Positions 1 to 51,996 of a stretch of 51,996 nt of DNA are shown piece after piece. A model generated the notes under the pieces. The model worked only from the letters and a program-made list of their open reading frames with translations, was not told the DNA's origin and made no database searches. The number at the start of each line of letters is the position of its first letter. Positions within the stretch are counted from its first letter, which is position 1. Both the position numbers and the translations under genes were made by a program. Origin of the DNA: Bacteroidaceae bacterium (GTDB lineage Bacteria > Bacteroidota > Bacteroidia > Bacteroidales > Bacteroidaceae); contig JAFZFN010000011.1 of assembly GCA_017555875.1 (NCBI GenBank), positions 1 to 51,996 on the forward strand, written 5' to 3'.

Positions 1-9
1 ACCATACAG

Positions 10-35
10 CGTGTGTGCTCCACGGGGCACACACG
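10..35. other. Hairpin downstream of bcp
   Basis: A nine-base inverted repeat, CGTGTGTGC and GCACACACG, encloses a short GC-rich loop. It lies about 190 bases past the bcp stop codon. There is no clear T-tract on either side, so it may be an mRNA 3' stem or a weak terminator. The rest of 1-224 holds no gene I can support, apart from the short repeats near 171-211. Confidence 0.4.
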
Positions 36-170
36 CCTACATAAACAGTAAAGTCTCGTCGCGAGATGCGCGAGATGTAATTTTTTTTCTCAAAATTTGA
101 TTCCTGAGAGCGAGGATGCGTGAGCACCCTCGCTCTTGCATTACCACTATATAAGAGTTCACACCCAGAA

Positions 171-211
171 AAATTCGTGATAATTCGCGGGTAATTCGCG
201 GTAATTCGTGA
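171..211. repeat. Short AATTCGYGR tandem repeat
   Basis: Four copies of AATTCGCGG or AATTCGTGA start at 172, 182, 193 and 203, a period of 10-11 bases. They lie directly downstream of bcp. They look like the low-complexity intergenic repeats that recur elsewhere in this window. No function is evident. Confidence 0.6.
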
Positions 212-224
212 TAGCGAAGAGCCT

Positions 225-677
225 TCACTCAGCCAGCAGCTGCTCGGCATGCGTCGAGGTCTTGATTTCCTTGGGGAGGAAGACCTGCTCGATGATGCCA
301 TTCTCGTCGATGACGAAGGTGGTGCGGAAGGTGCCCATATACTTGCGTCCATACATGCTCTTCTCACCCCACACGCCCATGGCCTGCACGAGCTCCTTGT
401 CAGTGTCGGCAATGAGGGTGAAGGGAAGCTCGTACTTGTCGATAAACTTGCGGTGCGAGTCGGCACTGTCGACGCTCACCCCTATCACCTCATAACCACG
501 CGAGCGGAACTCGCTGTAGTGGTCACGCAAGCTGCAGGCCTCGGCCGTGCAGCCCGAGGTGTTGTCCTTGGGGTAAAAGTAGAGTACCACCTTCTTGCCA
601 CGGTAGTTGCTGAGCAATACCTCTTCGCCTTTTTCGTTCACTCCCAGGCGCTCGGGAGCCTTGTCTCCTACGTTCAT
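225..677 (-). CDS. bcp: Thioredoxin-dependent thiol peroxidase (Bcp/PrxQ)
   Basis: This 150-residue cytoplasmic peroxiredoxin reduces hydrogen peroxide and organic hydroperoxides using thioredoxin as electron donor. The AhpC/TSA thioredoxin fold spans nearly the whole protein. The active-site segment SGCTAEAC gives a peroxidatic Cys43 and a resolving Cys48 five residues later, which is the PrxQ/Bcp pattern. Length matches the family. The gene is divergent from the hydrolase at 776; the 98-base gap is AT-rich and probably carries both promoters. The start at 677 puts the conserved 'GDKAPE' at the N-terminus as expected. Family assignment is firm. Confidence 0.95.
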   Translation of the reverse strand: MNVGDKAPERLGVNEKGEEVLLSNYRGKKVVLYFYPKDNTSGCTAEACSLRDHYSEFRSRGYEVIGVSVDSADSHRKFIDKYELPFTLIADTDKELVQAMGVWGEKSMYGRKYMGTFRTTFVIDENGIIEQVFLPKEIKTSTHAEQLLAE

Positions 678-775
678 ATGGGTTTGTTCGTTTTTAGGTT
701 TATAAGTTTTTCTGTTTATGAGTTTTTTCGTACTTTCGCAGTATGAAATGCGAAGATAATAGATTTTGTTCGTTT

Positions 776-2113
776 ATGAAAATAAAAACTTTACTATCCG
801 TGGGCCTCGCCCTCTGCAGCCTGTCGGCTCAGGCACAGTCGGCAAAGGCTGATATCGAGGCTCACTTTACTGCTCATCTGCATGGTATGACGGCTCCCTA
901 CACGCAACACGACAAGCTGCGCTGGAGCCAAGTGGAGAAGACGCGTGCCCAAGTGTGGGAGGCATGGCGCGAAGCCAATAGCGCCTATGACGAGGACAAG
1001 CTACCCGAGCTACGCCCTCTCAACACAGACACCCTACTATGGCCCTTGCCACAGGAACTGGAGCCCGATGCCGTGATGCCCTACTACTACGGCACCAAGG
1101 GCGACAAGCCTGCCGAGGGGTGGCCGCTATACCTATATATACATGGCTCGGGACCTAAGGAGCATGAGTGGGGCACGGGGTATGTCCTCTGCTCACGCTT
1201 TGCCGATGCACCGTCGCTCTACTTCATCCCCCAGATACCCAATGAGGGAGCCTATTACCGCTGGTGGCAACGCTCGAAGCAGTTTGCATGGGAGCGTCTG
1301 CTGCGCCAAGCCTTCATCAACGACGACATCGATGCCCGCAGGGTCTACATCTTCGGCATCTCGGAGGGCGGCTACGGCAGCCAGCGATTGGCCTCGTTCT
1401 ATGCCGACTACCTCGCTGCTGCAGGCCCTATGGCTGGGGGCGAGATCCCCTCGGAGGCTCCTGCGGAGAACTGCGGACACATAGGATTCACGCTGCGCAC
1501 GGGAGCCAATGACTTCATGTTTGCCCGCCACCTGCTCACGGCACGCACCCACGAACTGCTCGACAGCCTGCAGCGCTGCCATCCCGAGGAGTATAACCAC
1601 CGCGTGGAGCTCATCCCGGGACGTGGACATGGCATCGACTATGCTCCCACGACACCATGGCTGAGCTACTTCACACGCACCGTGCACCCTCGCCACTTCG
1701 TGTGGGAAGACTACCCCATGGACGGGCTCTACCGCCGAGGATTCTACAACATCGCGGTACACGAGCGCGACACCACGGGAGGCAATGAGCGCACCCGCTA
1801 TGAGATGAGCATCGAGAGCAACACCATCAATCTCACCGTGGACCGCATCAGCTACGAGGTCACCGAGCGCGAGCCACATTGGGGTATACCCATCAAGCAC
1901 CTGAAGCATCGCACACCATCCACCGAGGGCTGCTTCACGCTCTACCTCGCCGACGACATGGTGGACTTCGGCAAGGAGGTGACACTCATCGTCAACGGCA
2001 AGCAGGTGTACACGGGCAAGGTGAAACCCGATGTACAGCACATGGTGAATAGCTGCACGACCTTCTTCGACCCCGAACGTGTGTATGCGGCAGGGATCAG
2101 GGTGGAGCTATAA
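776..2113 (+). CDS. Secreted alpha/beta-hydrolase (esterase/peptidase-like)
   Basis: I place the start at 776 rather than at the in-frame ATG at 743, because it gives a standard signal peptide (MKIKTLLSVGLALCSL, then SAQAQ) and leaves room for a promoter (TACTTTCG at 731-738). The mature protein of about 425 residues is an alpha/beta hydrolase: HGSG forms the oxyanion-hole strand near residue 125, the nucleophile elbow is GISEGG with Ser about 196, and the likely catalytic His is in GRGHGID. A C-terminal beta-rich segment (TLIVNGKQVYTGKV) looks like an accessory domain. The family includes prolyl-oligopeptidase-like and depolymerase-like esterases. The substrate cannot be read from sequence. 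Location is probably periplasm or surface. Confidence 0.75.
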   Translation: MKIKTLLSVGLALCSLSAQAQSAKADIEAHFTAHLHGMTAPYTQHDKLRWSQVEKTRAQVWEAWREANSAYDEDKLPELRPLNTDTLLWPLPQELEPDAVMPYYYGTKGDKPAEGWPLYLYIHGSGPKEHEWGTGYVLCSRFADAPSLYFIPQIPNEGAYYRWWQRSKQFAWERLLRQAFINDDIDARRVYIFGISEGGYGSQRLASFYADYLAAAGPMAGGEIPSEAPAENCGHIGFTLRTGANDFMFARHLLTARTHELLDSLQRCHPEEYNHRVELIPGRGHGIDYAPTTPWLSYFTRTVHPRHFVWEDYPMDGLYRRGFYNIAVHERDTTGGNERTRYEMSIESNTINLTVDRISYEVTEREPHWGIPIKHLKHRTPSTEGCFTLYLADDMVDFGKEVTLIVNGKQVYTGKVKPDVQHMVNSCTTFFDPERVYAAGIRVEL

Positions 2114-2199
2114 GAGGAACTGATTCAATAATAGTAAATTGTCAAATTGTAAATACCAATGGGATTGTAAATAAAACCACAGACTACCACAATAAAAGA

Positions 2200-2223
2200 G
2201 GGTGTGCCCGAAAGGACACACCC
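2200..2223 (-). terminator. Terminator downstream of ferredoxin gene
   Basis: A seven-base stem GGGTGTG/CACACCC, extended by CC/GG around a small purine loop, lies 28 bases past the ferredoxin stop. On the minus strand it is followed by CTCTTTTATTG, a usable U-tract. The flank on the plus side is less T-rich, so the main direction is minus. Confidence 0.6.
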
Positions 2224-2251
2224 TAATCTCTTGTGCTCTCAGCGCGAGAGA

Positions 2252-2422
2252 TTACTCGGGCTGGATAGCCTCAGAGGGACAAGCGTCGGCGCATGTACCG
2301 CAATCTACGCAGAGATCGGGATTGATAACATACTTGGTATCGCCTTCAGAGATAGCCTCAGAGGGACACTCGTCGATGCAGGTACCGCACTTGATGCAGT
2401 CGTCTGTGATTACGTAAGCCAT
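2252..2422 (-). CDS. 2x[4Fe-4S] ferredoxin, 56 aa
   Basis: This short gene encodes a bacterial-type ferredoxin that carries electrons at low potential in the cytoplasm, for example for pyruvate:ferredoxin oxidoreductase or similar enzymes. Both cluster motifs are present: CIKCGTCIDECP in the first half and CVDCGTCADACP in the second, each C-x2-C-x2-C-x3-C-P. The two halves are near copies (each ends PSEAI), the classic internal duplication. The start MAYVITDDC matches clostridial-type ferredoxins. A Bacteroidetes -7 element sits 39 bases upstream and a terminator follows, so it is probably a single-gene transcript. Confidence 0.95.
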   Translation of the reverse strand: MAYVITDDCIKCGTCIDECPSEAISEGDTKYVINPDLCVDCGTCADACPSEAIQPE

Positions 2423-2460
2423 AATTAAAACAATTTTACTTTTGGTTAGTACTAACGATG

Positions 2461-2468
2461 CAAAGGTA
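2461..2468 (-). promoter_or_regulatory. -7 promoter element of ferredoxin gene
   Basis: Read on the minus strand this is TACCTTTG, an exact match to the Bacteroidetes -7 consensus TAnnTTTG, followed by C. The -33 box is weak. It predicts a leader of about 35 bases. Confidence 0.6.
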
Positions 2469-2512
2469 AGGCTTTTTCTTTGCTCTATGTTCGTGAGACG
2501 CTACATTTCTGT

Positions 2513-2520
2513 TATATTTG
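2513..2520 (+). promoter_or_regulatory. -7 promoter element of porT
   Basis: TATATTTG matches TAnnTTTG exactly. A TTCG 19 bases upstream (2490-2493) could be the -33 box. The predicted leader to the ATG at 2568 is about 45 bases. Confidence 0.5.
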
Positions 2521-2567
2521 TACGTCGTCTAAATAATAAATCGCCCCTCCACGCGTTATAAATAGGA

Positions 2568-3311
2568 ATGAATTCACTAAGGCACATCATAGGACAATGG
2601 ATGCGGCTCATGGCAATGGCCGTGATGCTATGCGGAGCACACCAGCTCGGTGCACAGGAGCGCAAGGTGCAGAACCGCCCCTACATCGACATGCGCCGCT
2701 GGCACTATGGGTTCCTCGTAGGGACACACTTCCAGGACATCGAATTCACCAACAACGCATCGATCCACACCACGGAGGAGGGCACCCAAGAGGCGTGGTT
2801 TGCCGACGTAGCAAGCTACACACCGGGCTTCTCGGTGGGCGTGCTGGGCGAGCTGCGCATGACCGAGCACGTAGCGCTTCGCTTCGTCCCTACGATGCAC
2901 TTTGGCGACAAAGCGGTCACCTTCAGAGAGCAACAGAGTGGTGCCATGGAGTGGCAGGCCATAAAGTCGACCTACCTGACGGTGCCTGTGGAGGTGAAGT
3001 ACTCGGCACAGCGATTCAACAACTACCGACCCTATGTGCTAGGAGGACTGGCTCCGATGCTCGACCTCACGGTGAAACGCCAGCGTGCCTTACTCGTGCA
3101 ACGGGCCGACGTGGCTGTTGAGGTGGGACTGGGATGTGACTTCTACCTGCCCTTCTTCAAGCTCATCCCCGAGCTGAAGTTTTGCTTCGGACTCAGCGAC
3201 ATCCTGGTAAAGGACCGTAGCGACCTCACCGACAAGAACCTACTCAAATATACCCAAGCACTCGACAAGGCCACGAGCCGCATGATGGTGCTCACATTCT
3301 ACTTTGAATAG
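2568..3311 (+). CDS. porT: Type IX secretion outer-membrane protein PorT
   Basis: A 247-residue outer-membrane beta-barrel protein. A signal peptide covers about residues 1-29 (ending LGAQE). It is followed by the characteristic opening RPYIDMRRWHYGFLVGTHFQ, then alternating amphipathic strands ending in the aromatic C-terminus VLTFYFE typical of barrel assembly signals. Sequence pattern and length match PorT (SprT of gliding bacteria), which is required for T9SS function in Porphyromonas and Flavobacterium. Generic porin-family (PorT-like) proteins share the fold, so a paralogue is possible. If correct, the cell can secrete CTD-bearing proteins, relevant to the giant protein at 35-45.8 kb. 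No other T9SS gene is in the window. Confidence 0.8.
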   Translation: MNSLRHIIGQWMRLMAMAVMLCGAHQLGAQERKVQNRPYIDMRRWHYGFLVGTHFQDIEFTNNASIHTTEEGTQEAWFADVASYTPGFSVGVLGELRMTEHVALRFVPTMHFGDKAVTFREQQSGAMEWQAIKSTYLTVPVEVKYSAQRFNNYRPYVLGGLAPMLDLTVKRQRALLVQRADVAVEVGLGCDFYLPFFKLIPELKFCFGLSDILVKDRSDLTDKNLLKYTQALDKATSRMMVLTFYFE

Positions 3312-3454
3312 ACGGCACTCGCTGAGAAATATTCAAGCAAGCTTTATATTTCGCTCGTTTGTTACTATCTTTGAGGCAAGCCTCGAAAATAGACCGCACT
3401 CGCTGAGAAATATCCAAGCAAGCTTTATATTTCGCTCGTTTGTTACTATCTTTG
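3311..3454 (+). repeat. 81-bp tandem promoter element, two copies (murB)
   Basis: Two near-identical copies start at 3311 and 3392, exactly 81 bases apart. Each runs from GCACTCGCTGAGAAATAT through the dyad CAAGCAAGCTT, the segment TATATTTCGCTCGTTTG, and ends in the -7 element TATCTTTG (3366-3373 and 3447-3454). Both copies thus carry a potential promoter reading toward murB. The same element recurs before glyS and leuB and in decayed form near 34.9 kb. The second -7 box lies only ten bases before the murB ATG. Confidence 0.85.
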
Positions 3455-3463
3455 TACACACTT

Positions 3464-4474
3464 ATGAAACGACAAGAAAACTACTCCTTATTGGGACATA
3501 ACACCTTCGGGATGGATGTGCAGACAACGCTGTTCGTAGAGTACGACACTGTGGACGAACTGCGCACCTTCCTGCAAAGTGGCGAACTGACCCGCCATGA
3601 GCGATACATACACATTGGCAGCGGAAGCAACCTGCTCTTCGCTGGCGACTATCAAGGCATAGTGATGCACTCGGCCATACGCACCATCGAGGTGACAGAA
3701 GAGACCGACACTCACGTGCTAGTGAGAGTGGGTTCAGGCTACGTGTGGGACGACTTTGTGAATCATTGCGTGATGCAAGGATGGGCAGGCGTGGAAAACC
3801 TCAGCGCCATACCTGGAGAGGTGGGTGCCAGCGCTGTGCAGAACATCGGAGCCTATGGTGTGGAGGTAAAGGATGTGATTGTCTGTGTCGAAGCTATGGC
3901 ACTGGACGGCAACACACGTGTGTTTGCAAAGGAGGAGTGTAGCTACGGATACCGCGACTCGATCTTCAAGCGCGAGCTGCGCGGAGCATATATTGTAACC
4001 CATGTCACATACAGACTGGAGAAGACACCTACCTACCGACTCGACTATGGGGACCTACGCTCACGAGTGGAAGCACACGGAGAGCCTACGCTCAAGGCCG
4101 TGAGAGATGCCGTGACCGAGATACGCAACAACAAGCTACCGGACCCCAAAATATTGGGCAACGCGGGCAGTTTCTTCACCAACCCCGTGATACCTCGCGC
4201 AAAATACGAAGCACTGAAGACCCAATATCCCAACATACCCTCCTACCCCATCAGCGAGGAGCTGGTAAAGGTGCCTGCCGGATGGCTCATCGAGAATGCG
4301 GGATGGAAAGGGAAAGCACTGGGACGAGCAGCCGTACATGAAAAGCAGGCACTAGTGCTCGTAAACCTCGGTGGAGCTACGGGACATGAGGTGATGACAC
4401 TCGCTGAACGCATCTGCGAGGATATATATACAATGTATGGTATACGTATCACTCCTGAGGTAAACTACGTCTGA
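3464..4474 (+). CDS. murB: UDP-N-acetylenolpyruvoylglucosamine reductase MurB
   Basis: MurB is a cytoplasmic FAD enzyme that reduces UDP-GlcNAc-enolpyruvate to UDP-MurNAc with NADPH, the second committed step of peptidoglycan synthesis. Visible signatures are the FAD-binding GSGSNLL (about residue 52), NIGAYGVEV (about 127), the proton-donor serine in GSFFTNP (about 235), and a glutamate near the C-terminus (PEVNYV). Length of 336 fits type I MurB. I choose the ATG at 3464; the longer frame from 3440 would begin upstream of the -7 element at 3447-3454. That predicts a leader of about six bases or none. The gene heads a run with the MBL hydrolase and helicase. Confidence 0.95.
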   Translation: MKRQENYSLLGHNTFGMDVQTTLFVEYDTVDELRTFLQSGELTRHERYIHIGSGSNLLFAGDYQGIVMHSAIRTIEVTEETDTHVLVRVGSGYVWDDFVNHCVMQGWAGVENLSAIPGEVGASAVQNIGAYGVEVKDVIVCVEAMALDGNTRVFAKEECSYGYRDSIFKRELRGAYIVTHVTYRLEKTPTYRLDYGDLRSRVEAHGEPTLKAVRDAVTEIRNNKLPDPKILGNAGSFFTNPVIPRAKYEALKTQYPNIPSYPISEELVKVPAGWLIENAGWKGKALGRAAVHEKQALVLVNLGGATGHEVMTLAERICEDIYTMYGIRITPEVNYV

Positions 4475-4491
4475 CCCAACCCGACAAGCCT

Positions 4492-5253
4492 ATGAGACTG
4501 ACCTTCCTCGGCACGGGCACCTCGAAGGGAGTACCCGAAATCGGATGCACCTGCCCCACATGCCTATCCAAAGACCCACGCGACAAGCGACTGCGAGTGT
4601 CGGCACTCGTCGAGACCGACGAGGCTCGCATCCTCATCGACTGCGGACCAGACTTCCGCACACAGATGCTAGGCATCCCCTTCGACCGTCTCGATGGGGT
4701 ATTGCTCACCCACGAGCACTACGATCACACTGGAGGTATCGATGACTTGCGCCCCTTTGCACTCTTTGGCGACATCAACGTCTATGCTGATGAACTCACC
4801 CACCAACACTTGCGCGAACGATTGCCCTACTTCTTCCGTGAGGTGCTCTACCCTGGCGTGCCTCGACTCTTGTTTCACACCGCCAAGCCGCTCCACCCCT
4901 TTGCCATCAAGGATGCCATGGTGACACCACTGCAAGTGATGCATGGCAAGCTGCCCATACTCGGCTACCGCATAGGACGACTGGGATTCATCACGGACAT
5001 GACCCATGCTCCCGAGGAAACCTACGCACAACTCAACGGAATAGACACACTCGTGATAGGCGCCCTGCGCCAACGCCCTCATGCCACGCATCAGACCATC
5101 GACGAAGCCATAGAGGTGGCACGCCGCGTCGGGGCACGTGAAGTGTACCTCATCCATATGAACCACGAAGCTGGACTGCACGCAGTGACTGATGCCATGC
5201 TGCCTGAGCAGGTGCACCTGGCTTATGACGGACTAGTTATTGAGATCGCATGA
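4492..5253 (+). CDS. MBL-fold metal-dependent hydrolase (PhnP-like)
   Basis: A 253-residue metallo-beta-lactamase-fold protein. The N-terminal GTGTSKGVP strand-turn and two early cysteines (CTCPTC) resemble PhnP-type phosphodiesterases. The metal-binding signature is THEHYDH, giving His74, His76, Asp78 and His79, followed by later histidines (MTHAPEE, HMNHEAG) that complete a di-metal site. PhnP hydrolyses cyclic phosphodiesters, but this broad family is found in bacteria without phosphonate genes, so the substrate here is unknown. It starts 17 bases after murB and overlaps the helicase start by four bases (ATGA), so it is co-translated with both. Confidence 0.85.
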   Translation: MRLTFLGTGTSKGVPEIGCTCPTCLSKDPRDKRLRVSALVETDEARILIDCGPDFRTQMLGIPFDRLDGVLLTHEHYDHTGGIDDLRPFALFGDINVYADELTHQHLRERLPYFFREVLYPGVPRLLFHTAKPLHPFAIKDAMVTPLQVMHGKLPILGYRIGRLGFITDMTHAPEETYAQLNGIDTLVIGALRQRPHATHQTIDEAIEVARRVGAREVYLIHMNHEAGLHAVTDAMLPEQVHLAYDGLVIEIA

Positions 5254-8219
5254 TATACGAGCGCATCAGCATCGAACGCATTGAGGACGACATCCTCTAT
5301 GGATACACAAGCACCGGCGAAGAGTGCCGCATAGCGACACACAGCACCAATGGTGGCGACCATCGATACCTCATCCCACTCGTAGAAAAGGGAAGCCAAA
5401 TCAACATTGTCGACAGCAAGACCATCCAAGGGGTGTGTCACCCACGGCTTATCATCCTCGAACCAGACTATCTGGTCGATGTGTCGGCTATCGCTGCCTG
5501 CTGCGAGTCGTACGGCAACACTCACCTCACCCATCTCATCAACCGACTGAAGCCTACGGTACACACTGAAGCCATACTGCTCGGACACTTTGCCTCACAG
5601 CTGCTCGACGAGGAGGTACACGGCATGCACGACCGTCCCTACCGCGACAGCGTGATGGATTTCTTTCGTCACTATACACTCTCGTTGCTCACCGCCAACG
5701 TGTCGGACTCGTTTCACGAACAGGTACGCAACCAGAAAGACAATATACACAAGGCTTTCGCACAACGACTGACCCAGCAAAACACGGAGGCTATACTGGA
5801 GCCCTCATTTATCTGTGAGGCCTATGGACTACAGGGACGCATGGACTATCTGCAAGCAGACCACTCCCTACTCATCGAGCAGAAATCGGGTAAATGTGGA
5901 TGGCCACAACAACACCCAAGCATCCCCACAGAAAAGACGGGACATGCCATGCAGATGACGCTCTATGGCGCCGTGGTAGAACAGCTCAGACAGGATGGAG
6001 AGACACCCACCACCTGCCTACTCTACTCGAAATATCCTCAAGCACTGCTACCACTAGCCTCATCACACAACCTGCTCCACGAGGCCATCAAGATACGCAA
6101 CCACATCGTACATGCGGAGTATGACTATGCACGCACGGGCTACAAACTCCTAGCATCGCTCAAAGCCGATGACCTCAATGTGCGCTCCACGACATCGACA
6201 CTATGGACTCGTTACCAACGTCCACAGATAGAGCAAGCGTTGACTCCACTGCACATGGCTGATGACATGGAACGAGCCTACTACTACTGCATGATGCAGT
6301 TTGTAAGCCGAGAGCACCTCTACAGCAAGGTGGGCAGCACCGCAACGGGCGAACATGGCTTTGCCTCTAAGTGGTACGACACCCTGGAAGAGAAACTTAG
6401 CAAAGGAGACATATGCCACCATCTGCACCTGATCAGCCCCATGCAAGGACACGAGGGCAAGGTGGAGCACCTCATACTTGCTTTCGACGAGAGCATCGAC
6501 CTACAATCTACCAACTTCCGTTTGGGCGACATCGTGGTGCTATACCCCTACGACGAAGGCACTGAGCCTGATGCCCGCAAACACATCATCTACCGCTGTG
6601 TGCTCACGGAGATGAATGCACACTCCTTGCGCCTCACACTACGTGCCGCACAAACAGATGCTCGTGTGCTGCTGCGCGACGCCGACAAGCTATGGGCCAT
6701 AGAGCACGACTTCATGGAGTCTTCGTATGGAGCATCATACCGTGCCCTTCACGCATTCCTCTCCATGCCACAAGAACGACGCGACCTGCTGCTGCTACGA
6801 CGCGAGCCACGCACCGACACAACCCTCACACTCATGGGAAAATATGGTGAGTTTGACCCTCTCGTTCTGCAAGCCAAGCAAGCGCGAGAGATGTTTCTCC
6901 TCATAGGACCTCCAGGAACAGGAAAAACCTCGTACGGATTGATGTCTATCTTGCGCGAAGAGCTCCTCTCATCACCAGACAGTTCGGTTCTGCTGCTTGC
7001 CTACACCAATCGTGCAGTGGATGAGATCTGCAGCAAGCTCCTTGAGGCCAACCTCGACTTCATCCGCATAGGCAGTCCCCACAGTTGCCCCGCAGAGTAT
7101 CACCCCTACCTGCTCGACACGGCAGTAGCTAACAGCAACTCGCTTGCCGAAGTGCGCCAACACATCATGCGTTCACGTATCGTCGTAGGCACAGCCATGA
7201 CACTCAATGGACACAACGAGCTATACACGCTCAAGCACTTCTCGCTAGCCATCATTGACGAAGCCTCACAATTGCTCGAGCCCCACATTCTGGGAATCCT
7301 TGGAGCCATGCACGAGGGCCGCTCAGCCATAGAACGATTCATACTCATCGGTGACCACAAGCAGCTGCCCGCAGTAGTGAAGCAAAGCACAGAAGAGTCG
7401 TCAGTGGTTCACCCCTTGCTCCATGAGGCCATGCTGACCAACTGCCGCGAGTCTCTCTTCGAACGTATGATTAAGCGCTATAGCAATGACAAGCGCACCA
7501 CCTATATGCTACTCCGACAGGGACGCATGCACCGCGATATCGCTAGCTTCCCCAACAGAGCCTTCTATCATGGACTGCTCACCGAGGCCAAGCCCGAACA
7601 ATGCACACCGCTCAAGGATTACGGACAAACAGATAAAGACAAGAGTATACCACAAACGATGGCACACATCGCTACGCAGCTCTTTGCCCACCGTGTTGCC
7701 TTCATAGACATCGCCTACCCCAAGGCCAACCCAACCGACAAGTCGAACCTTGCCGAGGCCACCCTCATTGCAGACATCGCAGTAAGCACCTATTATATAT
7801 ATAAGGAGTATTTCGACTCCAGCCGGACACTTGGCATCATCGTCCCCTACCGCAATCAGATAGCTGCTGTGCGCAATGCCATCGAGAGCTATGGTATCGC
7901 ACCGCTCAACGACATCACCATCGACACCGTAGAGCGCTACCAAGGTAGCCAACGAGAGGTTATCATCTATGGTTTCACCGTGCATCACCAAGCACAGCTC
8001 GACTTCCTCACCGAGCAGACCTTCACCGAGGAAGATGCCACCATCGACCGCAAGCTCAATGTCGTAATGACGCGTGCCCGCCAACATCTCTTTATGGTGG
8101 GGAATGCAGCACTGCTCCGCACAAATAGGCTCTTCGAACAGCTGCTCCAGTTTATTGACGACAGAAAGGGGATGCTTACTGCACAAGAGTTCACATCAGG
8201 TGTTCGCACAGAATCTTGA
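5250..8219 (+). CDS. SF1 DNA helicase with Cas4/PD-(D/E)XK-like nuclease region
   Basis: A 989-residue protein with Dna2-like layout. An N-terminal region contains a probable PD-(D/E)XK nuclease core near residues 195-235 (MDYLQADHSLLIEQKSGK, then QMTLYG), as in Cas4/RecB nucleases. The C-terminal half is a superfamily 1B helicase: Walker A GPPGTGKT at 553-560, Walker B DEAS at 670-673, GDHKQLP as motif III, RQGRMH as motif IV, and DTVERYQGSQREVII plus LNVVMTRARQ as motifs V-VI. It probably acts in DNA repair or replication-fork processing. Cysteines for the Fe-S cluster of true Dna2 are not obvious. It begins inside the MBL stop codon, and its last 29 bases overlap the convergent mntP. Confidence 0.85.
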   Translation: MIYERISIERIEDDILYGYTSTGEECRIATHSTNGGDHRYLIPLVEKGSQINIVDSKTIQGVCHPRLIILEPDYLVDVSAIAACCESYGNTHLTHLINRLKPTVHTEAILLGHFASQLLDEEVHGMHDRPYRDSVMDFFRHYTLSLLTANVSDSFHEQVRNQKDNIHKAFAQRLTQQNTEAILEPSFICEAYGLQGRMDYLQADHSLLIEQKSGKCGWPQQHPSIPTEKTGHAMQMTLYGAVVEQLRQDGETPTTCLLYSKYPQALLPLASSHNLLHEAIKIRNHIVHAEYDYARTGYKLLASLKADDLNVRSTTSTLWTRYQRPQIEQALTPLHMADDMERAYYYCMMQFVSREHLYSKVGSTATGEHGFASKWYDTLEEKLSKGDICHHLHLISPMQGHEGKVEHLILAFDESIDLQSTNFRLGDIVVLYPYDEGTEPDARKHIIYRCVLTEMNAHSLRLTLRAAQTDARVLLRDADKLWAIEHDFMESSYGASYRALHAFLSMPQERRDLLLLRREPRTDTTLTLMGKYGEFDPLVLQAKQAREMFLLIGPPGTGKTSYGLMSILREELLSSPDSSVLLLAYTNRAVDEICSKLLEANLDFIRIGSPHSCPAEYHPYLLDTAVANSNSLAEVRQHIMRSRIVVGTAMTLNGHNELYTLKHFSLAIIDEASQLLEPHILGILGAMHEGRSAIERFILIGDHKQLPAVVKQSTEESSVVHPLLHEAMLTNCRESLFERMIKRYSNDKRTTYMLLRQGRMHRDIASFPNRAFYHGLLTEAKPEQCTPLKDYGQTDKDKSIPQTMAHIATQLFAHRVAFIDIAYPKANPTDKSNLAEATLIADIAVSTYYIYKEYFDSSRTLGIIVPYRNQIAAVRNAIESYGIAPLNDITIDTVERYQGSQREVIIYGFTVHHQAQLDFLTEQTFTEEDATIDRKLNVVMTRARQHLFMVGNAALLRTNRLFEQLLQFIDDRKGMLTAQEFTSGVRTES

Positions 8220-8757
8220 TGCCAAGCAGGATGAGCACCACGCCGCCTAGGGGCTCTACAGGAAGCCGTAACTTATTCCCAACAAGGCTTCCAATGAAGC
8301 ATCCGCCCAGAGCAAGCACAAAAGAGGCCAAACCTATGGCTATCAATGGGAAGACAAGGCTGGCGAGCGTGTTCATCCCGATACAAGTAAATGAGATACC
8401 TACGGCCAAAGCATCGATGCTGACTCCTACGGAAAGCACGAGCACTGTAGCCAATCGAGTCGGGTCGAAATGGTGCTCCTCTTCATCTTGAACACCTTCA
8501 CGGATCATCTTAACACCCAAAAAGACTAGAATAGCAAAGGCTATCCAATGGTCATAGCTCTCAATAAGGTTATAGAAATACACCGAGCCAGCCCAACCCA
8601 TCAAGGGCATGAGCGCCTGAAACAGGCCGAAGAAGAAGGCAACGGTAAGGAAATTGCCCAGCTTGACACGCTTGAGAATAAGTCCCGCAGCAATGGCAAC
8701 AGTGAAACTATCCATAGCAAGAGCAAGGGCTGTGAGCCAAACTTCGAGTGTAGTCAT
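8191..8757 (-). CDS. mntP: Manganese efflux pump MntP
   Basis: A 188-residue inner-membrane protein with six predicted membrane segments arranged as two similar halves, each opening with an acidic motif: LALAMDSFTVAIAAG near the N-terminus and VGVSIDALAVGISF in the second half. These aspartates are the signature of MntP, which exports Mn2+ and limits manganese toxicity. The start at 8757 is preferred to 8808 because it yields MTTLEVWLTALALAMDS, as in known MntP. It follows the DUF6048 gene by one base and ends the five-gene operon from 11498. Known mntP genes often sit behind a yybP-ykoY riboswitch; none is visible here. Confidence 0.92.
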   Translation of the reverse strand: MTTLEVWLTALALAMDSFTVAIAAGLILKRVKLGNFLTVAFFFGLFQALMPLMGWAGSVYFYNLIESYDHWIAFAILVFLGVKMIREGVQDEEEHHFDPTRLATVLVLSVGVSIDALAVGISFTCIGMNTLASLVFPLIAIGLASFVLALGGCFIGSLVGNKLRLPVEPLGGVVLILLGIKILCEHLM

Positions 8758-8758
8758 A

Positions 8759-9481
8759 TCATTTCTTTTTAGATAAGTTGAAGTAATAACTAATCGTGTA
8801 GGCAGCACCTAGCACACCCTTCTTACCCACACCAAAACCCGGAATATACCAAGGGCCACCATGAGATAGCTTTCCTTGATAGAGAGGATATTTATAACGA
8901 AGCGACCACCCCATCCAAAAGTTCTTGGCTATCTCGGCACGCACCCCACCCACAGCCTCGACCCAAAGAGTACGACAGGGCACATCGACAAATTGCACGG
9001 CAGCCTCATCGCCCCATATAGGGTCACGGAGAGGAGGAGCCTCGACACTGTAGTCAAACGACGTGTAGCCCACACGCCCACCAAGAAAGATGTAGCCAGG
9101 CTTGTCTTTCTCGTACTGCATGTTATAATCCATCCCGACACGGTAGTAGGGCGCACGAGTGCGATAGCCAATCTCATAGAGCTGGCTCACCATGTCTGCA
9201 CTACCCATGCCCACCTCCACAGTCGGAAAGAATCGGTTATCGATGGCTAACGTAGCAGATAGCTCAGAACTATAGTAGGCATCCTTCACAAAGACCGGGT
9301 AGATATAGCCAAAAACATCTGCCGAGAGGTAAAGTCCCAGCGCACCTTTGCCCTTGGGTGTCCCTTGAGGAGAGGATGGCTGAGCCTCAGCACCGAGAAT
9401 CCTGGCATGTGAACCCAGAAAGGGAGCCAACAGACTAATCAGCAGTACGATATATAACCTGAATGTTTTCACGTTCATCAT
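8759..9481 (-). CDS. DUF6048 family protein, probable outer-membrane barrel
   Basis: A 240-residue exported protein. Residues 1-27 form a signal peptide (LYIVLLISLLAPFLG). The mature part is rich in aromatic and glycine residues with alternating strand patterns (GYIFLGGRVGYTSFDY, FWMGWSLRYKYPLYQG) and a strand-like end ISYYFNL, suggesting a small beta-barrel. It matches what I know of the DUF6048 family of Bacteroidales, which is paired with DUF6452. Here the two reading frames overlap by 47 bases. Two consecutive ATGs at 9481 and 9478 are equally good starts. Function is unknown. Confidence 0.75.
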   Translation of the reverse strand: MMNVKTFRLYIVLLISLLAPFLGSHARILGAEAQPSSPQGTPKGKGALGLYLSADVFGYIYPVFVKDAYYSSELSATLAIDNRFFPTVEVGMGSADMVSQLYEIGYRTRAPYYRVGMDYNMQYEKDKPGYIFLGGRVGYTSFDYSVEAPPLRDPIWGDEAAVQFVDVPCRTLWVEAVGGVRAEIAKNFWMGWSLRYKYPLYQGKLSHGGPWYIPGFGVGKKGVLGAAYTISYYFNLSKKK

Positions 9482-9932
9482 AATCTACATCGGGAGAATT
9501 GAGGAGAAGGGTATCGATCAGATGATGAGTGCTGCCAACCGAGGTGATGGTATGATACATAGCTGTACCGCAATCTACAGAGACGAGCACTGGAGTATTG
9601 ACATGAGTGACATAGATGCTATCATACAACACATAGCTCTCATCGAAAATATAGCTAAAAACGAGAGTGTCAGTCTCATGCGTATAGCTCATAGGGAAAA
9701 GTACCTCTGACGCATTTGCCTTCCTATTGATTACGATAGTGTCGCCTTGCTGACGTACAGCACTGACTGTCAAAGCTCCATTGATTGACACCAGATCACC
9801 ATACACATTGCGGAAGACCATCTTTCCCAGTACCGTATTGTTGATGGGGCAATCTTCGCTCGAGCAAGCTACCACACTCCCCACCACGAGGAGAGCTATC
9901 AACAAACGAGTCACATCACGAAAACATCTCAT
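9435..9932 (-). CDS. DUF6452 family lipoprotein
   Basis: A 165-residue lipoprotein: signal sequence LLIALLVVGSVVACSS with the lipobox cysteine at 23, then several short beta strands and a Cys near residue 124 (VDCGTAMYHT). It belongs to the DUF6452 family, always found beside DUF6048 in Bacteroidales to my knowledge. The start codon shares one base with the stop of the upstream glycosyltransferase (TGATG), indicating translational coupling. Its end overlaps the DUF6048 gene by 47 bases. The pairing suggests a lipoprotein plus barrel acting together at the outer membrane; this is inference. Confidence 0.75.
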   Translation of the reverse strand: MRCFRDVTRLLIALLVVGSVVACSSEDCPINNTVLGKMVFRNVYGDLVSINGALTVSAVRQQGDTIVINRKANASEVLFPMSYTHETDTLVFSYIFDESYVLYDSIYVTHVNTPVLVSVDCGTAMYHTITSVGSTHHLIDTLLLNSPDVDYDERENIQVIYRTAD

Positions 9933-10882
9933 CAGAACTCCTTCTCTATTTTATAATTATTGCGTTCCTGCGAATTACGACTAATGAGTTCGCCCAAGAA
10001 TCCTGTCAGAAACAGTTGGAATCCCAAGATCATACCCACCAAAGCAAGATAGAAATAGGGGCTATCGGTCACAAGACGAGCGGGAATACCCTTGCCTAAG
10101 CAATAGAGCTTACCTACACCAATACCCACCACACACAATAGACAGATGAAGAACATCACTGAACCCCATAAGCCAAAGAAGTGCATGGGCTTGACACCAA
10201 ACTTAGAGAGGAACCACAACGAGATCAAGTCAAGATAGCCATTGACAAAACGATCGAGCCCAAACTTCGTGCTTCCATACTTGCGTGCCTGATGCTGAAC
10301 CACCTTCTCCCCAATCTTGCTAAAGCCCGCATTCTTAGCCAAATAGGGGATATAACGATGCATCTCACCATATACTTCGATGTTCTTGACCACCTCACGA
10401 CGATAGGCTTTGAGGCCACAATTGAAGTCATGCAGGTTCTTGATGCCCGAAACCTTGCGGGCCGTGGCATTGAACAGCTTGGTCGGCAATGTCTTCGACA
10501 GGGGGTCATATCGTTTCTGTTTGTAACCCGACACTAGATCATAGCCTTCCTCGACAATCATGCGATACAACTCGGGGATCTCGTCGGGAGAGTCCTGCAG
10601 GTCTGCATCCATCGTAATCACTACATCTCCCTCTGCACGCTCGAACCCACAAAACAACGCAGGCGATTTGCCATAGTTGCGACGAAACTTGATTCCCTTG
10701 ACCTCGGGATATTGAGCATGTAGCCCCTCAATAACCTTCCAAGAGTCGTCGGTAGACCCATCATTGACAAAATATATCTCATAAGAGTAACCATTGTCCT
10801 CCATCACACGCTTAATCCACGCATGCAACTCGGGAAGGCTCTCGGCTTCGTTGTATAAAGGGATGATAACGGAAATATCCAT
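9932..10882 (-). CDS. Family 2 glycosyltransferase with C-terminal membrane anchor
   Basis: A 316-residue GtrB/DPM1-type enzyme that transfers a sugar from a nucleotide donor to undecaprenyl phosphate. The GT-A domain covers residues 1-225: VIIPLYNEAESLPEL at the N-terminus, VNDGSTDDSW, the metal-binding MDADLQDSPDE near 92-102, and LHDFNCGLKAYRREV. Two membrane helices follow (about 232-255 and 270-292), then a basic tail. The sugar and final acceptor are unknown; relatives feed glycans or lipid A modification. It is the second gene of the DUF4199-to-mntP operon and overlaps the next gene by one base. Confidence 0.9.
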   Translation of the reverse strand: MDISVIIPLYNEAESLPELHAWIKRVMEDNGYSYEIYFVNDGSTDDSWKVIEGLHAQYPEVKGIKFRRNYGKSPALFCGFERAEGDVVITMDADLQDSPDEIPELYRMIVEEGYDLVSGYKQKRYDPLSKTLPTKLFNATARKVSGIKNLHDFNCGLKAYRREVVKNIEVYGEMHRYIPYLAKNAGFSKIGEKVVQHQARKYGSTKFGLDRFVNGYLDLISLWFLSKFGVKPMHFFGLWGSVMFFICLLCVVGIGVGKLYCLGKGIPARLVTDSPYFYLALVGMILGFQLFLTGFLGELISRNSQERNNYKIEKEF

Positions 10883-10922
10883 ATTCTTACTATTTTGACG
10901 TTTGCGATATTATGTTTGCTAT

Positions 10923-11498
10923 TTAAAAAGTCTTCGTCTGCTTGTTGTGCCTCACAAAAAGAGCTACCGGAAGTGATAGAACGATACTCCACGACACATT
11001 GTTGCTCAGCATGCCCATAGCCATATCGATAGGCGACATGGCTTGCAGCTGTGTTATGGTCTGCTGCATCAGTTCGATGTATTGTCCTAACTGCGCAATG
11101 CTCTCAGCATTTGCTCCCTCCAATGCGCTGAAATCAACACTTTGCAATTGTTCTACGCTCTGCACCAAAGCGCCCACCATGGCCCCGCCATCGATAAAGG
11201 CAAAATAGATATAATGCGCAGCGGCTGCCAACAACGAAGCAAACCCCATCGTGAGCATCGAAAAAGAGAAGGCACGGAAGAAATCTATCTCTCCCCCACA
11301 ATAGCGTTCCCTATACAATCTCACCACTCTATAGATCAGGAATGGCACCATCAGCGTCAGTCCCAAGAATAGGAAGACCGCCAGGGTGGAGTGTAAGCTC
11401 ATGGGGAATAAGCAAAACTTACCTATATAATATAGGCCCACCACTGCACCATAGTTCATGGCACAATTTACCATCGTGGGCTGTTCGGAATTACTCAT
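10923..11498 (-). CDS. DUF4199 family membrane protein
   Basis: A 191-residue inner-membrane protein with four predicted membrane helices: near 14-32, 37-58, 77-102 and 165-182. Between helices 3 and 4 a glutamine-rich amphipathic stretch (about 103-160) looks helical or coiled-coil. It fits DUF4199, a Bacteroidetes family of unknown function regularly encoded just before a GtrB-type glycosyltransferase, as here (40 bases apart). A strong promoter lies 29 bases upstream, making it the first gene of a five-gene operon. Confidence 0.85.
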   Translation of the reverse strand: MSNSEQPTMVNCAMNYGAVVGLYYIGKFCLFPMSLHSTLAVFLFLGLTLMVPFLIYRVVRLYRERYCGGEIDFFRAFSFSMLTMGFASLLAAAAHYIYFAFIDGGAMVGALVQSVEQLQSVDFSALEGANAESIAQLGQYIELMQQTITQLQAMSPIDMAMGMLSNNVSWSIVLSLPVALFVRHNKQTKTF

Positions 11499-11526
11499 AG
11501 ATGTGAAACGTATTACTATTAATCGG

Positions 11527-11557
11527 CAAAAATACGTCTATTTGGGCGAAAAGCAAA
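11527..11557 (-). promoter_or_regulatory. Promoter of the DUF4199-mntP operon
   Basis: Minus strand TTTTG (-33 box, 11557-11554) is followed after 19 bases by TATTTTTG (11534-11527). This matches the Bacteroidetes sigma-ABfr consensus in both boxes and spacing. Transcription should start near 11522, about 25 bases before the ATG. Confidence 0.75.
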
Positions 11558-11559
11558 AT

Positions 11560-12291
11560 TTATCCTTCAGAAAAAAGGTCTTGCAGGATATCGAGTGACT
11601 GCAAGGCGGGGAAATTGGCTATGTGGTGAGCATAATAGCCAGCTAGGTAACGCACCAAACGAGATCGCTCATGCCTATTCATGGCAATGCATGCCATCGT
11701 CTCGTAGCTAGCACTAGCAAGACGGAAGAGCAATAGGGCATCATACGAGGACATGACGGACTCTGACGGTGTACCCCAAGAGACAAAACGTCCGCTTGCT
11801 ATATCAAACAGGTCCCCCTCGCAATAATCCTCCATATTGGGAGCCACGCCGAGGAAACGAGCCAATTTGAGAAGAAACACCAAATGGAAGTTGGCATACT
11901 CCACCTCCACAACATCAAACCATCGAAACGAGTGCTCCATATATATATATAGGTCTGGATTAGCAGCCTCAGCACGTAGCGCATAGGTCAAAAACTCTGA
12001 GAGCAACATAACCACACTGCGCTTGATGGGATGATAAGGGAGCTCCTGTTGCACAAACGCCAAACGCGCCTCCTTCATACGCTGCAGCGAAGCATTCGGT
12101 TTTCTGTCCCACTGGAACTCTAGAAAACTCATTGGCTGAAACAACCTAGCTGCCGTACCCGATCGTTTACCTTGAGCACCATTGACAACAAATGAGACAT
12201 GCCCGTGCGAAGCTGTAAAAAGATGCGCAATGAATGACTTGTCATTGTACCTCACACATTGCAACACTATGCCTTTATCATCTATATACAT
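11560..12291 (-). CDS. recO: DNA repair protein RecO
   Basis: RecO works in the RecFOR pathway, loading RecA onto SSB-coated single-stranded DNA and annealing strands. The 243-residue protein has the N-terminal OB-fold pattern (DDKGIVLQCVRYNDKSFIAHL, then GHVSFVVNGAQGKRSG) and a helical C-terminal part. The zinc-finger cysteines found in some RecO proteins are not evident, which is common in Bacteroidetes. I choose the ATG at 12291; the longer frame starts with TTG at 12318, upstream of the predicted transcription start. It is separated from the next operon by a promoter. Confidence 0.9.
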   Translation of the reverse strand: MYIDDKGIVLQCVRYNDKSFIAHLFTASHGHVSFVVNGAQGKRSGTAARLFQPMSFLEFQWDRKPNASLQRMKEARLAFVQQELPYHPIKRSVVMLLSEFLTYALRAEAANPDLYIYMEHSFRWFDVVEVEYANFHLVFLLKLARFLGVAPNMEDYCEGDLFDIASGRFVSWGTPSESVMSSYDALLLFRLASASYETMACIAMNRHERSRLVRYLAGYYAHHIANFPALQSLDILQDLFSEG

Positions 12292-12315
12292 CGGATTTAC
12301 TCTTCGAAAACAATG

Positions 12316-12346
12316 CAAAACTACAAAAAAACACCGTTATGACAAA
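12316..12346 (-). promoter_or_regulatory. Promoter of recO
   Basis: Minus strand TTTG (12346-12343), 19 bases, then TAGTTTTG (12323-12316). Both boxes and spacing fit the Bacteroidetes consensus. The predicted start of transcription, near 12311, lies between the TTG at 12318 and the ATG at 12291 and so supports the ATG. Confidence 0.7.
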
Positions 12347-12363
12347 AAAAAGACTGCAAAGTA

Positions 12364-12394
12364 TTTGTGGAATAAAAAAAAGTACTTACCTTTG
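12364..12394 (+). promoter_or_regulatory. Promoter of tRNA-Glu and rpsT
   Basis: TTTG at 12364-12367, 19 bases, then TACCTTTG at 12387-12394: a textbook Bacteroidetes promoter. It is back to back with the recO promoter. With no terminator before rpsT, the tRNA and S20 are probably one transcript. Confidence 0.8.
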
Positions 12395-12444
12395 CATCCG
12401 CTTTCGAGAAACAACGCTGGTAACACAGCACGAAAGTGAAGGAT

Positions 12445-12516
12445 GGCGCTATCGTCTATCGGTTAGGACGTGAGATTTTCATTCTCAAAAGCGGGGTTCG
12501 ATTCCCCGTAGCGCTA
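12445..12516 (+). tRNA. tRNA-Glu (anticodon UUC)
   Basis: A 72-nucleotide cloverleaf. The acceptor stem GGCGCTA pairs with TAGCGCT (one G-U at the end), the D-arm contains GTCTATCGGTTAGGAC, the anticodon stem TGAGA/TCTCA holds loop TTTTCAT with anticodon TTC, and the T-arm is GGGGTTCGATTCCCC. The discriminator is A and CCA is not encoded. It lies 33 bases before rpsT. Confidence 0.96.
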
Positions 12517-12549
12517 CAAAGTTAAATTAAAAGAATAGGAAGATTAGAA

Positions 12550-12801
12550 ATGGCAAACCACAAATCATCGCTGAAGAGAATCAGACAGACTGAAACCAGA
12601 AGATTGCGCAACAGATATTATGCAAAGACAATGCGTAACGCAGTTCGTAAGCTCCGCGCAACAACTGATAAGGCTGAGGCTCAGGCTATGTACCCCGCAG
12701 TGCAGAAGATGTTGGATAAGCTCGCTAAGACTAACAACATCCACAAGAACAAGGCTGCTAATTTGAAGTCTAAGCTCTGCGCTCACATCGCAAAACTCTA
12801 A
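12550..12801 (+). CDS. rpsT: 30S ribosomal protein S20
   Basis: An 83-residue basic, helical protein that binds 16S rRNA early in small-subunit assembly. [21 protein letters not shown] and the closing [14 protein letters not shown] are diagnostic. Codon use is that of a highly expressed gene. It follows tRNA-Glu by 33 bases and probably shares its promoter; a terminator follows 23 bases after the stop. Confidence 0.97.
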
Positions 12802-12824
12802 GAGAACCTTATCAAAACAAATAC

Positions 12825-12857
12825 ATATAGGGCTGGAAGTATATTCCGGCCCTATAT
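12825..12857 (+). terminator. Terminator of rpsT
   Basis: A stem of about 14 pairs (ATATAGGGCTGGAA against TTCCGGCCCTATAT, one mismatch) with a short loop, followed by TGTTAAT. It lies between rpsT and the symporter gene. The U-tract is weak but the stem is strong. Confidence 0.7.
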
Positions 12858-12894
12858 TGTTAATACACCTCACTACCCCACACATCATCTTATC

Positions 12895-14277
12895 ATGACC
12901 AATAATACTCGCGAAAATTTCAGCAGCAAGCTCGGCGCCGTACTAGCCGCAGCAGGCTCAGCCGTCGGACTTGGCAACATATGGCGTTTTCCCATTGAGA
13001 CAGGACAGAATGGAGGTGCTGCCTTCATCATCATCTACATAGCTTGCGTATTCCTCTTGGGTATCCCCATCATGATGAGCGAATTCTTCATCGGACGCCA
13101 CACCCACACCAACACCGCAGGTGCCTATCGCAAGCTTGCCCCTAACACACAATGGAAATGGGTGGGACGCCTCGGCGTATTGTCGGGATTTGTCATCCTC
13201 AGCTATTACTCTGTCGTAGCAGGATGGACAGCCGAATACACAAGGCTCGCCATCTGCAATGCCTTCGATGGGAAGAACGCTACCGACTTCCCCTCCATCT
13301 TCAACACCTTCGTAAGCAACCCCTGGAAATCGGTATCATGGATGTTCGCCTTCATGATAGTCACCCACATCATCGTCATACGGGGCGTAAAGGGAGGCAT
13401 CGAGAAGTTTTCCAAAATAATGATGCCCGCCCTCTTCGTCATCTTGATCGTACTAGCCGTCTGCTCCGTGATGCTTCCTGGAGCCTCGAAAGGATTGGAG
13501 TTTATGCTCAAGCCCGACTTCAGCAAGATCACCGCTTCCGCATGGCTAAGCGCCATGGGACAAGCCTTTTTCTCCCTCAGCCTCGGACTAGGTTGCCTCT
13601 GCACCTACGGGTCCTATTTCCGTAGCGACACCAACATCGGGAAGACAGCCCTCAACGTAGCCATCATCGACACCTTTGTGGCCATCATGTCAGGATTCAT
13701 TATCTTCCCCGCTGTATTCAACGCAGGCTATGCCATCAGCAGCAACGACATAGGCCCATCGCTACTCTTCATCACCATGCCCAACGTCTTCCAGCAGGCC
13801 TTCGGCAGCCTCCCCCTACTCTCCTATGCCGTCTCTGTGCTCTTCTATTTCCTTCTGGTAGTAGCAGCCCTCACCTCAACAATATCAATGCATGAGGTTG
13901 TCACGGCCTATGTATCAGAGGAGTTCGCCATGAGTCGCCGAAAAGCCGCAGCCATCGTCACCATCACCTGCTCCGCCGTAGGCTTACTCTGCGCTCTATC
14001 GTTTGGCCCGTTCAGCGAGTTCAAATTGTTGGGGATGACCATATTTGACTTCTTCGACTATGTATCCTCCAACCTCATGCTCCCCATAGGCGGTATGTTT
14101 ATTTCACTATTTGCCGGTTGGTACCTTGACAAACGCCTCCTACGCGACGAGATCACCAATCACGGCACCCTGCGTGTACCCTACTTGCGCATGGTCATCT
14201 TTATCCTCCGGTACCTAGCGCCTATAGCTATCGCCATCATTCTGCTCAATCAGCTCGGATTATTCCACAGGGGATAA
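12895..14277 (+). CDS. Sodium:neurotransmitter symporter (NSS) family transporter
   Basis: A 460-residue inner-membrane transporter of the LeuT/NSS family, which couples Na+ influx to amino-acid uptake. The signature at the N-terminus is clear: AAAGSAVGLGNIWRFPIETGQNGG carries the unwound helix 1 that binds substrate and sodium. About eleven membrane segments follow, and the protein ends after a final helix (IAIAIILLNQLGL) with almost no tail. The substrate is probably a hydrophobic or aromatic amino acid, but this cannot be fixed from sequence. It is followed after 68 bases by the HD hydrolase, possibly in one transcript. Confidence 0.92.
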   Translation: MTNNTRENFSSKLGAVLAAAGSAVGLGNIWRFPIETGQNGGAAFIIIYIACVFLLGIPIMMSEFFIGRHTHTNTAGAYRKLAPNTQWKWVGRLGVLSGFVILSYYSVVAGWTAEYTRLAICNAFDGKNATDFPSIFNTFVSNPWKSVSWMFAFMIVTHIIVIRGVKGGIEKFSKIMMPALFVILIVLAVCSVMLPGASKGLEFMLKPDFSKITASAWLSAMGQAFFSLSLGLGCLCTYGSYFRSDTNIGKTALNVAIIDTFVAIMSGFIIFPAVFNAGYAISSNDIGPSLLFITMPNVFQQAFGSLPLLSYAVSVLFYFLLVVAALTSTISMHEVVTAYVSEEFAMSRRKAAAIVTITCSAVGLLCALSFGPFSEFKLLGMTIFDFFDYVSSNLMLPIGGMFISLFAGWYLDKRLLRDEITNHGTLRVPYLRMVIFILRYLAPIAIAIILLNQLGLFHRG

Positions 14278-14345
14278 GCTACCTAGAGAAGCTCTCACTC
14301 TCAACAAACTTCAACAACAAGTTTTATCCCCCCAAAAAAAAGGAC

Positions 14346-14879
14346 ATGAGCCCACTAGAAATCATAAACAAGTATTGCACCAACGAGAAGCAGAAACACA
14401 TACTGCTCACTCATAGCCGCTCTGTCGCCGACAAAGCAATTGAAATCACACGACTACACCCAGAGCTGCAGGCAGACAAACAATTCATCGAAGAGGCTGC
14501 CCTCCTACACGACATCGGCATCGTACATGTAAATGCCCCTGCCATCGAATGCCTTGGTACAGAGCCCTACATATGCCACGGCATCCTAGGTGCAGAGATA
14601 TTGCGCAATGAGGGACTAGAGCGACATGCCCTAGTATGCGAACGACACACAGGGACAGGACTTACACTACAGCAGATCATAACACAGGGGCTACCCCTCC
14701 CCCATCGCGACATGCAACCCATCAGCATAGAGGAACAGATCATCTGCTTTGCAGACAAGTTCTTCTCCAAGACACGCCTCGACACCGAGAAGTCCATAGA
14801 GCAAGCACGCCGCAGCCTTGAGAAATTTGGCCCCGAGGGATTGGTCAAATTTGACGGGTGGTGTAAGATGTTTCTATAA
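14346..14879 (+). CDS. HD-domain phosphohydrolase
   Basis: A 177-residue cytoplasmic HD/HDIG-type metal-dependent hydrolase. The motif LLTHSRSVAD supplies the first histidine (His23), LLHDIG the HD pair (His55, Asp56), with later His residues in CHGILGAEILR and CERHTGTG and an aspartate in CFADKFFS. Such proteins cleave phosphate from nucleotides or related small molecules. Length matches the small stand-alone HDIG proteins of Bacteroidales, whose substrate is unknown. A purine-rich AAGGAC precedes the ATG. Confidence 0.85.
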   Translation: MSPLEIINKYCTNEKQKHILLTHSRSVADKAIEITRLHPELQADKQFIEEAALLHDIGIVHVNAPAIECLGTEPYICHGILGAEILRNEGLERHALVCERHTGTGLTLQQIITQGLPLPHRDMQPISIEEQIICFADKFFSKTRLDTEKSIEQARRSLEKFGPEGLVKFDGWCKMFL

Positions 14880-15036
14880 AGATATATAATAAAAGCGCCA
14901 GCTGCAAAATAATCAAGTAAACTTGATATTTCTCGCTCGCTTTTTCGTATCTTTGAGACTCTCGAAGATACTTTCGCTCGCTGTGAAAAATATTCAAGTA
15001 AACTTGATATTTCTCGCTCGCTTTTTCGTATCTTTG
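14875..15036 (+). repeat. 81-bp tandem promoter element, two copies (glyS)
   Basis: Two copies end at 14955 and 15036, again exactly 81 bases apart. Each has the dyad CAAGTAAACTTG, then ATATTTCTCGCTCGCTTTTTCG and the -7 element TATCTTTG (14948-14955 and 15029-15036). Compared with the murB copies the dyad arms changed from AAGC/GCTT to AAGT/ACTT, so symmetry is kept. The element reads toward glyS, with a leader of about 36 bases after the second copy. Confidence 0.85.
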
Positions 15037-15075
15037 CATGCTTATAGACAAATAGATTAAAAAACAAGGATAATT

Positions 15076-16620
15076 ATGGCACAACAAGAAGAAACTTTCA
15101 AGAAAATCGTATCGCACTGTAAGGAGTACGGTTTCGTGTTCCCCTCATCAGAGATCTATGACGGCCTTGGCGCTGTATATGACTACGGTCAGATGGGTGT
15201 GGAGCTGAAGAACAATATCAAACAATACTGGTGGCAGTCTATGGTGTTGCTCAACGACAACATCGTAGGTATCGACTCGGCCATCTTCATGCACCCCACC
15301 ATCTGGAAGGCTTCGGGCCATGTGGATGCATTCAATGACCCCCTCATTGACAACAAGGACTCAAAGAAGCGCTACCGCGCCGATGTACTCATCGAGGATC
15401 AGCTCGCCAAGTATGACGAGAAGATTGGCAAGGAGGTAGCCAAGGCTGCCAAGCGTTTTGGCGAGGCGTTTGACGAGGCACAGTTCCTCGCTACCAACGG
15501 TCGCGTGCTCGAGATCCAGGCCAAGCGCGATGCCCTCCACGAGCGTTTCGCTGCTGCCCTCAACGCATCAGACCTCAACGAGCTCCGTCAGATCATCCTT
15601 GACGAGGAGATCGTATGCCCCATCTCTGGTACACGCAACTGGACCGAGGTGCGTCAGTTCAACCTCATGTTCTCTACCGAAATGGGTTCTACCGCTGACG
15701 GTGCTATGAAGATCTACCTCCGCCCCGAGACAGCGCAGGGTATCTTCGTCAACTACCTCAATGTACAGAAGACCGGCCGCATGAAGGTGCCCTTCGGTAT
15801 CGCACAGATCGGTAAGGCCTTCCGTAACGAGATCGTAGCCCGTCAGTTCATCTTCCGTATGCGCGAGTTCGAGCAGATGGAGATGCAGTTCTTCGTACGC
15901 CCTGGCACAGAGCTCGAGTGGTTTGCCAAGTGGAAGGAGACCCGCTTGAAGTGGCACAAGGCGCTCGGCTTCGGTGACGACCACTACCGCTACCACGACC
16001 ACGACAAGCTTGCTCACTACGCCAACGCAGCTACCGACATCGAGTTCCTCATGCCCTTCGGCTTCAAGGAGGTAGAGGGTATCCACAGCCGTACCGACTT
16101 TGACCTCTCACAGCACGAGAAATATTCGGGCAAGAGCATCAAGTACTTCGATCCCGAGATCAACGAGAGCTACGTTCCCTATGTTATCGAGACCTCAATC
16201 GGTGTTGACCGCATGTTCCTCAGCGTACTCTGCGCATCATACCAAGAGGAGAAGCTCGAGAATGGTGAGACCCGCGTAGTACTGCGCCTGCCCGCCGCCC
16301 TCGCTCCCGTGAAGCTTGCCATCATGCCTTTGGTGAAGAAGGACGGTCTGCCCGAGAAGGCACGCGAGATCCAGGATATGCTGAAGTTCCACTTCAACTG
16401 CCAGTACGACGAGAAGGACTCTATCGGTAAGCGCTACCGCCGTCAGGATGCTATCGGTACTCCTTACTGTATCACTATCGACCACGACACCCTCAAGGAT
16501 AACTGTGTGACTCTGCGTAACCGCGACACCATGCAGCAGGAGCGCGTGAGCATCGACAGCCTCGTAGGACTTCTTGCCGACAAGGTGAGCATCACTGGCG
16601 TACTCAAAACTTTGAAGTAA
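15076..16620 (+). CDS. glyS: Glycine--tRNA ligase (dimeric, class II)
   Basis: A 514-residue single-chain glycyl-tRNA synthetase of the alpha2 type. FKKIVSHCKEYGFVFPSSEIY opens the catalytic domain; IWKASGHVDAF, RPETAQGIFVNY (motif 2 region) and FRNEIVARQFIFRMREFEQ are hallmarks; the C-terminal anticodon-binding domain starts near residue 415 (LAPVKLAIMPLVKK). The active-site insertion around residues 95-175 is normal for the family. Codon use is strongly biased and differs from neighbours, as expected for high expression. Transcription is probably from the duplicated promoter element just upstream. Confidence 0.97.
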   Translation: MAQQEETFKKIVSHCKEYGFVFPSSEIYDGLGAVYDYGQMGVELKNNIKQYWWQSMVLLNDNIVGIDSAIFMHPTIWKASGHVDAFNDPLIDNKDSKKRYRADVLIEDQLAKYDEKIGKEVAKAAKRFGEAFDEAQFLATNGRVLEIQAKRDALHERFAAALNASDLNELRQIILDEEIVCPISGTRNWTEVRQFNLMFSTEMGSTADGAMKIYLRPETAQGIFVNYLNVQKTGRMKVPFGIAQIGKAFRNEIVARQFIFRMREFEQMEMQFFVRPGTELEWFAKWKETRLKWHKALGFGDDHYRYHDHDKLAHYANAATDIEFLMPFGFKEVEGIHSRTDFDLSQHEKYSGKSIKYFDPEINESYVPYVIETSIGVDRMFLSVLCASYQEEKLENGETRVVLRLPAALAPVKLAIMPLVKKDGLPEKAREIQDMLKFHFNCQYDEKDSIGKRYRRQDAIGTPYCITIDHDTLKDNCVTLRNRDTMQQERVSIDSLVGLLADKVSITGVLKTLK

Positions 16621-16623
16621 AAG

Positions 16624-16665
16624 ACCCGCCCCAAACCCCTCCCTCTATGGAGGGGCTTTGCGGGC
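16624..16665. terminator. Hairpin after glyS
   Basis: CCCCTCC and GGAGGGG pair around CTCTAT, with outer pairing between CCCGC/CAAA and TTTG/CGGG. The structure starts four bases past the glyS stop. There is no U-tract, so it may be an mRNA stabiliser, or a partial terminator between glyS and the FKBP gene. Confidence 0.5.
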
Positions 16666-16678
16666 AATATATATAAAG

Positions 16679-17314
16679 ATGACAAAATCAATGATTCTAC
16701 GTGGGAAACCCCTATCAATGGTGATGAGCACTTTCCTGTTCCCTCTCTTTTGCGTAACGGGAAGCCTGCTCTTCACCTCATGCGAAGAGACCGCCGAGAT
16801 AGACGAATATGCCAACTGGCAAGAGCGAAACGAGGCATTCATCGACTCCATCGCTGGCGTTGTTGACCACTGCAATGACGGCAGATGGGTCAAGATACTG
16901 GCCTACAACCTCAACGATACCGACGTCGACGGCAACATTGCAATACACGACAATGCCGACTACGTCTATTGCTACAAGGAGCAGTCGGGTACGGGAATAG
17001 AGCATCCTCTAACCTTTGTCTCGGTCGACTACCGCGGTCGCCTCATGCCTACCGCCAACCACCCCAGTGGCTTTGTGTTCGACGAGTCATACAAAGGAGC
17101 CTTCAACCCTAACACCTGCAAGCCTGCAGAGTTTCGCATCGACGGTGTCGTAGCAGGATGGCAGACCGTGTTGCCGCATATGACCAAGGGGGACCGCTGG
17201 ACAGTATACATTCCCTCCAAGCTAGGATACGGCAGTCAGACAAAGACCAACATCCCTGCCCACTCGGCTCTGGTCTTCGACATGCATCTGGCTGATTTCG
17301 CTACGGACAAATAA
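16679..17314 (+). CDS. FKBP-type peptidyl-prolyl isomerase lipoprotein
   Basis: A 211-residue lipoprotein: signal sequence up to LLFTSC (lipobox Cys about 35), a charged linker, then an FKBP domain in the C-terminal 110 residues (VSVDYRGRLMPT, FRIDGVVAGWQTVLPHMTKG, YIPSKLGYGS, IPAHSALVFDMHL). These strands hold the usual rotamase pocket residues (Tyr, Phe, Asp, Trp, Tyr). It should assist folding of envelope proteins in the periplasm or at the outer membrane. The ATG at 16679 is preferred over a TTG at 16658. Confidence 0.88.
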   Translation: MTKSMILRGKPLSMVMSTFLFPLFCVTGSLLFTSCEETAEIDEYANWQERNEAFIDSIAGVVDHCNDGRWVKILAYNLNDTDVDGNIAIHDNADYVYCYKEQSGTGIEHPLTFVSVDYRGRLMPTANHPSGFVFDESYKGAFNPNTCKPAEFRIDGVVAGWQTVLPHMTKGDRWTVYIPSKLGYGSQTKTNIPAHSALVFDMHLADFATDK

Positions 17315-17424
17315 TGGCAGAGTCCCAGCACGGGATTCTTGCCTTTCCCTTTTGAGCAGTGACCTAAACGTTGACTTCCATTCAGGAAAACATCGAAGTT
17401 GACAAATAACATATTATAACAAAA

Positions 17425-17451
17425 AAGAAGTCGATTTTCATCGACTTCTTT
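17425..17451. terminator. Bidirectional terminator between FKBP gene and tRNA-Gln
   Basis: AAGAAGTCGA and TCGACTTCTT pair perfectly around TTTTCA. On the plus strand the stem is followed by TTTTTTG. On the minus strand it is also followed by T-rich sequence (TTTTTTGTT). It can stop both the FKBP transcript and the tRNA-Gln transcript. Confidence 0.85.
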
Positions 17452-17456
17452 TTTTG

Positions 17457-17527
17457 TTGGGCTACCCGGACTCGAACCAGGAAAGGCAGGACCAGAATCT
17501 GCAGTGTTACCATTACACCATAGCCCA
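17457..17527 (-). tRNA. tRNA-Gln (anticodon CUG)
   Basis: Read on the minus strand: acceptor TGGGCTA/TAGCCCA, D-arm with GTGTAATGGTAAC, anticodon arm GCAGA-TTCTGGT-CCTGC, T-arm CCTGGTTCGAGTCCGGG, CCA not encoded. The seven-base loop places CTG at positions 34-36, that is glutamine. The lowest anticodon-stem pair would be an A-C mismatch, which is unusual and lowers certainty on decoding a little. Confidence 0.9.
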
Positions 17528-17654
17528 ATCGTTTACGGGTGCAAAGGTACGACAAGTTTTGATATCCGCAAAACAATTTGCAAAGTTTTTTCAGATTATT
17601 TTTACACTAAAAAGAGAACTATCATAAAAACAGCACGTTGCAGTTATAAAAAAA

Positions 17655-17685
17655 GGAGGCGAGTACGGCATTTGTACTCGCCCCC
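17655..17685 (-). terminator. Terminator of leuB
   Basis: On the minus strand GGGGGCGAGTAC pairs with GTACTCGCCTCC (one mismatch) around AAATGCC, followed at once by TTTTTTTAT. This is a strong rho-independent terminator, 20 bases past the leuB stop. Confidence 0.9.
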
Positions 17686-17705
17686 TTTGCATAAATCTAT
17701 TTTTT

Positions 17706-18767
17706 TTACGCCTTATGGATATAGTCGACCAGCCATTCACCTATCTCCTTTGTTCCATATTTGGCTCCACCCTCAACCTGAATCTCGGGAGTGCGCACAT
17801 TAGCGTCGAGCGAAGCATCCACCGCCTTACGGATGAGCTCACCCTCTGCCTTGAGGTCGAAGTACTCGAAGAGCATCGCCACAGAGAGCACCTGCGCCAA
17901 AGGATTGGCGATATTGAGCCCCTTCGCCTGAGGCCATGAGCCGTGGATGGGCTCAAACACAGGAGTACTCTCACCCGTAGAAGCCGAGGGGAGCAGGCCC
18001 ATGGAACCGCTAATCACCGAGCCCTCGTCGGTAAGGATGTCGCCGAAGGTGTTCTCGGTCACCATGACATCGAAGAAGGTGGGGTCTTGGATCATGCGCA
18101 TGGCGGCATTGTCCACGTACATATAGTCGGTATTCACCTCGGGGTACTGGGGTGCCATCTCCTGGGCAATCTGACGCCACAGGCGTGATGAGGCCAGCAC
18201 ATTAGCCTTGTCTACCACGGTGAGGTGCTTGTTGCGCTTCATGGCATACTCGAAGGCTACCTTGAGGATACGCTCAATCTCGGGACGGGTGTAGTAGTTG
18301 GTATCGTAGGCCTTGTCGTTGTCCTGGTACTTCTCACCGAAGTACATGCCACCAGTGAGCTCGCGGATACAGATAAAGTCGGCATTCTCGACTAACTCGG
18401 CACGCAGGGGCGACTTGTGCACGAGACACTTAAAGGTCTGCACGGGGCGGATATTGGCAAAGAGACCCAGCTTCTTGCGCATGGCGAGCAAACCCTGCTC
18501 GGGGCGCACCTTGGCTGTAGGGTCATTGTCAAACTTAGGGTCACCTACGGCAGAGAACAACACTGCGTCTGCCTCTTGGCACACCTGAAAGGTCTCTTCG
18601 GGGAAGGGGTCGCCCACCTCGTCGATGGCATGAGCACCACAAATAGCATGCTTATACGACACGTTGTGACCAAACTTCTCACATACGGCGGTCATTACAT
18701 CTACACCTACGGCAGATATTTCGGGGCCGATACCGTCACCGGCCAAAACTGCAATCTTAAAGTCCAT
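17706..18767 (-). CDS. leuB: 3-isopropylmalate dehydrogenase
   Basis: A 353-residue NAD-dependent decarboxylating dehydrogenase of leucine synthesis. Typical elements are [10 protein letters not shown] at the N-terminus, [11 protein letters not shown], the substrate-binding [21 protein letters not shown], the KAN motif ([13 protein letters not shown]), and metal-binding aspartates in [25 protein letters not shown]. This distinguishes LeuB from isocitrate dehydrogenase, although tartrate and homoisocitrate dehydrogenases are close relatives. No leuA, leuC or leuD lies next to it, unlike the usual leu cluster. It has its own promoter inside the repeated element at 18800-18872 and its own terminator, so it is a one-gene unit. 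Confidence 0.93.
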
Positions 18768-18799
18768 AGTTTTATATTCCTTTTACCTTATTATATTGA

Positions 18800-18872
18800 G
18801 AGAGTGCAAAGATACGAATAAGCGAGCGAGAAATATCAAGTTTACTTGAATATTTTTCACAACGAGCTGCTT
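18800..18872 (-). promoter_or_regulatory. Promoter element of leuB (single copy of the repeated element)
   Basis: On the minus strand this reads GTTGTGAAAAATATT, CAAGTAAACTTG, ATATTTCTCGCTCGCTTATTCG and the -7 box TATCTTTG (18814-18807). It is nearly identical to the downstream glyS copy but is present once. It fills the gap between the lpxB stop (18873) and leuB. Confidence 0.8.
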
Positions 18873-20015
18873 TCACACTTTTTTTCGCAATAGCCCCACT
18901 ATCTTCTCAGCAGCATGCTCCGAGGCACCAGCTTCGCCGAGAGGACGCAACACCATCTCATCATACTCCTTGAGCATACGGCTATGATAGAAGTCATCCA
19001 AGAGCAATTGGTCGAGTTCCTCCTTGAGTTCACGCTCATTCATGCCGTCGGCCACGAGCTCACGCACTACGGGAAAGTCTGCCACGAGATTGACCAGTGA
19101 GATGTGCTTCACCTTGAGCACCAAGCCACGCAGCCACGACACTACCTTACCCAACTTCATATAGTAACACACCACCTGAGGCACACGGAAGAGGGCCGTC
19201 TCCAGCGTCGCCGTCCCCGAGGTCACCATGGCCGCATAGGAGTGTGTGAGAAGAGGATAGGTCTCTGCGAACACGACCTTCGCATCCCGTAGCCCGAACC
19301 CTCGGTACATCTCCTCCGCTATGCCAGGCGCTCCGGCAATGACCCACTGGAAACCCTTGAAATGCTTCGTAGCAGCCAGCATGATGGGCAGGTTGTCACG
19401 AATCTCTTGCTTGCGGCTACCCGCAAGGAGCGCCACGATGGGGCGCTTGGGGTCGAGGTTGTGGCGAGCACAAAACTCCTCACGCGACTCTACATACTTC
19501 GCCCTGAACTCCGCCACGGCATCGACACACGGATTGCCCACGTAGTGTATCGGGTAGTCATGCTTGGCAAAGTAAGGCACCTCGAACGGCAGGATGGAAA
19601 ACATCTCGTCGACATAGCGGCGGATGTCCTTGATGCGGTACTCCTTCCAAGCCCATATCTTGGGCGAGATATAGTAATAGACCGGAATCTGCGTGTGGGT
19701 CTTGAGATACTTGGCCATCGAGAGGTTGAATCCGGGATAGTCGACCAGCACCACCACGTCAGGGTTCCATGCCACGATGTCCTGCTTGCATTGCTTCATC
19801 CCTCTCATGATTGTGCCCGCGTGCAGCGCCACCTGGACAAATCCCATGTAGGCCAGTTCACGATAGTGCTTGACCAAGGTGCCGCCCACCGCCAGCATGA
19901 AGTCACCGCCGAAGAAGCGGAACTCCGCCTCCGCATCGTACACCTCCAAGGCACGCATCAGGTTCGATGCGTGCAGGTCGCCCGAGGCCTCGCCTGCTAT
20001 GAGATAGTATTTCAT
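18873..20015 (-). CDS. lpxB: Lipid-A-disaccharide synthase
   Basis: A 380-residue GT19 glycosyltransferase that joins UDP-diacylglucosamine and lipid X to form the lipid A disaccharide at the inner membrane. MKYYLIAGEASGDLHASNLMRAL is the signature N-terminus; VVLVDYPGFNLSMAKYLK, YYISPKIWAWKEYRIK and the C-terminal SGTATLETALFRVPQVVCYY nucleotide-binding segment confirm it. Length is standard. It is downstream of surE on the same strand with a 97-base gap filled by a 22-bp tandem repeat. Confidence 0.95.
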   Translation of the reverse strand: MKYYLIAGEASGDLHASNLMRALEVYDAEAEFRFFGGDFMLAVGGTLVKHYRELAYMGFVQVALHAGTIMRGMKQCKQDIVAWNPDVVVLVDYPGFNLSMAKYLKTHTQIPVYYYISPKIWAWKEYRIKDIRRYVDEMFSILPFEVPYFAKHDYPIHYVGNPCVDAVAEFRAKYVESREEFCARHNLDPKRPIVALLAGSRKQEIRDNLPIMLAATKHFKGFQWVIAGAPGIAEEMYRGFGLRDAKVVFAETYPLLTHSYAAMVTSGTATLETALFRVPQVVCYYMKLGKVVSWLRGLVLKVKHISLVNLVADFPVVRELVADGMNERELKEELDQLLLDDFYHSRMLKEYDEMVLRPLGEAGASEHAAEKIVGLLRKKV

Positions 20016-20042
20016 TTCACTTCATCTTACGTAGTAACGCGC

Positions 20043-20108
20043 AGTACTTCCTTGTAAGTACTCCAGTACGGACGGGTAAGTACTCGAGTACTTGCATGGA
20101 AGTACTGA
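20043..20108. repeat. 22-bp tandem palindromic repeat, three units (surE-lpxB gap)
   Basis: Three units begin at 20043, 20065 and 20087. Each opens with AGTACT or AGTACG and repeats AAGTACT fourteen bases later, so AGTACT-like hexamers alternate at 14- and 8-base spacing. The junction of units 2 and 3 forms the perfect palindrome AAGTACTCGAGTACTT (20078-20093). The array lies between the surE stop (20113) and lpxB start (20015), and would be transcribed as a series of small hairpins. Confidence 0.85.
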
Positions 20109-20112
20109 GACT

Positions 20113-20886
20113 TTACAGGTCCCAATTCGCCTGGATCTCTTGCATAAGAGAATAGTCGGTCATATCGATTTGTATGGGAGTCACTGCCACGTAGCCCTCG
20201 GTGAGGTTGGGACGGTCGGCCTCGTAGGGTCGCTCGTCGCGCAGGCAGAAACTGCCCACCAGCCAGTAGTAGTTGCCACCACGCGGATGGGGGTGCTCCT
20301 CCCACTCCTGTGTCCACTCACCGCGAGCCATACGACACACCTTGACTCCCTCATAGAGGGGCGTAGCTGGAAAGTTGACATTGAGGCATGAGCCCGTAGG
20401 GAGTCCACGGTCGAGCACCTGCTCCACGATCTTCACGATGTAGGGGGCGCAAGGCTCAAAGTCGGCCTCGGGAGAGTGATTGTCGAGCGAAAAGCCTACC
20501 GAGGGGATGCCCTTCATGCATCCCTCGATGACGATGCCCATGGTGCCAGAGTAGTGTACGTTGACGCCCGAGTTGTCGCCATGATTGATGCCACCGACAA
20601 TGAGGTCGGGCTGGCGGTCGGGGAAGAGCTCGTGCAGAGCCATCTTGATGCAGTCGACGGGCGTACCCGAACACTTGTAGATGGCCAGGTGCTGACACTC
20701 TCTGACGAGGCTGTAATAGACAGGTTCCTTGGAGGTAATCGCACAGCCCATGCCTGAGCGACCACCCTCTGGAGCCATCACGACGACGTCGGCAAAGGTG
20801 GAGAGCAGCTCGGCCACGAAGTTGATGCCACGGGCCTTATAGCCATCGTCATTGGATATGAGTATGAGGGGTCTTTCGTTGTTCAT
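20113..20886 (-). CDS. surE: 5'/3'-nucleotidase SurE
   Basis: A 257-residue cytoplasmic metal-dependent phosphatase acting on nucleoside monophosphates. The N-terminal ISNDDGYKARGI carries the metal-binding Asp13-Asp14 pair; VMAPEGGRSGMGCAIT, the GGINHGDNSGVNVHYSGTMG loop and the PSVGFSL strand are family hallmarks. Length is normal. It is divergent from parA and upstream of lpxB. Confidence 0.95.
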   Translation of the reverse strand: MNNERPLILISNDDGYKARGINFVAELLSTFADVVVMAPEGGRSGMGCAITSKEPVYYSLVRECQHLAIYKCSGTPVDCIKMALHELFPDRQPDLIVGGINHGDNSGVNVHYSGTMGIVIEGCMKGIPSVGFSLDNHSPEADFEPCAPYIVKIVEQVLDRGLPTGSCLNVNFPATPLYEGVKVCRMARGEWTQEWEEHPHPRGGNYYWLVGSFCLRDERPYEADRPNLTEGYVAVTPIQIDMTDYSLMQEIQANWDL

Positions 20887-20960
20887 AAGTACTAATATAT
20901 GAACGCGAAATTAGCATAAAAGCGGCGAAGCACCAAAAAGTTTTCCACCAAAACGGCAAG

Positions 20961-20969
20961 TTATCCACA
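20961..20969 (+). promoter_or_regulatory. DnaA-box-like site in the surE-parA gap
   Basis: TTATCCACA is an exact DnaA box. A weaker relative, TTTTCCACC, lies 20 bases upstream (20941-20949) and AT-rich sequence (TTTTTTTATATTAATAG) follows. A single perfect box may be chance. It is noted because it sits at the divergence next to parAB. Confidence 0.35.
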
Positions 20970-21056
20970 TTTTTAGAAACTTTAAGCACTTTTTTTATAT
21001 TAATAGGCAGATTATTGCTTACTTCGCGTCTTGAAACATTAGCACACATTTTATAA

Positions 21057-21818
21057 ATGGGAAAGATTATTGCTTTAGCAAATCAAAAAGGTGGTGTGGG
21101 AAAGACGACAACAGCGATCAACCTCGCGGCATCGCTCGCCACACTGGAGAAGAAGGTACTGCTCATCGACGCTGACCCTCAGGCCAATGCCTCATCGGGT
21201 CTCGGCATCGACATACAGTCGGTCGACTGCTCGGTGTATGAGTGCCTCATCGACGGACGCGACCCACGCGAAGCCATATACACGACCGACATCGAGGGAC
21301 TCGACGTCATCGCATCGCACATCAACCTCGTAGGCGCTGAGATCGAGATGCTCAACCTCGAGGGACGCGAGACGGTGATGAAGCGCATGCTCGAGCCCTT
21401 CCTCACGGAGTATGACTACATCCTCATCGACTGCTCGCCCTCGCTCGGACTGATCACCGTGAATGCGCTCACTGCAGCCCACTCAGTGATTATCCCCGTG
21501 CAATGTGAATATTTCGCATTGGAGGGAATCAGCAAATTGCTCAACACCATCAAGATCATCAAATCGAAGCTCAACCCCGCACTCGGCATCGAGGGCTTCC
21601 TGCTCACGATGTACGACTCGCGTCTGAGACTGAGCAACCAGGTACTCGATGAGGTGCGCCGCCACTTCCAGGAACTGGTGTTCGACACTGTCATCCAGCG
21701 TAACGTTCGCCTCAGCGAAGCCCCCAGCCACGGTATCCCCACTATCCTCTACGATGCAGAGTCAAAGGGTGCACAAAACTACTTGGCACTGGCACAGGAA
21801 ATCATTAGAAAAAATTGA
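21057..21818 (+). CDS. parA: Chromosome-partitioning ATPase ParA (Soj)
   Basis: A 253-residue ParA/MinD-type ATPase that drives segregation of the origin region with ParB. The deviant Walker A is KGGVGKTT (Lys11 and Lys16), followed by VLLIDADPQANASSGLG as the A' motif and DYILIDCSPSLGLITVNAL as Walker B. No N-terminal DNA-binding extension is present, so it is the chromosomal Soj type. parB follows 89 bases later. Confidence 0.95.
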   Translation: MGKIIALANQKGGVGKTTTAINLAASLATLEKKVLLIDADPQANASSGLGIDIQSVDCSVYECLIDGRDPREAIYTTDIEGLDVIASHINLVGAEIEMLNLEGRETVMKRMLEPFLTEYDYILIDCSPSLGLITVNALTAAHSVIIPVQCEYFALEGISKLLNTIKIIKSKLNPALGIEGFLLTMYDSRLRLSNQVLDEVRRHFQELVFDTVIQRNVRLSEAPSHGIPTILYDAESKGAQNYLALAQEIIRKN

Positions 21819-21875
21819 AGATGAAAGTGAAAAGTGCTGGGTAACCCGACAAGAAGGAATCACCCAGATGGAAAT

Positions 21876-21900
21876 AGTTTTCAATTCTCAATTTTCAATT
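21876..21900 (+). repeat. Heptamer repeat between parA and parB
   Basis: Tandem 7-base units of the form TCAATTN (TCAATTC, TCAATTT, TCAATTA) end a few bases before parB. This is the shortest of four heptamer-repeat loci in this window. Confidence 0.6.
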
Positions 21901-21907
21901 ATAATAT

Positions 21908-22777
21908 ATGGCACAAAAGAAATACCCCTCTCTAGGCCGCGGACTCGACGCCCTCATCTCTACCGACACGGTGAAGACCGAAGGGTCGTCATCCATCAGC
22001 GAGATCGCAATATCGCTCATCAAGGCAAACCCCAACCAGCCGCGCCGCGAGTTTGACCCCGAGGCGCTGCAGGAGCTGGCCGACTCGATCAAGGAGATTG
22101 GCATCATACAACCCATCACCCTGCGCAAGATGGACGACGGCACCTATCAGATTATTGCCGGTGAGCGTCGTTTTCGCGCATCACAACTGGCAGGACTCAC
22201 AACAGTGCCGGCCTACATCCGTACGGCCGACGACGAGAACGTCATGGAGATGGCCCTCGTGGAAAACATCCAACGCGAAGACCTCAACTCCATGGAGATA
22301 GCCCTCGCCTACCAACATCTGCTCGAGGAGTATGACCTTACCCAAGAGCGCCTGAGCGAACGAGTGGGCAAGAAGCGAACCACCGTAGCCAACTACCTGC
22401 GACTGTTGAAGTTGCCTGCACAGATCCAGATGGCGCTGAAGAATCGTGAGCTCGACATGGGACATGCCCGTGCCCTGCTTGCACTGGACAACCCCGTGGA
22501 GCAGATCAACCTCTTCCAAGAGATACAGACCCTCGGGTACTCGGTACGCAAGGTCGAGGAGATCGTAAAGAAAAGCAAGCAGAAAGCCAACCCTAACAAG
22601 GGGCAGGGATCGCCATCAAGCGACTACGACATACTGAAACGCCACCTTGCCAACTTCTTCCAGACAGATGTGCAGCTCACCTGCAATCCCAAAGGAAAGG
22701 GCAAGATAGCCATCAGCTTCAAGAACGAGGAGGAGCTGGAGCGCATCATCGCATTGCTAGACAAGCTGAAAGCATGA
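21908..22777 (+). CDS. parB: Chromosome-partitioning protein ParB (Spo0J)
   Basis: A 289-residue CTP-dependent DNA clamp that binds parS sites and partners with ParA. Order of domains: N-terminal ParA-interacting segment (KYPSLGRGLDALIS), ParB/Srx CTPase fold with ANPNQPRREF and GERRFRASQLAGL, helix-turn-helix region (LTQERLSERVGKKRTTVANYLRLL), and a C-terminal dimerisation domain (ISFKNEEELERIIALLDKL). No parS-like palindrome was found nearby by eye. Its stop overlaps the next start by four bases. Confidence 0.95.
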   Translation: MAQKKYPSLGRGLDALISTDTVKTEGSSSISEIAISLIKANPNQPRREFDPEALQELADSIKEIGIIQPITLRKMDDGTYQIIAGERRFRASQLAGLTTVPAYIRTADDENVMEMALVENIQREDLNSMEIALAYQHLLEEYDLTQERLSERVGKKRTTVANYLRLLKLPAQIQMALKNRELDMGHARALLALDNPVEQINLFQEIQTLGYSVRKVEEIVKKSKQKANPNKGQGSPSSDYDILKRHLANFFQTDVQLTCNPKGKGKIAISFKNEEELERIIALLDKLKA

Positions 22778-23568
22778 ACATCGGTCGCCACATATTGGTC
22801 TCGCTGATGGCTTTGGCCATGCTCTGCATGCCCCGCACCATCGCTGCGCAGACAGAGCGCCATGTCGCTGACACGACACGCTTTGCCCTGGCCGACTCGC
22901 TGCACCACACGGTGGGGCGCGACCTGAAGGTCTTTGCCGAGCCCTCCGCGTCTTCGGTACTCTCTGAGGATTCCGAATTTTCTGAGTTCCATGAGAACTT
23001 GGACTCCGCGAAGATAGCAAGAGCCAGGGCAAGAGACTACCGCCGCGAGACACGCCAGCAGCGCCTGGCCACCTTCACCCCCGACCCTGCCAAGGCTACA
23101 TGGAGTGCCCTGGTCTTCCCTGGAGGCGGACAGATATACAACCACAAATATTGGAAGCTCCCCATCGTCTATGGAGGCTTCCTCGGTTGTGCGTATGCCC
23201 TCAATTGGAACAATCAGATGTATAGCGACTACTCGCAAGCCTATCTCGACATCATGGACGACGACCCAGGCACAGCCAGCTACGAGGATTTCCTACCTCC
23301 GCGATACAATGTAGAGGCCAACAAGGAGTATCTCACGCGAGTGTTCAAGAATAGAAAGGACAACTATCGTCGTCAGCGCGACCTGAGCATCTTCTGCTTT
23401 ATCGGTGTGTACCTTATCTCCGTAGTGGATGCCTATGTCGATGCCGAGCTCTCCAACTTTGACATCACCGATGACCTCAGCGTAGAGGTGCGCCCTGCCA
23501 CCATCGACAACCGACACTCCGCACGGCACCACCAAGCCTACGGATTTCAGTGTAGCATCCATTTCTGA
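22774..23568 (+). CDS. DUF5683 family membrane protein
   Basis: A 264-residue exported protein with a signal peptide (LVSLMALAMLCMPRTIAAQ) and membrane-embedded segments. The core ATWSALVFPGGGQIYNHKYWKLPIVYGGFLGCAYALNW is typical of DUF5683; a second hydrophobic stretch lies near 217-232 (LSIFCFIGVYLISVVDAY). The family regularly follows parAB in Bacteroidales but its role is unknown. The ATGA overlap with parB shows co-translation. Confidence 0.85.
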   Translation: MNIGRHILVSLMALAMLCMPRTIAAQTERHVADTTRFALADSLHHTVGRDLKVFAEPSASSVLSEDSEFSEFHENLDSAKIARARARDYRRETRQQRLATFTPDPAKATWSALVFPGGGQIYNHKYWKLPIVYGGFLGCAYALNWNNQMYSDYSQAYLDIMDDDPGTASYEDFLPPRYNVEANKEYLTRVFKNRKDNYRRQRDLSIFCFIGVYLISVVDAYVDAELSNFDITDDLSVEVRPATIDNRHSARHHQAYGFQCSIHF

Positions 23569-23618
23569 GACCAGCCCCGCCAAGAACCATCCACGATTAC
23601 ATAAATAGGGGCTATATT

Positions 23619-23649
23619 TTTGCCATCACGATGGAAATCTATATTTTTG
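23619..23649 (+). promoter_or_regulatory. Promoter of murF-alr
   Basis: TTTG (23619-23622), 19 bases, TATTTTTG (23642-23649): a full consensus promoter. The -33 box is itself the end of another TATTTTTG (23615-23622), so a 27-bp-spaced direct repeat of CTATATTTTTGC spans the site. The predicted leader is about 45 bases. Confidence 0.7.
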
Positions 23650-23698
23650 CACCTAGTTAGGTCTGACAATGTTCTTTTATTGATAAGGAGTTCACACA

Positions 23699-26173
23699 AT
23701 GGCATACTCTATTGACACGATAGCACAACTATTGCAAGCCGAGCGCATCGGGAACAGCGAGGGAACGATAAAATGGCTGCTCACCGATAGCCGTTCGCTC
23801 GGGTTCCCCGAAGAGACTCTCTTCTTTGCACTCGTGACAGGACGTGGTGACGGACACCGCTACATCGCTGACCTCTACAACCGAGGTGTACGACACTTTG
23901 TCGTTTCCAAACGCCTGAGCGCAGAGGAGTTGCAGTCCATGCCAGAGGCAAACTTCCTCCTTGTAGAAGACACCCTAAGCGCTCTGCAATTGCTGGCAGA
24001 GAAGCATCGCATACGACACGAAATCCCTGTAATAGGCATCACCGGAAGCAATGGTAAGACGGTGGTCAAGGAGTGGCTGAGCCAGCTGTTAGGCAGTGAC
24101 TTCCGCGTGGCACGGTCGCCCCGGAGCTACAATTCGCAGGTAGGCGTTCCGCTCTCCGTATGGCAGATGGACGAACACACCGACGTGGCACTCATCGAGG
24201 CTGGCATATCGCAACACCATGAGATGAGACGCCTGCACAACATCATACGCCCCACGATAGGAGTGTTTACCAATATCGGAGGTGCCCATCAAGAGAACTT
24301 CGCCTCGCTACAGGACAAGTGCAGAGAAAAGCTGGAGCTGTTCCGCGACTGCGACATCATCATCTACAATGGCGACAACGAAGAGGTGTGTGAGGGAGTA
24401 AACCACACCTTACAGACGAGCCGCGAGATAGCATGGTCGTGCCGCGATGCAGACAAGCCGCTATTCATCTCCTCCATAAACAAGACCGAGACGAGCACCA
24501 CCATCACTTATAATTATATAGGTATAAAGGGACAGTATACCATCCCCTTTACCGACGATGCCTCGGTGGAGAACTCCATCCACTGCCTCGCCGTGTGCCT
24601 CTACCTGATGCTCCCCTCCGAGAAGATTGCCGAGCGGATGGCACAGCTTGAGCCCGTGGCCATGCGCCTCGAGGTGAAGGAGGGAAAGAATGGGAGCACG
24701 CTCATCAACGACAGCTACAACTCTGACATCGCTTCGCTGGACATTGCGCTCGACTTCATGGCGCGACGGCCCGAACGTGAGGGACGCGAACGAGTGCTTA
24801 TCCTCTCAGACCTCCTGCAGACAGGCCAGCGCAGCCGCTCTCTCTACCGCAAGGTAGCGGCATTGGTCGAAGGCCGCGGCGTGGAGCGCATCATCGGCAT
24901 AGGTCCCGAGCTAACGGCATCGGCCGACCGCTTCGGCATCAAGAAGTCGTTCTACACCACTACAGAGGAGTTTCTGCAATCCGAAGAGCTGCACGCACTG
25001 CGCCGCTCGCTGGTGCTCATCAAGGGGTCGCGCAGCTTCGGCTTTGAGCGCATCACCGAACAATTAGCCTTGAAGGTACACGAGACCACACTGGAGATTG
25101 ACCTGGGAGCTATGGTCGACAACCTCAACCACTATCGCAGCATGTTGGCCCCCACGGTAAAGACCGTATGCATGGTCAAGGCCTTCGCCTATGGAGCCGG
25201 ATTCTACGAAATCGCCAAGACACTGCAGGACCACCGTGTCGACTACCTCGCGGTAGCCGTGGCCGACGAAGGCGAGCAACTGCGCAAAGCAGGCATCACG
25301 GCCAACATCCTCGTGATGAACCCCGAGATGTCGGCCTTCAAGACCATCTTCGACAACAACCTCGAGCCAGAGGTTTACAGCTTCGCCCTGCTCGATGCAA
25401 TGATCCACGCTTGCGAGCACGAAGGCTATATGCACTACCCTATCCACATCAAGATAGACACTGGCATGAGCCGCCTCGGCTTCAGCCCCGACGACATGCC
25501 ACGCCTCATCGAGCGTCTGCAGGGGCAGAATACCGTCATCCCCCGCTCCATATTCTCCCACTTCGCGGGAAGCGATGGCAGCGAGTTCGACACCTTCACC
25601 CACCTGCAAGCCACCCGCTTCGATGCAGCCGCTACGGCCCTGCAAGCTGCTTTCCCGCATAAGATACTGCGCCACATCTGCAACTCGGCAGGCATCGAGC
25701 GCTTCCCAGAGTACCATCACGACATGGTACGCCTAGGCTTGGGACTCTATGGCATCAGCCCTGTCGACAATCGCCTCATCCACCCCATCAGCACACTACG
25801 CAGCACCATCCTACAGATCCATGAGGTGCCCGAAACGGAGACGGTGGGCTATAGCCGCCGCGGACAGATCGTGCGTCCCTCACGCATTGCCTCCATCCCC
25901 ATAGGCTATGCCGACGGACTGAACCGCCGCTTGGGCAATGGGCTAGGACACTGCATTGTCAATGGCCATCGTGCACCCTATGTGGGAAATATCTGCATGG
26001 ACGTTTGCATGATCGACGTCACCGACATCCCCTGCCGTGAAGGCGACGCGGTAGAGATCTTCGGCCCCAACCTGCCCGTAACTCAGATAGCCGAGTGGCT
26101 AGGTACCATCCCCTATGAGGTGATGACGGGCATCTCGACCCGTGTGCGGAGGATATATATGGTAGAAAGCTAA
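23699..26173 (+). CDS. murF: Bifunctional MurF ligase / alanine racemase
   Basis: An 824-residue fusion typical of Bacteroidetes. Residues about 1-455 are UDP-MurNAc-tripeptide:D-Ala-D-Ala ligase: ATP-binding GSNGKT at 116-121, NSQVGVPLSVW, and the Mur ligase centre GVFTNIGGAHQENF. Residues about 460-824 are a PLP alanine racemase: Lys494 in MVKAFAYGAG binds PLP, and VGYSRRG should carry the opposite catalytic tyrosine; GYADGLNRRLGNG and NICMDVCMIDVT are racemase signatures. One chain therefore makes D-alanine and uses D-Ala-D-Ala in the last cytoplasmic peptidoglycan precursor step. It stands alone between its own promoter and terminator. Confidence 0.95.
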   Translation: MAYSIDTIAQLLQAERIGNSEGTIKWLLTDSRSLGFPEETLFFALVTGRGDGHRYIADLYNRGVRHFVVSKRLSAEELQSMPEANFLLVEDTLSALQLLAEKHRIRHEIPVIGITGSNGKTVVKEWLSQLLGSDFRVARSPRSYNSQVGVPLSVWQMDEHTDVALIEAGISQHHEMRRLHNIIRPTIGVFTNIGGAHQENFASLQDKCREKLELFRDCDIIIYNGDNEEVCEGVNHTLQTSREIAWSCRDADKPLFISSINKTETSTTITYNYIGIKGQYTIPFTDDASVENSIHCLAVCLYLMLPSEKIAERMAQLEPVAMRLEVKEGKNGSTLINDSYNSDIASLDIALDFMARRPEREGRERVLILSDLLQTGQRSRSLYRKVAALVEGRGVERIIGIGPELTASADRFGIKKSFYTTTEEFLQSEELHALRRSLVLIKGSRSFGFERITEQLALKVHETTLEIDLGAMVDNLNHYRSMLAPTVKTVCMVKAFAYGAGFYEIAKTLQDHRVDYLAVAVADEGEQLRKAGITANILVMNPEMSAFKTIFDNNLEPEVYSFALLDAMIHACEHEGYMHYPIHIKIDTGMSRLGFSPDDMPRLIERLQGQNTVIPRSIFSHFAGSDGSEFDTFTHLQATRFDAAATALQAAFPHKILRHICNSAGIERFPEYHHDMVRLGLGLYGISPVDNRLIHPISTLRSTILQIHEVPETETVGYSRRGQIVRPSRIASIPIGYADGLNRRLGNGLGHCIVNGHRAPYVGNICMDVCMIDVTDIPCREGDAVEIFGPNLPVTQIAEWLGTIPYEVMTGISTRVRRIYMVES

Positions 26174-26184
26174 TAATACAGAAA

Positions 26185-26214
26185 AAAGGAGAGATGCTCG
26201 TGCTTCTCTCCTTT
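26185..26214. terminator. Bidirectional terminator between murF-alr and aroC
   Basis: AAAGGAGAGA pairs with TCTCTCCTTT around TGCTCGTGCT. T-rich sequence follows on the plus strand (CTATTTTG) and TTTTTTC on the minus strand. It separates two convergent genes only 51 bases apart. Confidence 0.85.
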
Positions 26215-26224
26215 CTATTTTGCC

Positions 26225-27301
26225 TTAATATCCCTTACGGGCTTGTGCTTGCAAGTAATGGTCCAGTATGGTGATGGCCGCCATGGCCTCCACGATAGGT
26301 ACAGCTCGAGGCACCACACAGGGGTCGTGTCGCCCTTTGGCTTGCAGAGTCTGCGTGTTGCCGTGTATGTCGATTGTTGTCAGCTCGCCCAACTGTGTAG
26401 CTACGGGCTTAAAGGCCACACGGAAGTATATAGGCTGTCCGTTGCTGATACCGCCCTGTATGCCTCCCGAGTGATTGGTGGCAGTAGTGATGCCCTCATC
26501 GGTGCATATGAACGGATCGTTCTGCGCTGAGCCACGCTCGCAGATGCCCTCGAAGCCACGACCATAGTCGAAGCCTTTGCAGGCATTGATGCTCAGCATG
26601 GCACAACCCAGTGCCGCGTGCAGCTTACCGAAGACAGGCTCGCCTAGCCCCACGGGACATCCCGTGATGACGCAGGTCACGACGCCTCCGATGGTGTCGC
26701 CCTCGCTCTTCACTTGCAGGATAAGCTCTTCCATCGCTCGTGCCTTCTCGGGGTCGGGGCAGCGCACGATGTTGCTCTCTGTGAGCGAGAGATCATATTT
26801 CGTATAGTCATTCTCCAAAGCAATGGGTCCTACTTGTGAGGTGTAGGCCTGGATGGTGATGCCCAGTTCGCGCAGAGCGAGCTTGGCGAACGCTCCGGCG
26901 ACACAGCGCACAGCAGTCTCGCGGGCCGACGAGCGGCCTCCGCCACGATGGTCGCGCACACCATACTTTTGCCAGTAGGTGTAGTCGGCATGCGAGGGGC
27001 GCAACACCTCGCGCAAGTTGTCATAGTCGCCCGAGTGTTGATCAGTGTTGCGTATGATGAAACCGATGGGAGCACCCGTAGTCTTTCCCTCGAAGATGCC
27101 CGAGAGTAACTCCACCTCGTCAGCTTCCTTGCGCCCCGTGGTGACAGCACTCTGCCCTGGACGACGACGCTGCATCTCACGGCGCACAAAGTCCATATCT
27201 ACGGCGATGCCAGCAGGCATCCCGTCGACCACACCTCCAATAGCCGCGCCATGTGACTCGCCAAATGAGGTCAGGGTGAAAAGGGTTCCGAAGGAGTTCA
27301 T
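26225..27301 (-). CDS. aroC: Chorismate synthase
   Basis: A 358-residue FMN enzyme that converts EPSP to chorismate, the last shared step of aromatic amino-acid synthesis. The three signatures are present: [15 protein letters not shown] at the N-terminus, [17 protein letters not shown] in the middle, and [21 protein letters not shown] in the C-terminal half. Length is standard. It is downstream of the SlyD-like gene with a heptamer repeat between them. Confidence 0.96.
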
Positions 27302-27304
27302 GAA

Positions 27305-27398
27305 GGAAGAGTTAAGAGTTAAGAGGGAAGAGTTAAGAGGGAAGGGTTAGAGGCTACCCGGAGGCAACTCTTCATTCTTAACTCTTCCCTCTTCACTA
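27305..27398. repeat. Heptamer repeat with inverted copy (slyD-aroC gap)
   Basis: About six tandem 7-base units of GTTAAGA/GGGAAGA run from 27305 to about 27350. A complementary stretch of CTTAACTCTTCCCTCTTC (about 27378-27395) lies just beyond. Together they can fold into a long hairpin of about 18 pairs, possibly acting as terminator or mRNA end for the SlyD-like gene. Confidence 0.75.
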
Positions 27399-27400
27399 AA

Positions 27401-27991
27401 TTAATGACATCCGCAGTCGCAGCCACCCTCATGGTCGCCACAGCCGTCGCAACCGCCACCGCAGCTGTCGCAGCCACATCCGCAACCGCCCTGACCAGTG
27501 ATGATGTTGATGAGTGCCTGGATCTCCTCCTTGGTGGCATCGTGCATAGAGAGCACCTTACCTTCGAAGGCGAGGCCCATGCCTGCGTAAGGGTGGTTGA
27601 GGTCGATGGTCACAGCCTCGTCCTTCACCTCTACTACGAGGCCATTCATGCGCTGGCCATCGGCATTCATGAGGGGGATGACGTTGCCGGGGTAGATCTG
27701 CTTGTCGTCAAACTTGCCGTTCACGCAGAAGATCTGCTTGTCTACGTCGAACACGAGGTCCTCGCGGCGGTCGCCGTTGGTCTCCTCCTTGGTGAGGGTA
27801 AAGTTGAAGGTGTCGCCCTCCTTCAAGTCCTTGAACTTCTCCTCGAAAGCCTCGAAGGTGAAGCCCAAACCTGTGGTAAACTGGAAGGGCTGCTCGGCGG
27901 TAGCCTGCTCTACGAGCTCGCGCTCGCCTTCAAACTCGGTATACATGTCGTATGATACGACAATCGTCTTGCTGGGATTGATTTCTGCCAT
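27401..27991 (-). CDS. SlyD-like FKBP-type peptidyl-prolyl isomerase
   Basis: A 196-residue cytoplasmic chaperone-isomerase with the SlyD layout: a split FKBP domain (VVSYDMYTEFEGE near the start; AVTIDLNHPYAGMGLAFEGKVL in the second half) with an inserted chaperone flap, then a metal-binding tail. The tail (about 165-196) is rich in Cys, His and Gly (GCGCGCDSCGGGCDGCGDH), unlike the His-dominated tail of E. coli SlyD. In E. coli SlyD delivers nickel to hydrogenase; here metal choice is unknown. A TATATTTG box at 28028-28021 (minus) probably drives it. Confidence 0.88.
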   Translation of the reverse strand: MAEINPSKTIVVSYDMYTEFEGERELVEQATAEQPFQFTTGLGFTFEAFEEKFKDLKEGDTFNFTLTKEETNGDRREDLVFDVDKQIFCVNGKFDDKQIYPGNVIPLMNADGQRMNGLVVEVKDEAVTIDLNHPYAGMGLAFEGKVLSMHDATKEEIQALINIITGQGGCGCGCDSCGGGCDGCGDHEGGCDCGCH

Positions 27992-28020
27992 ATTGTATGT
28001 TTTAAGTTATAATTCTTGTG

Positions 28021-28028
28021 CAAATATA
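28021..28028 (-). promoter_or_regulatory. -7 promoter element of slyD-like gene
   Basis: Minus strand TATATTTG fits TAnnTTTG. A TTTTG 22 bases upstream (28054-28051) could be the -33 box. The leader would be about 25 bases. Confidence 0.55.
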
Positions 28029-28221
28029 CGATTTTATTTCCTATGGGGAGCAAAAACTCTTATTTTTCATCTTCCATCCCCTATAAATCGAGAGCAAATG
28101 GCCTATCTTCGGAATCATTTAAACTTCACGATTCACTAAAATCAGACGGTAACATTCGGCATAATGGAACACTCTGAGACTTATTTTCGCCCTGTTAACG
28201 CTTTTTAACTATAAAAATTAG

Positions 28222-28250
28222 TTTGCGAACGAATCTTTTTAGTTCCTTTG
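28222..28250 (+). promoter_or_regulatory. Probable promoter of the BlaI-M56 pair
   Basis: TTTG at 28222-28225, 17 bases, then TTCCTTTG at 28243-28250, an imperfect -7 element (TTnnTTTG). It ends exactly where the palindrome at 28251 begins, so a repressor bound there would cover the transcription start. Confidence 0.5.
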
Positions 28251-28273
28251 CATAACTAATTTGAATAGTTATG
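28251..28273. promoter_or_regulatory. Palindromic operator overlapping the blaI-like start codon
   Basis: CATAACTA and TAGTTATG are perfect eight-base inverted repeats separated by seven bases (ATTTGAA). The right arm ends in the ATG of the BlaI-like gene. BlaI/MecI repressors bind dyads at their own promoters, so autoregulation is the likely role. The sequence differs from the classic TACA-TGTA core. Confidence 0.65.
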
Positions 28274-28636
28274 AAAAAACTAGCACGCAGAGAAGAGGAA
28301 ATCATGGAATTCCTTTGGGAGAATGGCCCAATGTTTGTAAAGGAAATAGTGGCTTTGTACGACGAGCCGCGTCCACATTTTAATACCATGTCTACCGTGG
28401 TGCGCAACCTGGAGACATTGGGTTATGTGGGGCACAACGCCTATGGCAGCACCTATCAGTACTATGCGGCCGTGTCGCGCGACGAGTACCGCAAGATGAC
28501 ACTGCAGGGAGTGGTGAGTAAGTATTTCGACAACTCATACATGCGTGTAGTTTCATCCCTGGTGAAGGAAGAGCAGATTTCGCTGGACGAGTTGAAAGAG
28601 CTCATCCGCATGGTCGAAGAGGGCAATAATATCTAA
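28271..28636 (+). CDS. BlaI/MecI-family transcriptional repressor
   Basis: A 121-residue winged-helix repressor. The N-terminal half shows the family pattern (LARREEEIMEFLWENGPMFVKEI, then YDEPRPHFNTMSTVVRNLETLGYVGHNAYG), and the C-terminal half is a dimerisation helix pair. In beta-lactam and related stress systems such repressors are inactivated by a BlaR1/M56 membrane protease, and that partner follows ten bases downstream. A dyad operator covers its own start codon. No beta-lactamase gene is next to it, so the regulon probably lies elsewhere. Confidence 0.93.
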   Translation: MKKLARREEEIMEFLWENGPMFVKEIVALYDEPRPHFNTMSTVVRNLETLGYVGHNAYGSTYQYYAAVSRDEYRKMTLQGVVSKYFDNSYMRVVSSLVKEEQISLDELKELIRMVEEGNNI

Positions 28637-28646
28637 CGACGACGTT

Positions 28647-30305
28647 ATGGGAGTGTTTTTAGTTTACATACTGAAGTCTGCATTTTGCCTCGCGCTGCTC
28701 TACTCGTTCTATCGGCTACTGATGAGCGAGGAGACCTTTCATCGGTTCAACCGCGTGGCACTGCTCGCCTTGTTGGTGATATCATTCGTATTGCCACTGA
28801 TGACATTCGGTGAGAGTCCGTTGATAGAGGTCGGGACGATGGCGATGAACGCAGAGAGTGCCGTGGCAATCGATGCCGCGGATGCGAACATGGTCAGCAA
28901 GCCACTCCTCGACTTCGGTTGGGGGCACGCATTGCTACTCCTTTATATAATGGGCTTCTTGGCTTGCGTCTGCTATCATGCAGTTTCGTACATCCGTTTG
29001 GGAATGTTGTTCCGCAAGACTTATCAAGAGCCATTGTCAGACTATACGGCAGAGCTGCACAAGGCGGGCATCAAACTCTATGTACATGAAGAGGAGCTCT
29101 CGCCCTTCAGTTGGCTCAACTGTATCGTTGTATCGCGCCGAAGCCTCGAGGAGAACGCCCGTGAGGTGCTACGCCACGAGTTGGCACACATCCAGCACCG
29201 CCATTCATGGGACCTCCTGTTGGTGGATGCGTGCACCCTGCTGCAATGGTTCAACCCTGCGGTGTGGCTCCTGAAGCGTGAACTGCGTACACTCCACGAG
29301 TACGAGGCCGACGAGGCGGTCATCAAAGGTGGAGCAGACACGAAGGAATATCAGCGGTTATTAATAAAAGAGGCTGTTGGCACAAGGCTCTACTCTATGG
29401 CCAACAACCTCAACCATAGTTCACTTAAAAAACGTATCACTATGATGCTAAAAAGAAAATCAAATCCGTGGGCACGGTTGAAGTACCTCTATGTACTCCC
29501 GTTGGCGGCAGCATCCGTGGCTGTCTTTGCCCGTCCCGAAGTCTCAAACACATTGGATGAGATTTCAAGTGCCAAAGTTAGTGAATTAACTTCGATTGCG
29601 AAAGCAGAAGAGGTTAAAAGTGTTGAATCGCCCTCTCGGAATAGGGTAAAAGTCTCGGGAAAGGTCGTTGGCGCAAAGAGTGGCAAGGGGCTTGCTGGCG
29701 TAAACATCTTTGCGAAGAACCCCAATGATGGGCGTATCGCTTCGGCGGCCCTGTCACAAAAGGGCGGCAAGTTTGAGTTTGAGACCTACGAGGGGCTTGC
29801 GTTGCAGTTCTCGTTCGTAGGCATGCAAGAACAGTATGTCATCGTGCCTCAAGGCGGAGCTAAGTCGTTGACCGTACAGATGGCCGAGGCTGTACAGGGC
29901 TTGCCCGATATGGTCGTTACGGGTTATGCGCCAGAGACGGTCGAAAATCTTCCTACCAATCTCCTAATCTCCGAAACAAAGAGCTTTAATGGCACCTTTG
30001 TGATCGTGGAAAGCCAACCCGAATTCCCCGGTGGCATGGGCGAATTGATGAGATTCCTACAAAAGAATCTCCGCTATCCCGCAGCTACACAGCAAGCCAG
30101 AGTGCAGGGCAAGGTTATCGTAGAGTTTCTTGTTGGTACCGATGGTAGCATCTCCGACATCAAGGTGAAGCGTAGCGTTAATCCCGAGCTGGATGCAGAA
30201 GCCGTGCGCGTCATCGGCCTGATGCCGAAGTGGAGACCGGGCGAACAGCGCGGGAAAGCCGTATCTGTACGATACGAGATGCCCATCGAGTTTCGTCTGA
30301 AGTAA
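28647..30305 (+). CDS. M56 (BlaR1-like) metalloprotease with carboxypeptidase-regulatory and TonB C-terminal domains
   Basis: A 552-residue membrane sensor-protease. Residues 1-290 hold four predicted membrane helices and the gluzincin core: HELAH (His177, Glu178, His181), with a downstream glutamate in HEYEADEAV. After the last helix (about 282-296) a periplasmic part follows: a carboxypeptidase-like regulatory beta domain (about 335-415: SGKVVGAKSGKGLAGVNI) and a TonB C-terminal domain (about 455-552: YPAATQQARVQGKVIVEFLV, ending YEMPIEFRL). In place of the penicillin-binding sensor of BlaR1 it carries these two modules, so the signal is unlikely to be a beta-lactam. It probably cleaves the adjacent BlaI-like repressor. 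Confidence 0.88.
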   Translation: MGVFLVYILKSAFCLALLYSFYRLLMSEETFHRFNRVALLALLVISFVLPLMTFGESPLIEVGTMAMNAESAVAIDAADANMVSKPLLDFGWGHALLLLYIMGFLACVCYHAVSYIRLGMLFRKTYQEPLSDYTAELHKAGIKLYVHEEELSPFSWLNCIVVSRRSLEENAREVLRHELAHIQHRHSWDLLLVDACTLLQWFNPAVWLLKRELRTLHEYEADEAVIKGGADTKEYQRLLIKEAVGTRLYSMANNLNHSSLKKRITMMLKRKSNPWARLKYLYVLPLAAASVAVFARPEVSNTLDEISSAKVSELTSIAKAEEVKSVESPSRNRVKVSGKVVGAKSGKGLAGVNIFAKNPNDGRIASAALSQKGGKFEFETYEGLALQFSFVGMQEQYVIVPQGGAKSLTVQMAEAVQGLPDMVVTGYAPETVENLPTNLLISETKSFNGTFVIVESQPEFPGGMGELMRFLQKNLRYPAATQQARVQGKVIVEFLVGTDGSISDIKVKRSVNPELDAEAVRVIGLMPKWRPGEQRGKAVSVRYEMPIEFRLK

Positions 30306-30374
30306 TGTTCATCTTCCTTGATATGGTTTATAGGAAGTAGAGACTATACAATACCAATCAACACACACGCACAC

Positions 30375-30400
30375 AAAGGGCAGCTTCAGGGCTGCCCTTT
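30375..30400 (+). terminator. Terminator of the BlaI-M56 operon
   Basis: AAAGGGCAGC and GCTGCCCTTT form a perfect ten-base stem with loop TTCAGG, followed by TACTTTCT. It lies 69 bases past the M56 stop. Confidence 0.8.
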
Positions 30401-30520
30401 TACTTTCTACCCTTTTGCAATAATATGAGTAAGGAGTTGTTTTGTCTCAAATGATAAATCTCGATGAATGCGGACTTATTTGTCGCTGCTTTTGCAAAAC
30501 TTTTTAAGGGCTTGCAAATT

Positions 30521-30608
30521 TTTTTTCACAATAGCGAAAAATTATTTTCAACAAAGCGAAAAAAATTTTTCAACGAAGTGAAAATGTTTTTTCAATGCAG
30601 TGTAAAAT
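30521..30608. repeat. 22-bp tandem palindromic repeat, four units
   Basis: Units start at 30521, 30543, 30565 and 30587, an exact 22-base period. Each has the form TTTTTCA, six variable bases, then GnGAAAAA, making each unit a small hairpin. Sequence is unrelated to the other two 22-bp arrays. The middle bases vary while the arms are kept. Confidence 0.85.
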
Positions 30609-30728
30609 GTCATCTCTGCCAATGCCAAACGAAGTTCGCTGGCCGAAGGCAACCCATTTACGAACTTTTATAACCTGAATTTGGGTATAAATGGGCGAAA
30701 GATGCAGTTTTATTTCATCTTTTTACGA

Positions 30729-31403
30729 TTACCCCTCACCCACGAGCAATGCCCTTGCCACGACGAGGTCGAAGGGTGTGGTGAGCTTGATGTTCTCGCG
30801 GTTGCCCTCGACGAGATGTACGGCATGGCCGAGCGCCTCGACCACAGAGGCATCGTCGGTGAAGGCTTCGCAGAAAGGCTGCTCATAGGCACGGCGGAGG
30901 AGCGAGGCACTGAAGGTCTGGGGAGTCTGCACGAGGCGATAGGCATCGCGACTGACCGTCTCGCTACCCTCGGGGAGGAGATGACGGATGGTCTCTACCA
31001 CAGGGATGACGGGCACCACGGCTCCGTGGGAGGCAGCCTCCTGATAGCAGCGACGGATGACCTCGTGCGACACGAAGGGGCGCACACCATCGTGCACAGC
31101 CACTAGGGCATCGGCCTCATCGACCAAGGCCAAGCCATTCTGCACGGAGTGAAAGCGAGTGGCACCACCATCGGCTATGCGGTGAGGCACACGGAAGTCA
31201 TACTCCCGGCACAACTCCTGCCAATAGGGCTGATGGTCGCGGGGAAGCACGAGAACAATCTGTATGGAATGATCACACGCGTGGAAGGTGTCGAGCGTGT
31301 GCATCAACACAGGACGCCCTCCCACTGGGATAAACTGCTTGGGCAACTCACCGCCCATGCGGAGGCCCTTGCCTCCAGCGACGATAATGGCGTACTTTTT
31401 CAT
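30729..31403 (-). CDS. ispD: 2-C-methyl-D-erythritol 4-phosphate cytidylyltransferase
   Basis: A 224-residue cytoplasmic enzyme of the MEP isoprenoid pathway that makes CDP-methylerythritol from MEP and CTP. The CTP-binding loop [21 protein letters not shown] at the N-terminus, VLPRDH, and [11 protein letters not shown] in the middle are the family signatures. Length is standard. It starts directly after the DJ-1 stop codon, so the two are co-translated. No other MEP-pathway gene is next to it. Confidence 0.95.
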
Positions 31404-31952
31404 TTAAAACTGCATTCCTTTTCTTAATTCATTGGCCTTGGCCTCACCACAGAAGTGGGCCACAAAGGTGAAGCCGAGCTCCCATGCTGCTGCAGGGCCA
31501 CAAGCAGTGAAGACATTGCCATCGACGGTCACCTGAGCCGCGGTGTAAGTTGCGCCCTTCATGGTGTCTTCGAATCCCGGATAGCATGTAGCCTGCTTAC
31601 CCTCAAGCAAGCCCAAGCCGCCGAGCACGAGCGGAGCGGCACAGATGGCAGAGATGATCACATCATCCTGCGCAGCCTTCGCCACCAGCAATTGACCTAG
31701 GCCCTCGTGCTTCTCAAGGTTGGTGGCACCGGGGAGTCCACCTGGCAGGAAGAGGAGGGCTGCATCGGCAAAGTCGAGCGCAGCAAATGTGGCATCGGCC
31801 ACTACGGGTATACCGTGAGCGCCATGCACCACCAGTTCATCGGACACCGACACCATCGTCACGGCCAAGCCGGCACGACGCATCACATCTATAGGAGCCA
31901 AGGCCTCGATCTCCTCGAAACCTTCGGCAAGGAACACATACATTGTCTTCAT
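31404..31952 (-). CDS. DJ-1/PfpI family protein (YajL-like)
   Basis: A 182-residue class I glutamine amidotransferase-like protein of the DJ-1/YajL group. The nucleophile-elbow cysteine is Cys104 in SAICAAPLVLGG, supported by the glutamate in GFEEIEA near residues 13-16. Relatives act as glyoxalase III, deglycase or redox chaperone; which applies here is not settled by sequence. It is immediately upstream of ispD, an arrangement I have seen in other Bacteroidales. Confidence 0.9.
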   Translation of the reverse strand: MKTMYVFLAEGFEEIEALAPIDVMRRAGLAVTMVSVSDELVVHGAHGIPVVADATFAALDFADAALLFLPGGLPGATNLEKHEGLGQLLVAKAAQDDVIISAICAAPLVLGGLGLLEGKQATCYPGFEDTMKGATYTAAQVTVDGNVFTACGPAAAWELGFTFVAHFCGEAKANELRKGMQF

Positions 31953-31988
31953 AGATATTCTATTCGTTAAAGAATACTAACATTGTTG

Positions 31989-31996
31989 CAAAGATA
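31989..31996 (-). promoter_or_regulatory. -7 promoter element of the DJ-1-ispD operon
   Basis: Minus strand TATCTTTG matches the consensus exactly. The -33 box is weak. It lies 37 bases before the ATG at 31952. Confidence 0.55.
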
Positions 31997-32079
31997 ATAC
32001 TTATCTGCAATATGTTGCTATTTACAGCCCAAAAAGTAGGTTTCTTGCAGATTCTTGTCGTTCTCTCACCGAAAAAGTG

Positions 32080-32087
32080 TAATTTTG
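32080..32087 (+). promoter_or_regulatory. -7 promoter element of the DUF5063 gene
   Basis: TAATTTTG matches TAnnTTTG; a TTG at 32055-32057 is a possible -33 box with 22-base spacing. It drives the DUF5063 gene and exonuclease. Confidence 0.55.
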
Positions 32088-32109
32088 TACTCAAATAGAA
32101 CAACGACCT

Positions 32110-32661
32110 ATGAAACAACAATCACAAGTCATATTCGAGCGCAACACCGTAGAGTTTGTCACCGTTGCCGCCGAGTATTGCGCCTTCATTGAGCGTAGCG
32201 AGGGACAGCAACGAACCGAGTTTGTCGACACCCTGCTCAAGATCCTACCTTTATTATATATCAAGGCTGCGATGCTGCCCGAATGTGAGATGATGGGCGA
32301 CGAGGGGCTCGAGACATTTGTCACCGAGGACGACTACGAGGTGATACGCATCAACCTGCAGGAGCTATTGGCCGACCGCGATGACTACCTCGACGTATTC
32401 GTAGAGGAGATGAAGTATAGCGACACCCCCATCCGAAAAAGTATCGCCGAAGACCTGTCAGACATCTATCAGGTGGTGAAGGATTTCGTGTGCCAATTCC
32501 GCAGCGGCCTCAACGAGACCATGCACGATGCATTGGCACAGTGCCGCGAGCTCTTCATGGAATACTGGGGACAGACACTCGTCAACACGATGCGTGCGCT
32601 GCATGAAGTGAGATACAGCAAGAGCGACGATGACACTGATGAGGAGCAATACGATGATTGA
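32110..32661 (+). CDS. DUF5063 family protein
   Basis: A 183-residue soluble, acidic and mostly helical protein. The pattern FVTVAAEYCAFIE, LPLLYIKAAMLPE and the C-terminal HDALAQCRELFMEYWGQTLVNTMRALHE is that of DUF5063, a Bacteroidetes family of unknown function. It ends in an acidic tail (SDDDTDEEQYDD). The downstream exonuclease starts eight bases before its stop, so the two are translationally coupled; in my experience this pairing is common, suggesting a nucleic-acid-related role, which is inference. Confidence 0.8.
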   Translation: MKQQSQVIFERNTVEFVTVAAEYCAFIERSEGQQRTEFVDTLLKILPLLYIKAAMLPECEMMGDEGLETFVTEDDYEVIRINLQELLADRDDYLDVFVEEMKYSDTPIRKSIAEDLSDIYQVVKDFVCQFRSGLNETMHDALAQCRELFMEYWGQTLVNTMRALHEVRYSKSDDDTDEEQYDD

Positions 32662-33274
32662 CATCAAAAACAACATAACCAAGGCAGACATTGCCCCATT
32701 GCCTACCGTGCTGTTCGGTGGGCGCATCATCGTGGTACACTCGACCGCCGACGTCGAAAAAGCGGTGAACTACCTCAAGAGCTTCCCCATCGTGGGCATC
32801 GACACAGAGACTCGCCCCAGCTTTGCCAAGGGCAAGACCTACAACGTATCCCTCCTGCAGATCTCGACCGAGGACACCTGCTTCCTCTTCCGCCTCAACT
32901 ATATCGGCATGCCTGAGGCACTCATCAGCCTCCTACAGGACGAACGCCAGCTCAAGGTGGGGCTCTCCCTCAAGGATGACATACAAAGCCTGCAACGCAA
33001 GCACAAGTTCACCCCACGCGGATTCCTCGACCTGCAGACCTACGTGAAGGAGATGGGCATCGAGGCACAGAGCCTGCAGAAGCTCTATGCCCTACTCTTC
33101 GGCCAAAAGATCTCAAAGTCACAACGGCTCACCAATTGGGAGGCCGACGTGCTCACCGACCGACAGAAGGGCTACGCCGCTACCGATGCTTGGGCTTGTG
33201 TACGCATGTACAACTACCTCGAGGAGCGCAAGCGCAAGCAGGACTACCGCGTGGTGGAGGTAGCAGACAACTGA
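32654..33274 (+). CDS. 3'-5' exonuclease, RNase D/WRN-like (DEDDy)
   Basis: A 206-residue protein with only the DnaQ-like exonuclease fold. Motif I is GIDTETRPSF, motif II lies in KVGLSLKDDIQSL, and motif III is QKGYAATDAWACVRMY (tyrosine-type, YxxxD). No HRDC domain is present, so it is shorter than RNase D and closer to stand-alone exonucleases related to WRN. It acts on RNA or DNA 3' ends. I choose the ATG at 32654 (MIDIKNNITKADI) over 32630; this overlaps the DUF5063 stop by eight bases. Confidence 0.88.
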   Translation: MIDIKNNITKADIAPLPTVLFGGRIIVVHSTADVEKAVNYLKSFPIVGIDTETRPSFAKGKTYNVSLLQISTEDTCFLFRLNYIGMPEALISLLQDERQLKVGLSLKDDIQSLQRKHKFTPRGFLDLQTYVKEMGIEAQSLQKLYALLFGQKISKSQRLTNWEADVLTDRQKGYAATDAWACVRMYNYLEERKRKQDYRVVEVADN

Positions 33275-33378
33275 AATATCCAATTGTAACCAACAAATAG
33301 AACTGCTTACCCCAGCAGCATCCAGAGGTTCGCCCCATGAGGGGGAGACATCCGAAGGGAGAAGGGGTCTTTAGCATT

Positions 33379-34599
33379 ATGTATAAGACAGTACACTTAA
33401 AGAAAGGCAAAGAGGAGTCGCTCGGGCGTTTTCACCCCTGGGTATTCTCAGGAGCCATACACCACATCGACGGCACTCCCGAGGAGGGCGACGTGGTGCG
33501 CGTAGTAAGTGCCGACGGCAGATTCCTTGCCGTGGGCCACATCCAGATAGGCAGCATCGCTGTGCGTGTGCTCTCGTTCGAAGACATCACCATCGACAAG
33601 AGCTTCTGGCAGCAACGCCTCGCAGCAGCCTACGACGTGCGCAAGAGCATCTTCCCTCAGTGGAAAAATCAGAAATCAGAAATCGGAAATCAGAATTCAA
33701 ACCCCACCAACGCCTTCCGCCTCGTACACGGTGAGGGCGACGGACTCCCAGGCTTGGTCATCGACGTCTATGACCGCACAGCCGTGATGCAGGCCCACTC
33801 AGTGGGTATGCACGTGAGCCGACGAGAGATTGCAGACGCATTGGCCGAGGTGCTTGATGGCATCGTCGACAACATCTACTACAAGTCCGAGACCACCCTT
33901 GCCTACAAGGCATCAGAAGATGGAGGCAACGGCTTCCTCAAGGGCGGACTGGCCACAGCCAGCGACATCGCGGTAGAGAACGGGCTCAAGTTCCACGTAG
34001 ACTGGCTAGGCGGACAGAAGACAGGATTCTTCGTTGACCAACGCGAAAACAGAGCCCTGCTAGAGCGCTACTCACAGGGACGCAAAGTGCTCAACATGTT
34101 CTGCTACACGGGAGGATTCTCCTTCTACGCCATGCGTGGTGGAGCAGAGCTCGTGCACTCCGTAGACTCCTCATCACGTGCCATCGACATCACCCGCGCC
34201 AACGTGGAGCTCAATTTCCCCGGTGATGCACGCCACGAGGCCTATGCCGAAGATGCCTTCAAGTACCTCGACCGCATGGGTGATCAGTACGACCTCATCA
34301 TCCTCGACCCTCCTGCCTTTGCCAAGCACAAAGATGCCCTCCGCAACGCACTCATGGGCTACCGCAAGCTCAATGCTAAGGCATTCGAGAAGATACGTCC
34401 CGGAGGCATCCTCTTCACCTTCTCCTGCTCGCAGGTGGTGACAAAAGACAACTTCCGCACAGCCGTCTTCACCGCAGCAGCCATGTCGGGTCGCCGTGTA
34501 CGCATCCTGCACCAGCTCACCCAGCCTGCCGACCATCCCGTGAGCATCTATCACCCTGAGGGCGAATACCTTAAGGGACTGGTACTGTATGTCGAATAA
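33379..34599 (+). CDS. rlmI: Class I SAM-dependent 23S rRNA methyltransferase (RlmI-like)
   Basis: A 406-residue methyltransferase expected to make m5C in 23S rRNA (position 1962 in E. coli). An N-terminal PUA domain (KGKEESLGRFHPWVFSGAI) is followed by an RlmI-type linker (TNAFRLVHGEGDGLPGLVIDVYD) and a Rossmann fold (VLNMFCYTGGFSFYAMRGGAE; LIILDPPAFAKHK as motif IV). The segment near residues 96-109 (KNQKSEIGNQNSNP) is encoded by a heptamer repeat and looks like an in-frame insertion between PUA and linker. The ATG at 33379 fits the family N-terminus. Confidence 0.92.
   Translation: MYKTVHLKKGKEESLGRFHPWVFSGAIHHIDGTPEEGDVVRVVSADGRFLAVGHIQIGSIAVRVLSFEDITIDKSFWQQRLAAAYDVRKSIFPQWKNQKSEIGNQNSNPTNAFRLVHGEGDGLPGLVIDVYDRTAVMQAHSVGMHVSRREIADALAEVLDGIVDNIYYKSETTLAYKASEDGGNGFLKGGLATASDIAVENGLKFHVDWLGGQKTGFFVDQRENRALLERYSQGRKVLNMFCYTGGFSFYAMRGGAELVHSVDSSSRAIDITRANVELNFPGDARHEAYAEDAFKYLDRMGDQYDLIILDPPAFAKHKDALRNALMGYRKLNAKAFEKIRPGGILFTFSCSQVVTKDNFRTAVFTAAAMSGRRVRILHQLTQPADHPVSIYHPEGEYLKGLVLYVE
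33667..33701 (+). repeat. Heptamer repeat inside rlmI
   Basis: Five successive 7-base units: AATCAGA, AATCAGA, AATCGGA, AATCAGA and ATTCAAA. They are translated as part of rlmI without breaking the frame. The same kind of repeat is otherwise intergenic in this window. Confidence 0.8.
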
Positions 34600-34624
34600 A
34601 CAAACTTCCTACACTTCATGATAC

Positions 34625-34652
34625 AAAGAGCGGTTTTTGTTAACCGCTCTTT
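34625..34652 (+). terminator. Terminator-like hairpin after rlmI
   Basis: AAAGAGCGGTT pairs perfectly with AACCGCTCTTT around TTTTGTT. The following sequence (GCATTTCC) is only weakly T-rich. Confidence 0.65.
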
Positions 34653-34734
34653 GCATTTCCCCTCATCGGAGTGGAAAAGAGACAAAAAACATTGAAAAAC
34701 ATGTTAAACAACATATTTTTCCACCCTTTTCTGC

Positions 34735-34764
34735 TTGCTAAAGCCCAAAATAGCCGTACCTTTG
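34735..34764 (+). promoter_or_regulatory. Promoter of the sRNA candidate
   Basis: TTG at 34735-34737, 19 bases, then TACCTTTG at 34757-34764. Consensus in both boxes. The nearest thing downstream is the short RNA unit, not a gene. Confidence 0.7.
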
Positions 34765-34768
34765 CAAT

Positions 34769-34836
34769 GTGTTTTTCATGGTATTAGATTTTTAAAGTTG
34801 GAAGATTGGTCGTCGTGATGACGACCTTCTTTTTTT
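34769..34836 (+). ncRNA. Candidate small RNA with own promoter and terminator
   Basis: A consensus promoter is followed by about 65 bases containing TTTTCATGGTATTAGATTTT and AAAGTTGGAAGATT, then a terminator stem GGTCGTC/GACGACC with loop GTGAT and a T-run (TTCTTTTTTT). There is no reading frame of note. The GTATTAGATTT segment is one I recall recurring in short transcripts of Bacteroides and relatives, but I cannot confirm that here. Target and function are unknown. Confidence 0.6.
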
Positions 34837-34868
34837 ATGGCAGGTCACACCTATGAAGAAACAAACGT

Positions 34869-34965
34869 ATCTCTGAGAATCGCTGTGAAATATATTCAAT
34901 ACCTGCCTTAGCACGTGGCTTATCCAAGAAGCTTGATATTCTCGCTCACTTATCCGTATACATTC
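34869..34965 (+). repeat. Decayed copy of the repeated promoter element
   Basis: ATCGCTGTGAAATATATTCAA and AAGCTTGATATTCTCGCTCACTTATCCGTAT match the two halves of the murB/glyS/leuB element. About 25 extra bases (TACCTGCC to GGCTTATC) interrupt the dyad, and the -7 box is degraded to GTATACATT. It points into the 3' end of a convergent gene, so it is probably non-functional. Confidence 0.65.
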
Positions 34966-34971
34966 ATATAT

Positions 34972-35005
34972 GATGAAAGCCCGACCAAAGGGCCGGGCTT
35001 TCATC
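34972..35005 (-). terminator. Terminator of the fimbrial operon
   Basis: GATGAAAGCCCG and CGGGCTTTCATC form a perfect twelve-base stem around a ten-base loop, 25 bases past the giant gene's stop. The following minus-strand sequence (ATATATGAATG) lacks a strong U-run, so it may also protect the 3' end. Confidence 0.7.
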
Positions 35006-35029
35006 GTATAGACGCGTAGAGGGTAGAGG

Positions 35030-38000
35030 CTACAGTACCGCCACCTTCTTATTATTCACGATATACACGCCACGTGACGATACAGGCACTACCTCCTTGC
35101 TCATGGGCTTCACGGTCACGCGGTTCACGATCTGTCCACTGAGGCTGTGGATGGTCACTACGGCCTCGTATTCGAGCGTGGACTCAATGTAGATAGCCTC
35201 ACCCTTGCCCCAGATCTTCAATCCACGCTGGAGTATCTCTTCCGTAGGCTCCTCCTCCTGACCCGCATTGCCGATGAGGATATGTCGAGGAGCAGCATCC
35301 GAGGATGCAGACATGTAGGCACGGAAGGGAACGAGAGCACCTGAATATGTAAACTTTTCACCCTTACCATCCAAAACATAGTTGCTTCCGATAGGCTCAT
35401 TGATAAGCGCACCTGTGTAACTATAGTCACCCACCTTAGCCTTCTGTTCAGCCAATGCAACATCGGTGATAGCTATTTTTGCATTGTTCACTGAGACGAA
35501 AGTCACAACTTGAGGAGCGAGCTTGGCTATATCGTCGCCCGTATGTTCGGGTACAAACAGACCTGACATATCAAACTCATAATAGCGCACTCCAGGGAAG
35601 GCCATAATATAGGGCTTGTATGCCTCTATATTGGGATACTTAGGGTATGTACGATACTCTTGCTGATAATAGTCTTGATAGTTATCGCCATTGTCATCCT
35701 TGTCGTCGTTATAGCTATAATAATAATCGTAAAGGAAGGTGTTCTTCACCACCAAAGACTGAGTACCTGCATCAGGACATCTGAAGAGTGCAGATGTTTC
35801 TGTACCTGTGGTGACACTTTCGAGCTCGCGCAACCAATACTCATGATAAGCCGTACTGCCCTCGTAGAAGTGAGTGATCTGACCCTTATCCTGCGTAGTC
35901 GTCATGTCCGCCTCGAAAGGCAAGCACAGTGACTCCCAACCCTTACCTTCACCTTCTGTATAGTGGGCAGGTGTGCGTTGATGCCACATGTAGTAGCCAT
36001 TGTCGAAGGTGTAAGCAATCGGTGCATTGAAATCCTCCTTATCCACCAAGAAATGATGACGTCTAGCGACATAGGATCTATTTCCAGAGCCATCAACTAC
36101 CAGGTCTACCAAGTGTCCATGCACGTTACCTATATTATCCTGCTTACCGAGCTCGTTATATTTATTAACATACTCTTCGCCCACCTTCTTACCGAAGATT
36201 AATACAGGCACATAGAGATCTTTAAGAACGGCATACGAAGCTGCATCGTTGATAGGATCAGCATAGATAAGTAAATTCGAAGTCAAGTCAGTAAAATTCA
36301 CATGCTCCAACCCTTCATAGTCAAGATAGGGACGATAGTCGCCTTCAGTACCCTTATAAACAAAGTCATTATCTCCCGTAAAGTCGATAGCAGTAAGGTT
36401 GCTATGTATCGGCTGCCCGTTGCAGTTATTAGCAAAGTATGCAAAGGTATTGAAGTATACCTTGTCAATCCTCATGCTCTGCTTATAGGCAGGAGCCCTA
36501 TACACGCGATTGCTATTACTGATAACAATGCGCTCTACACCATCGACAAGAGTCTTATCGATACGTCCAGGCAACGACTCATGTACCTCCGTATTCATTT
36601 CTTGTGCCAATACAGGATCTGGCACATAGGTCAATTGTTGACCAAAGAAGATATAATCATCGGGATAAATGGGCACATATGTATGCTTCTCTGCATCGTA
36701 GCGTACATCCATTTCGGTAGGCACTGAGCCATCGGCATACCTAAAGTCACCATTAGCGAAATAAATCTCCACATACTTCATCAGATTATCATCGGATGCG
36801 TCAGTGTTATTTGCGCGGAATCGCTTGTCAAGGTAGAATGCATTGAGCAGGTAGGCCACCTCACCCATATCAAACTCGGCTTGTGACTTCGCAGTACCAT
36901 TACCTCCAGTAACAGTAAAGCCATTGTCTGCACGATAATAACTATTCACGACGGAACCACCGTCACCAATGACAGCCTTACTACCTTCAGGATTGCCAGA
37001 AGTATATACCCAGCAGTTCTCAGCATAGCCACCACTTGGATCTCCGCCATTATCGGCAACACCACCACCAATGAACGAACCTGTCACACCGAGGTTATAT
37101 ACTTCACCGCAGAGATAGCCAAAGAGCGACTCGTCGAGTCCACTAATGGTATAACCATTACCGTGGAAATTACCCGAGAAGCACTTGTCCTTATCACCTA
37201 TTGAGTTCCAGTCAGCATACATCTTCGGAGCAATGTTGCTACGGAGTATAAAGTCCATAAAGTGGCAGTTGCCCACCTTCGTTTGATCCAACCTACCATC
37301 GGTAGTTGCCTTATACAAATCATATAGATAATCGAGGTCATTCTTCTCGCTTCCAGCAGCGATGCTCGTGCTTGCGTATTCTTCGTCATCGAGATAGATC
37401 TTACTGGGCTCCTTCACATCCTCGTGGTCGATGTACATGTACTCATTGACGTCATCTACCTTATGATTCATCACCTCGCCCAATCGGTGATAGTTGGCGA
37501 TGTTGAGAGGCACAGCATTCGAATAGGTACGTCCCAAGTAGGTCTTGGTATAGTAAGCCACGTAGTAACCATTCTGATACCAATACATGCGTGTTGCATT
37601 GTTCTTGTATACCGCACCATTCTGGTGACTCTCGGCATCGGCCTGGCTCTTGTAGATTTCCCAACCAGAGCCAATTACTTCATAAGCACCAGGGATAACG
37701 GCAGGTACCGACAGACCAATCACCGAGTTGGGCAACACGGTACCAGGCTCAGCAAGTGTGCCGATAGTGGGCTGACCATTGCGGAACTGGATGTTTACAT
37801 TTACGATATGTCTCTCGACACGAACATCGTGCGTACCATCCGCCTTAGGTTCATTGTAGCGATACTTATATGCGACTGACACCACACGGTCCTTGCTCAG
37901 GTTGTAGATATCTGACTCACGAGGTACATACAACTTAGCCGTAGCCAGAGTGGGAACATTTTCGATCACGAAGTCCTTCTGATCGTTTTTCAGGGCGTTA

Positions 38001-41000
38001 TACTCATCCTGTGTCTTTATCGTACCTTTAGATACTGACTGTTTTCCATCGGCACTACGATAGACCTCTGCACAATAGTAATAGGTGCCTTCAGTACCAA
38101 ATGTCTTGGCCTCACATTTAGCTTTATGATCAGTGGATAGGTCTTCATATACATCATTAGGTACGACCTTTCCGATGTAGTAGATTACGTTAGCGTACTC
38201 AAACTCTTCGCTCGCGATATGATAAGTACCTGGGGTTTTCACGTTTACAGGTTCGTAATGCGACTGCTCGTTTAAGATGAGTTCAAACTCGGCACGATTC
38301 AGCACTGTTCCATTGGTGATATCATAGCCTACGTAACCCGTACCTGTAGCATCCAGCTTAGCCAATTTCTTATTCTTGCCAGTATAAGTCGCGCTGAAGT
38401 TCACGTCTAGGTTCTCATAGAAAGGCTCATGATACAACGTAAGATCCTCACTAAAGTCTGTGCTGAAGAGATCCAAGGCATCATAATTATAGGTAAAGTT
38501 TACGCGTTGGTCGCTAGGCAGGCTCACATATTTCAGTGCATCACAGTTGACTCCTTTCTCGAACTCCTTACCTCCATAGAGACCCGATTGAGTACATACA
38601 TAAGCCTCACTGAAATAATCCTCCACATCAAAGTCTAGCGCTGCCAGCTCTTCGTATCGTGTTGCCGAGATGAGTTCACCATTAAGAATAAAGACCTTAT
38701 CCTCTACTTCGATGGTGTTGGCACAATAGTATGCACGCTCAAATTTTCCCTTGGCGGTATCGTCGGGGTTAATTTTTCCAAAGATGGTGGCATCAATGTA
38801 ACTACCAGCAAACACCGTACGTGTCGTAGCGTCCACCGTCGTGAAGGTCACGTCTTCGGTAGCAATATACGCAGCTTCAAAGATTGCTGCATCCGTATAT
38901 TTGTCAGCGACACGTTGATGTTCTTCATATATAGCTTTACCTATCAAGTCCTCTTCAGTATAGCTCTGCTGACCATACACGCCTCCTTTATTACAGAGGA
39001 AGGTAGGTGGTGTTTTATCCCAATCCAACGGATTGCTCATCACATGGTTGAGCACATATCCCGCATCTTTGGACATCTCATTAGAGATACGGAACACCTC
39101 CTCAGTCTTAGCATCTAGTGTCAAGAGATTCTGGTAGGCATTGGGCAGCAACACTTGTCCTGTCTTGTAAGACATACCATTGAGGATAGCATCCGTTATG
39201 GCCACATAGGTCACAGGGACGAAGTGCTTCTTCTCCTGAGTTGTCAGCTGTGAATACTCCCAATCGCTGATAGGATCATTGAGCTGATACTCCTTACCAT
39301 CTATCTGTATGCTTTCGCCAAGTTTCAACACCTGATAGTCGTTCTGGCTGTTATAGGTTTTATAGTAGGTATACCAGTTGGGTTGCACACTGAGCATCTG
39401 CATCTCACCATTTGACTTCTCCGAGAAGGGCAGCGGAACGGTTATCGAGTTCACGAACGTCTGTGCCGAACCAGCATAGGCCGAAACTACCAGCGTATGC
39501 AAATAATAGTCTCCTCGGATATACCAGTAGTGAACTCCCTCAGAGAACATGTCATCGACAATATGCTTTTCGGAATGAATAAAGTTACCCGAGGTCTGCA
39601 TGGGCTGAATTTCGCTCTGGTTGTATGTAAATGCAGACTGCGTAATGGCTTCTTGGTTGGCATCAGAGAGGACAAACTGCTTTGCCAATTCAGGTTTAAC
39701 TTCCGAGCGTTTACCATATTCCTTCTTGGCATAGACATAGCCACCGCCTTCACCCGTAGCAGCATTGATGAGGTCAAGTTCGAGCACGCCCGTGATAGGG
39801 CCATACACCTTATTGCCATTAGCATCGAGCTCCTTCACCAGTTCAAGGTACACGCCCGAGGCTTGAGCGACAGTGTGTAATGCCTCACCTCTGTTGCGGA
39901 GGTCGTTGCCCAGATTTGTTTCCTTGTATTCGTAGTATGAGGTAGCATCGCTATGATTCTCATCGAACATCACGTCTGAAGTGAATGCACCGAGGAAGTT
40001 GGCCACATTGTAGATACCGAAGTAAGTGCCATGGATAGTGCCACCGACAATCTCCCTATTCAGAGAGATCTCTCCCACACGGTTGATAGCGTAGTTGGTG
40101 TAGTCCACCTTGTCGGGCACACGGTCTTGCGCTCCGTGCAGCAGCACACGGCTACCGAAGATACCGCAGAAGTCGGCACGCTGTAGCGTATTGATCATAC
40201 GTCCATCGAGACGGCGATAGATTTGGTCGTTCACAGCATCCTTGTTCAGTTCGTAGAACGCCTTATCGCGAGCCGACAAGTCTGAATAAGTAGCTTCGTC
40301 GATGGTCGACGCCAAGTAGTCATGCGATGTGCCATAGTTGGTGAGGTTCAGCTCGCGGTATCCATCCACGAAGGTGAGGTTACCATCACCATAGAGTCCA
40401 CCGATGTGCTCACCACCTATATTAATAAGGTCTTTGTCAAAAGCGTCGACCACAGCAGCCGTAGCGTTACCATATACGGTCACGGCATTGGCATACACCA
40501 CGTCACTACCTGAGCTCACGTTACCTCCTGCAAAGACTGCATTGTAGATGGTCACGCCCTCATCGTCGAGCGACTCCCATCGAGCATCATTATGGGGGAG
40601 CAGGTCCAAGTATTCGGTAGGGACGTAAGAGCCCTTCTCGAAGGTCTTATCACCAATTTGCACGTCTTCCAAAGCCAAACATCTCACGCTGATATGCACA
40701 CGGCAATCCTCGCTTCGCTCTGAGTAGCTATTATCGGTATAGTAATGTCCATTGATTTTCGCGGTTGCCTTATCGGTTGCATCCGTATACTTAACACCTG
40801 CGCTGTAGACATAACCGATGTTACCGCCACCGAATACGTTTCCACGTCCTTCGAGCAGAGTCTCTGCTGTACCGATAGTGCCACGATAGATTTCCACATC
40901 GGTCTTACCAAATACATATCCATCGGTATACAAACGTGTGGTCTTGTAGGGAGAATCTTCACCAGTATAAGTATGTGTATAGGTATATCCGCGACCGCCA

Positions 41001-44000
41001 CCAAAGACATCGCCCATCACCAATCCGCCATAGATGCGCACCTGTGCAGAGCCAGGAGTTGTGATAGTTGCTTTGCTTCGGCCTAGTGCAGTCACACTAC
41101 CCTCACCCACAGCAGCAATCTCACCACCGCCATAGACGCTATTGCGTACGGTACCACCATAAAGGTTCACCCATGTGTTGATAGCTATAGCCCCTTCACC
41201 ATATCCAGCACCGTAGACATTTCCCTCGTCCTCAAACTCACGCACGGCAAGGTCATCATCGAGGTCGAGCACGGGATGATAATCTCCTATCGGAGTAGCC
41301 GCCTTGCCGATACCTGCATATTCGTATCCGATGTAGCCGTTATACATGTCTACAGTAGATGTTCCACTGACTGTGGCGCGCTCGCTACCACCATAGACGT
41401 TACGCTGAACGGCAGGGATACCATAGTAGAAGGTGAGTCCATTGTGGTCACGGAGTTGAGGAGCAAGCGAAGAGCCTGCGTCGACCTCATCCTCAGGGAA
41501 CACATTGGTAAACTCTTCCGATGGCAGCGGTTCGACAACACCTATGATAACGTGTGTATTTCCCTCGATGCCGCCATTGAGACCGCCACCAAACACCTTA
41601 CGTACCTGTCCGCCCAAGATGCGGCATTCCGTGCCGATGGTCTGCTTCTCGCCTGCTATGTATCCAAGCACACCAGCTTTCATGCGAGGCATGTCACCTG
41701 CGTCACCACCGCCATAGATATCCTGCTTCACAAGACCTCCGAGCAGGTCCACGCGAGTCTCACCAGCCACATAAGCTGTGATACCCTCACCGCCACCAAA
41801 GGCCGTTTTCTCCACCACAGCACCCTTATGAATGATGATGTGTGTATTCTTCGTGTCATCGTCCAGAATCTTGGGAGCCGTCGCATCGGGCTGTATCTTG
41901 CCGTTGATCCAGTTGGCATGACGATGAGGTGCTTTGCTGTAGTAATCGGCAATGGCGTACGCCTCAGAGTCCTTATCATCGACTGATGGTTGGTAGTAAT
42001 TGTAGTGGTTATACACCTTACCCTCCTTACCGCCACCATACACATGCGCCACTTGTGCTCCATCCTTGAGGTCAATGCGGGTGAATCCGGCTACCGTAGC
42101 AGCACCATATCCACCACCATATACCGTCTGCAGGTTGCCCACCTTATTTCTGAGGGGCACATTGAGCGTGATTCGCGTCTCTGCCGTGGCACGTGCATTG
42201 TTGTTACCACCGAAGAGACCCAGTTCGACGGATGCATCGGCCGACTCGTAGTTGATCTCCGAGATACCCACGTCGCACGGGCGACGCTCCTCTTCACCCA
42301 TACCACCACCAAAGATGGCATGGGCCTGTATGGTCGACCCTGCGGGTACGTTGATTTCCGTCGCCAAGGTATATCCTTCGGTGAAGGCACCGCCATGCAC
42401 ATCATACACTCTACCACCATAGAGGTTGATGACCGCCTTGTCGGTACCACTGTTGGCACCAGCTCCGAAGACATTAGTCAAATCATATTTCATGCCCTCA
42501 TAATAGTTGATGAGGGTGTTGCCTACATTATAAGCCACGTTATCCTTCGTGCTCACCGTCTTCACACCATGTGTGCCACCGAAGATGCGCTCCACGGTAC
42601 CCGAGTAGGCGTCGATACGTGTGTTGTGCACCAATGAGAGGTTACCACCACCATATACGCGGTAAGCCATGGGTGCCTCATCGGTACGCTGTGTGTAGTC
42701 GGTACCATTGATGAGCACATAGGTCTGGTTGACCGTCACATATCCAGGTAGGTTGGCATATCCGCGTCCACCGCCCATGACACCCGTGATGGCCGTGCGA
42801 TCGACAAATGCAGCATATCCGATGACATCTTTTGTGTCACGCGACTTCGAATCGATATGCACGAAGGTGTTAGTTGCGATGACGTCAACGTCGTCGCTCT
42901 TAATCTCCGTAGTGAAGGCTGGGCTACCATTAGGATCACCCCTACTATAAACTCCTCTTTCATTATAGTCGTAACTACCATACGAGCCACCATAGACAGC
43001 CTTCTCGATGGTACCGCTGAGGTATTGCAAGTAGGTTTGCGAGAGCACCTGCATGGTCTTGAAGCTACCATCGGGCAAGGTCACCTTGATGTCGCGCTTG
43101 GTCTCACCTTTGATTTGTCCACCAAAGTCATTACCACCAAACACTGCGTTGGCCACATAGGGTTTACCATAGTTATACTGGTCACCCTCTTCGTCGCGGT
43201 AGCCCACGATAGCAGTCGTATATCCTTCGATGTTGGCATTACAAGCACCGGCAAAAGCACGTAGCACACCACCAGCGTGGAGGTTGAGGGTCGAGTTGCC
43301 TTTTACAGGACCTGCATAGCCCGCGCCATAGGCCTTATAGACATTGATTTTGGGAGCTATACTATAGTCGGGGTCAGCAGGGAACAGCATATCGGGGTCG
43401 AAGTATACCTCCGTGCTGCCAGTCACCACACCCTGTTCTCCACCACCGAAGGCAAGCAATACGCTGGCCTCCCCTGTGAAATTGATCAGCGTGTTACCGC
43501 GCACCTCAGAGTTTGCTCCAAAGCCTGCGCCATAGACAGCCAAAGCGCTGCCGTACACATCCTCACCCGTAGCCAAGAGGATATCTTTCGCTTTGAAGGT
43601 CTCACCATCCACCACGATATTGGCATCAAACACGTCGGGGTGAATGAGCGGCTTGCTGATATTGATGACCGTACCACCATTGATGATGCCACTATTGAAG
43701 CAGCCACCATAGATGTTAGCTTTCTGGAAGGTACGGCTGGCCTTTAGTTGGTTGTCGTATGTCTCGTATCCTATGATATCGGTCAGGTCCCAATCCAGCA
43801 CGAATTTTCCATCCCTGTTGACCAATGTCTTTGGGATCAGGTAGGCATTCACGGTGAGGTTCACCTTCACGTTGGTCTGCTTGCCCACGGTCCCTGTACC
43901 ACTACCTGTCACACCACCCTCGTAAGCCGCGTTGTATGCACTCTCTCTAACGTTGGCATCGTTACATCCGCCCACCACCTTCTCGTAGATGACTACGTCG

Positions 44001-45802
44001 CGCGGCACGGTGATGTTGGCCATGCCCTCATAGGTCATGCTACCCTTGTTGCCACCGAAGATAAGCGAGCCGATGAAGGTCTGCTGCTCAAGGTTCTCTT
44101 CCCATTGGAGCTGCGGCTTGATGTTGACCGCCACACCATCCATATAGCGCTCCATCTGATTCTCGTCAGTGAGGTCGATGTTGCTGTATTTGGTGCCAGC
44201 ATCTACGGCCTGGTACTTTGCCAACATCCCGGGAGTCACCATATTGACACCATTACTGCCGAGGAACACGCCATTGATGATGACATGCTTGCCTATCTTG
44301 AATGTAGACTTAGCTTCTGCCTGGTTGCCTTCCTTGGCCAGCGTAGCACTGTTACCACCGCAATAGACATCGCCTGTCACCACGACTCTCTTCTCCTCAC
44401 TTCCAGAGATGTGCACCAAGGTGCTCTCCACGTGGGGGCGATGGTGATAGAGCGCCTCCACAGAGCTATCATAGTCACCGATGCTATAGAGCAGGTCAGC
44501 ATCTTCGGGATGCTTGGCTACCCAAGCTTCGTTGTCAGTATAGGCATAGGAGCCGTTACCGCCACCATAGACATTGCCTATCAAGCCACCATGGATGTCC
44601 ACATTACTGCCGTGGTACACGGTGCCCGCGATATCGTTACCGCCATAGACGTTGTTGACACGGCCTGCGGTGATATACACACGGGTGGCATAGCCGGCTT
44701 GGAATTTGTGTCCGTAGAGTTCCTCCTCCTTCAAGTCGGGATCACCATTGGCACCAGGGTTCACGTCGGCAATACGGCATCCGCCATAGACGTTGTTGGC
44801 ACTCAGGTCGTCGCTCTGGATGGGCAAGATGATACCGCTGGGATGCCTCATCTCTCCGCGGTTACCTCCCGAGTAGATGTTGTTGACGGTCATCTTCTTC
44901 AGATGCCATGTGGGGCGTATGTCCATTGACTCCACATTGTTACCTCCAAAGAGACAGCCAACGTGGAAGTCGAAGTAGACAGCTCCGTTGCGGTGCTCGT
45001 GATGCTCCTCATCAAATGCGACATCACTGGCATCCTCTTCTGAAATATAGTGGAGATTATCATTGAGTGCTGTAGCGTTATCGGCATAGATGGTCGTACT
45101 TGCTGTCACGGTAGCTTCGTTACCACCGCCAAACACATGGCTATAGATACCACCACCCAGCTCAATATAGGTACGATCCAATTCAGGGCGATTGCTTACA
45201 GTAGCAATCACCGTGTGCGCATTGTCTCTTTGCTTGACGGTGTATGTGCCTTTCTCGTCGTCATAGTCATAGTCGTAAGCACCGTTACCACCACCATAGA
45301 GCGAACCGATAATCATCGGATACTGTGTGTTCGGCGTAGCATACAGTACGGCATTGAGCGAAGATTTCTCAAGTGACGGAGCTTTGGGTTTAAAAGGCTG
45401 TTCGCTTGTGCCTACCGTGAGTTCGCTTGTGCCTACCGTGCCGATGGTACCAGCGATATCATTACCACCATATACGGCATTTACCAACAGTTTTCCAGTT
45501 TGGCCCGCTCCATCGATGTTCACATAGGTATGTCCCTCCACATCGGCCATACGTGCACCACCATACACACTACCCTTGATACTACCAGCTTTGAGCACCA
45601 CCTTGGTGCTACCCTCAGCAGTCTCACTCTTCTTCAGGTCACCTACGTTACCGCCACCATATACGTTACCACCGATAACGATTTCGGCAGTGGCTTGTGT
45701 GGGTAGTATCAGTGACGTCAATATAGAGATAGCGAGCAGCACTGCGCATCGCAGTGCGCCGTGCCTCGCCGTATGGTTATATGTGGTGCTATGTGTCATC
45801 AT
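35030..45802 (-). CDS. Giant secreted VYGGG-repeat protein with T9SS-like C-terminus
   Basis: The longest gene here, about 3,590 residues (roughly 390 kDa). Starting at 45802 gives a signal peptide (CAVLLAISILTSLILPTQATA); an in-frame ATG at 45847 is the alternative. In the 45847 frame: residues about 56-1830 hold about 40 copies of V-[YF]-G-G-G/N, each preceded by a GG.v..V turn and followed by A.V.G.t.v.i strands, as in beta-solenoids. Residues about 1725-2620 carry about nine degenerate copies of a 'G..Y..G..i...eY..L...dq..F' repeat. A GLUG-like segment lies near 2890 (SGNFHGNGYTISGLDESLFG), a GWESLCLPFEADMTT motif near 3304. The last 70 residues (VVTIHSLSGQIVNRVTV, RGVYIVNNKKVAVL) resemble a T9SS type A sorting domain. 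It ends the fimbrial operon. A surface adhesin is the likeliest role. Function is undescribed as far as I know. Confidence 0.85.
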   Translation of the reverse strand: MMTHSTTYNHTARHGALRCAVLLAISILTSLILPTQATAEIVIGGNVYGGGNVGDLKKSETAEGSTKVVLKAGSIKGSVYGGARMADVEGHTYVNIDGAGQTGKLLVNAVYGGNDIAGTIGTVGTSELTVGTSEQPFKPKAPSLEKSSLNAVLYATPNTQYPMIIGSLYGGGNGAYDYDYDDEKGTYTVKQRDNAHTVIATVSNRPELDRTYIELGGGIYSHVFGGGNEATVTASTTIYADNATALNDNLHYISEEDASDVAFDEEHHEHRNGAVYFDFHVGCLFGGNNVESMDIRPTWHLKKMTVNNIYSGGNRGEMRHPSGIILPIQSDDLSANNVYGGCRIADVNPGANGDPDLKEEELYGHKFQAGYATRVYITAGRVNNVYGGNDIAGTVYHGSNVDIHGGLIGNVYGGGNGSYAYTDNEAWVAKHPEDADLLYSIGDYDSSVEALYHHRPHVESTLVHISGSEEKRVVVTGDVYCGGNSATLAKEGNQAEAKSTFKIGKHVIINGVFLGSNGVNMVTPGMLAKYQAVDAGTKYSNIDLTDENQMERYMDGVAVNIKPQLQWEENLEQQTFIGSLIFGGNKGSMTYEGMANITVPRDVVIYEKVVGGCNDANVRESAYNAAYEGGVTGSGTGTVGKQTNVKVNLTVNAYLIPKTLVNRDGKFVLDWDLTDIIGYETYDNQLKASRTFQKANIYGGCFNSGIINGGTVINISKPLIHPDVFDANIVVDGETFKAKDILLATGEDVYGSALAVYGAGFGANSEVRGNTLINFTGEASVLLAFGGGEQGVVTGSTEVYFDPDMLFPADPDYSIAPKINVYKAYGAGYAGPVKGNSTLNLHAGGVLRAFAGACNANIEGYTTAIVGYRDEEGDQYNYGKPYVANAVFGGNDFGGQIKGETKRDIKVTLPDGSFKTMQVLSQTYLQYLSGTIEKAVYGGSYGSYDYNERGVYSRGDPNGSPAFTTEIKSDDVDVIATNTFVHIDSKSRDTKDVIGYAAFVDRTAITGVMGGGRGYANLPGYVTVNQTYVLINGTDYTQRTDEAPMAYRVYGGGNLSLVHNTRIDAYSGTVERIFGGTHGVKTVSTKDNVAYNVGNTLINYYEGMKYDLTNVFGAGANSGTDKAVINLYGGRVYDVHGGAFTEGYTLATEINVPAGSTIQAHAIFGGGMGEEERRPCDVGISEINYESADASVELGLFGGNNNARATAETRITLNVPLRNKVGNLQTVYGGGYGAATVAGFTRIDLKDGAQVAHVYGGGKEGKVYNHYNYYQPSVDDKDSEAYAIADYYSKAPHRHANWINGKIQPDATAPKILDDDTKNTHIIIHKGAVVEKTAFGGGEGITAYVAGETRVDLLGGLVKQDIYGGGDAGDMPRMKAGVLGYIAGEKQTIGTECRILGGQVRKVFGGGLNGGIEGNTHVIIGVVEPLPSEEFTNVFPEDEVDAGSSLAPQLRDHNGLTFYYGIPAVQRNVYGGSERATVSGTSTVDMYNGYIGYEYAGIGKAATPIGDYHPVLDLDDDLAVREFEDEGNVYGAGYGEGAIAINTWVNLYGGTVRNSVYGGGEIAAVGEGSVTALGRSKATITTPGSAQVRIYGGLVMGDVFGGGRGYTYTHTYTGEDSPYKTTRLYTDGYVFGKTDVEIYRGTIGTAETLLEGRGNVFGGGNIGYVYSAGVKYTDATDKATAKINGHYYTDNSYSERSEDCRVHISVRCLALEDVQIGDKTFEKGSYVPTEYLDLLPHNDARWESLDDEGVTIYNAVFAGGNVSSGSDVVYANAVTVYGNATAAVVDAFDKDLINIGGEHIGGLYGDGNLTFVDGYRELNLTNYGTSHDYLASTIDEATYSDLSARDKAFYELNKDAVNDQIYRRLDGRMINTLQRADFCGIFGSRVLLHGAQDRVPDKVDYTNYAINRVGEISLNREIVGGTIHGTYFGIYNVANFLGAFTSDVMFDENHSDATSYYEYKETNLGNDLRNRGEALHTVAQASGVYLELVKELDANGNKVYGPITGVLELDLINAATGEGGGYVYAKKEYGKRSEVKPELAKQFVLSDANQEAITQSAFTYNQSEIQPMQTSGNFIHSEKHIVDDMFSEGVHYWYIRGDYYLHTLVVSAYAGSAQTFVNSITVPLPFSEKSNGEMQMLSVQPNWYTYYKTYNSQNDYQVLKLGESIQIDGKEYQLNDPISDWEYSQLTTQEKKHFVPVTYVAITDAILNGMSYKTGQVLLPNAYQNLLTLDAKTEEVFRISNEMSKDAGYVLNHVMSNPLDWDKTPPTFLCNKGGVYGQQSYTEEDLIGKAIYEEHQRVADKYTDAAIFEAAYIATEDVTFTTVDATTRTVFAGSYIDATIFGKINPDDTAKGKFERAYYCANTIEVEDKVFILNGELISATRYEELAALDFDVEDYFSEAYVCTQSGLYGGKEFEKGVNCDALKYVSLPSDQRVNFTYNYDALDLFSTDFSEDLTLYHEPFYENLDVNFSATYTGKNKKLAKLDATGTGYVGYDITNGTVLNRAEFELILNEQSHYEPVNVKTPGTYHIASEEFEYANVIYYIGKVVPNDVYEDLSTDHKAKCEAKTFGTEGTYYYCAEVYRSADGKQSVSKGTIKTQDEYNALKNDQKDFVIENVPTLATAKLYVPRESDIYNLSKDRVVSVAYKYRYNEPKADGTHDVRVERHIVNVNIQFRNGQPTIGTLAEPGTVLPNSVIGLSVPAVIPGAYEVIGSGWEIYKSQADAESHQNGAVYKNNATRMYWYQNGYYVAYYTKTYLGRTYSNAVPLNIANYHRLGEVMNHKVDDVNEYMYIDHEDVKEPSKIYLDDEEYASTSIAAGSEKNDLDYLYDLYKATTDGRLDQTKVGNCHFMDFILRSNIAPKMYADWNSIGDKDKCFSGNFHGNGYTISGLDESLFGYLCGEVYNLGVTGSFIGGGVADNGGDPSGGYAENCWVYTSGNPEGSKAVIGDGGSVVNSYYRADNGFTVTGGNGTAKSQAEFDMGEVAYLLNAFYLDKRFRANNTDASDDNLMKYVEIYFANGDFRYADGSVPTEMDVRYDAEKHTYVPIYPDDYIFFGQQLTYVPDPVLAQEMNTEVHESLPGRIDKTLVDGVERIVISNSNRVYRAPAYKQSMRIDKVYFNTFAYFANNCNGQPIHSNLTAIDFTGDNDFVYKGTEGDYRPYLDYEGLEHVNFTDLTSNLLIYADPINDAASYAVLKDLYVPVLIFGKKVGEEYVNKYNELGKQDNIGNVHGHLVDLVVDGSGNRSYVARRHHFLVDKEDFNAPIAYTFDNGYYMWHQRTPAHYTEGEGKGWESLCLPFEADMTTTQDKGQITHFYEGSTAYHEYWLRELESVTTGTETSALFRCPDAGTQSLVVKNTFLYDYYYSYNDDKDDNGDNYQDYYQQEYRTYPKYPNIEAYKPYIMAFPGVRYYEFDMSGLFVPEHTGDDIAKLAPQVVTFVSVNNAKIAITDVALAEQKAKVGDYSYTGALINEPIGSNYVLDGKGEKFTYSGALVPFRAYMSASSDAAPRHILIGNAGQEEEPTEEILQRGLKIWGKGEAIYIESTLEYEAVVTIHSLSGQIVNRVTVKPMSKEVVPVSSRGVYIVNNKKVAVL
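45400..45440 (-). repeat. 21-bp tandem duplication in the giant gene
   Basis: GTTCGCTTGTGCCTACCGTG occurs twice with a 21-base period, in frame, giving the protein a doubled VGTSELT-type segment (residues about 136-150). Perfect identity suggests a recent slippage event. Confidence 0.85.
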
Positions 45803-45850
45803 CTTGTTCCTGTTCTGAAAGTTCTTGCTCTGCTCTACACATCTCAACTC

Positions 45851-46843
45851 CTACTCTACCACCAGCGCATCGCTATCCAGATCTCCATCGGAGAGGACGT
45901 AGAGATAGCTGGGTACGAGGGGGATATAGAGTTTGTAATTGGTTGCTTCACTCAGCTTTCCGCTAATCTTCTTGATGCTGTTCTCGGCCACGGCGTCGGG
46001 TCGTGTGAGGTTGCCCTTGGCATCGTAGACGTCGTAGGTGACGCGCATCCTCAGGCCAGAGATCTCCATCTCGGGGCAGAAGTAGCAGGTGCTGGGCGCT
46101 TTGGCATTGGCCTTGCCCTGTTGCTCGAGGACAACAGGGCTCTCGGTCTCTTCATAGAAGGTCACCGCACTGGCCATCTCGGCACCCTCGGACCAAATTG
46201 TCGTGTGTGTGGCAGAGGGGTCGGTGGCAGAGGGGTCGGTGTAGGTTACCGTGGCGGTGTAGGCTTTGTTGGGGTGTATGAACTCCACCTTCTTGATCTT
46301 GATGGTGCGCAGCTTGGCATACTCCGCATCGTTGATGTAGAAGTAGGGTGTCACGCGGGCCATCAGGTGGTCCATCTCGAGGTATATATCTTTTTTATCT
46401 ACTCCATTACTGATGGTTACCTGTTCTGGCTTTATCACCATGGCGTTGCTGGCGCTCATGCCCGCCAGGCCAGGCAGTGTCATGACAAGGTCGTCCTTAT
46501 CAAATGTAGCGCCACTGTTATAGGGCATGTATCCATAGATGGTGTAGGCACCCTGCTCGAGCTTGAGCGAGGTGGTGAGTGTCTTGCCGTTCCACACGAG
46601 TGTAGAGGGGGTGACGTAGTTGTTGCCCTCGTAGCTGGCATGCACAAACAGTCCTGCGGTGAAGCTCGGATGCGAAGCGTCGATGTTGGCATAGCCACGG
46701 CTCACCACTCGCTCCTCTTGCATGTAGGCGCGGAAGTTCACGCTGCAAGGCCCCACGTAGGGCTCCTCCTTGCGACACGATGCCAATGTCAAGGTCAGCA
46801 ATGCTATGCTAGCTGCTATGTATATCTTTTTCACTTTCATCAT
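45851..46843 (-). CDS. FimB/Mfa2-like fimbrial lipoprotein
   Basis: A 330-residue lipoprotein: MMKVKKIYIAASIALLTLTLASC gives the lipobox Cys, followed by a FimB/Mfa2-type beta-sandwich pattern (VNFRAYMQEE near the N-terminus; GAYTIYGYMPYNSG; KKDIYLEMDHLMARVTPYFYI; NYKLYIPLVPSYLYVL). Mfa2/FimB proteins anchor and limit the length of the fimbria in the outer membrane, which fits its place after two fimbrillin genes. It could also be a minor tip subunit. A DPSAT pentapeptide is duplicated through a 15-bp DNA repeat. Start at 46843 (or 46840) is chosen for the signal peptide; the longer frame would overlap the previous gene. Confidence 0.75.
   Translation of the reverse strand: MMKVKKIYIAASIALLTLTLASCRKEEPYVGPCSVNFRAYMQEERVVSRGYANIDASHPSFTAGLFVHASYEGNNYVTPSTLVWNGKTLTTSLKLEQGAYTIYGYMPYNSGATFDKDDLVMTLPGLAGMSASNAMVIKPEQVTISNGVDKKDIYLEMDHLMARVTPYFYINDAEYAKLRTIKIKKVEFIHPNKAYTATVTYTDPSATDPSATHTTIWSEGAEMASAVTFYEETESPVVLEQQGKANAKAPSTCYFCPEMEISGLRMRVTYDVYDAKGNLTRPDAVAENSIKKISGKLSEATNYKLYIPLVPSYLYVLSDGDLDSDALVVE
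46209..46238 (-). repeat. 15-bp tandem duplication in the Mfa2-like gene
   Basis: GTGGCAGAGGGGTCG is repeated twice without change, adding a second DPSAT unit to the protein. In-frame and probably recent. Confidence 0.85.
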
Positions 46844-46871
46844 CTTTTTCTTGATCCGAGATATTTCTTCC

Positions 46872-47858
46872 TCACCAGTTATGCTTGTCATCTTCATCCA
46901 CCTCGATGTCCTGCCCATCCTGCACCTCTATCCACTGCTCGATTTCGAGCGAGGGTTCGATGACGGCTCCTTGGCCCAACGAGAGGGTGAGCACATAGCG
47001 CTTGCCCGCCTCCAGCTGCTTGATGCCCGTGTCGGCCGTACCCTCAGATGAGTTTCCATTCGCGGTATAGCCCACCTCCACTAGTATGTTGCTGCTCCCT
47101 TTGAAGGGCACTACCAGATGCTTGGCGCCTGGCGTAGCCTCGGGGTTACTAGTAATCTCCTCGCCCGCATTGCTGTATGCGTTCTTCGATGCAGCGGACT
47201 CGACACCGCTCCATGTCGAGCTAGCAGGTGTGGTGTAGTCGAGGGTATAGGTAGCCGTACCATCGGCAGTGGGCACGTTCTGATACGTCAGCGATGTGAG
47301 CTTATAGGTATTTTGGAACGAGGCGCTGCGCACGACTCTTACTACGAGCTGGGCGTAGAGGTGATTGAAGGTGAGGTCCACCTGTCCGCCATACGTATTG
47401 AGATAGGTGGTGGCTGCTCCCTGCGAGGTGGCCACCACAACATCGGTCTCTTTGCCATCGATGAGTTGCCACTGGGGCAGGGTGATGGTGAGTGTGCGTG
47501 TGTCATCATTGTGCGTGTAGCTGCATCCGTTCTGTTCGGTTGCAGGGGCGTAGGCAGCAAAGTAAAATATAGCAGAGGAATCCCAATACTTCTTGGGGGT
47601 GTACTCCCATGCACTACCATTAAGAGTGACCAACTGGTTTGCAAACACCATTTGGCTTACTGGGCCTTGCTTGTAGCCATATACGGCAAACTCGCTGAGG
47701 TCGTCGGCATCTTCGATGAGTGCACGTGTCACCGACTGTGCAACCATGCCGATAGCATGCTGCTCCACATTCGGGTCGCTCGGGTGTGAGTTTCTGTTGC
47801 AACCCTGCAGGGTGAGGGCAGCCATACCTATAATATATATATATGTACGTGCGCGCAT
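46872..47858 (-). CDS. Fimbrillin-family lipoprotein (accessory subunit)
   Basis: A 328-residue exported lipoprotein: MRARTYIYIIGMAALTLQGC provides the lipobox. The mature protein has the fimbrillin pattern: a strand with TRALIEDADDLSEFAVYGYK, IFYFAAYAPA, the central TFNHLYAQLVVRV, and a C-terminal KRYVLTLSLGQG strand followed by an acidic tail (DIEVDEDD). 'HxxA/SxV/LxV' after 'F/L-x-F' is typical for FimA/Mfa-like subunits. It probably forms a minor or tip subunit. Start at 47858 avoids translating through the hairpin at 47881-47912. Spacing to the next gene is 28 bases. Confidence 0.78.
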   Translation of the reverse strand: MRARTYIYIIGMAALTLQGCNRNSHPSDPNVEQHAIGMVAQSVTRALIEDADDLSEFAVYGYKQGPVSQMVFANQLVTLNGSAWEYTPKKYWDSSAIFYFAAYAPATEQNGCSYTHNDDTRTLTITLPQWQLIDGKETDVVVATSQGAATTYLNTYGGQVDLTFNHLYAQLVVRVVRSASFQNTYKLTSLTYQNVPTADGTATYTLDYTTPASSTWSGVESAASKNAYSNAGEEITSNPEATPGAKHLVVPFKGSSNILVEVGYTANGNSSEGTADTGIKQLEAGKRYVLTLSLGQGAVIEPSLEIEQWIEVQDGQDIEVDEDDKHNW

Positions 47859-47880
47859 CGTTAGTTTTTTCTTTCGTAGT

Positions 47881-47912
47881 AGCCAAGTGGGGACATTCAA
47901 CCCCACTTGGCT
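47881..47912 (-). terminator. Intercistronic hairpin after the main fimbrillin gene
   Basis: AGCCAAGTGGGG and CCCCACTTGGCT form a perfect twelve-base stem with an eight-base loop, between the fimbrillin stop (47935) and the next start (47858). No U-run follows, so partial termination or protection of the upstream mRNA is likelier than full termination. It would give more major subunit than accessory proteins. Confidence 0.65.
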
Positions 47913-47934
47913 TAATAGGACTGTGATACGTAGA

Positions 47935-48882
47935 TTAGTTCTCGATAGTCTTATCTACATCAGTTGTTGTCCAACCAGTTGTCATTGCAGCGCTGAACTC
48001 AATGTAAGCAGCACCTACTGTGAAATTGAAAGTAGTGTGTGTGTTTTGTGCCAAAACCTGGCTAGCAACCTCTACAGGCTTCTCATACTCCAAAGCACCG
48101 ACCTTATAGGTCAATAGGAATGTCAACGTTGCTGTTTGAGGAACAATGAGGAAAGACGCTGCATCATCTGTCGCAGTAGTAGTAGCATTGTACACACCTG
48201 CTCCTGCATTGTAAACATCAGTATAGTCCGCTGTACCATCACCAGTAATCGTCCATGTTGGAGTAGCATTGCTAGCGAATGTACCGGCACCAGTCTTCCA
48301 ACCTTTCATTTGGATTCTGTTAATTGTAACATCCGCACTACCAGTTACAGTTACAGAAACTTTAGACATGATGTGCTTGAAATCCAAGGTTACCAATCTC
48401 GCTGCGCTTGAAGGGATAGTTTGAGTCTCTGCTACAAGATAATCTGTAACGTCTGCAGCATAACCCGACTGAGCGCCACCAATAGAATACACACCTTCAT
48501 GGCTGAGAGAACCTGTAGCTGTTTGGGGGGCAATAGCACCAAACAAGTAAGTCTTATCTTCTTCCCAGGGTTTCAAGGTTGTTTCATCATGAGCATAAGA
48601 CCACTTCAGTGTCCCTTCTACGGTAACCCAATCCACATTGTCACCATTAAAGACAACATCTTCGGCGGTGGAACCAGTGTAACCCCAAACATTGAAACCT
48701 ACATTCTTCAAAGCATCAAGGTCTGCAATCTCAGCACGAGTTGACTTACCAGCAAAACCCTCAAAACCGATGGTCTGAGAGGCATTGCTCTCTACAACAG
48801 CAGCTTCGTTAACGAAGTCTGTCTGTGAGCATGCTGCGAACATGGTTGCAGCAGCTGCCATCAAAAAATAACTCTTTTTCAT
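47935..48882 (-). CDS. Fimbrillin-family protein, probable major subunit
   Basis: A 315-residue lipoprotein precursor: MKKSYFLMAAAATMFAACSQ with lipobox Cys18, then an N-terminal region (SQTIGFEGFAGKSTRAEIADLD) where Arg49 is a plausible gingipain-like processing site as in FimA/Mfa1. Fimbrillin markers are VWGYTGSTAED, YLFGAIAPQ, LDFKHIMSKVSVTV and the closing TTFNFTVGAAYIEFSAAMTTGW. The protein is rich in Thr, Ala and Val, with few charged residues. The gene looks less GC-rich than its neighbours, consistent with high expression or a separate history. First of two fimbrillins and the one followed by a strong hairpin, so it is the best candidate for the shaft. Confidence 0.82.
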   Translation of the reverse strand: MKKSYFLMAAAATMFAACSQTDFVNEAAVVESNASQTIGFEGFAGKSTRAEIADLDALKNVGFNVWGYTGSTAEDVVFNGDNVDWVTVEGTLKWSYAHDETTLKPWEEDKTYLFGAIAPQTATGSLSHEGVYSIGGAQSGYAADVTDYLVAETQTIPSSAARLVTLDFKHIMSKVSVTVTGSADVTINRIQMKGWKTGAGTFASNATPTWTITGDGTADYTDVYNAGAGVYNATTTATDDAASFLIVPQTATLTFLLTYKVGALEYEKPVEVASQVLAQNTHTTFNFTVGAAYIEFSAAMTTGWTTTDVDKTIEN

Positions 48883-48974
48883 AATGATAAAAATTAGTTG
48901 GTTAATAAATAAATGAATTAATACGTTTTTTCTTTCTTGATTAATGGTTAATATCTGTGTTTACGCTCTCTGCA

Positions 48975-50159
48975 TTAAATTTCAATCTCGACATTCTCAT
49001 CATTCTCCCATTGACTCACAGTGGGACTAAATCCTCCTGTAGGTTTATGGTTGATGATGCTATCAGGTATCTCCTTGGTGACATCGAGGAGTATGGTGAT
49101 GACACCTCCAGTGGGGTGCTGCTGCATCTGTTCGGTGACGTTGCTCTGCATGACGTAGGTGATGCCATTGTGCAGGCGCAGTCCTATGCCGAGGTAGGTA
49201 GAGTCCTTCACCATCACCTCCTCACCTCGGGTGAGGGCCCGCATGGGCACGATGCCTGGGAGTCCCCAGGTCTGCACACGAGCACCGATGATGTCGGCCA
49301 CGGTGTCGGTGCCGTCGGGCAGCGTCACAGCATGCTCCAGAGCCATGGGTGCGACAAGGTCTTGCGTGAGCGACACGGGCGTGTCGTGGGTCTGCCCCGT
49401 GAAGAGGTCCACGCCAGCAGCCAAGCCGTTGGCGGTGATACCGCTGTAACTGGTCACGATGGTGTCGCCCTTGTCGGTGCGGTTGTTCTTGAGGATGACC
49501 TGATATAGATATATATAGGTGTAGGGCTGCAGCGAAGCCTCCATCTTGCAGACATAGGTGACTGAGCCATCTTCGTTGCGCTCGATGATGTAGTCTTCGG
49601 GGTCGTCGGAGATGTAGATGTCATCGATGAGCGTGCCGAAGAGCTGGTCGGGCTCGTTGTAGCCCACCTGACTACGGGTGTACTTGGCACGCGAATTGGT
49701 ACGTGTGGTGACATTGAAGGTGGCAAAGTCGCTATTGTTCTGGCGGTGCTCCTCACGGTCGGTGAAGTGGATCCACTCGGTGTCGTCGTTGTAGAGGAGC
49801 ATGTCGTAGTACTCCTTCGTGGTGAGCTGCACGCGACCTCCCTTGTTGCTGACGTGGCGGTCATAGTGCCAGCGGAAGCGCTCCATCGCGTCGTCGAGCT
49901 GATAGGCGATGACATGCACACCTGTAGGCTCGGTGTAGCCGATGGGGCCATACTTGGCCTCGTCCCAAGGATATTGCCACTGCGTCTGCCAGTCCATTCC
50001 CCACAACATCTCGAGGCGGAGGTCAAACTCGGCCGTAGCGATGCTGACATTACCATGCTGCACCAGATAGAGCGGCTTGCGCTGGCAACCGGTGATGAGG
50101 CTCGTGAGCAGCAGGACTACGAACAACATGGGGGCGATATGTCGGGTGAAACGGTTCAC
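48975..50159 (-). CDS. DUF5119 family lipoprotein of the fimbrial operon
   Basis: A 394-residue lipoprotein. The start is GTG at 50159: it supplies the basic n-region (MNRFTRH) to the hydrophobic stretch MLFVVLLLTSLITGC with its lipobox. The mature protein matches DUF5119 (YLVQHGNVSIATAEFDLRLEMLWGMDW, GVHVIAYQLDD, YIYLYQVILKNNR), a Bacteroidales family found in fimbrial clusters and predicted to be a fimbrillin-like two-domain beta protein. It could be an assembly or anchor protein. A heptamer-repeat region of about 120 bases precedes it. Confidence 0.82.
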   Translation of the reverse strand: MNRFTRHIAPMLFVVLLLTSLITGCQRKPLYLVQHGNVSIATAEFDLRLEMLWGMDWQTQWQYPWDEAKYGPIGYTEPTGVHVIAYQLDDAMERFRWHYDRHVSNKGGRVQLTTKEYYDMLLYNDDTEWIHFTDREEHRQNNSDFATFNVTTRTNSRAKYTRSQVGYNEPDQLFGTLIDDIYISDDPEDYIIERNEDGSVTYVCKMEASLQPYTYIYLYQVILKNNRTDKGDTIVTSYSGITANGLAAGVDLFTGQTHDTPVSLTQDLVAPMALEHAVTLPDGTDTVADIIGARVQTWGLPGIVPMRALTRGEEVMVKDSTYLGIGLRLHNGITYVMQSNVTEQMQQHPTGGVITILLDVTKEIPDSIINHKPTGGFSPTVSQWENDENVEIEI

Positions 50160-50160
50160 G

Positions 50161-50275
50161 GTTTGAATTCTGAATTTTGAATTATGAATTCTGAATTGGG
50201 AATGTATTATGAATTATGAATTTTGAATTATGAATTCTGAATTGGGAATGTATTTTGAATTTTGAATTGCTTTTT
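50161..50275. repeat. Heptamer repeat block in the fimbrial operon
   Basis: The gap between the DUF3575 and DUF5119 genes is almost wholly made of 7-base units GAATTCT, GAATTTT, GAATTAT and variants. A longer unit of about 50 bases containing GAATTGGGAATGTATT is itself repeated twice. Unstable copy number could alter coupling of the two genes. Confidence 0.8.
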
Positions 50276-50281
50276 GGTTTT

Positions 50282-51541
50282 TTACTTTTTTACTCTTTTA
50301 TATATAAGGTCATAGCTGAGGGTGACGCCAGCTCCTGTAGGACCGAACCAACGGAGGCGGTGGTTGCGGGGGATGAAGTCCTCGGGCATGCCTTCCCAGT
50401 CGTGGTAGTACTTGCCGTTGAAGGGGTCGCTGGCATGGTAGGGGTCGTAGAGGGTCTGGTAGTAGCCGAAGCGCACGAAGGCATCGAGCTTCCAGCGCTG
50501 GTTTCTCCAGGGTTGCCACACGTAGCCGAGGCCGAGGCCTGCGCCCCACCCTTCGCCCTGCCAAGCGTCTTCGGCATTGAAGCTGAAGTCGTAGAGGTTG
50601 ACTTGGCCATAGGCCGAGAGGTAGTAGCCGGTGGGGTGCGTGTTCTTGTCAAAGTAGCGACGTGCCTCGACGCTGCCATCGAGCAGCTGGAAGTAGTGAT
50701 GGCTCTGGTCGTGGCTCCACCAAGGGAAGGTATAGCTGGCTGCGAGGGTCCAGCGCGAACGGGGGATGTAGTACTCCACGCCGACGTTGAGGGCGGTGCC
50801 AAGGTCGTAGAGGAGGTTGGTGCGCACATTGAGCACGGGGTCGCGCTGCACCTCGAGGTAGATGGCGGGAGCGGGGAGCTCAGCGGGGCACTGCGACACC
50901 TCGGTGGGAGCGGGCACCGTAGCAAGGGGCATGTCGATGGGGGCATCGAAGTAGATGATGCAGAACACCGAGTTACGGATGCGGGGATAGTAGGTCTGCA
51001 AGAGGTAGCGGTAGATGGGGAGCTGCTGCATGCGCCACTTCTTGGTGCCTATGCTGATGGTGTTGTCATCGATGATGCGCAGCACCTGATCGATGGTGCT
51101 CTGCTTCATGCGCTTATCGGCCACTACATATTCGCGGAGGCGGTCCCACGACTCTCCGTCGGGGTGCACATGGAGGCGGTCGGTGAGCTCGGGATGGCGC
51201 TTCATAAGTGTGCGGCGCATGGTGGCGGCACGGCGCTGCGAGAGCTTCATGTTGTGCTCATAGACACCCTCGGGCGATGACTGCGACACGATGACTACGG
51301 AGTCTATCATGTGGAGGCCAATGGAGTCGATCACGCGGGCAAAGTCGGCGAAGGACTCGCGGTTGCCCATATAGTCGAGGTCGAGCTGCGACTTGTCGAA
51401 GCGGAAGTGCACCTCGATGCCCATGAGACTCTTCTGCCGCCCGTGCTTGACGGACGACTGCGCACTGGCCGTGGCCACTCCAGCAAGGAGTAGCAGCAGC
51501 AGAGCGAAGACTCTCACGGTTTGTCTCATAGCGCTTGTCAT
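50282..51541 (-). CDS. OmpA-like/DUF3575 outer-membrane protein, first gene of the fimbrial operon
   Basis: A 419-residue outer-membrane protein with a signal peptide (VFALLLLLLAGVATASAQ). Residues about 40-130 resemble an OmpA peptidoglycan-binding domain (VHFRFDKSQLDLDYMGN; SSPEGVYEHNMKLSQRRA). The C-terminal half (about 235-419) is a DUF3575 beta-barrel (RTNLLYDLGTALNVGVEYYI, YGQVNLYDFSF, GWGAGLGLGYVWQP, ending LSYDLIYKRVKK). Such proteins lead many Bacteroidales fimbrial operons and may support assembly at the outer membrane. ATGs at 51541 and 51529 are both acceptable starts. A consensus promoter lies about 95 bases upstream. Confidence 0.85.
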   Translation of the reverse strand: MTSAMRQTVRVFALLLLLLAGVATASAQSSVKHGRQKSLMGIEVHFRFDKSQLDLDYMGNRESFADFARVIDSIGLHMIDSVVIVSQSSPEGVYEHNMKLSQRRAATMRRTLMKRHPELTDRLHVHPDGESWDRLREYVVADKRMKQSTIDQVLRIIDDNTISIGTKKWRMQQLPIYRYLLQTYYPRIRNSVFCIIYFDAPIDMPLATVPAPTEVSQCPAELPAPAIYLEVQRDPVLNVRTNLLYDLGTALNVGVEYYIPRSRWTLAASYTFPWWSHDQSHHYFQLLDGSVEARRYFDKNTHPTGYYLSAYGQVNLYDFSFNAEDAWQGEGWGAGLGLGYVWQPWRNQRWKLDAFVRFGYYQTLYDPYHASDPFNGKYYHDWEGMPEDFIPRNHRLRWFGPTGAGVTLSYDLIYKRVKK

Positions 51542-51635
51542 CGTGCTCGTTATTCTCTTTGTTTACAACCTCTTGGATGTGCGCAACGCCGCTTGCGTAC
51601 GTACGCGCAGTCCTTATTTAGTATAGTTTAGGGTG

Positions 51636-51667
51636 CAAAGTTAGCAAAACTTTCAGAACTATTCAAA
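51636..51667 (-). promoter_or_regulatory. Promoter of the fimbrial operon
   Basis: Minus strand TTTG (51667-51664), 20 bases, then TAACTTTG (51643-51636). Consensus in both boxes and spacing. Transcription should start near 51630, giving a leader of about 90-100 bases. Confidence 0.75.
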
Positions 51668-51690
51668 ATATTTAACTACTATTTATCTTT

Positions 51691-51760
51691 AGGGAAGATT
51701 AAGGGGAGTTAAGGGCGATTAAGGGAAACTAAGGGGAGTTCGGGGAAACCAAGGGGGATA
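51691..51760. repeat. 10-bp tandem repeat, seven units, upstream of the fimbrial promoter
   Basis: Seven consecutive decamers of the form AAGGGnnAnT: AGGGAAGATT, AAGGGGAGTT, AAGGGCGATT, AAGGGAAACT, AAGGGGAGTT, CGGGGAAACC, AAGGGGGATA. The G-tracts recur at about one DNA turn, on one face of the helix, starting 24 bases upstream of the -33 box. Confidence 0.85.
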
Positions 51761-51801
51761 AATGCTGTTTGGTGAGGTTTCTCTTTGCCTGAGGATATTT
51801 G

Positions 51802-51889
51802 TCTCCGCGGAGGCGGTTTGTTATCTCCGCAGAGATATATTGTCGTCTCCGCGGTGATTGCTTTTTCTCTACGCGGTGCCTTGCTGCAC
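51802..51889. repeat. 22-bp tandem repeat, four units, upstream of the fimbrial promoter
   Basis: Units start at 51802, 51824, 51846 and 51868. The shared core is TCTCCGCGGnGA, which contains the palindrome CTCCGCGGAG in unit 1 (TCTCCGCAGAG in unit 2; TCTACGCGG in unit 4). The other ten bases of each unit are not conserved. A weaker fifth unit may precede at 51780. Confidence 0.85.
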
Positions 51890-51914
51890 TTGATACACGA
51901 AACAGGTCGCAAAC

Positions 51915-51938
51915 GATGACGATGACGATGACGATGAC
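51915..51938. repeat. GATGAC hexanucleotide repeat, four units
   Basis: Four perfect copies of GATGAC. Simple-sequence repeats of this kind change copy number by slippage. Confidence 0.9.
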
Positions 51939-51996
51939 AAAATGTGCACACGCATCATCATCGACCCAGCGATGCTCACATTTTTTTATTATATAT

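Follow-up and report, generated by a model that had tools for sequence, protein, structure and literature searches.

A type V fimbria operon and its last gene

The window analyzed here, the whole 51,996-nucleotide stretch of contig JAFZFN010000011.1 from a Bacteroidaceae bacterium, carries on its reverse strand, on which all genes and protein features of the window described below lie, a run of genes that starts with a DUF3575 protein gene (50282..51541; Pfam E value of 5e-21, with a sub-threshold OmpA match at 0.0018). The run continues with a DUF5119 protein gene (48975..50159; Pfam E value of 2.2e-11), two fimbrillin genes (47935..48882 and 46872..47906; Mfa_like_1 E values of 2.5e-17 and 3.4e-21, respectively), and a fimbrillin-like gene, here called gene -1 (45851..46918), whose product ends in PSYLYVLSDGDLDSDALVVE. 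Directly downstream lies the gene for a giant protein; as judged from the gene content (DUF3575, DUF5119, and fimbrillin-like genes), it is the last gene of a type V fimbria operon. The open reading frame reported in the initial annotation was recovered at 45847..35030 and encodes 3605 amino acids when counted from a TTG codon. An in-frame ATG at position 45802 opens a signal-peptide-like stretch and leaves a gap of 48 nucleotides after the preceding gene, and for these reasons we adopted a product of 3590 amino acids (35030..45802), with this ATG as the probable start. Residues are numbered from there, so that those of the initial annotation are 15 higher. The protein is conserved over its whole length, and full-length relatives align with it end to end. 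An invertible promoter ahead of the operon was considered and rejected; the sole long inverted pair (51535-51574 and 51901-51940, 75%) overlaps a GATGAC run close to the contig end and was judged to reflect chance.

The pairing of the giant gene with its upstream neighbors extends to its relatives. When profiles were built by leaving one locus out at a time, the gene -1 family was found directly upstream of the giant gene in all 34 family loci with upstream sequence, and gene -2 was recovered in 30 of the 32 loci tested (the failures, both members of the gene -2 alignment A5, were L066 and L080). The same gene -1/gene -2 pair lies upstream of the giant gene in 4/4 loci of two other families, and a fimbrillin-like gene -1 thus accompanies the giant gene in 38/38 loci fetched with upstream sequence. 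These counts exclude L016, which starts within the giant gene, and L053 (G238), which was treated as the same contig as L015; 30 of the loci were taken nonrandomly from ranked matches, as a rule with the strongest first. Alignment A5 holds 32 of the 34 gene -2 frames, with L019 and L081 omitted for their long called frames and an end other than the usual YNW; alignment A6 holds 12 of the 33 near-complete giants, and alignment A8 omits L065, L080, and L081, in which the matching stretch is short. Of 46 stretches examined in a single scan of genome contigs, 1 was confirmed as a relative.

The Mfa_like_1 match of the gene -1 product falls below the Pfam cut-off (E value of 1.9e-5; 25.3 bits versus 27), and profile comparison shows gene -1 to be related to gene -2, with a match to family A5 at 98.0%. 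Pfam assigns fimbrillin families to part of the gene -1 and gene -2 proteins; a fimbrillin name was given to only 5 of the 34 gene -1 proteins, and three unrelated names appeared once each. A comparison of gene -1 with the PDB gave weak matches to sucrase-isomaltase (E value of 0.13) and the fimbrial protein BF1861 (E value of 0.84), which were not used as evidence, and no relative of gene -2 was found among PDB sequences.

The VYGGG repeat region and its predicted fold

The repeat region spans 40523..45664 (residues 47 to 1760) and contains 34 loose motifs with a smallest common step of 25 to 28 residues. This glycine repeat is real and far above chance: the strict motif V[YF]GG[GN] occurs 13 times in the giant protein, compared with a mean of 0.08 and a maximum of 1 in 300 shuffles, and the relaxed motif [VILA][YFLM][GCSA][GA][GNCSH] occurs 36 times (shuffle mean, 2.3; maximum, 7). 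All but 2 of the 36 lie inside the region delimited in the initial annotation, and the 2 beyond it are probably due to chance. The approximately 40 copies of V-[YF]-G-G-G/N claimed there hold up only for the loose, degenerate motif, not for the strict one; likewise, the two members of its example pair, VNAVYGGNDIAGT and VNNVYGGNDIAGT, are both present, but they are 275 rather than 290 residues apart. At the DNA level, a single perfect 21-bp doubling was the only tandem repeat found, and a tandem array was rejected.

Within the window's repeat region the distance between motifs is very uneven, ranging from 9 to 116 residues. Across 35 proteins, which are related and hence not independent and some of which are cut by contig ends, 252 motif pairs were 24 to 29 residues apart, compared with 91.6 expected under random placement; this spacing supports the proposed alternation of strands and turns in rungs. 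No named repeat family from Pfam or NCBIfam scored above cut-off in the region. With Pfam searched up to an E value of 10, only PT-VENN (1.9) and the beta-solenoid family FapA (1) matched, both at chance level, and no relative of the giant was found among PDB sequences by single sequence or by profile. The earlier view that the repeat belongs to no characterized family is therefore upheld with respect to Pfam families and PDB sequence relatives.

One AlphaFold model, of residues 41 to 727 (the first 687 of the mature protein), was built on 5 sequences and reached a pLDDT of 74 and a pTM of 0.82, with a pLDDT of <50 at 103/687 residues. Of its residues, 251 are in strands, 61 in helices, and 375 in neither, and 12 of its 13 motifs lead from a strand into a turn, as the coils of a solenoid would, compared with 5.7% of random positions. 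A looser test, which asked only that the motif lie in or adjoin a strand (13/13), was dropped, since 73% of random positions pass it. This one model supports a strand-rich repeat fold, for which the right-handed beta-solenoid suggested in the initial annotation is a candidate form. The uneven spacing of the motifs, together with the low pLDDT of those 103 residues in a model from 5 sequences, would also suit a string of small, independent beta domains; we consider such an arrangement unlikely, since the pTM applies across all 687 residues, the strand-then-turn pattern far exceeds that at random positions, and the smallest common step equals that of one coil. The strand-rich coils are also what would be seen if the giant were a carbohydrate-active beta-helix, related to polysaccharide lyases or hydrolases and displayed on fimbriae, and beta-helices are common among polysaccharide enzymes. 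That reading appears improbable: neither an enzyme family in Pfam or NCBIfam nor a relative in the PDB was found, and 103 of the 193 invariant residues of the repeat region are glycine, with 9 aspartates and 4 glutamates, a scaffold-like composition in which an active site is still possible.

The C-terminal half and the export signals

Past the repeat region lies a highly conserved core (39443..40405, residues 1800 to 2120), marked by GLYGDGNLTFVDGYRELN and QRADFCGIFGSR, which was included in the family probe used for finding giants. A second repeat, with the consensus YVCTEDGTYGGKYYAAGTVISADEYNSLTND, is present in seven copies within 37982..40672 (residues 1711 to 2607) and was detected 157 times in 35 proteins and 0 times in 35 shuffled proteins (i-E value of <0.01). 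It differs from the VYGGG repeat and occupies part of the other half of the giant.

At the N terminus, a probable Sec signal peptide (45686..45802, residues 1 to 39) ends in PTQATA and is followed by EIVIGG; it was judged by eye, as was the finding that no lipoprotein cysteine follows it, and the relatives begin with similar stretches. At the C terminus, there is a match to the T9SS type A sorting domain (Por_Secre_tail, TIGR04183; 35054..35194), which in the window's giant scores 15 bits in one scan and 20.5 bits in a scan of its own genome (E value of 8.4e-4), below the curated NCBIfam cut-off of 23 bits. With E values of up to 0.1 allowed, TIGR04183 was matched in 8 of 12 full-length giants, including that of the window (best E value, 5.8e-7), and the sorting-domain model of Pfam was matched in 1 of the 12 (E value of 0.024). 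In a control scan, 4 of 14 unrelated genomes gave matches at E values of up to 0.05, 1 of them above cut-off; such matches are therefore not specific. A loose pattern, GVYIVN..K, fits all 33 intact C-terminal ends, having been drawn up after they were viewed. The profile matches indicate that the sorting domain is present in the relatives and weak in the window's giant.

The window's own genome encodes SprA, GldM, and a PorU-type sortase. Giants were found in 62 of 399 genomes, many of them incomplete, and most relatives lack one; SprA was detected in 61/62 giant-bearing genomes versus 249/337 others (Fisher P value of 7.9e-7, with relatedness ignored). The giant-bearing genome without a SprA match, G028, has GldM and the sortase. 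Taken with the putative signal peptide, the sub-threshold sorting domain and these T9SS genes give the giant the features of T9SS type A cargo, and the initial description of a regular-repeat protein with surface-export signals is supported. It departs from such cargo in its fimbrial operon, its unusual length, and the sub-threshold domain score of the window's member.

These features would also be expected if the giant were T9SS cargo standing by itself, attached to the cell surface once the sortase has cleaved it and coexpressed with the fimbria yet outside it. T9SS cargo can be anchored by itself, without a fimbria, and the giant itself has no fimbrillin-type domain. We nevertheless regard this as the less likely reading, at about one chance in four, since it leaves the 38/38 pairing with a fimbrillin-like gene -1 unexplained and since, in the portions of PMC7835359 and PMC8313007 available, Mfa5 is T9SS cargo that ends up in the fimbria.

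A candidate accessory protein of a type V fimbria

As described in those portions of PMC8313007 and PMC7835359, Mfa5 of Porphyromonas gingivalis is encoded by the gene after mfa1-4 and carries a T9SS domain, and gold-labelled antibody located it at the fimbrial tip. Like Mfa5, the giant is encoded after its fimbrillin genes, closing a type V run, and is a large protein with a putative signal peptide and a C-terminal T9SS domain match, sub-threshold in the window's giant. Unlike Mfa5, it carries the VYGGG repeat, and it has 3590 residues, compared with Mfa5 genes of 2946 to 6615 bp (PMC8313007). Whereas its relatives are conserved over their whole length, what all genotypes of Mfa5 have in common is confined to the C-terminal half, according to the same source. 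The giant showed neither a von Willebrand domain nor any other named adhesin domain (Pfam up to an E value of 10, in five pieces, and the PDB); the former result distinguishes it from Mfa5, although genotypes D and E are described there as lacking a von Willebrand domain too. The PDB chains that the giant does not match in sequence include part of Mfa5 (PMC7835359, as far as that source was available).

With the operon, its conservation, the regular repeat, and the T9SS genes all read directly from sequence, and a repeat fold predicted by the model, we somewhat favor the view that the giant is exported by the T9SS and serves a type V (FimA/Mfa-type) fimbria as an accessory protein, most likely at its tip. 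It can be envisioned that, on the surface, its C-terminal half would join the fimbria via the two fimbrillin-like subunits encoded just upstream, that its first half would fold into a long beta rod of ~34 coils, and that loops on the rod would attach to mucus, plant fibre, another cell, or a similar surface; that the giant assembles with the fimbria, sits at its tip, acts in adhesion, and has such a ligand is what we infer. At a rise of 0.48 nm per coil, and if the solenoid model holds, a rod of ~34 coils would be near 16 nm long. A more elaborate proposal, which we advance tentatively and hold to be less probable than the accessory role itself, is that of a two-system appendage, in which a type V fimbria would be capped by a T9SS-delivered ~34-coil beta rod, representing a distinct, hitherto undescribed family of repeat-built adhesive tips with members in at least three families of the order. 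Given the type V operon, the T9SS-like C terminus, and the second repeat, the giant is better regarded as a fimbrial accessory or tip protein of the Mfa5 kind, constructed from a new repeat, than as the free-standing class of surface protein suggested in the initial annotation.

In the literature covered, insofar as its text was available, descriptions of what type V fimbriae carry at their ends come from P. gingivalis. If the giant is the tip, it would provide a conserved, recognizable marker for many other Bacteroidales fimbriae with a T9SS-delivered business end, together with a defined protein and gene pair for asking what such bacteria attach to, and the VYGGG repeat would add a new named beta scaffold. 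Among the matches listed in literature searches (the best 12 of 34 and the best 10 of 34), in a scope mostly outside subscription journals, no title or abstract start describes the giant, and the matches listed for the text "VYGGG" bear titles on other subjects.

The motif also occurs outside the giants. A VYGGG-type protein in the same genome (L020:3885-9005) gave 4 matches to the giants' repeat profile, and the protein at L015:21738-24968 shows similar YGGG motifs at its end by eye, under the reporting threshold of the profile search. Unlike the giant, both of these proteins bear Fn3_assoc and chitobiase C-terminal domains.

The VYGGG repeat and its predicted fold

The open frame proposed in the initial annotation, 45847..35030 (-), is present and comprises 3605 residues when counted from TTG. 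An ATG at 45802 (-), separated from the previous gene by 48 nt, opens a signal-peptide-like stretch (MMTHS...PTQATA) that is followed by EIVIGG; because of this stretch and the 48-nt gap, the sequence makes it likely that the giant protein has 3590 residues and is encoded at 35030..45802 (-).

The VYGGG repeat is real and far exceeds its frequency in shuffled sequences; however, the reported number of about 40 copies required correction. Strict V[YF]GG[GN] occurs 13 times (shuffle mean, 0.08), and a loose form of the motif occurs 36 times (shuffle mean, 2.3), with 34 of the 36 copies inside the region originally named. The near-identical segments quoted as being 290 residues apart are spaced by 275. 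No Pfam or NCBIfam family covers the repeat, and no description of it was found among the paper titles and abstract openings of the matches listed. A perfect 21-bp tandem doubling lies in the early repeat region of the gene (window 45400-45440).

Spacing was analyzed in 35 giants from the window's own and related genomes, some of them cut by contig ends. Of the 1190 intervals separating one loose motif from the next, 279 measured 23 to 31 residues, the most frequent single values being 27 (73), 28 (57), and 25 (47), and pairs 24 to 29 residues apart numbered 252, compared with 91.6 expected under random placement. The profile of the 279 short units reads VYGGGNEADVTGRTTVNLDGGTVRVDN. Within the repeat region of the window giant, gaps span 9 to 116 residues; therefore, if this region is a solenoid, long loops must interrupt many of its coils.

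AlphaFold modeling covered residues 41-727, an initial portion of the repeat region. From an alignment of five sequences, it returned a mean pLDDT of 74.3 and a pTM of 0.82 (pLDDT range over five models, 61.5 to 74.3), with pLDDT below 50 at 103 of 687 residues. Residues of the model are assigned to strand (251), helix (61), and other states (375). In 12 of its 13 loose motifs, the first two residues form a strand that leads into a turn of three residues, a pattern seen at 5.7% of random positions; the turn is often followed by a short strand and then by a longer strand at TxVxI. This strand-rich model, with its strand-to-turn motifs, is consistent with a solenoid, and we consider a solenoid-like beta rod probable.

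A second repeat of approximately 31 residues, with the consensus YVCTEDGTYGGKYYAAGTVISADEYNSLTND, is absent from the initial annotation; it occurs in the half that follows the VYGGG region, with seven copies at residues 1711-2607 of the window giant (i-E <0.01). At the same threshold, 157 copies were found in 35 giants, whereas an identical profile run on 35 shuffled proteins yielded no copy. This comparison is not independent, since the profile was seeded from pieces of the window giant and underwent two rounds of refinement on these 35 giants. The giants are conserved over their whole length (mean majority share, 0.35 to 0.76 per 100 residues); the share is highest over residues 1801-2000, with another peak near 2601-2800.

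Distribution and the fimbrial operon

A core probe that included the conserved residues 1800-2120 was applied to 399 genomes of the family and detected giants in 62 of them, representing 9 of 30 genera, and in 27 of its 207 good-quality genomes. Across the order, 5 of 295 genomes were positive: the window's own and four from two other families. One relative, L015, is described as a Bacteroidaceae MAG obtained from the cecum of a water buffalo. On contig C50 of genome G266 and contig C18 of genome G371, frames of 6303 and 6358 amino acids, respectively, match part of the core probe and, judged by sequence, appear to be still larger, more distant relatives.

Upstream of the giant gene, on the same strand, lie in order genes for a DUF3575 protein, which also has a weak OmpA match, a DUF5119 protein, two Mfa_like_1 fimbrillins, and a sub-threshold Mfa_like_1 protein. 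Together with those already collected, 30 further loci, one of them treated as the same contig as L015, gave 34 family loci with upstream sequence. The gene directly before the giant (gene -1; window 45851..46918 (-)) belongs to a single protein family in all 34, each member being recovered by a profile built from the others at E <1e-5 (worst, 4.2e-46). The gene before that (gene -2) was recovered in the same way in 30 of 32 loci tested. The two families are themselves related (profile comparison, 98.0%; E, 1.7e-13); Pfam names Mfa_like_1 in 5 of 34 gene -1 products, and Mfa_like_1, FimA, and Mfa2 in 10, 8, and 3 of 32 gene -2 products, respectively. The same pair precedes the giant in all four additional loci, which come from two other families within the order.

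Several neighboring features were also observed. A run of GATGAC units (window 51913-51941) lies upstream of the operon, near the contig end, and window 28647-30302 encodes a BlaR1-type M56 peptidase protein with TonB C-terminal and carboxypeptidase-regulatory-like domains. A same-strand gene follows the giant at L019:15-1283 and in several relatives, often encoding 380 to 650 amino acids; the one such protein scanned gave weak PKD matches only.

Probable export and comparison with Mfa5

The type A sorting domain of type IX secretion (T9SS) is weak in the window giant (E, 0.018, below the cut-off; 8.4e-4 in the own-genome scan) and clearer in relatives, with matches at E <=0.1 in 8 of 12 giants including that of the window (best, 5.8e-7). 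Two results count against this domain match: Pfam's model found it in 1 of the 12, and control genomes also scored (4 of 14 with matches, 1 of 14 over the cut-off). All 33 intact C-terminal ends fit a permissive pattern, G-[VITM]-Y-[VIL] ... K, which was written after inspection. The window's own genome encodes SprA, GldM, and the T9SS sortase, together with 11 further sorting-domain candidates besides the giant. By visual comparison of the genome lists, SprA was present in 61 of 62 giant-bearing genomes and in 249 of the 337 that lack the giant; the sole exception among the former, G028, has GldM and the sortase. The giant is very probably a T9SS-exported surface protein of a type V fimbria operon.

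In Porphyromonas gingivalis, mfa1 to mfa5 are described as lying in sequence, with Mfa5 carried to the outer membrane by T9SS (PMC8313007). According to the same paper, the C-terminal half and sorting domain of Mfa5 are common to all genotypes, its von Willebrand part occurs only in genotypes A to C, and some strains have two mfa5 genes; antibody labeling is reported to place Mfa5 at the fimbrial tip (PMC7835359). The window giant resembles Mfa5 in gene position and export signal; however, the von Willebrand test was negative, and the giant is not classed as Mfa5. Contig C10 of genome G263 carries two giant genes, one near 80 kb and the other near 112 kb, which recall the P. gingivalis strains reported there to have two mfa5 genes. 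We lean slightly toward a location of the giant at the fimbrial tip.

Other VYGGG-type proteins were observed. A second one in the window's own genome (contig C7; L020:3885-9005; 1706 amino acids) has Fn3_assoc and chitobiase C-terminal domains, and its frame stops inside the repeat region. Shortly downstream of the L015 giant, L015:21738-24968 encodes another large protein; it has Ig-like and chitobiase C-terminal domains and ends in YGGG motifs, where it is cut by the locus end.
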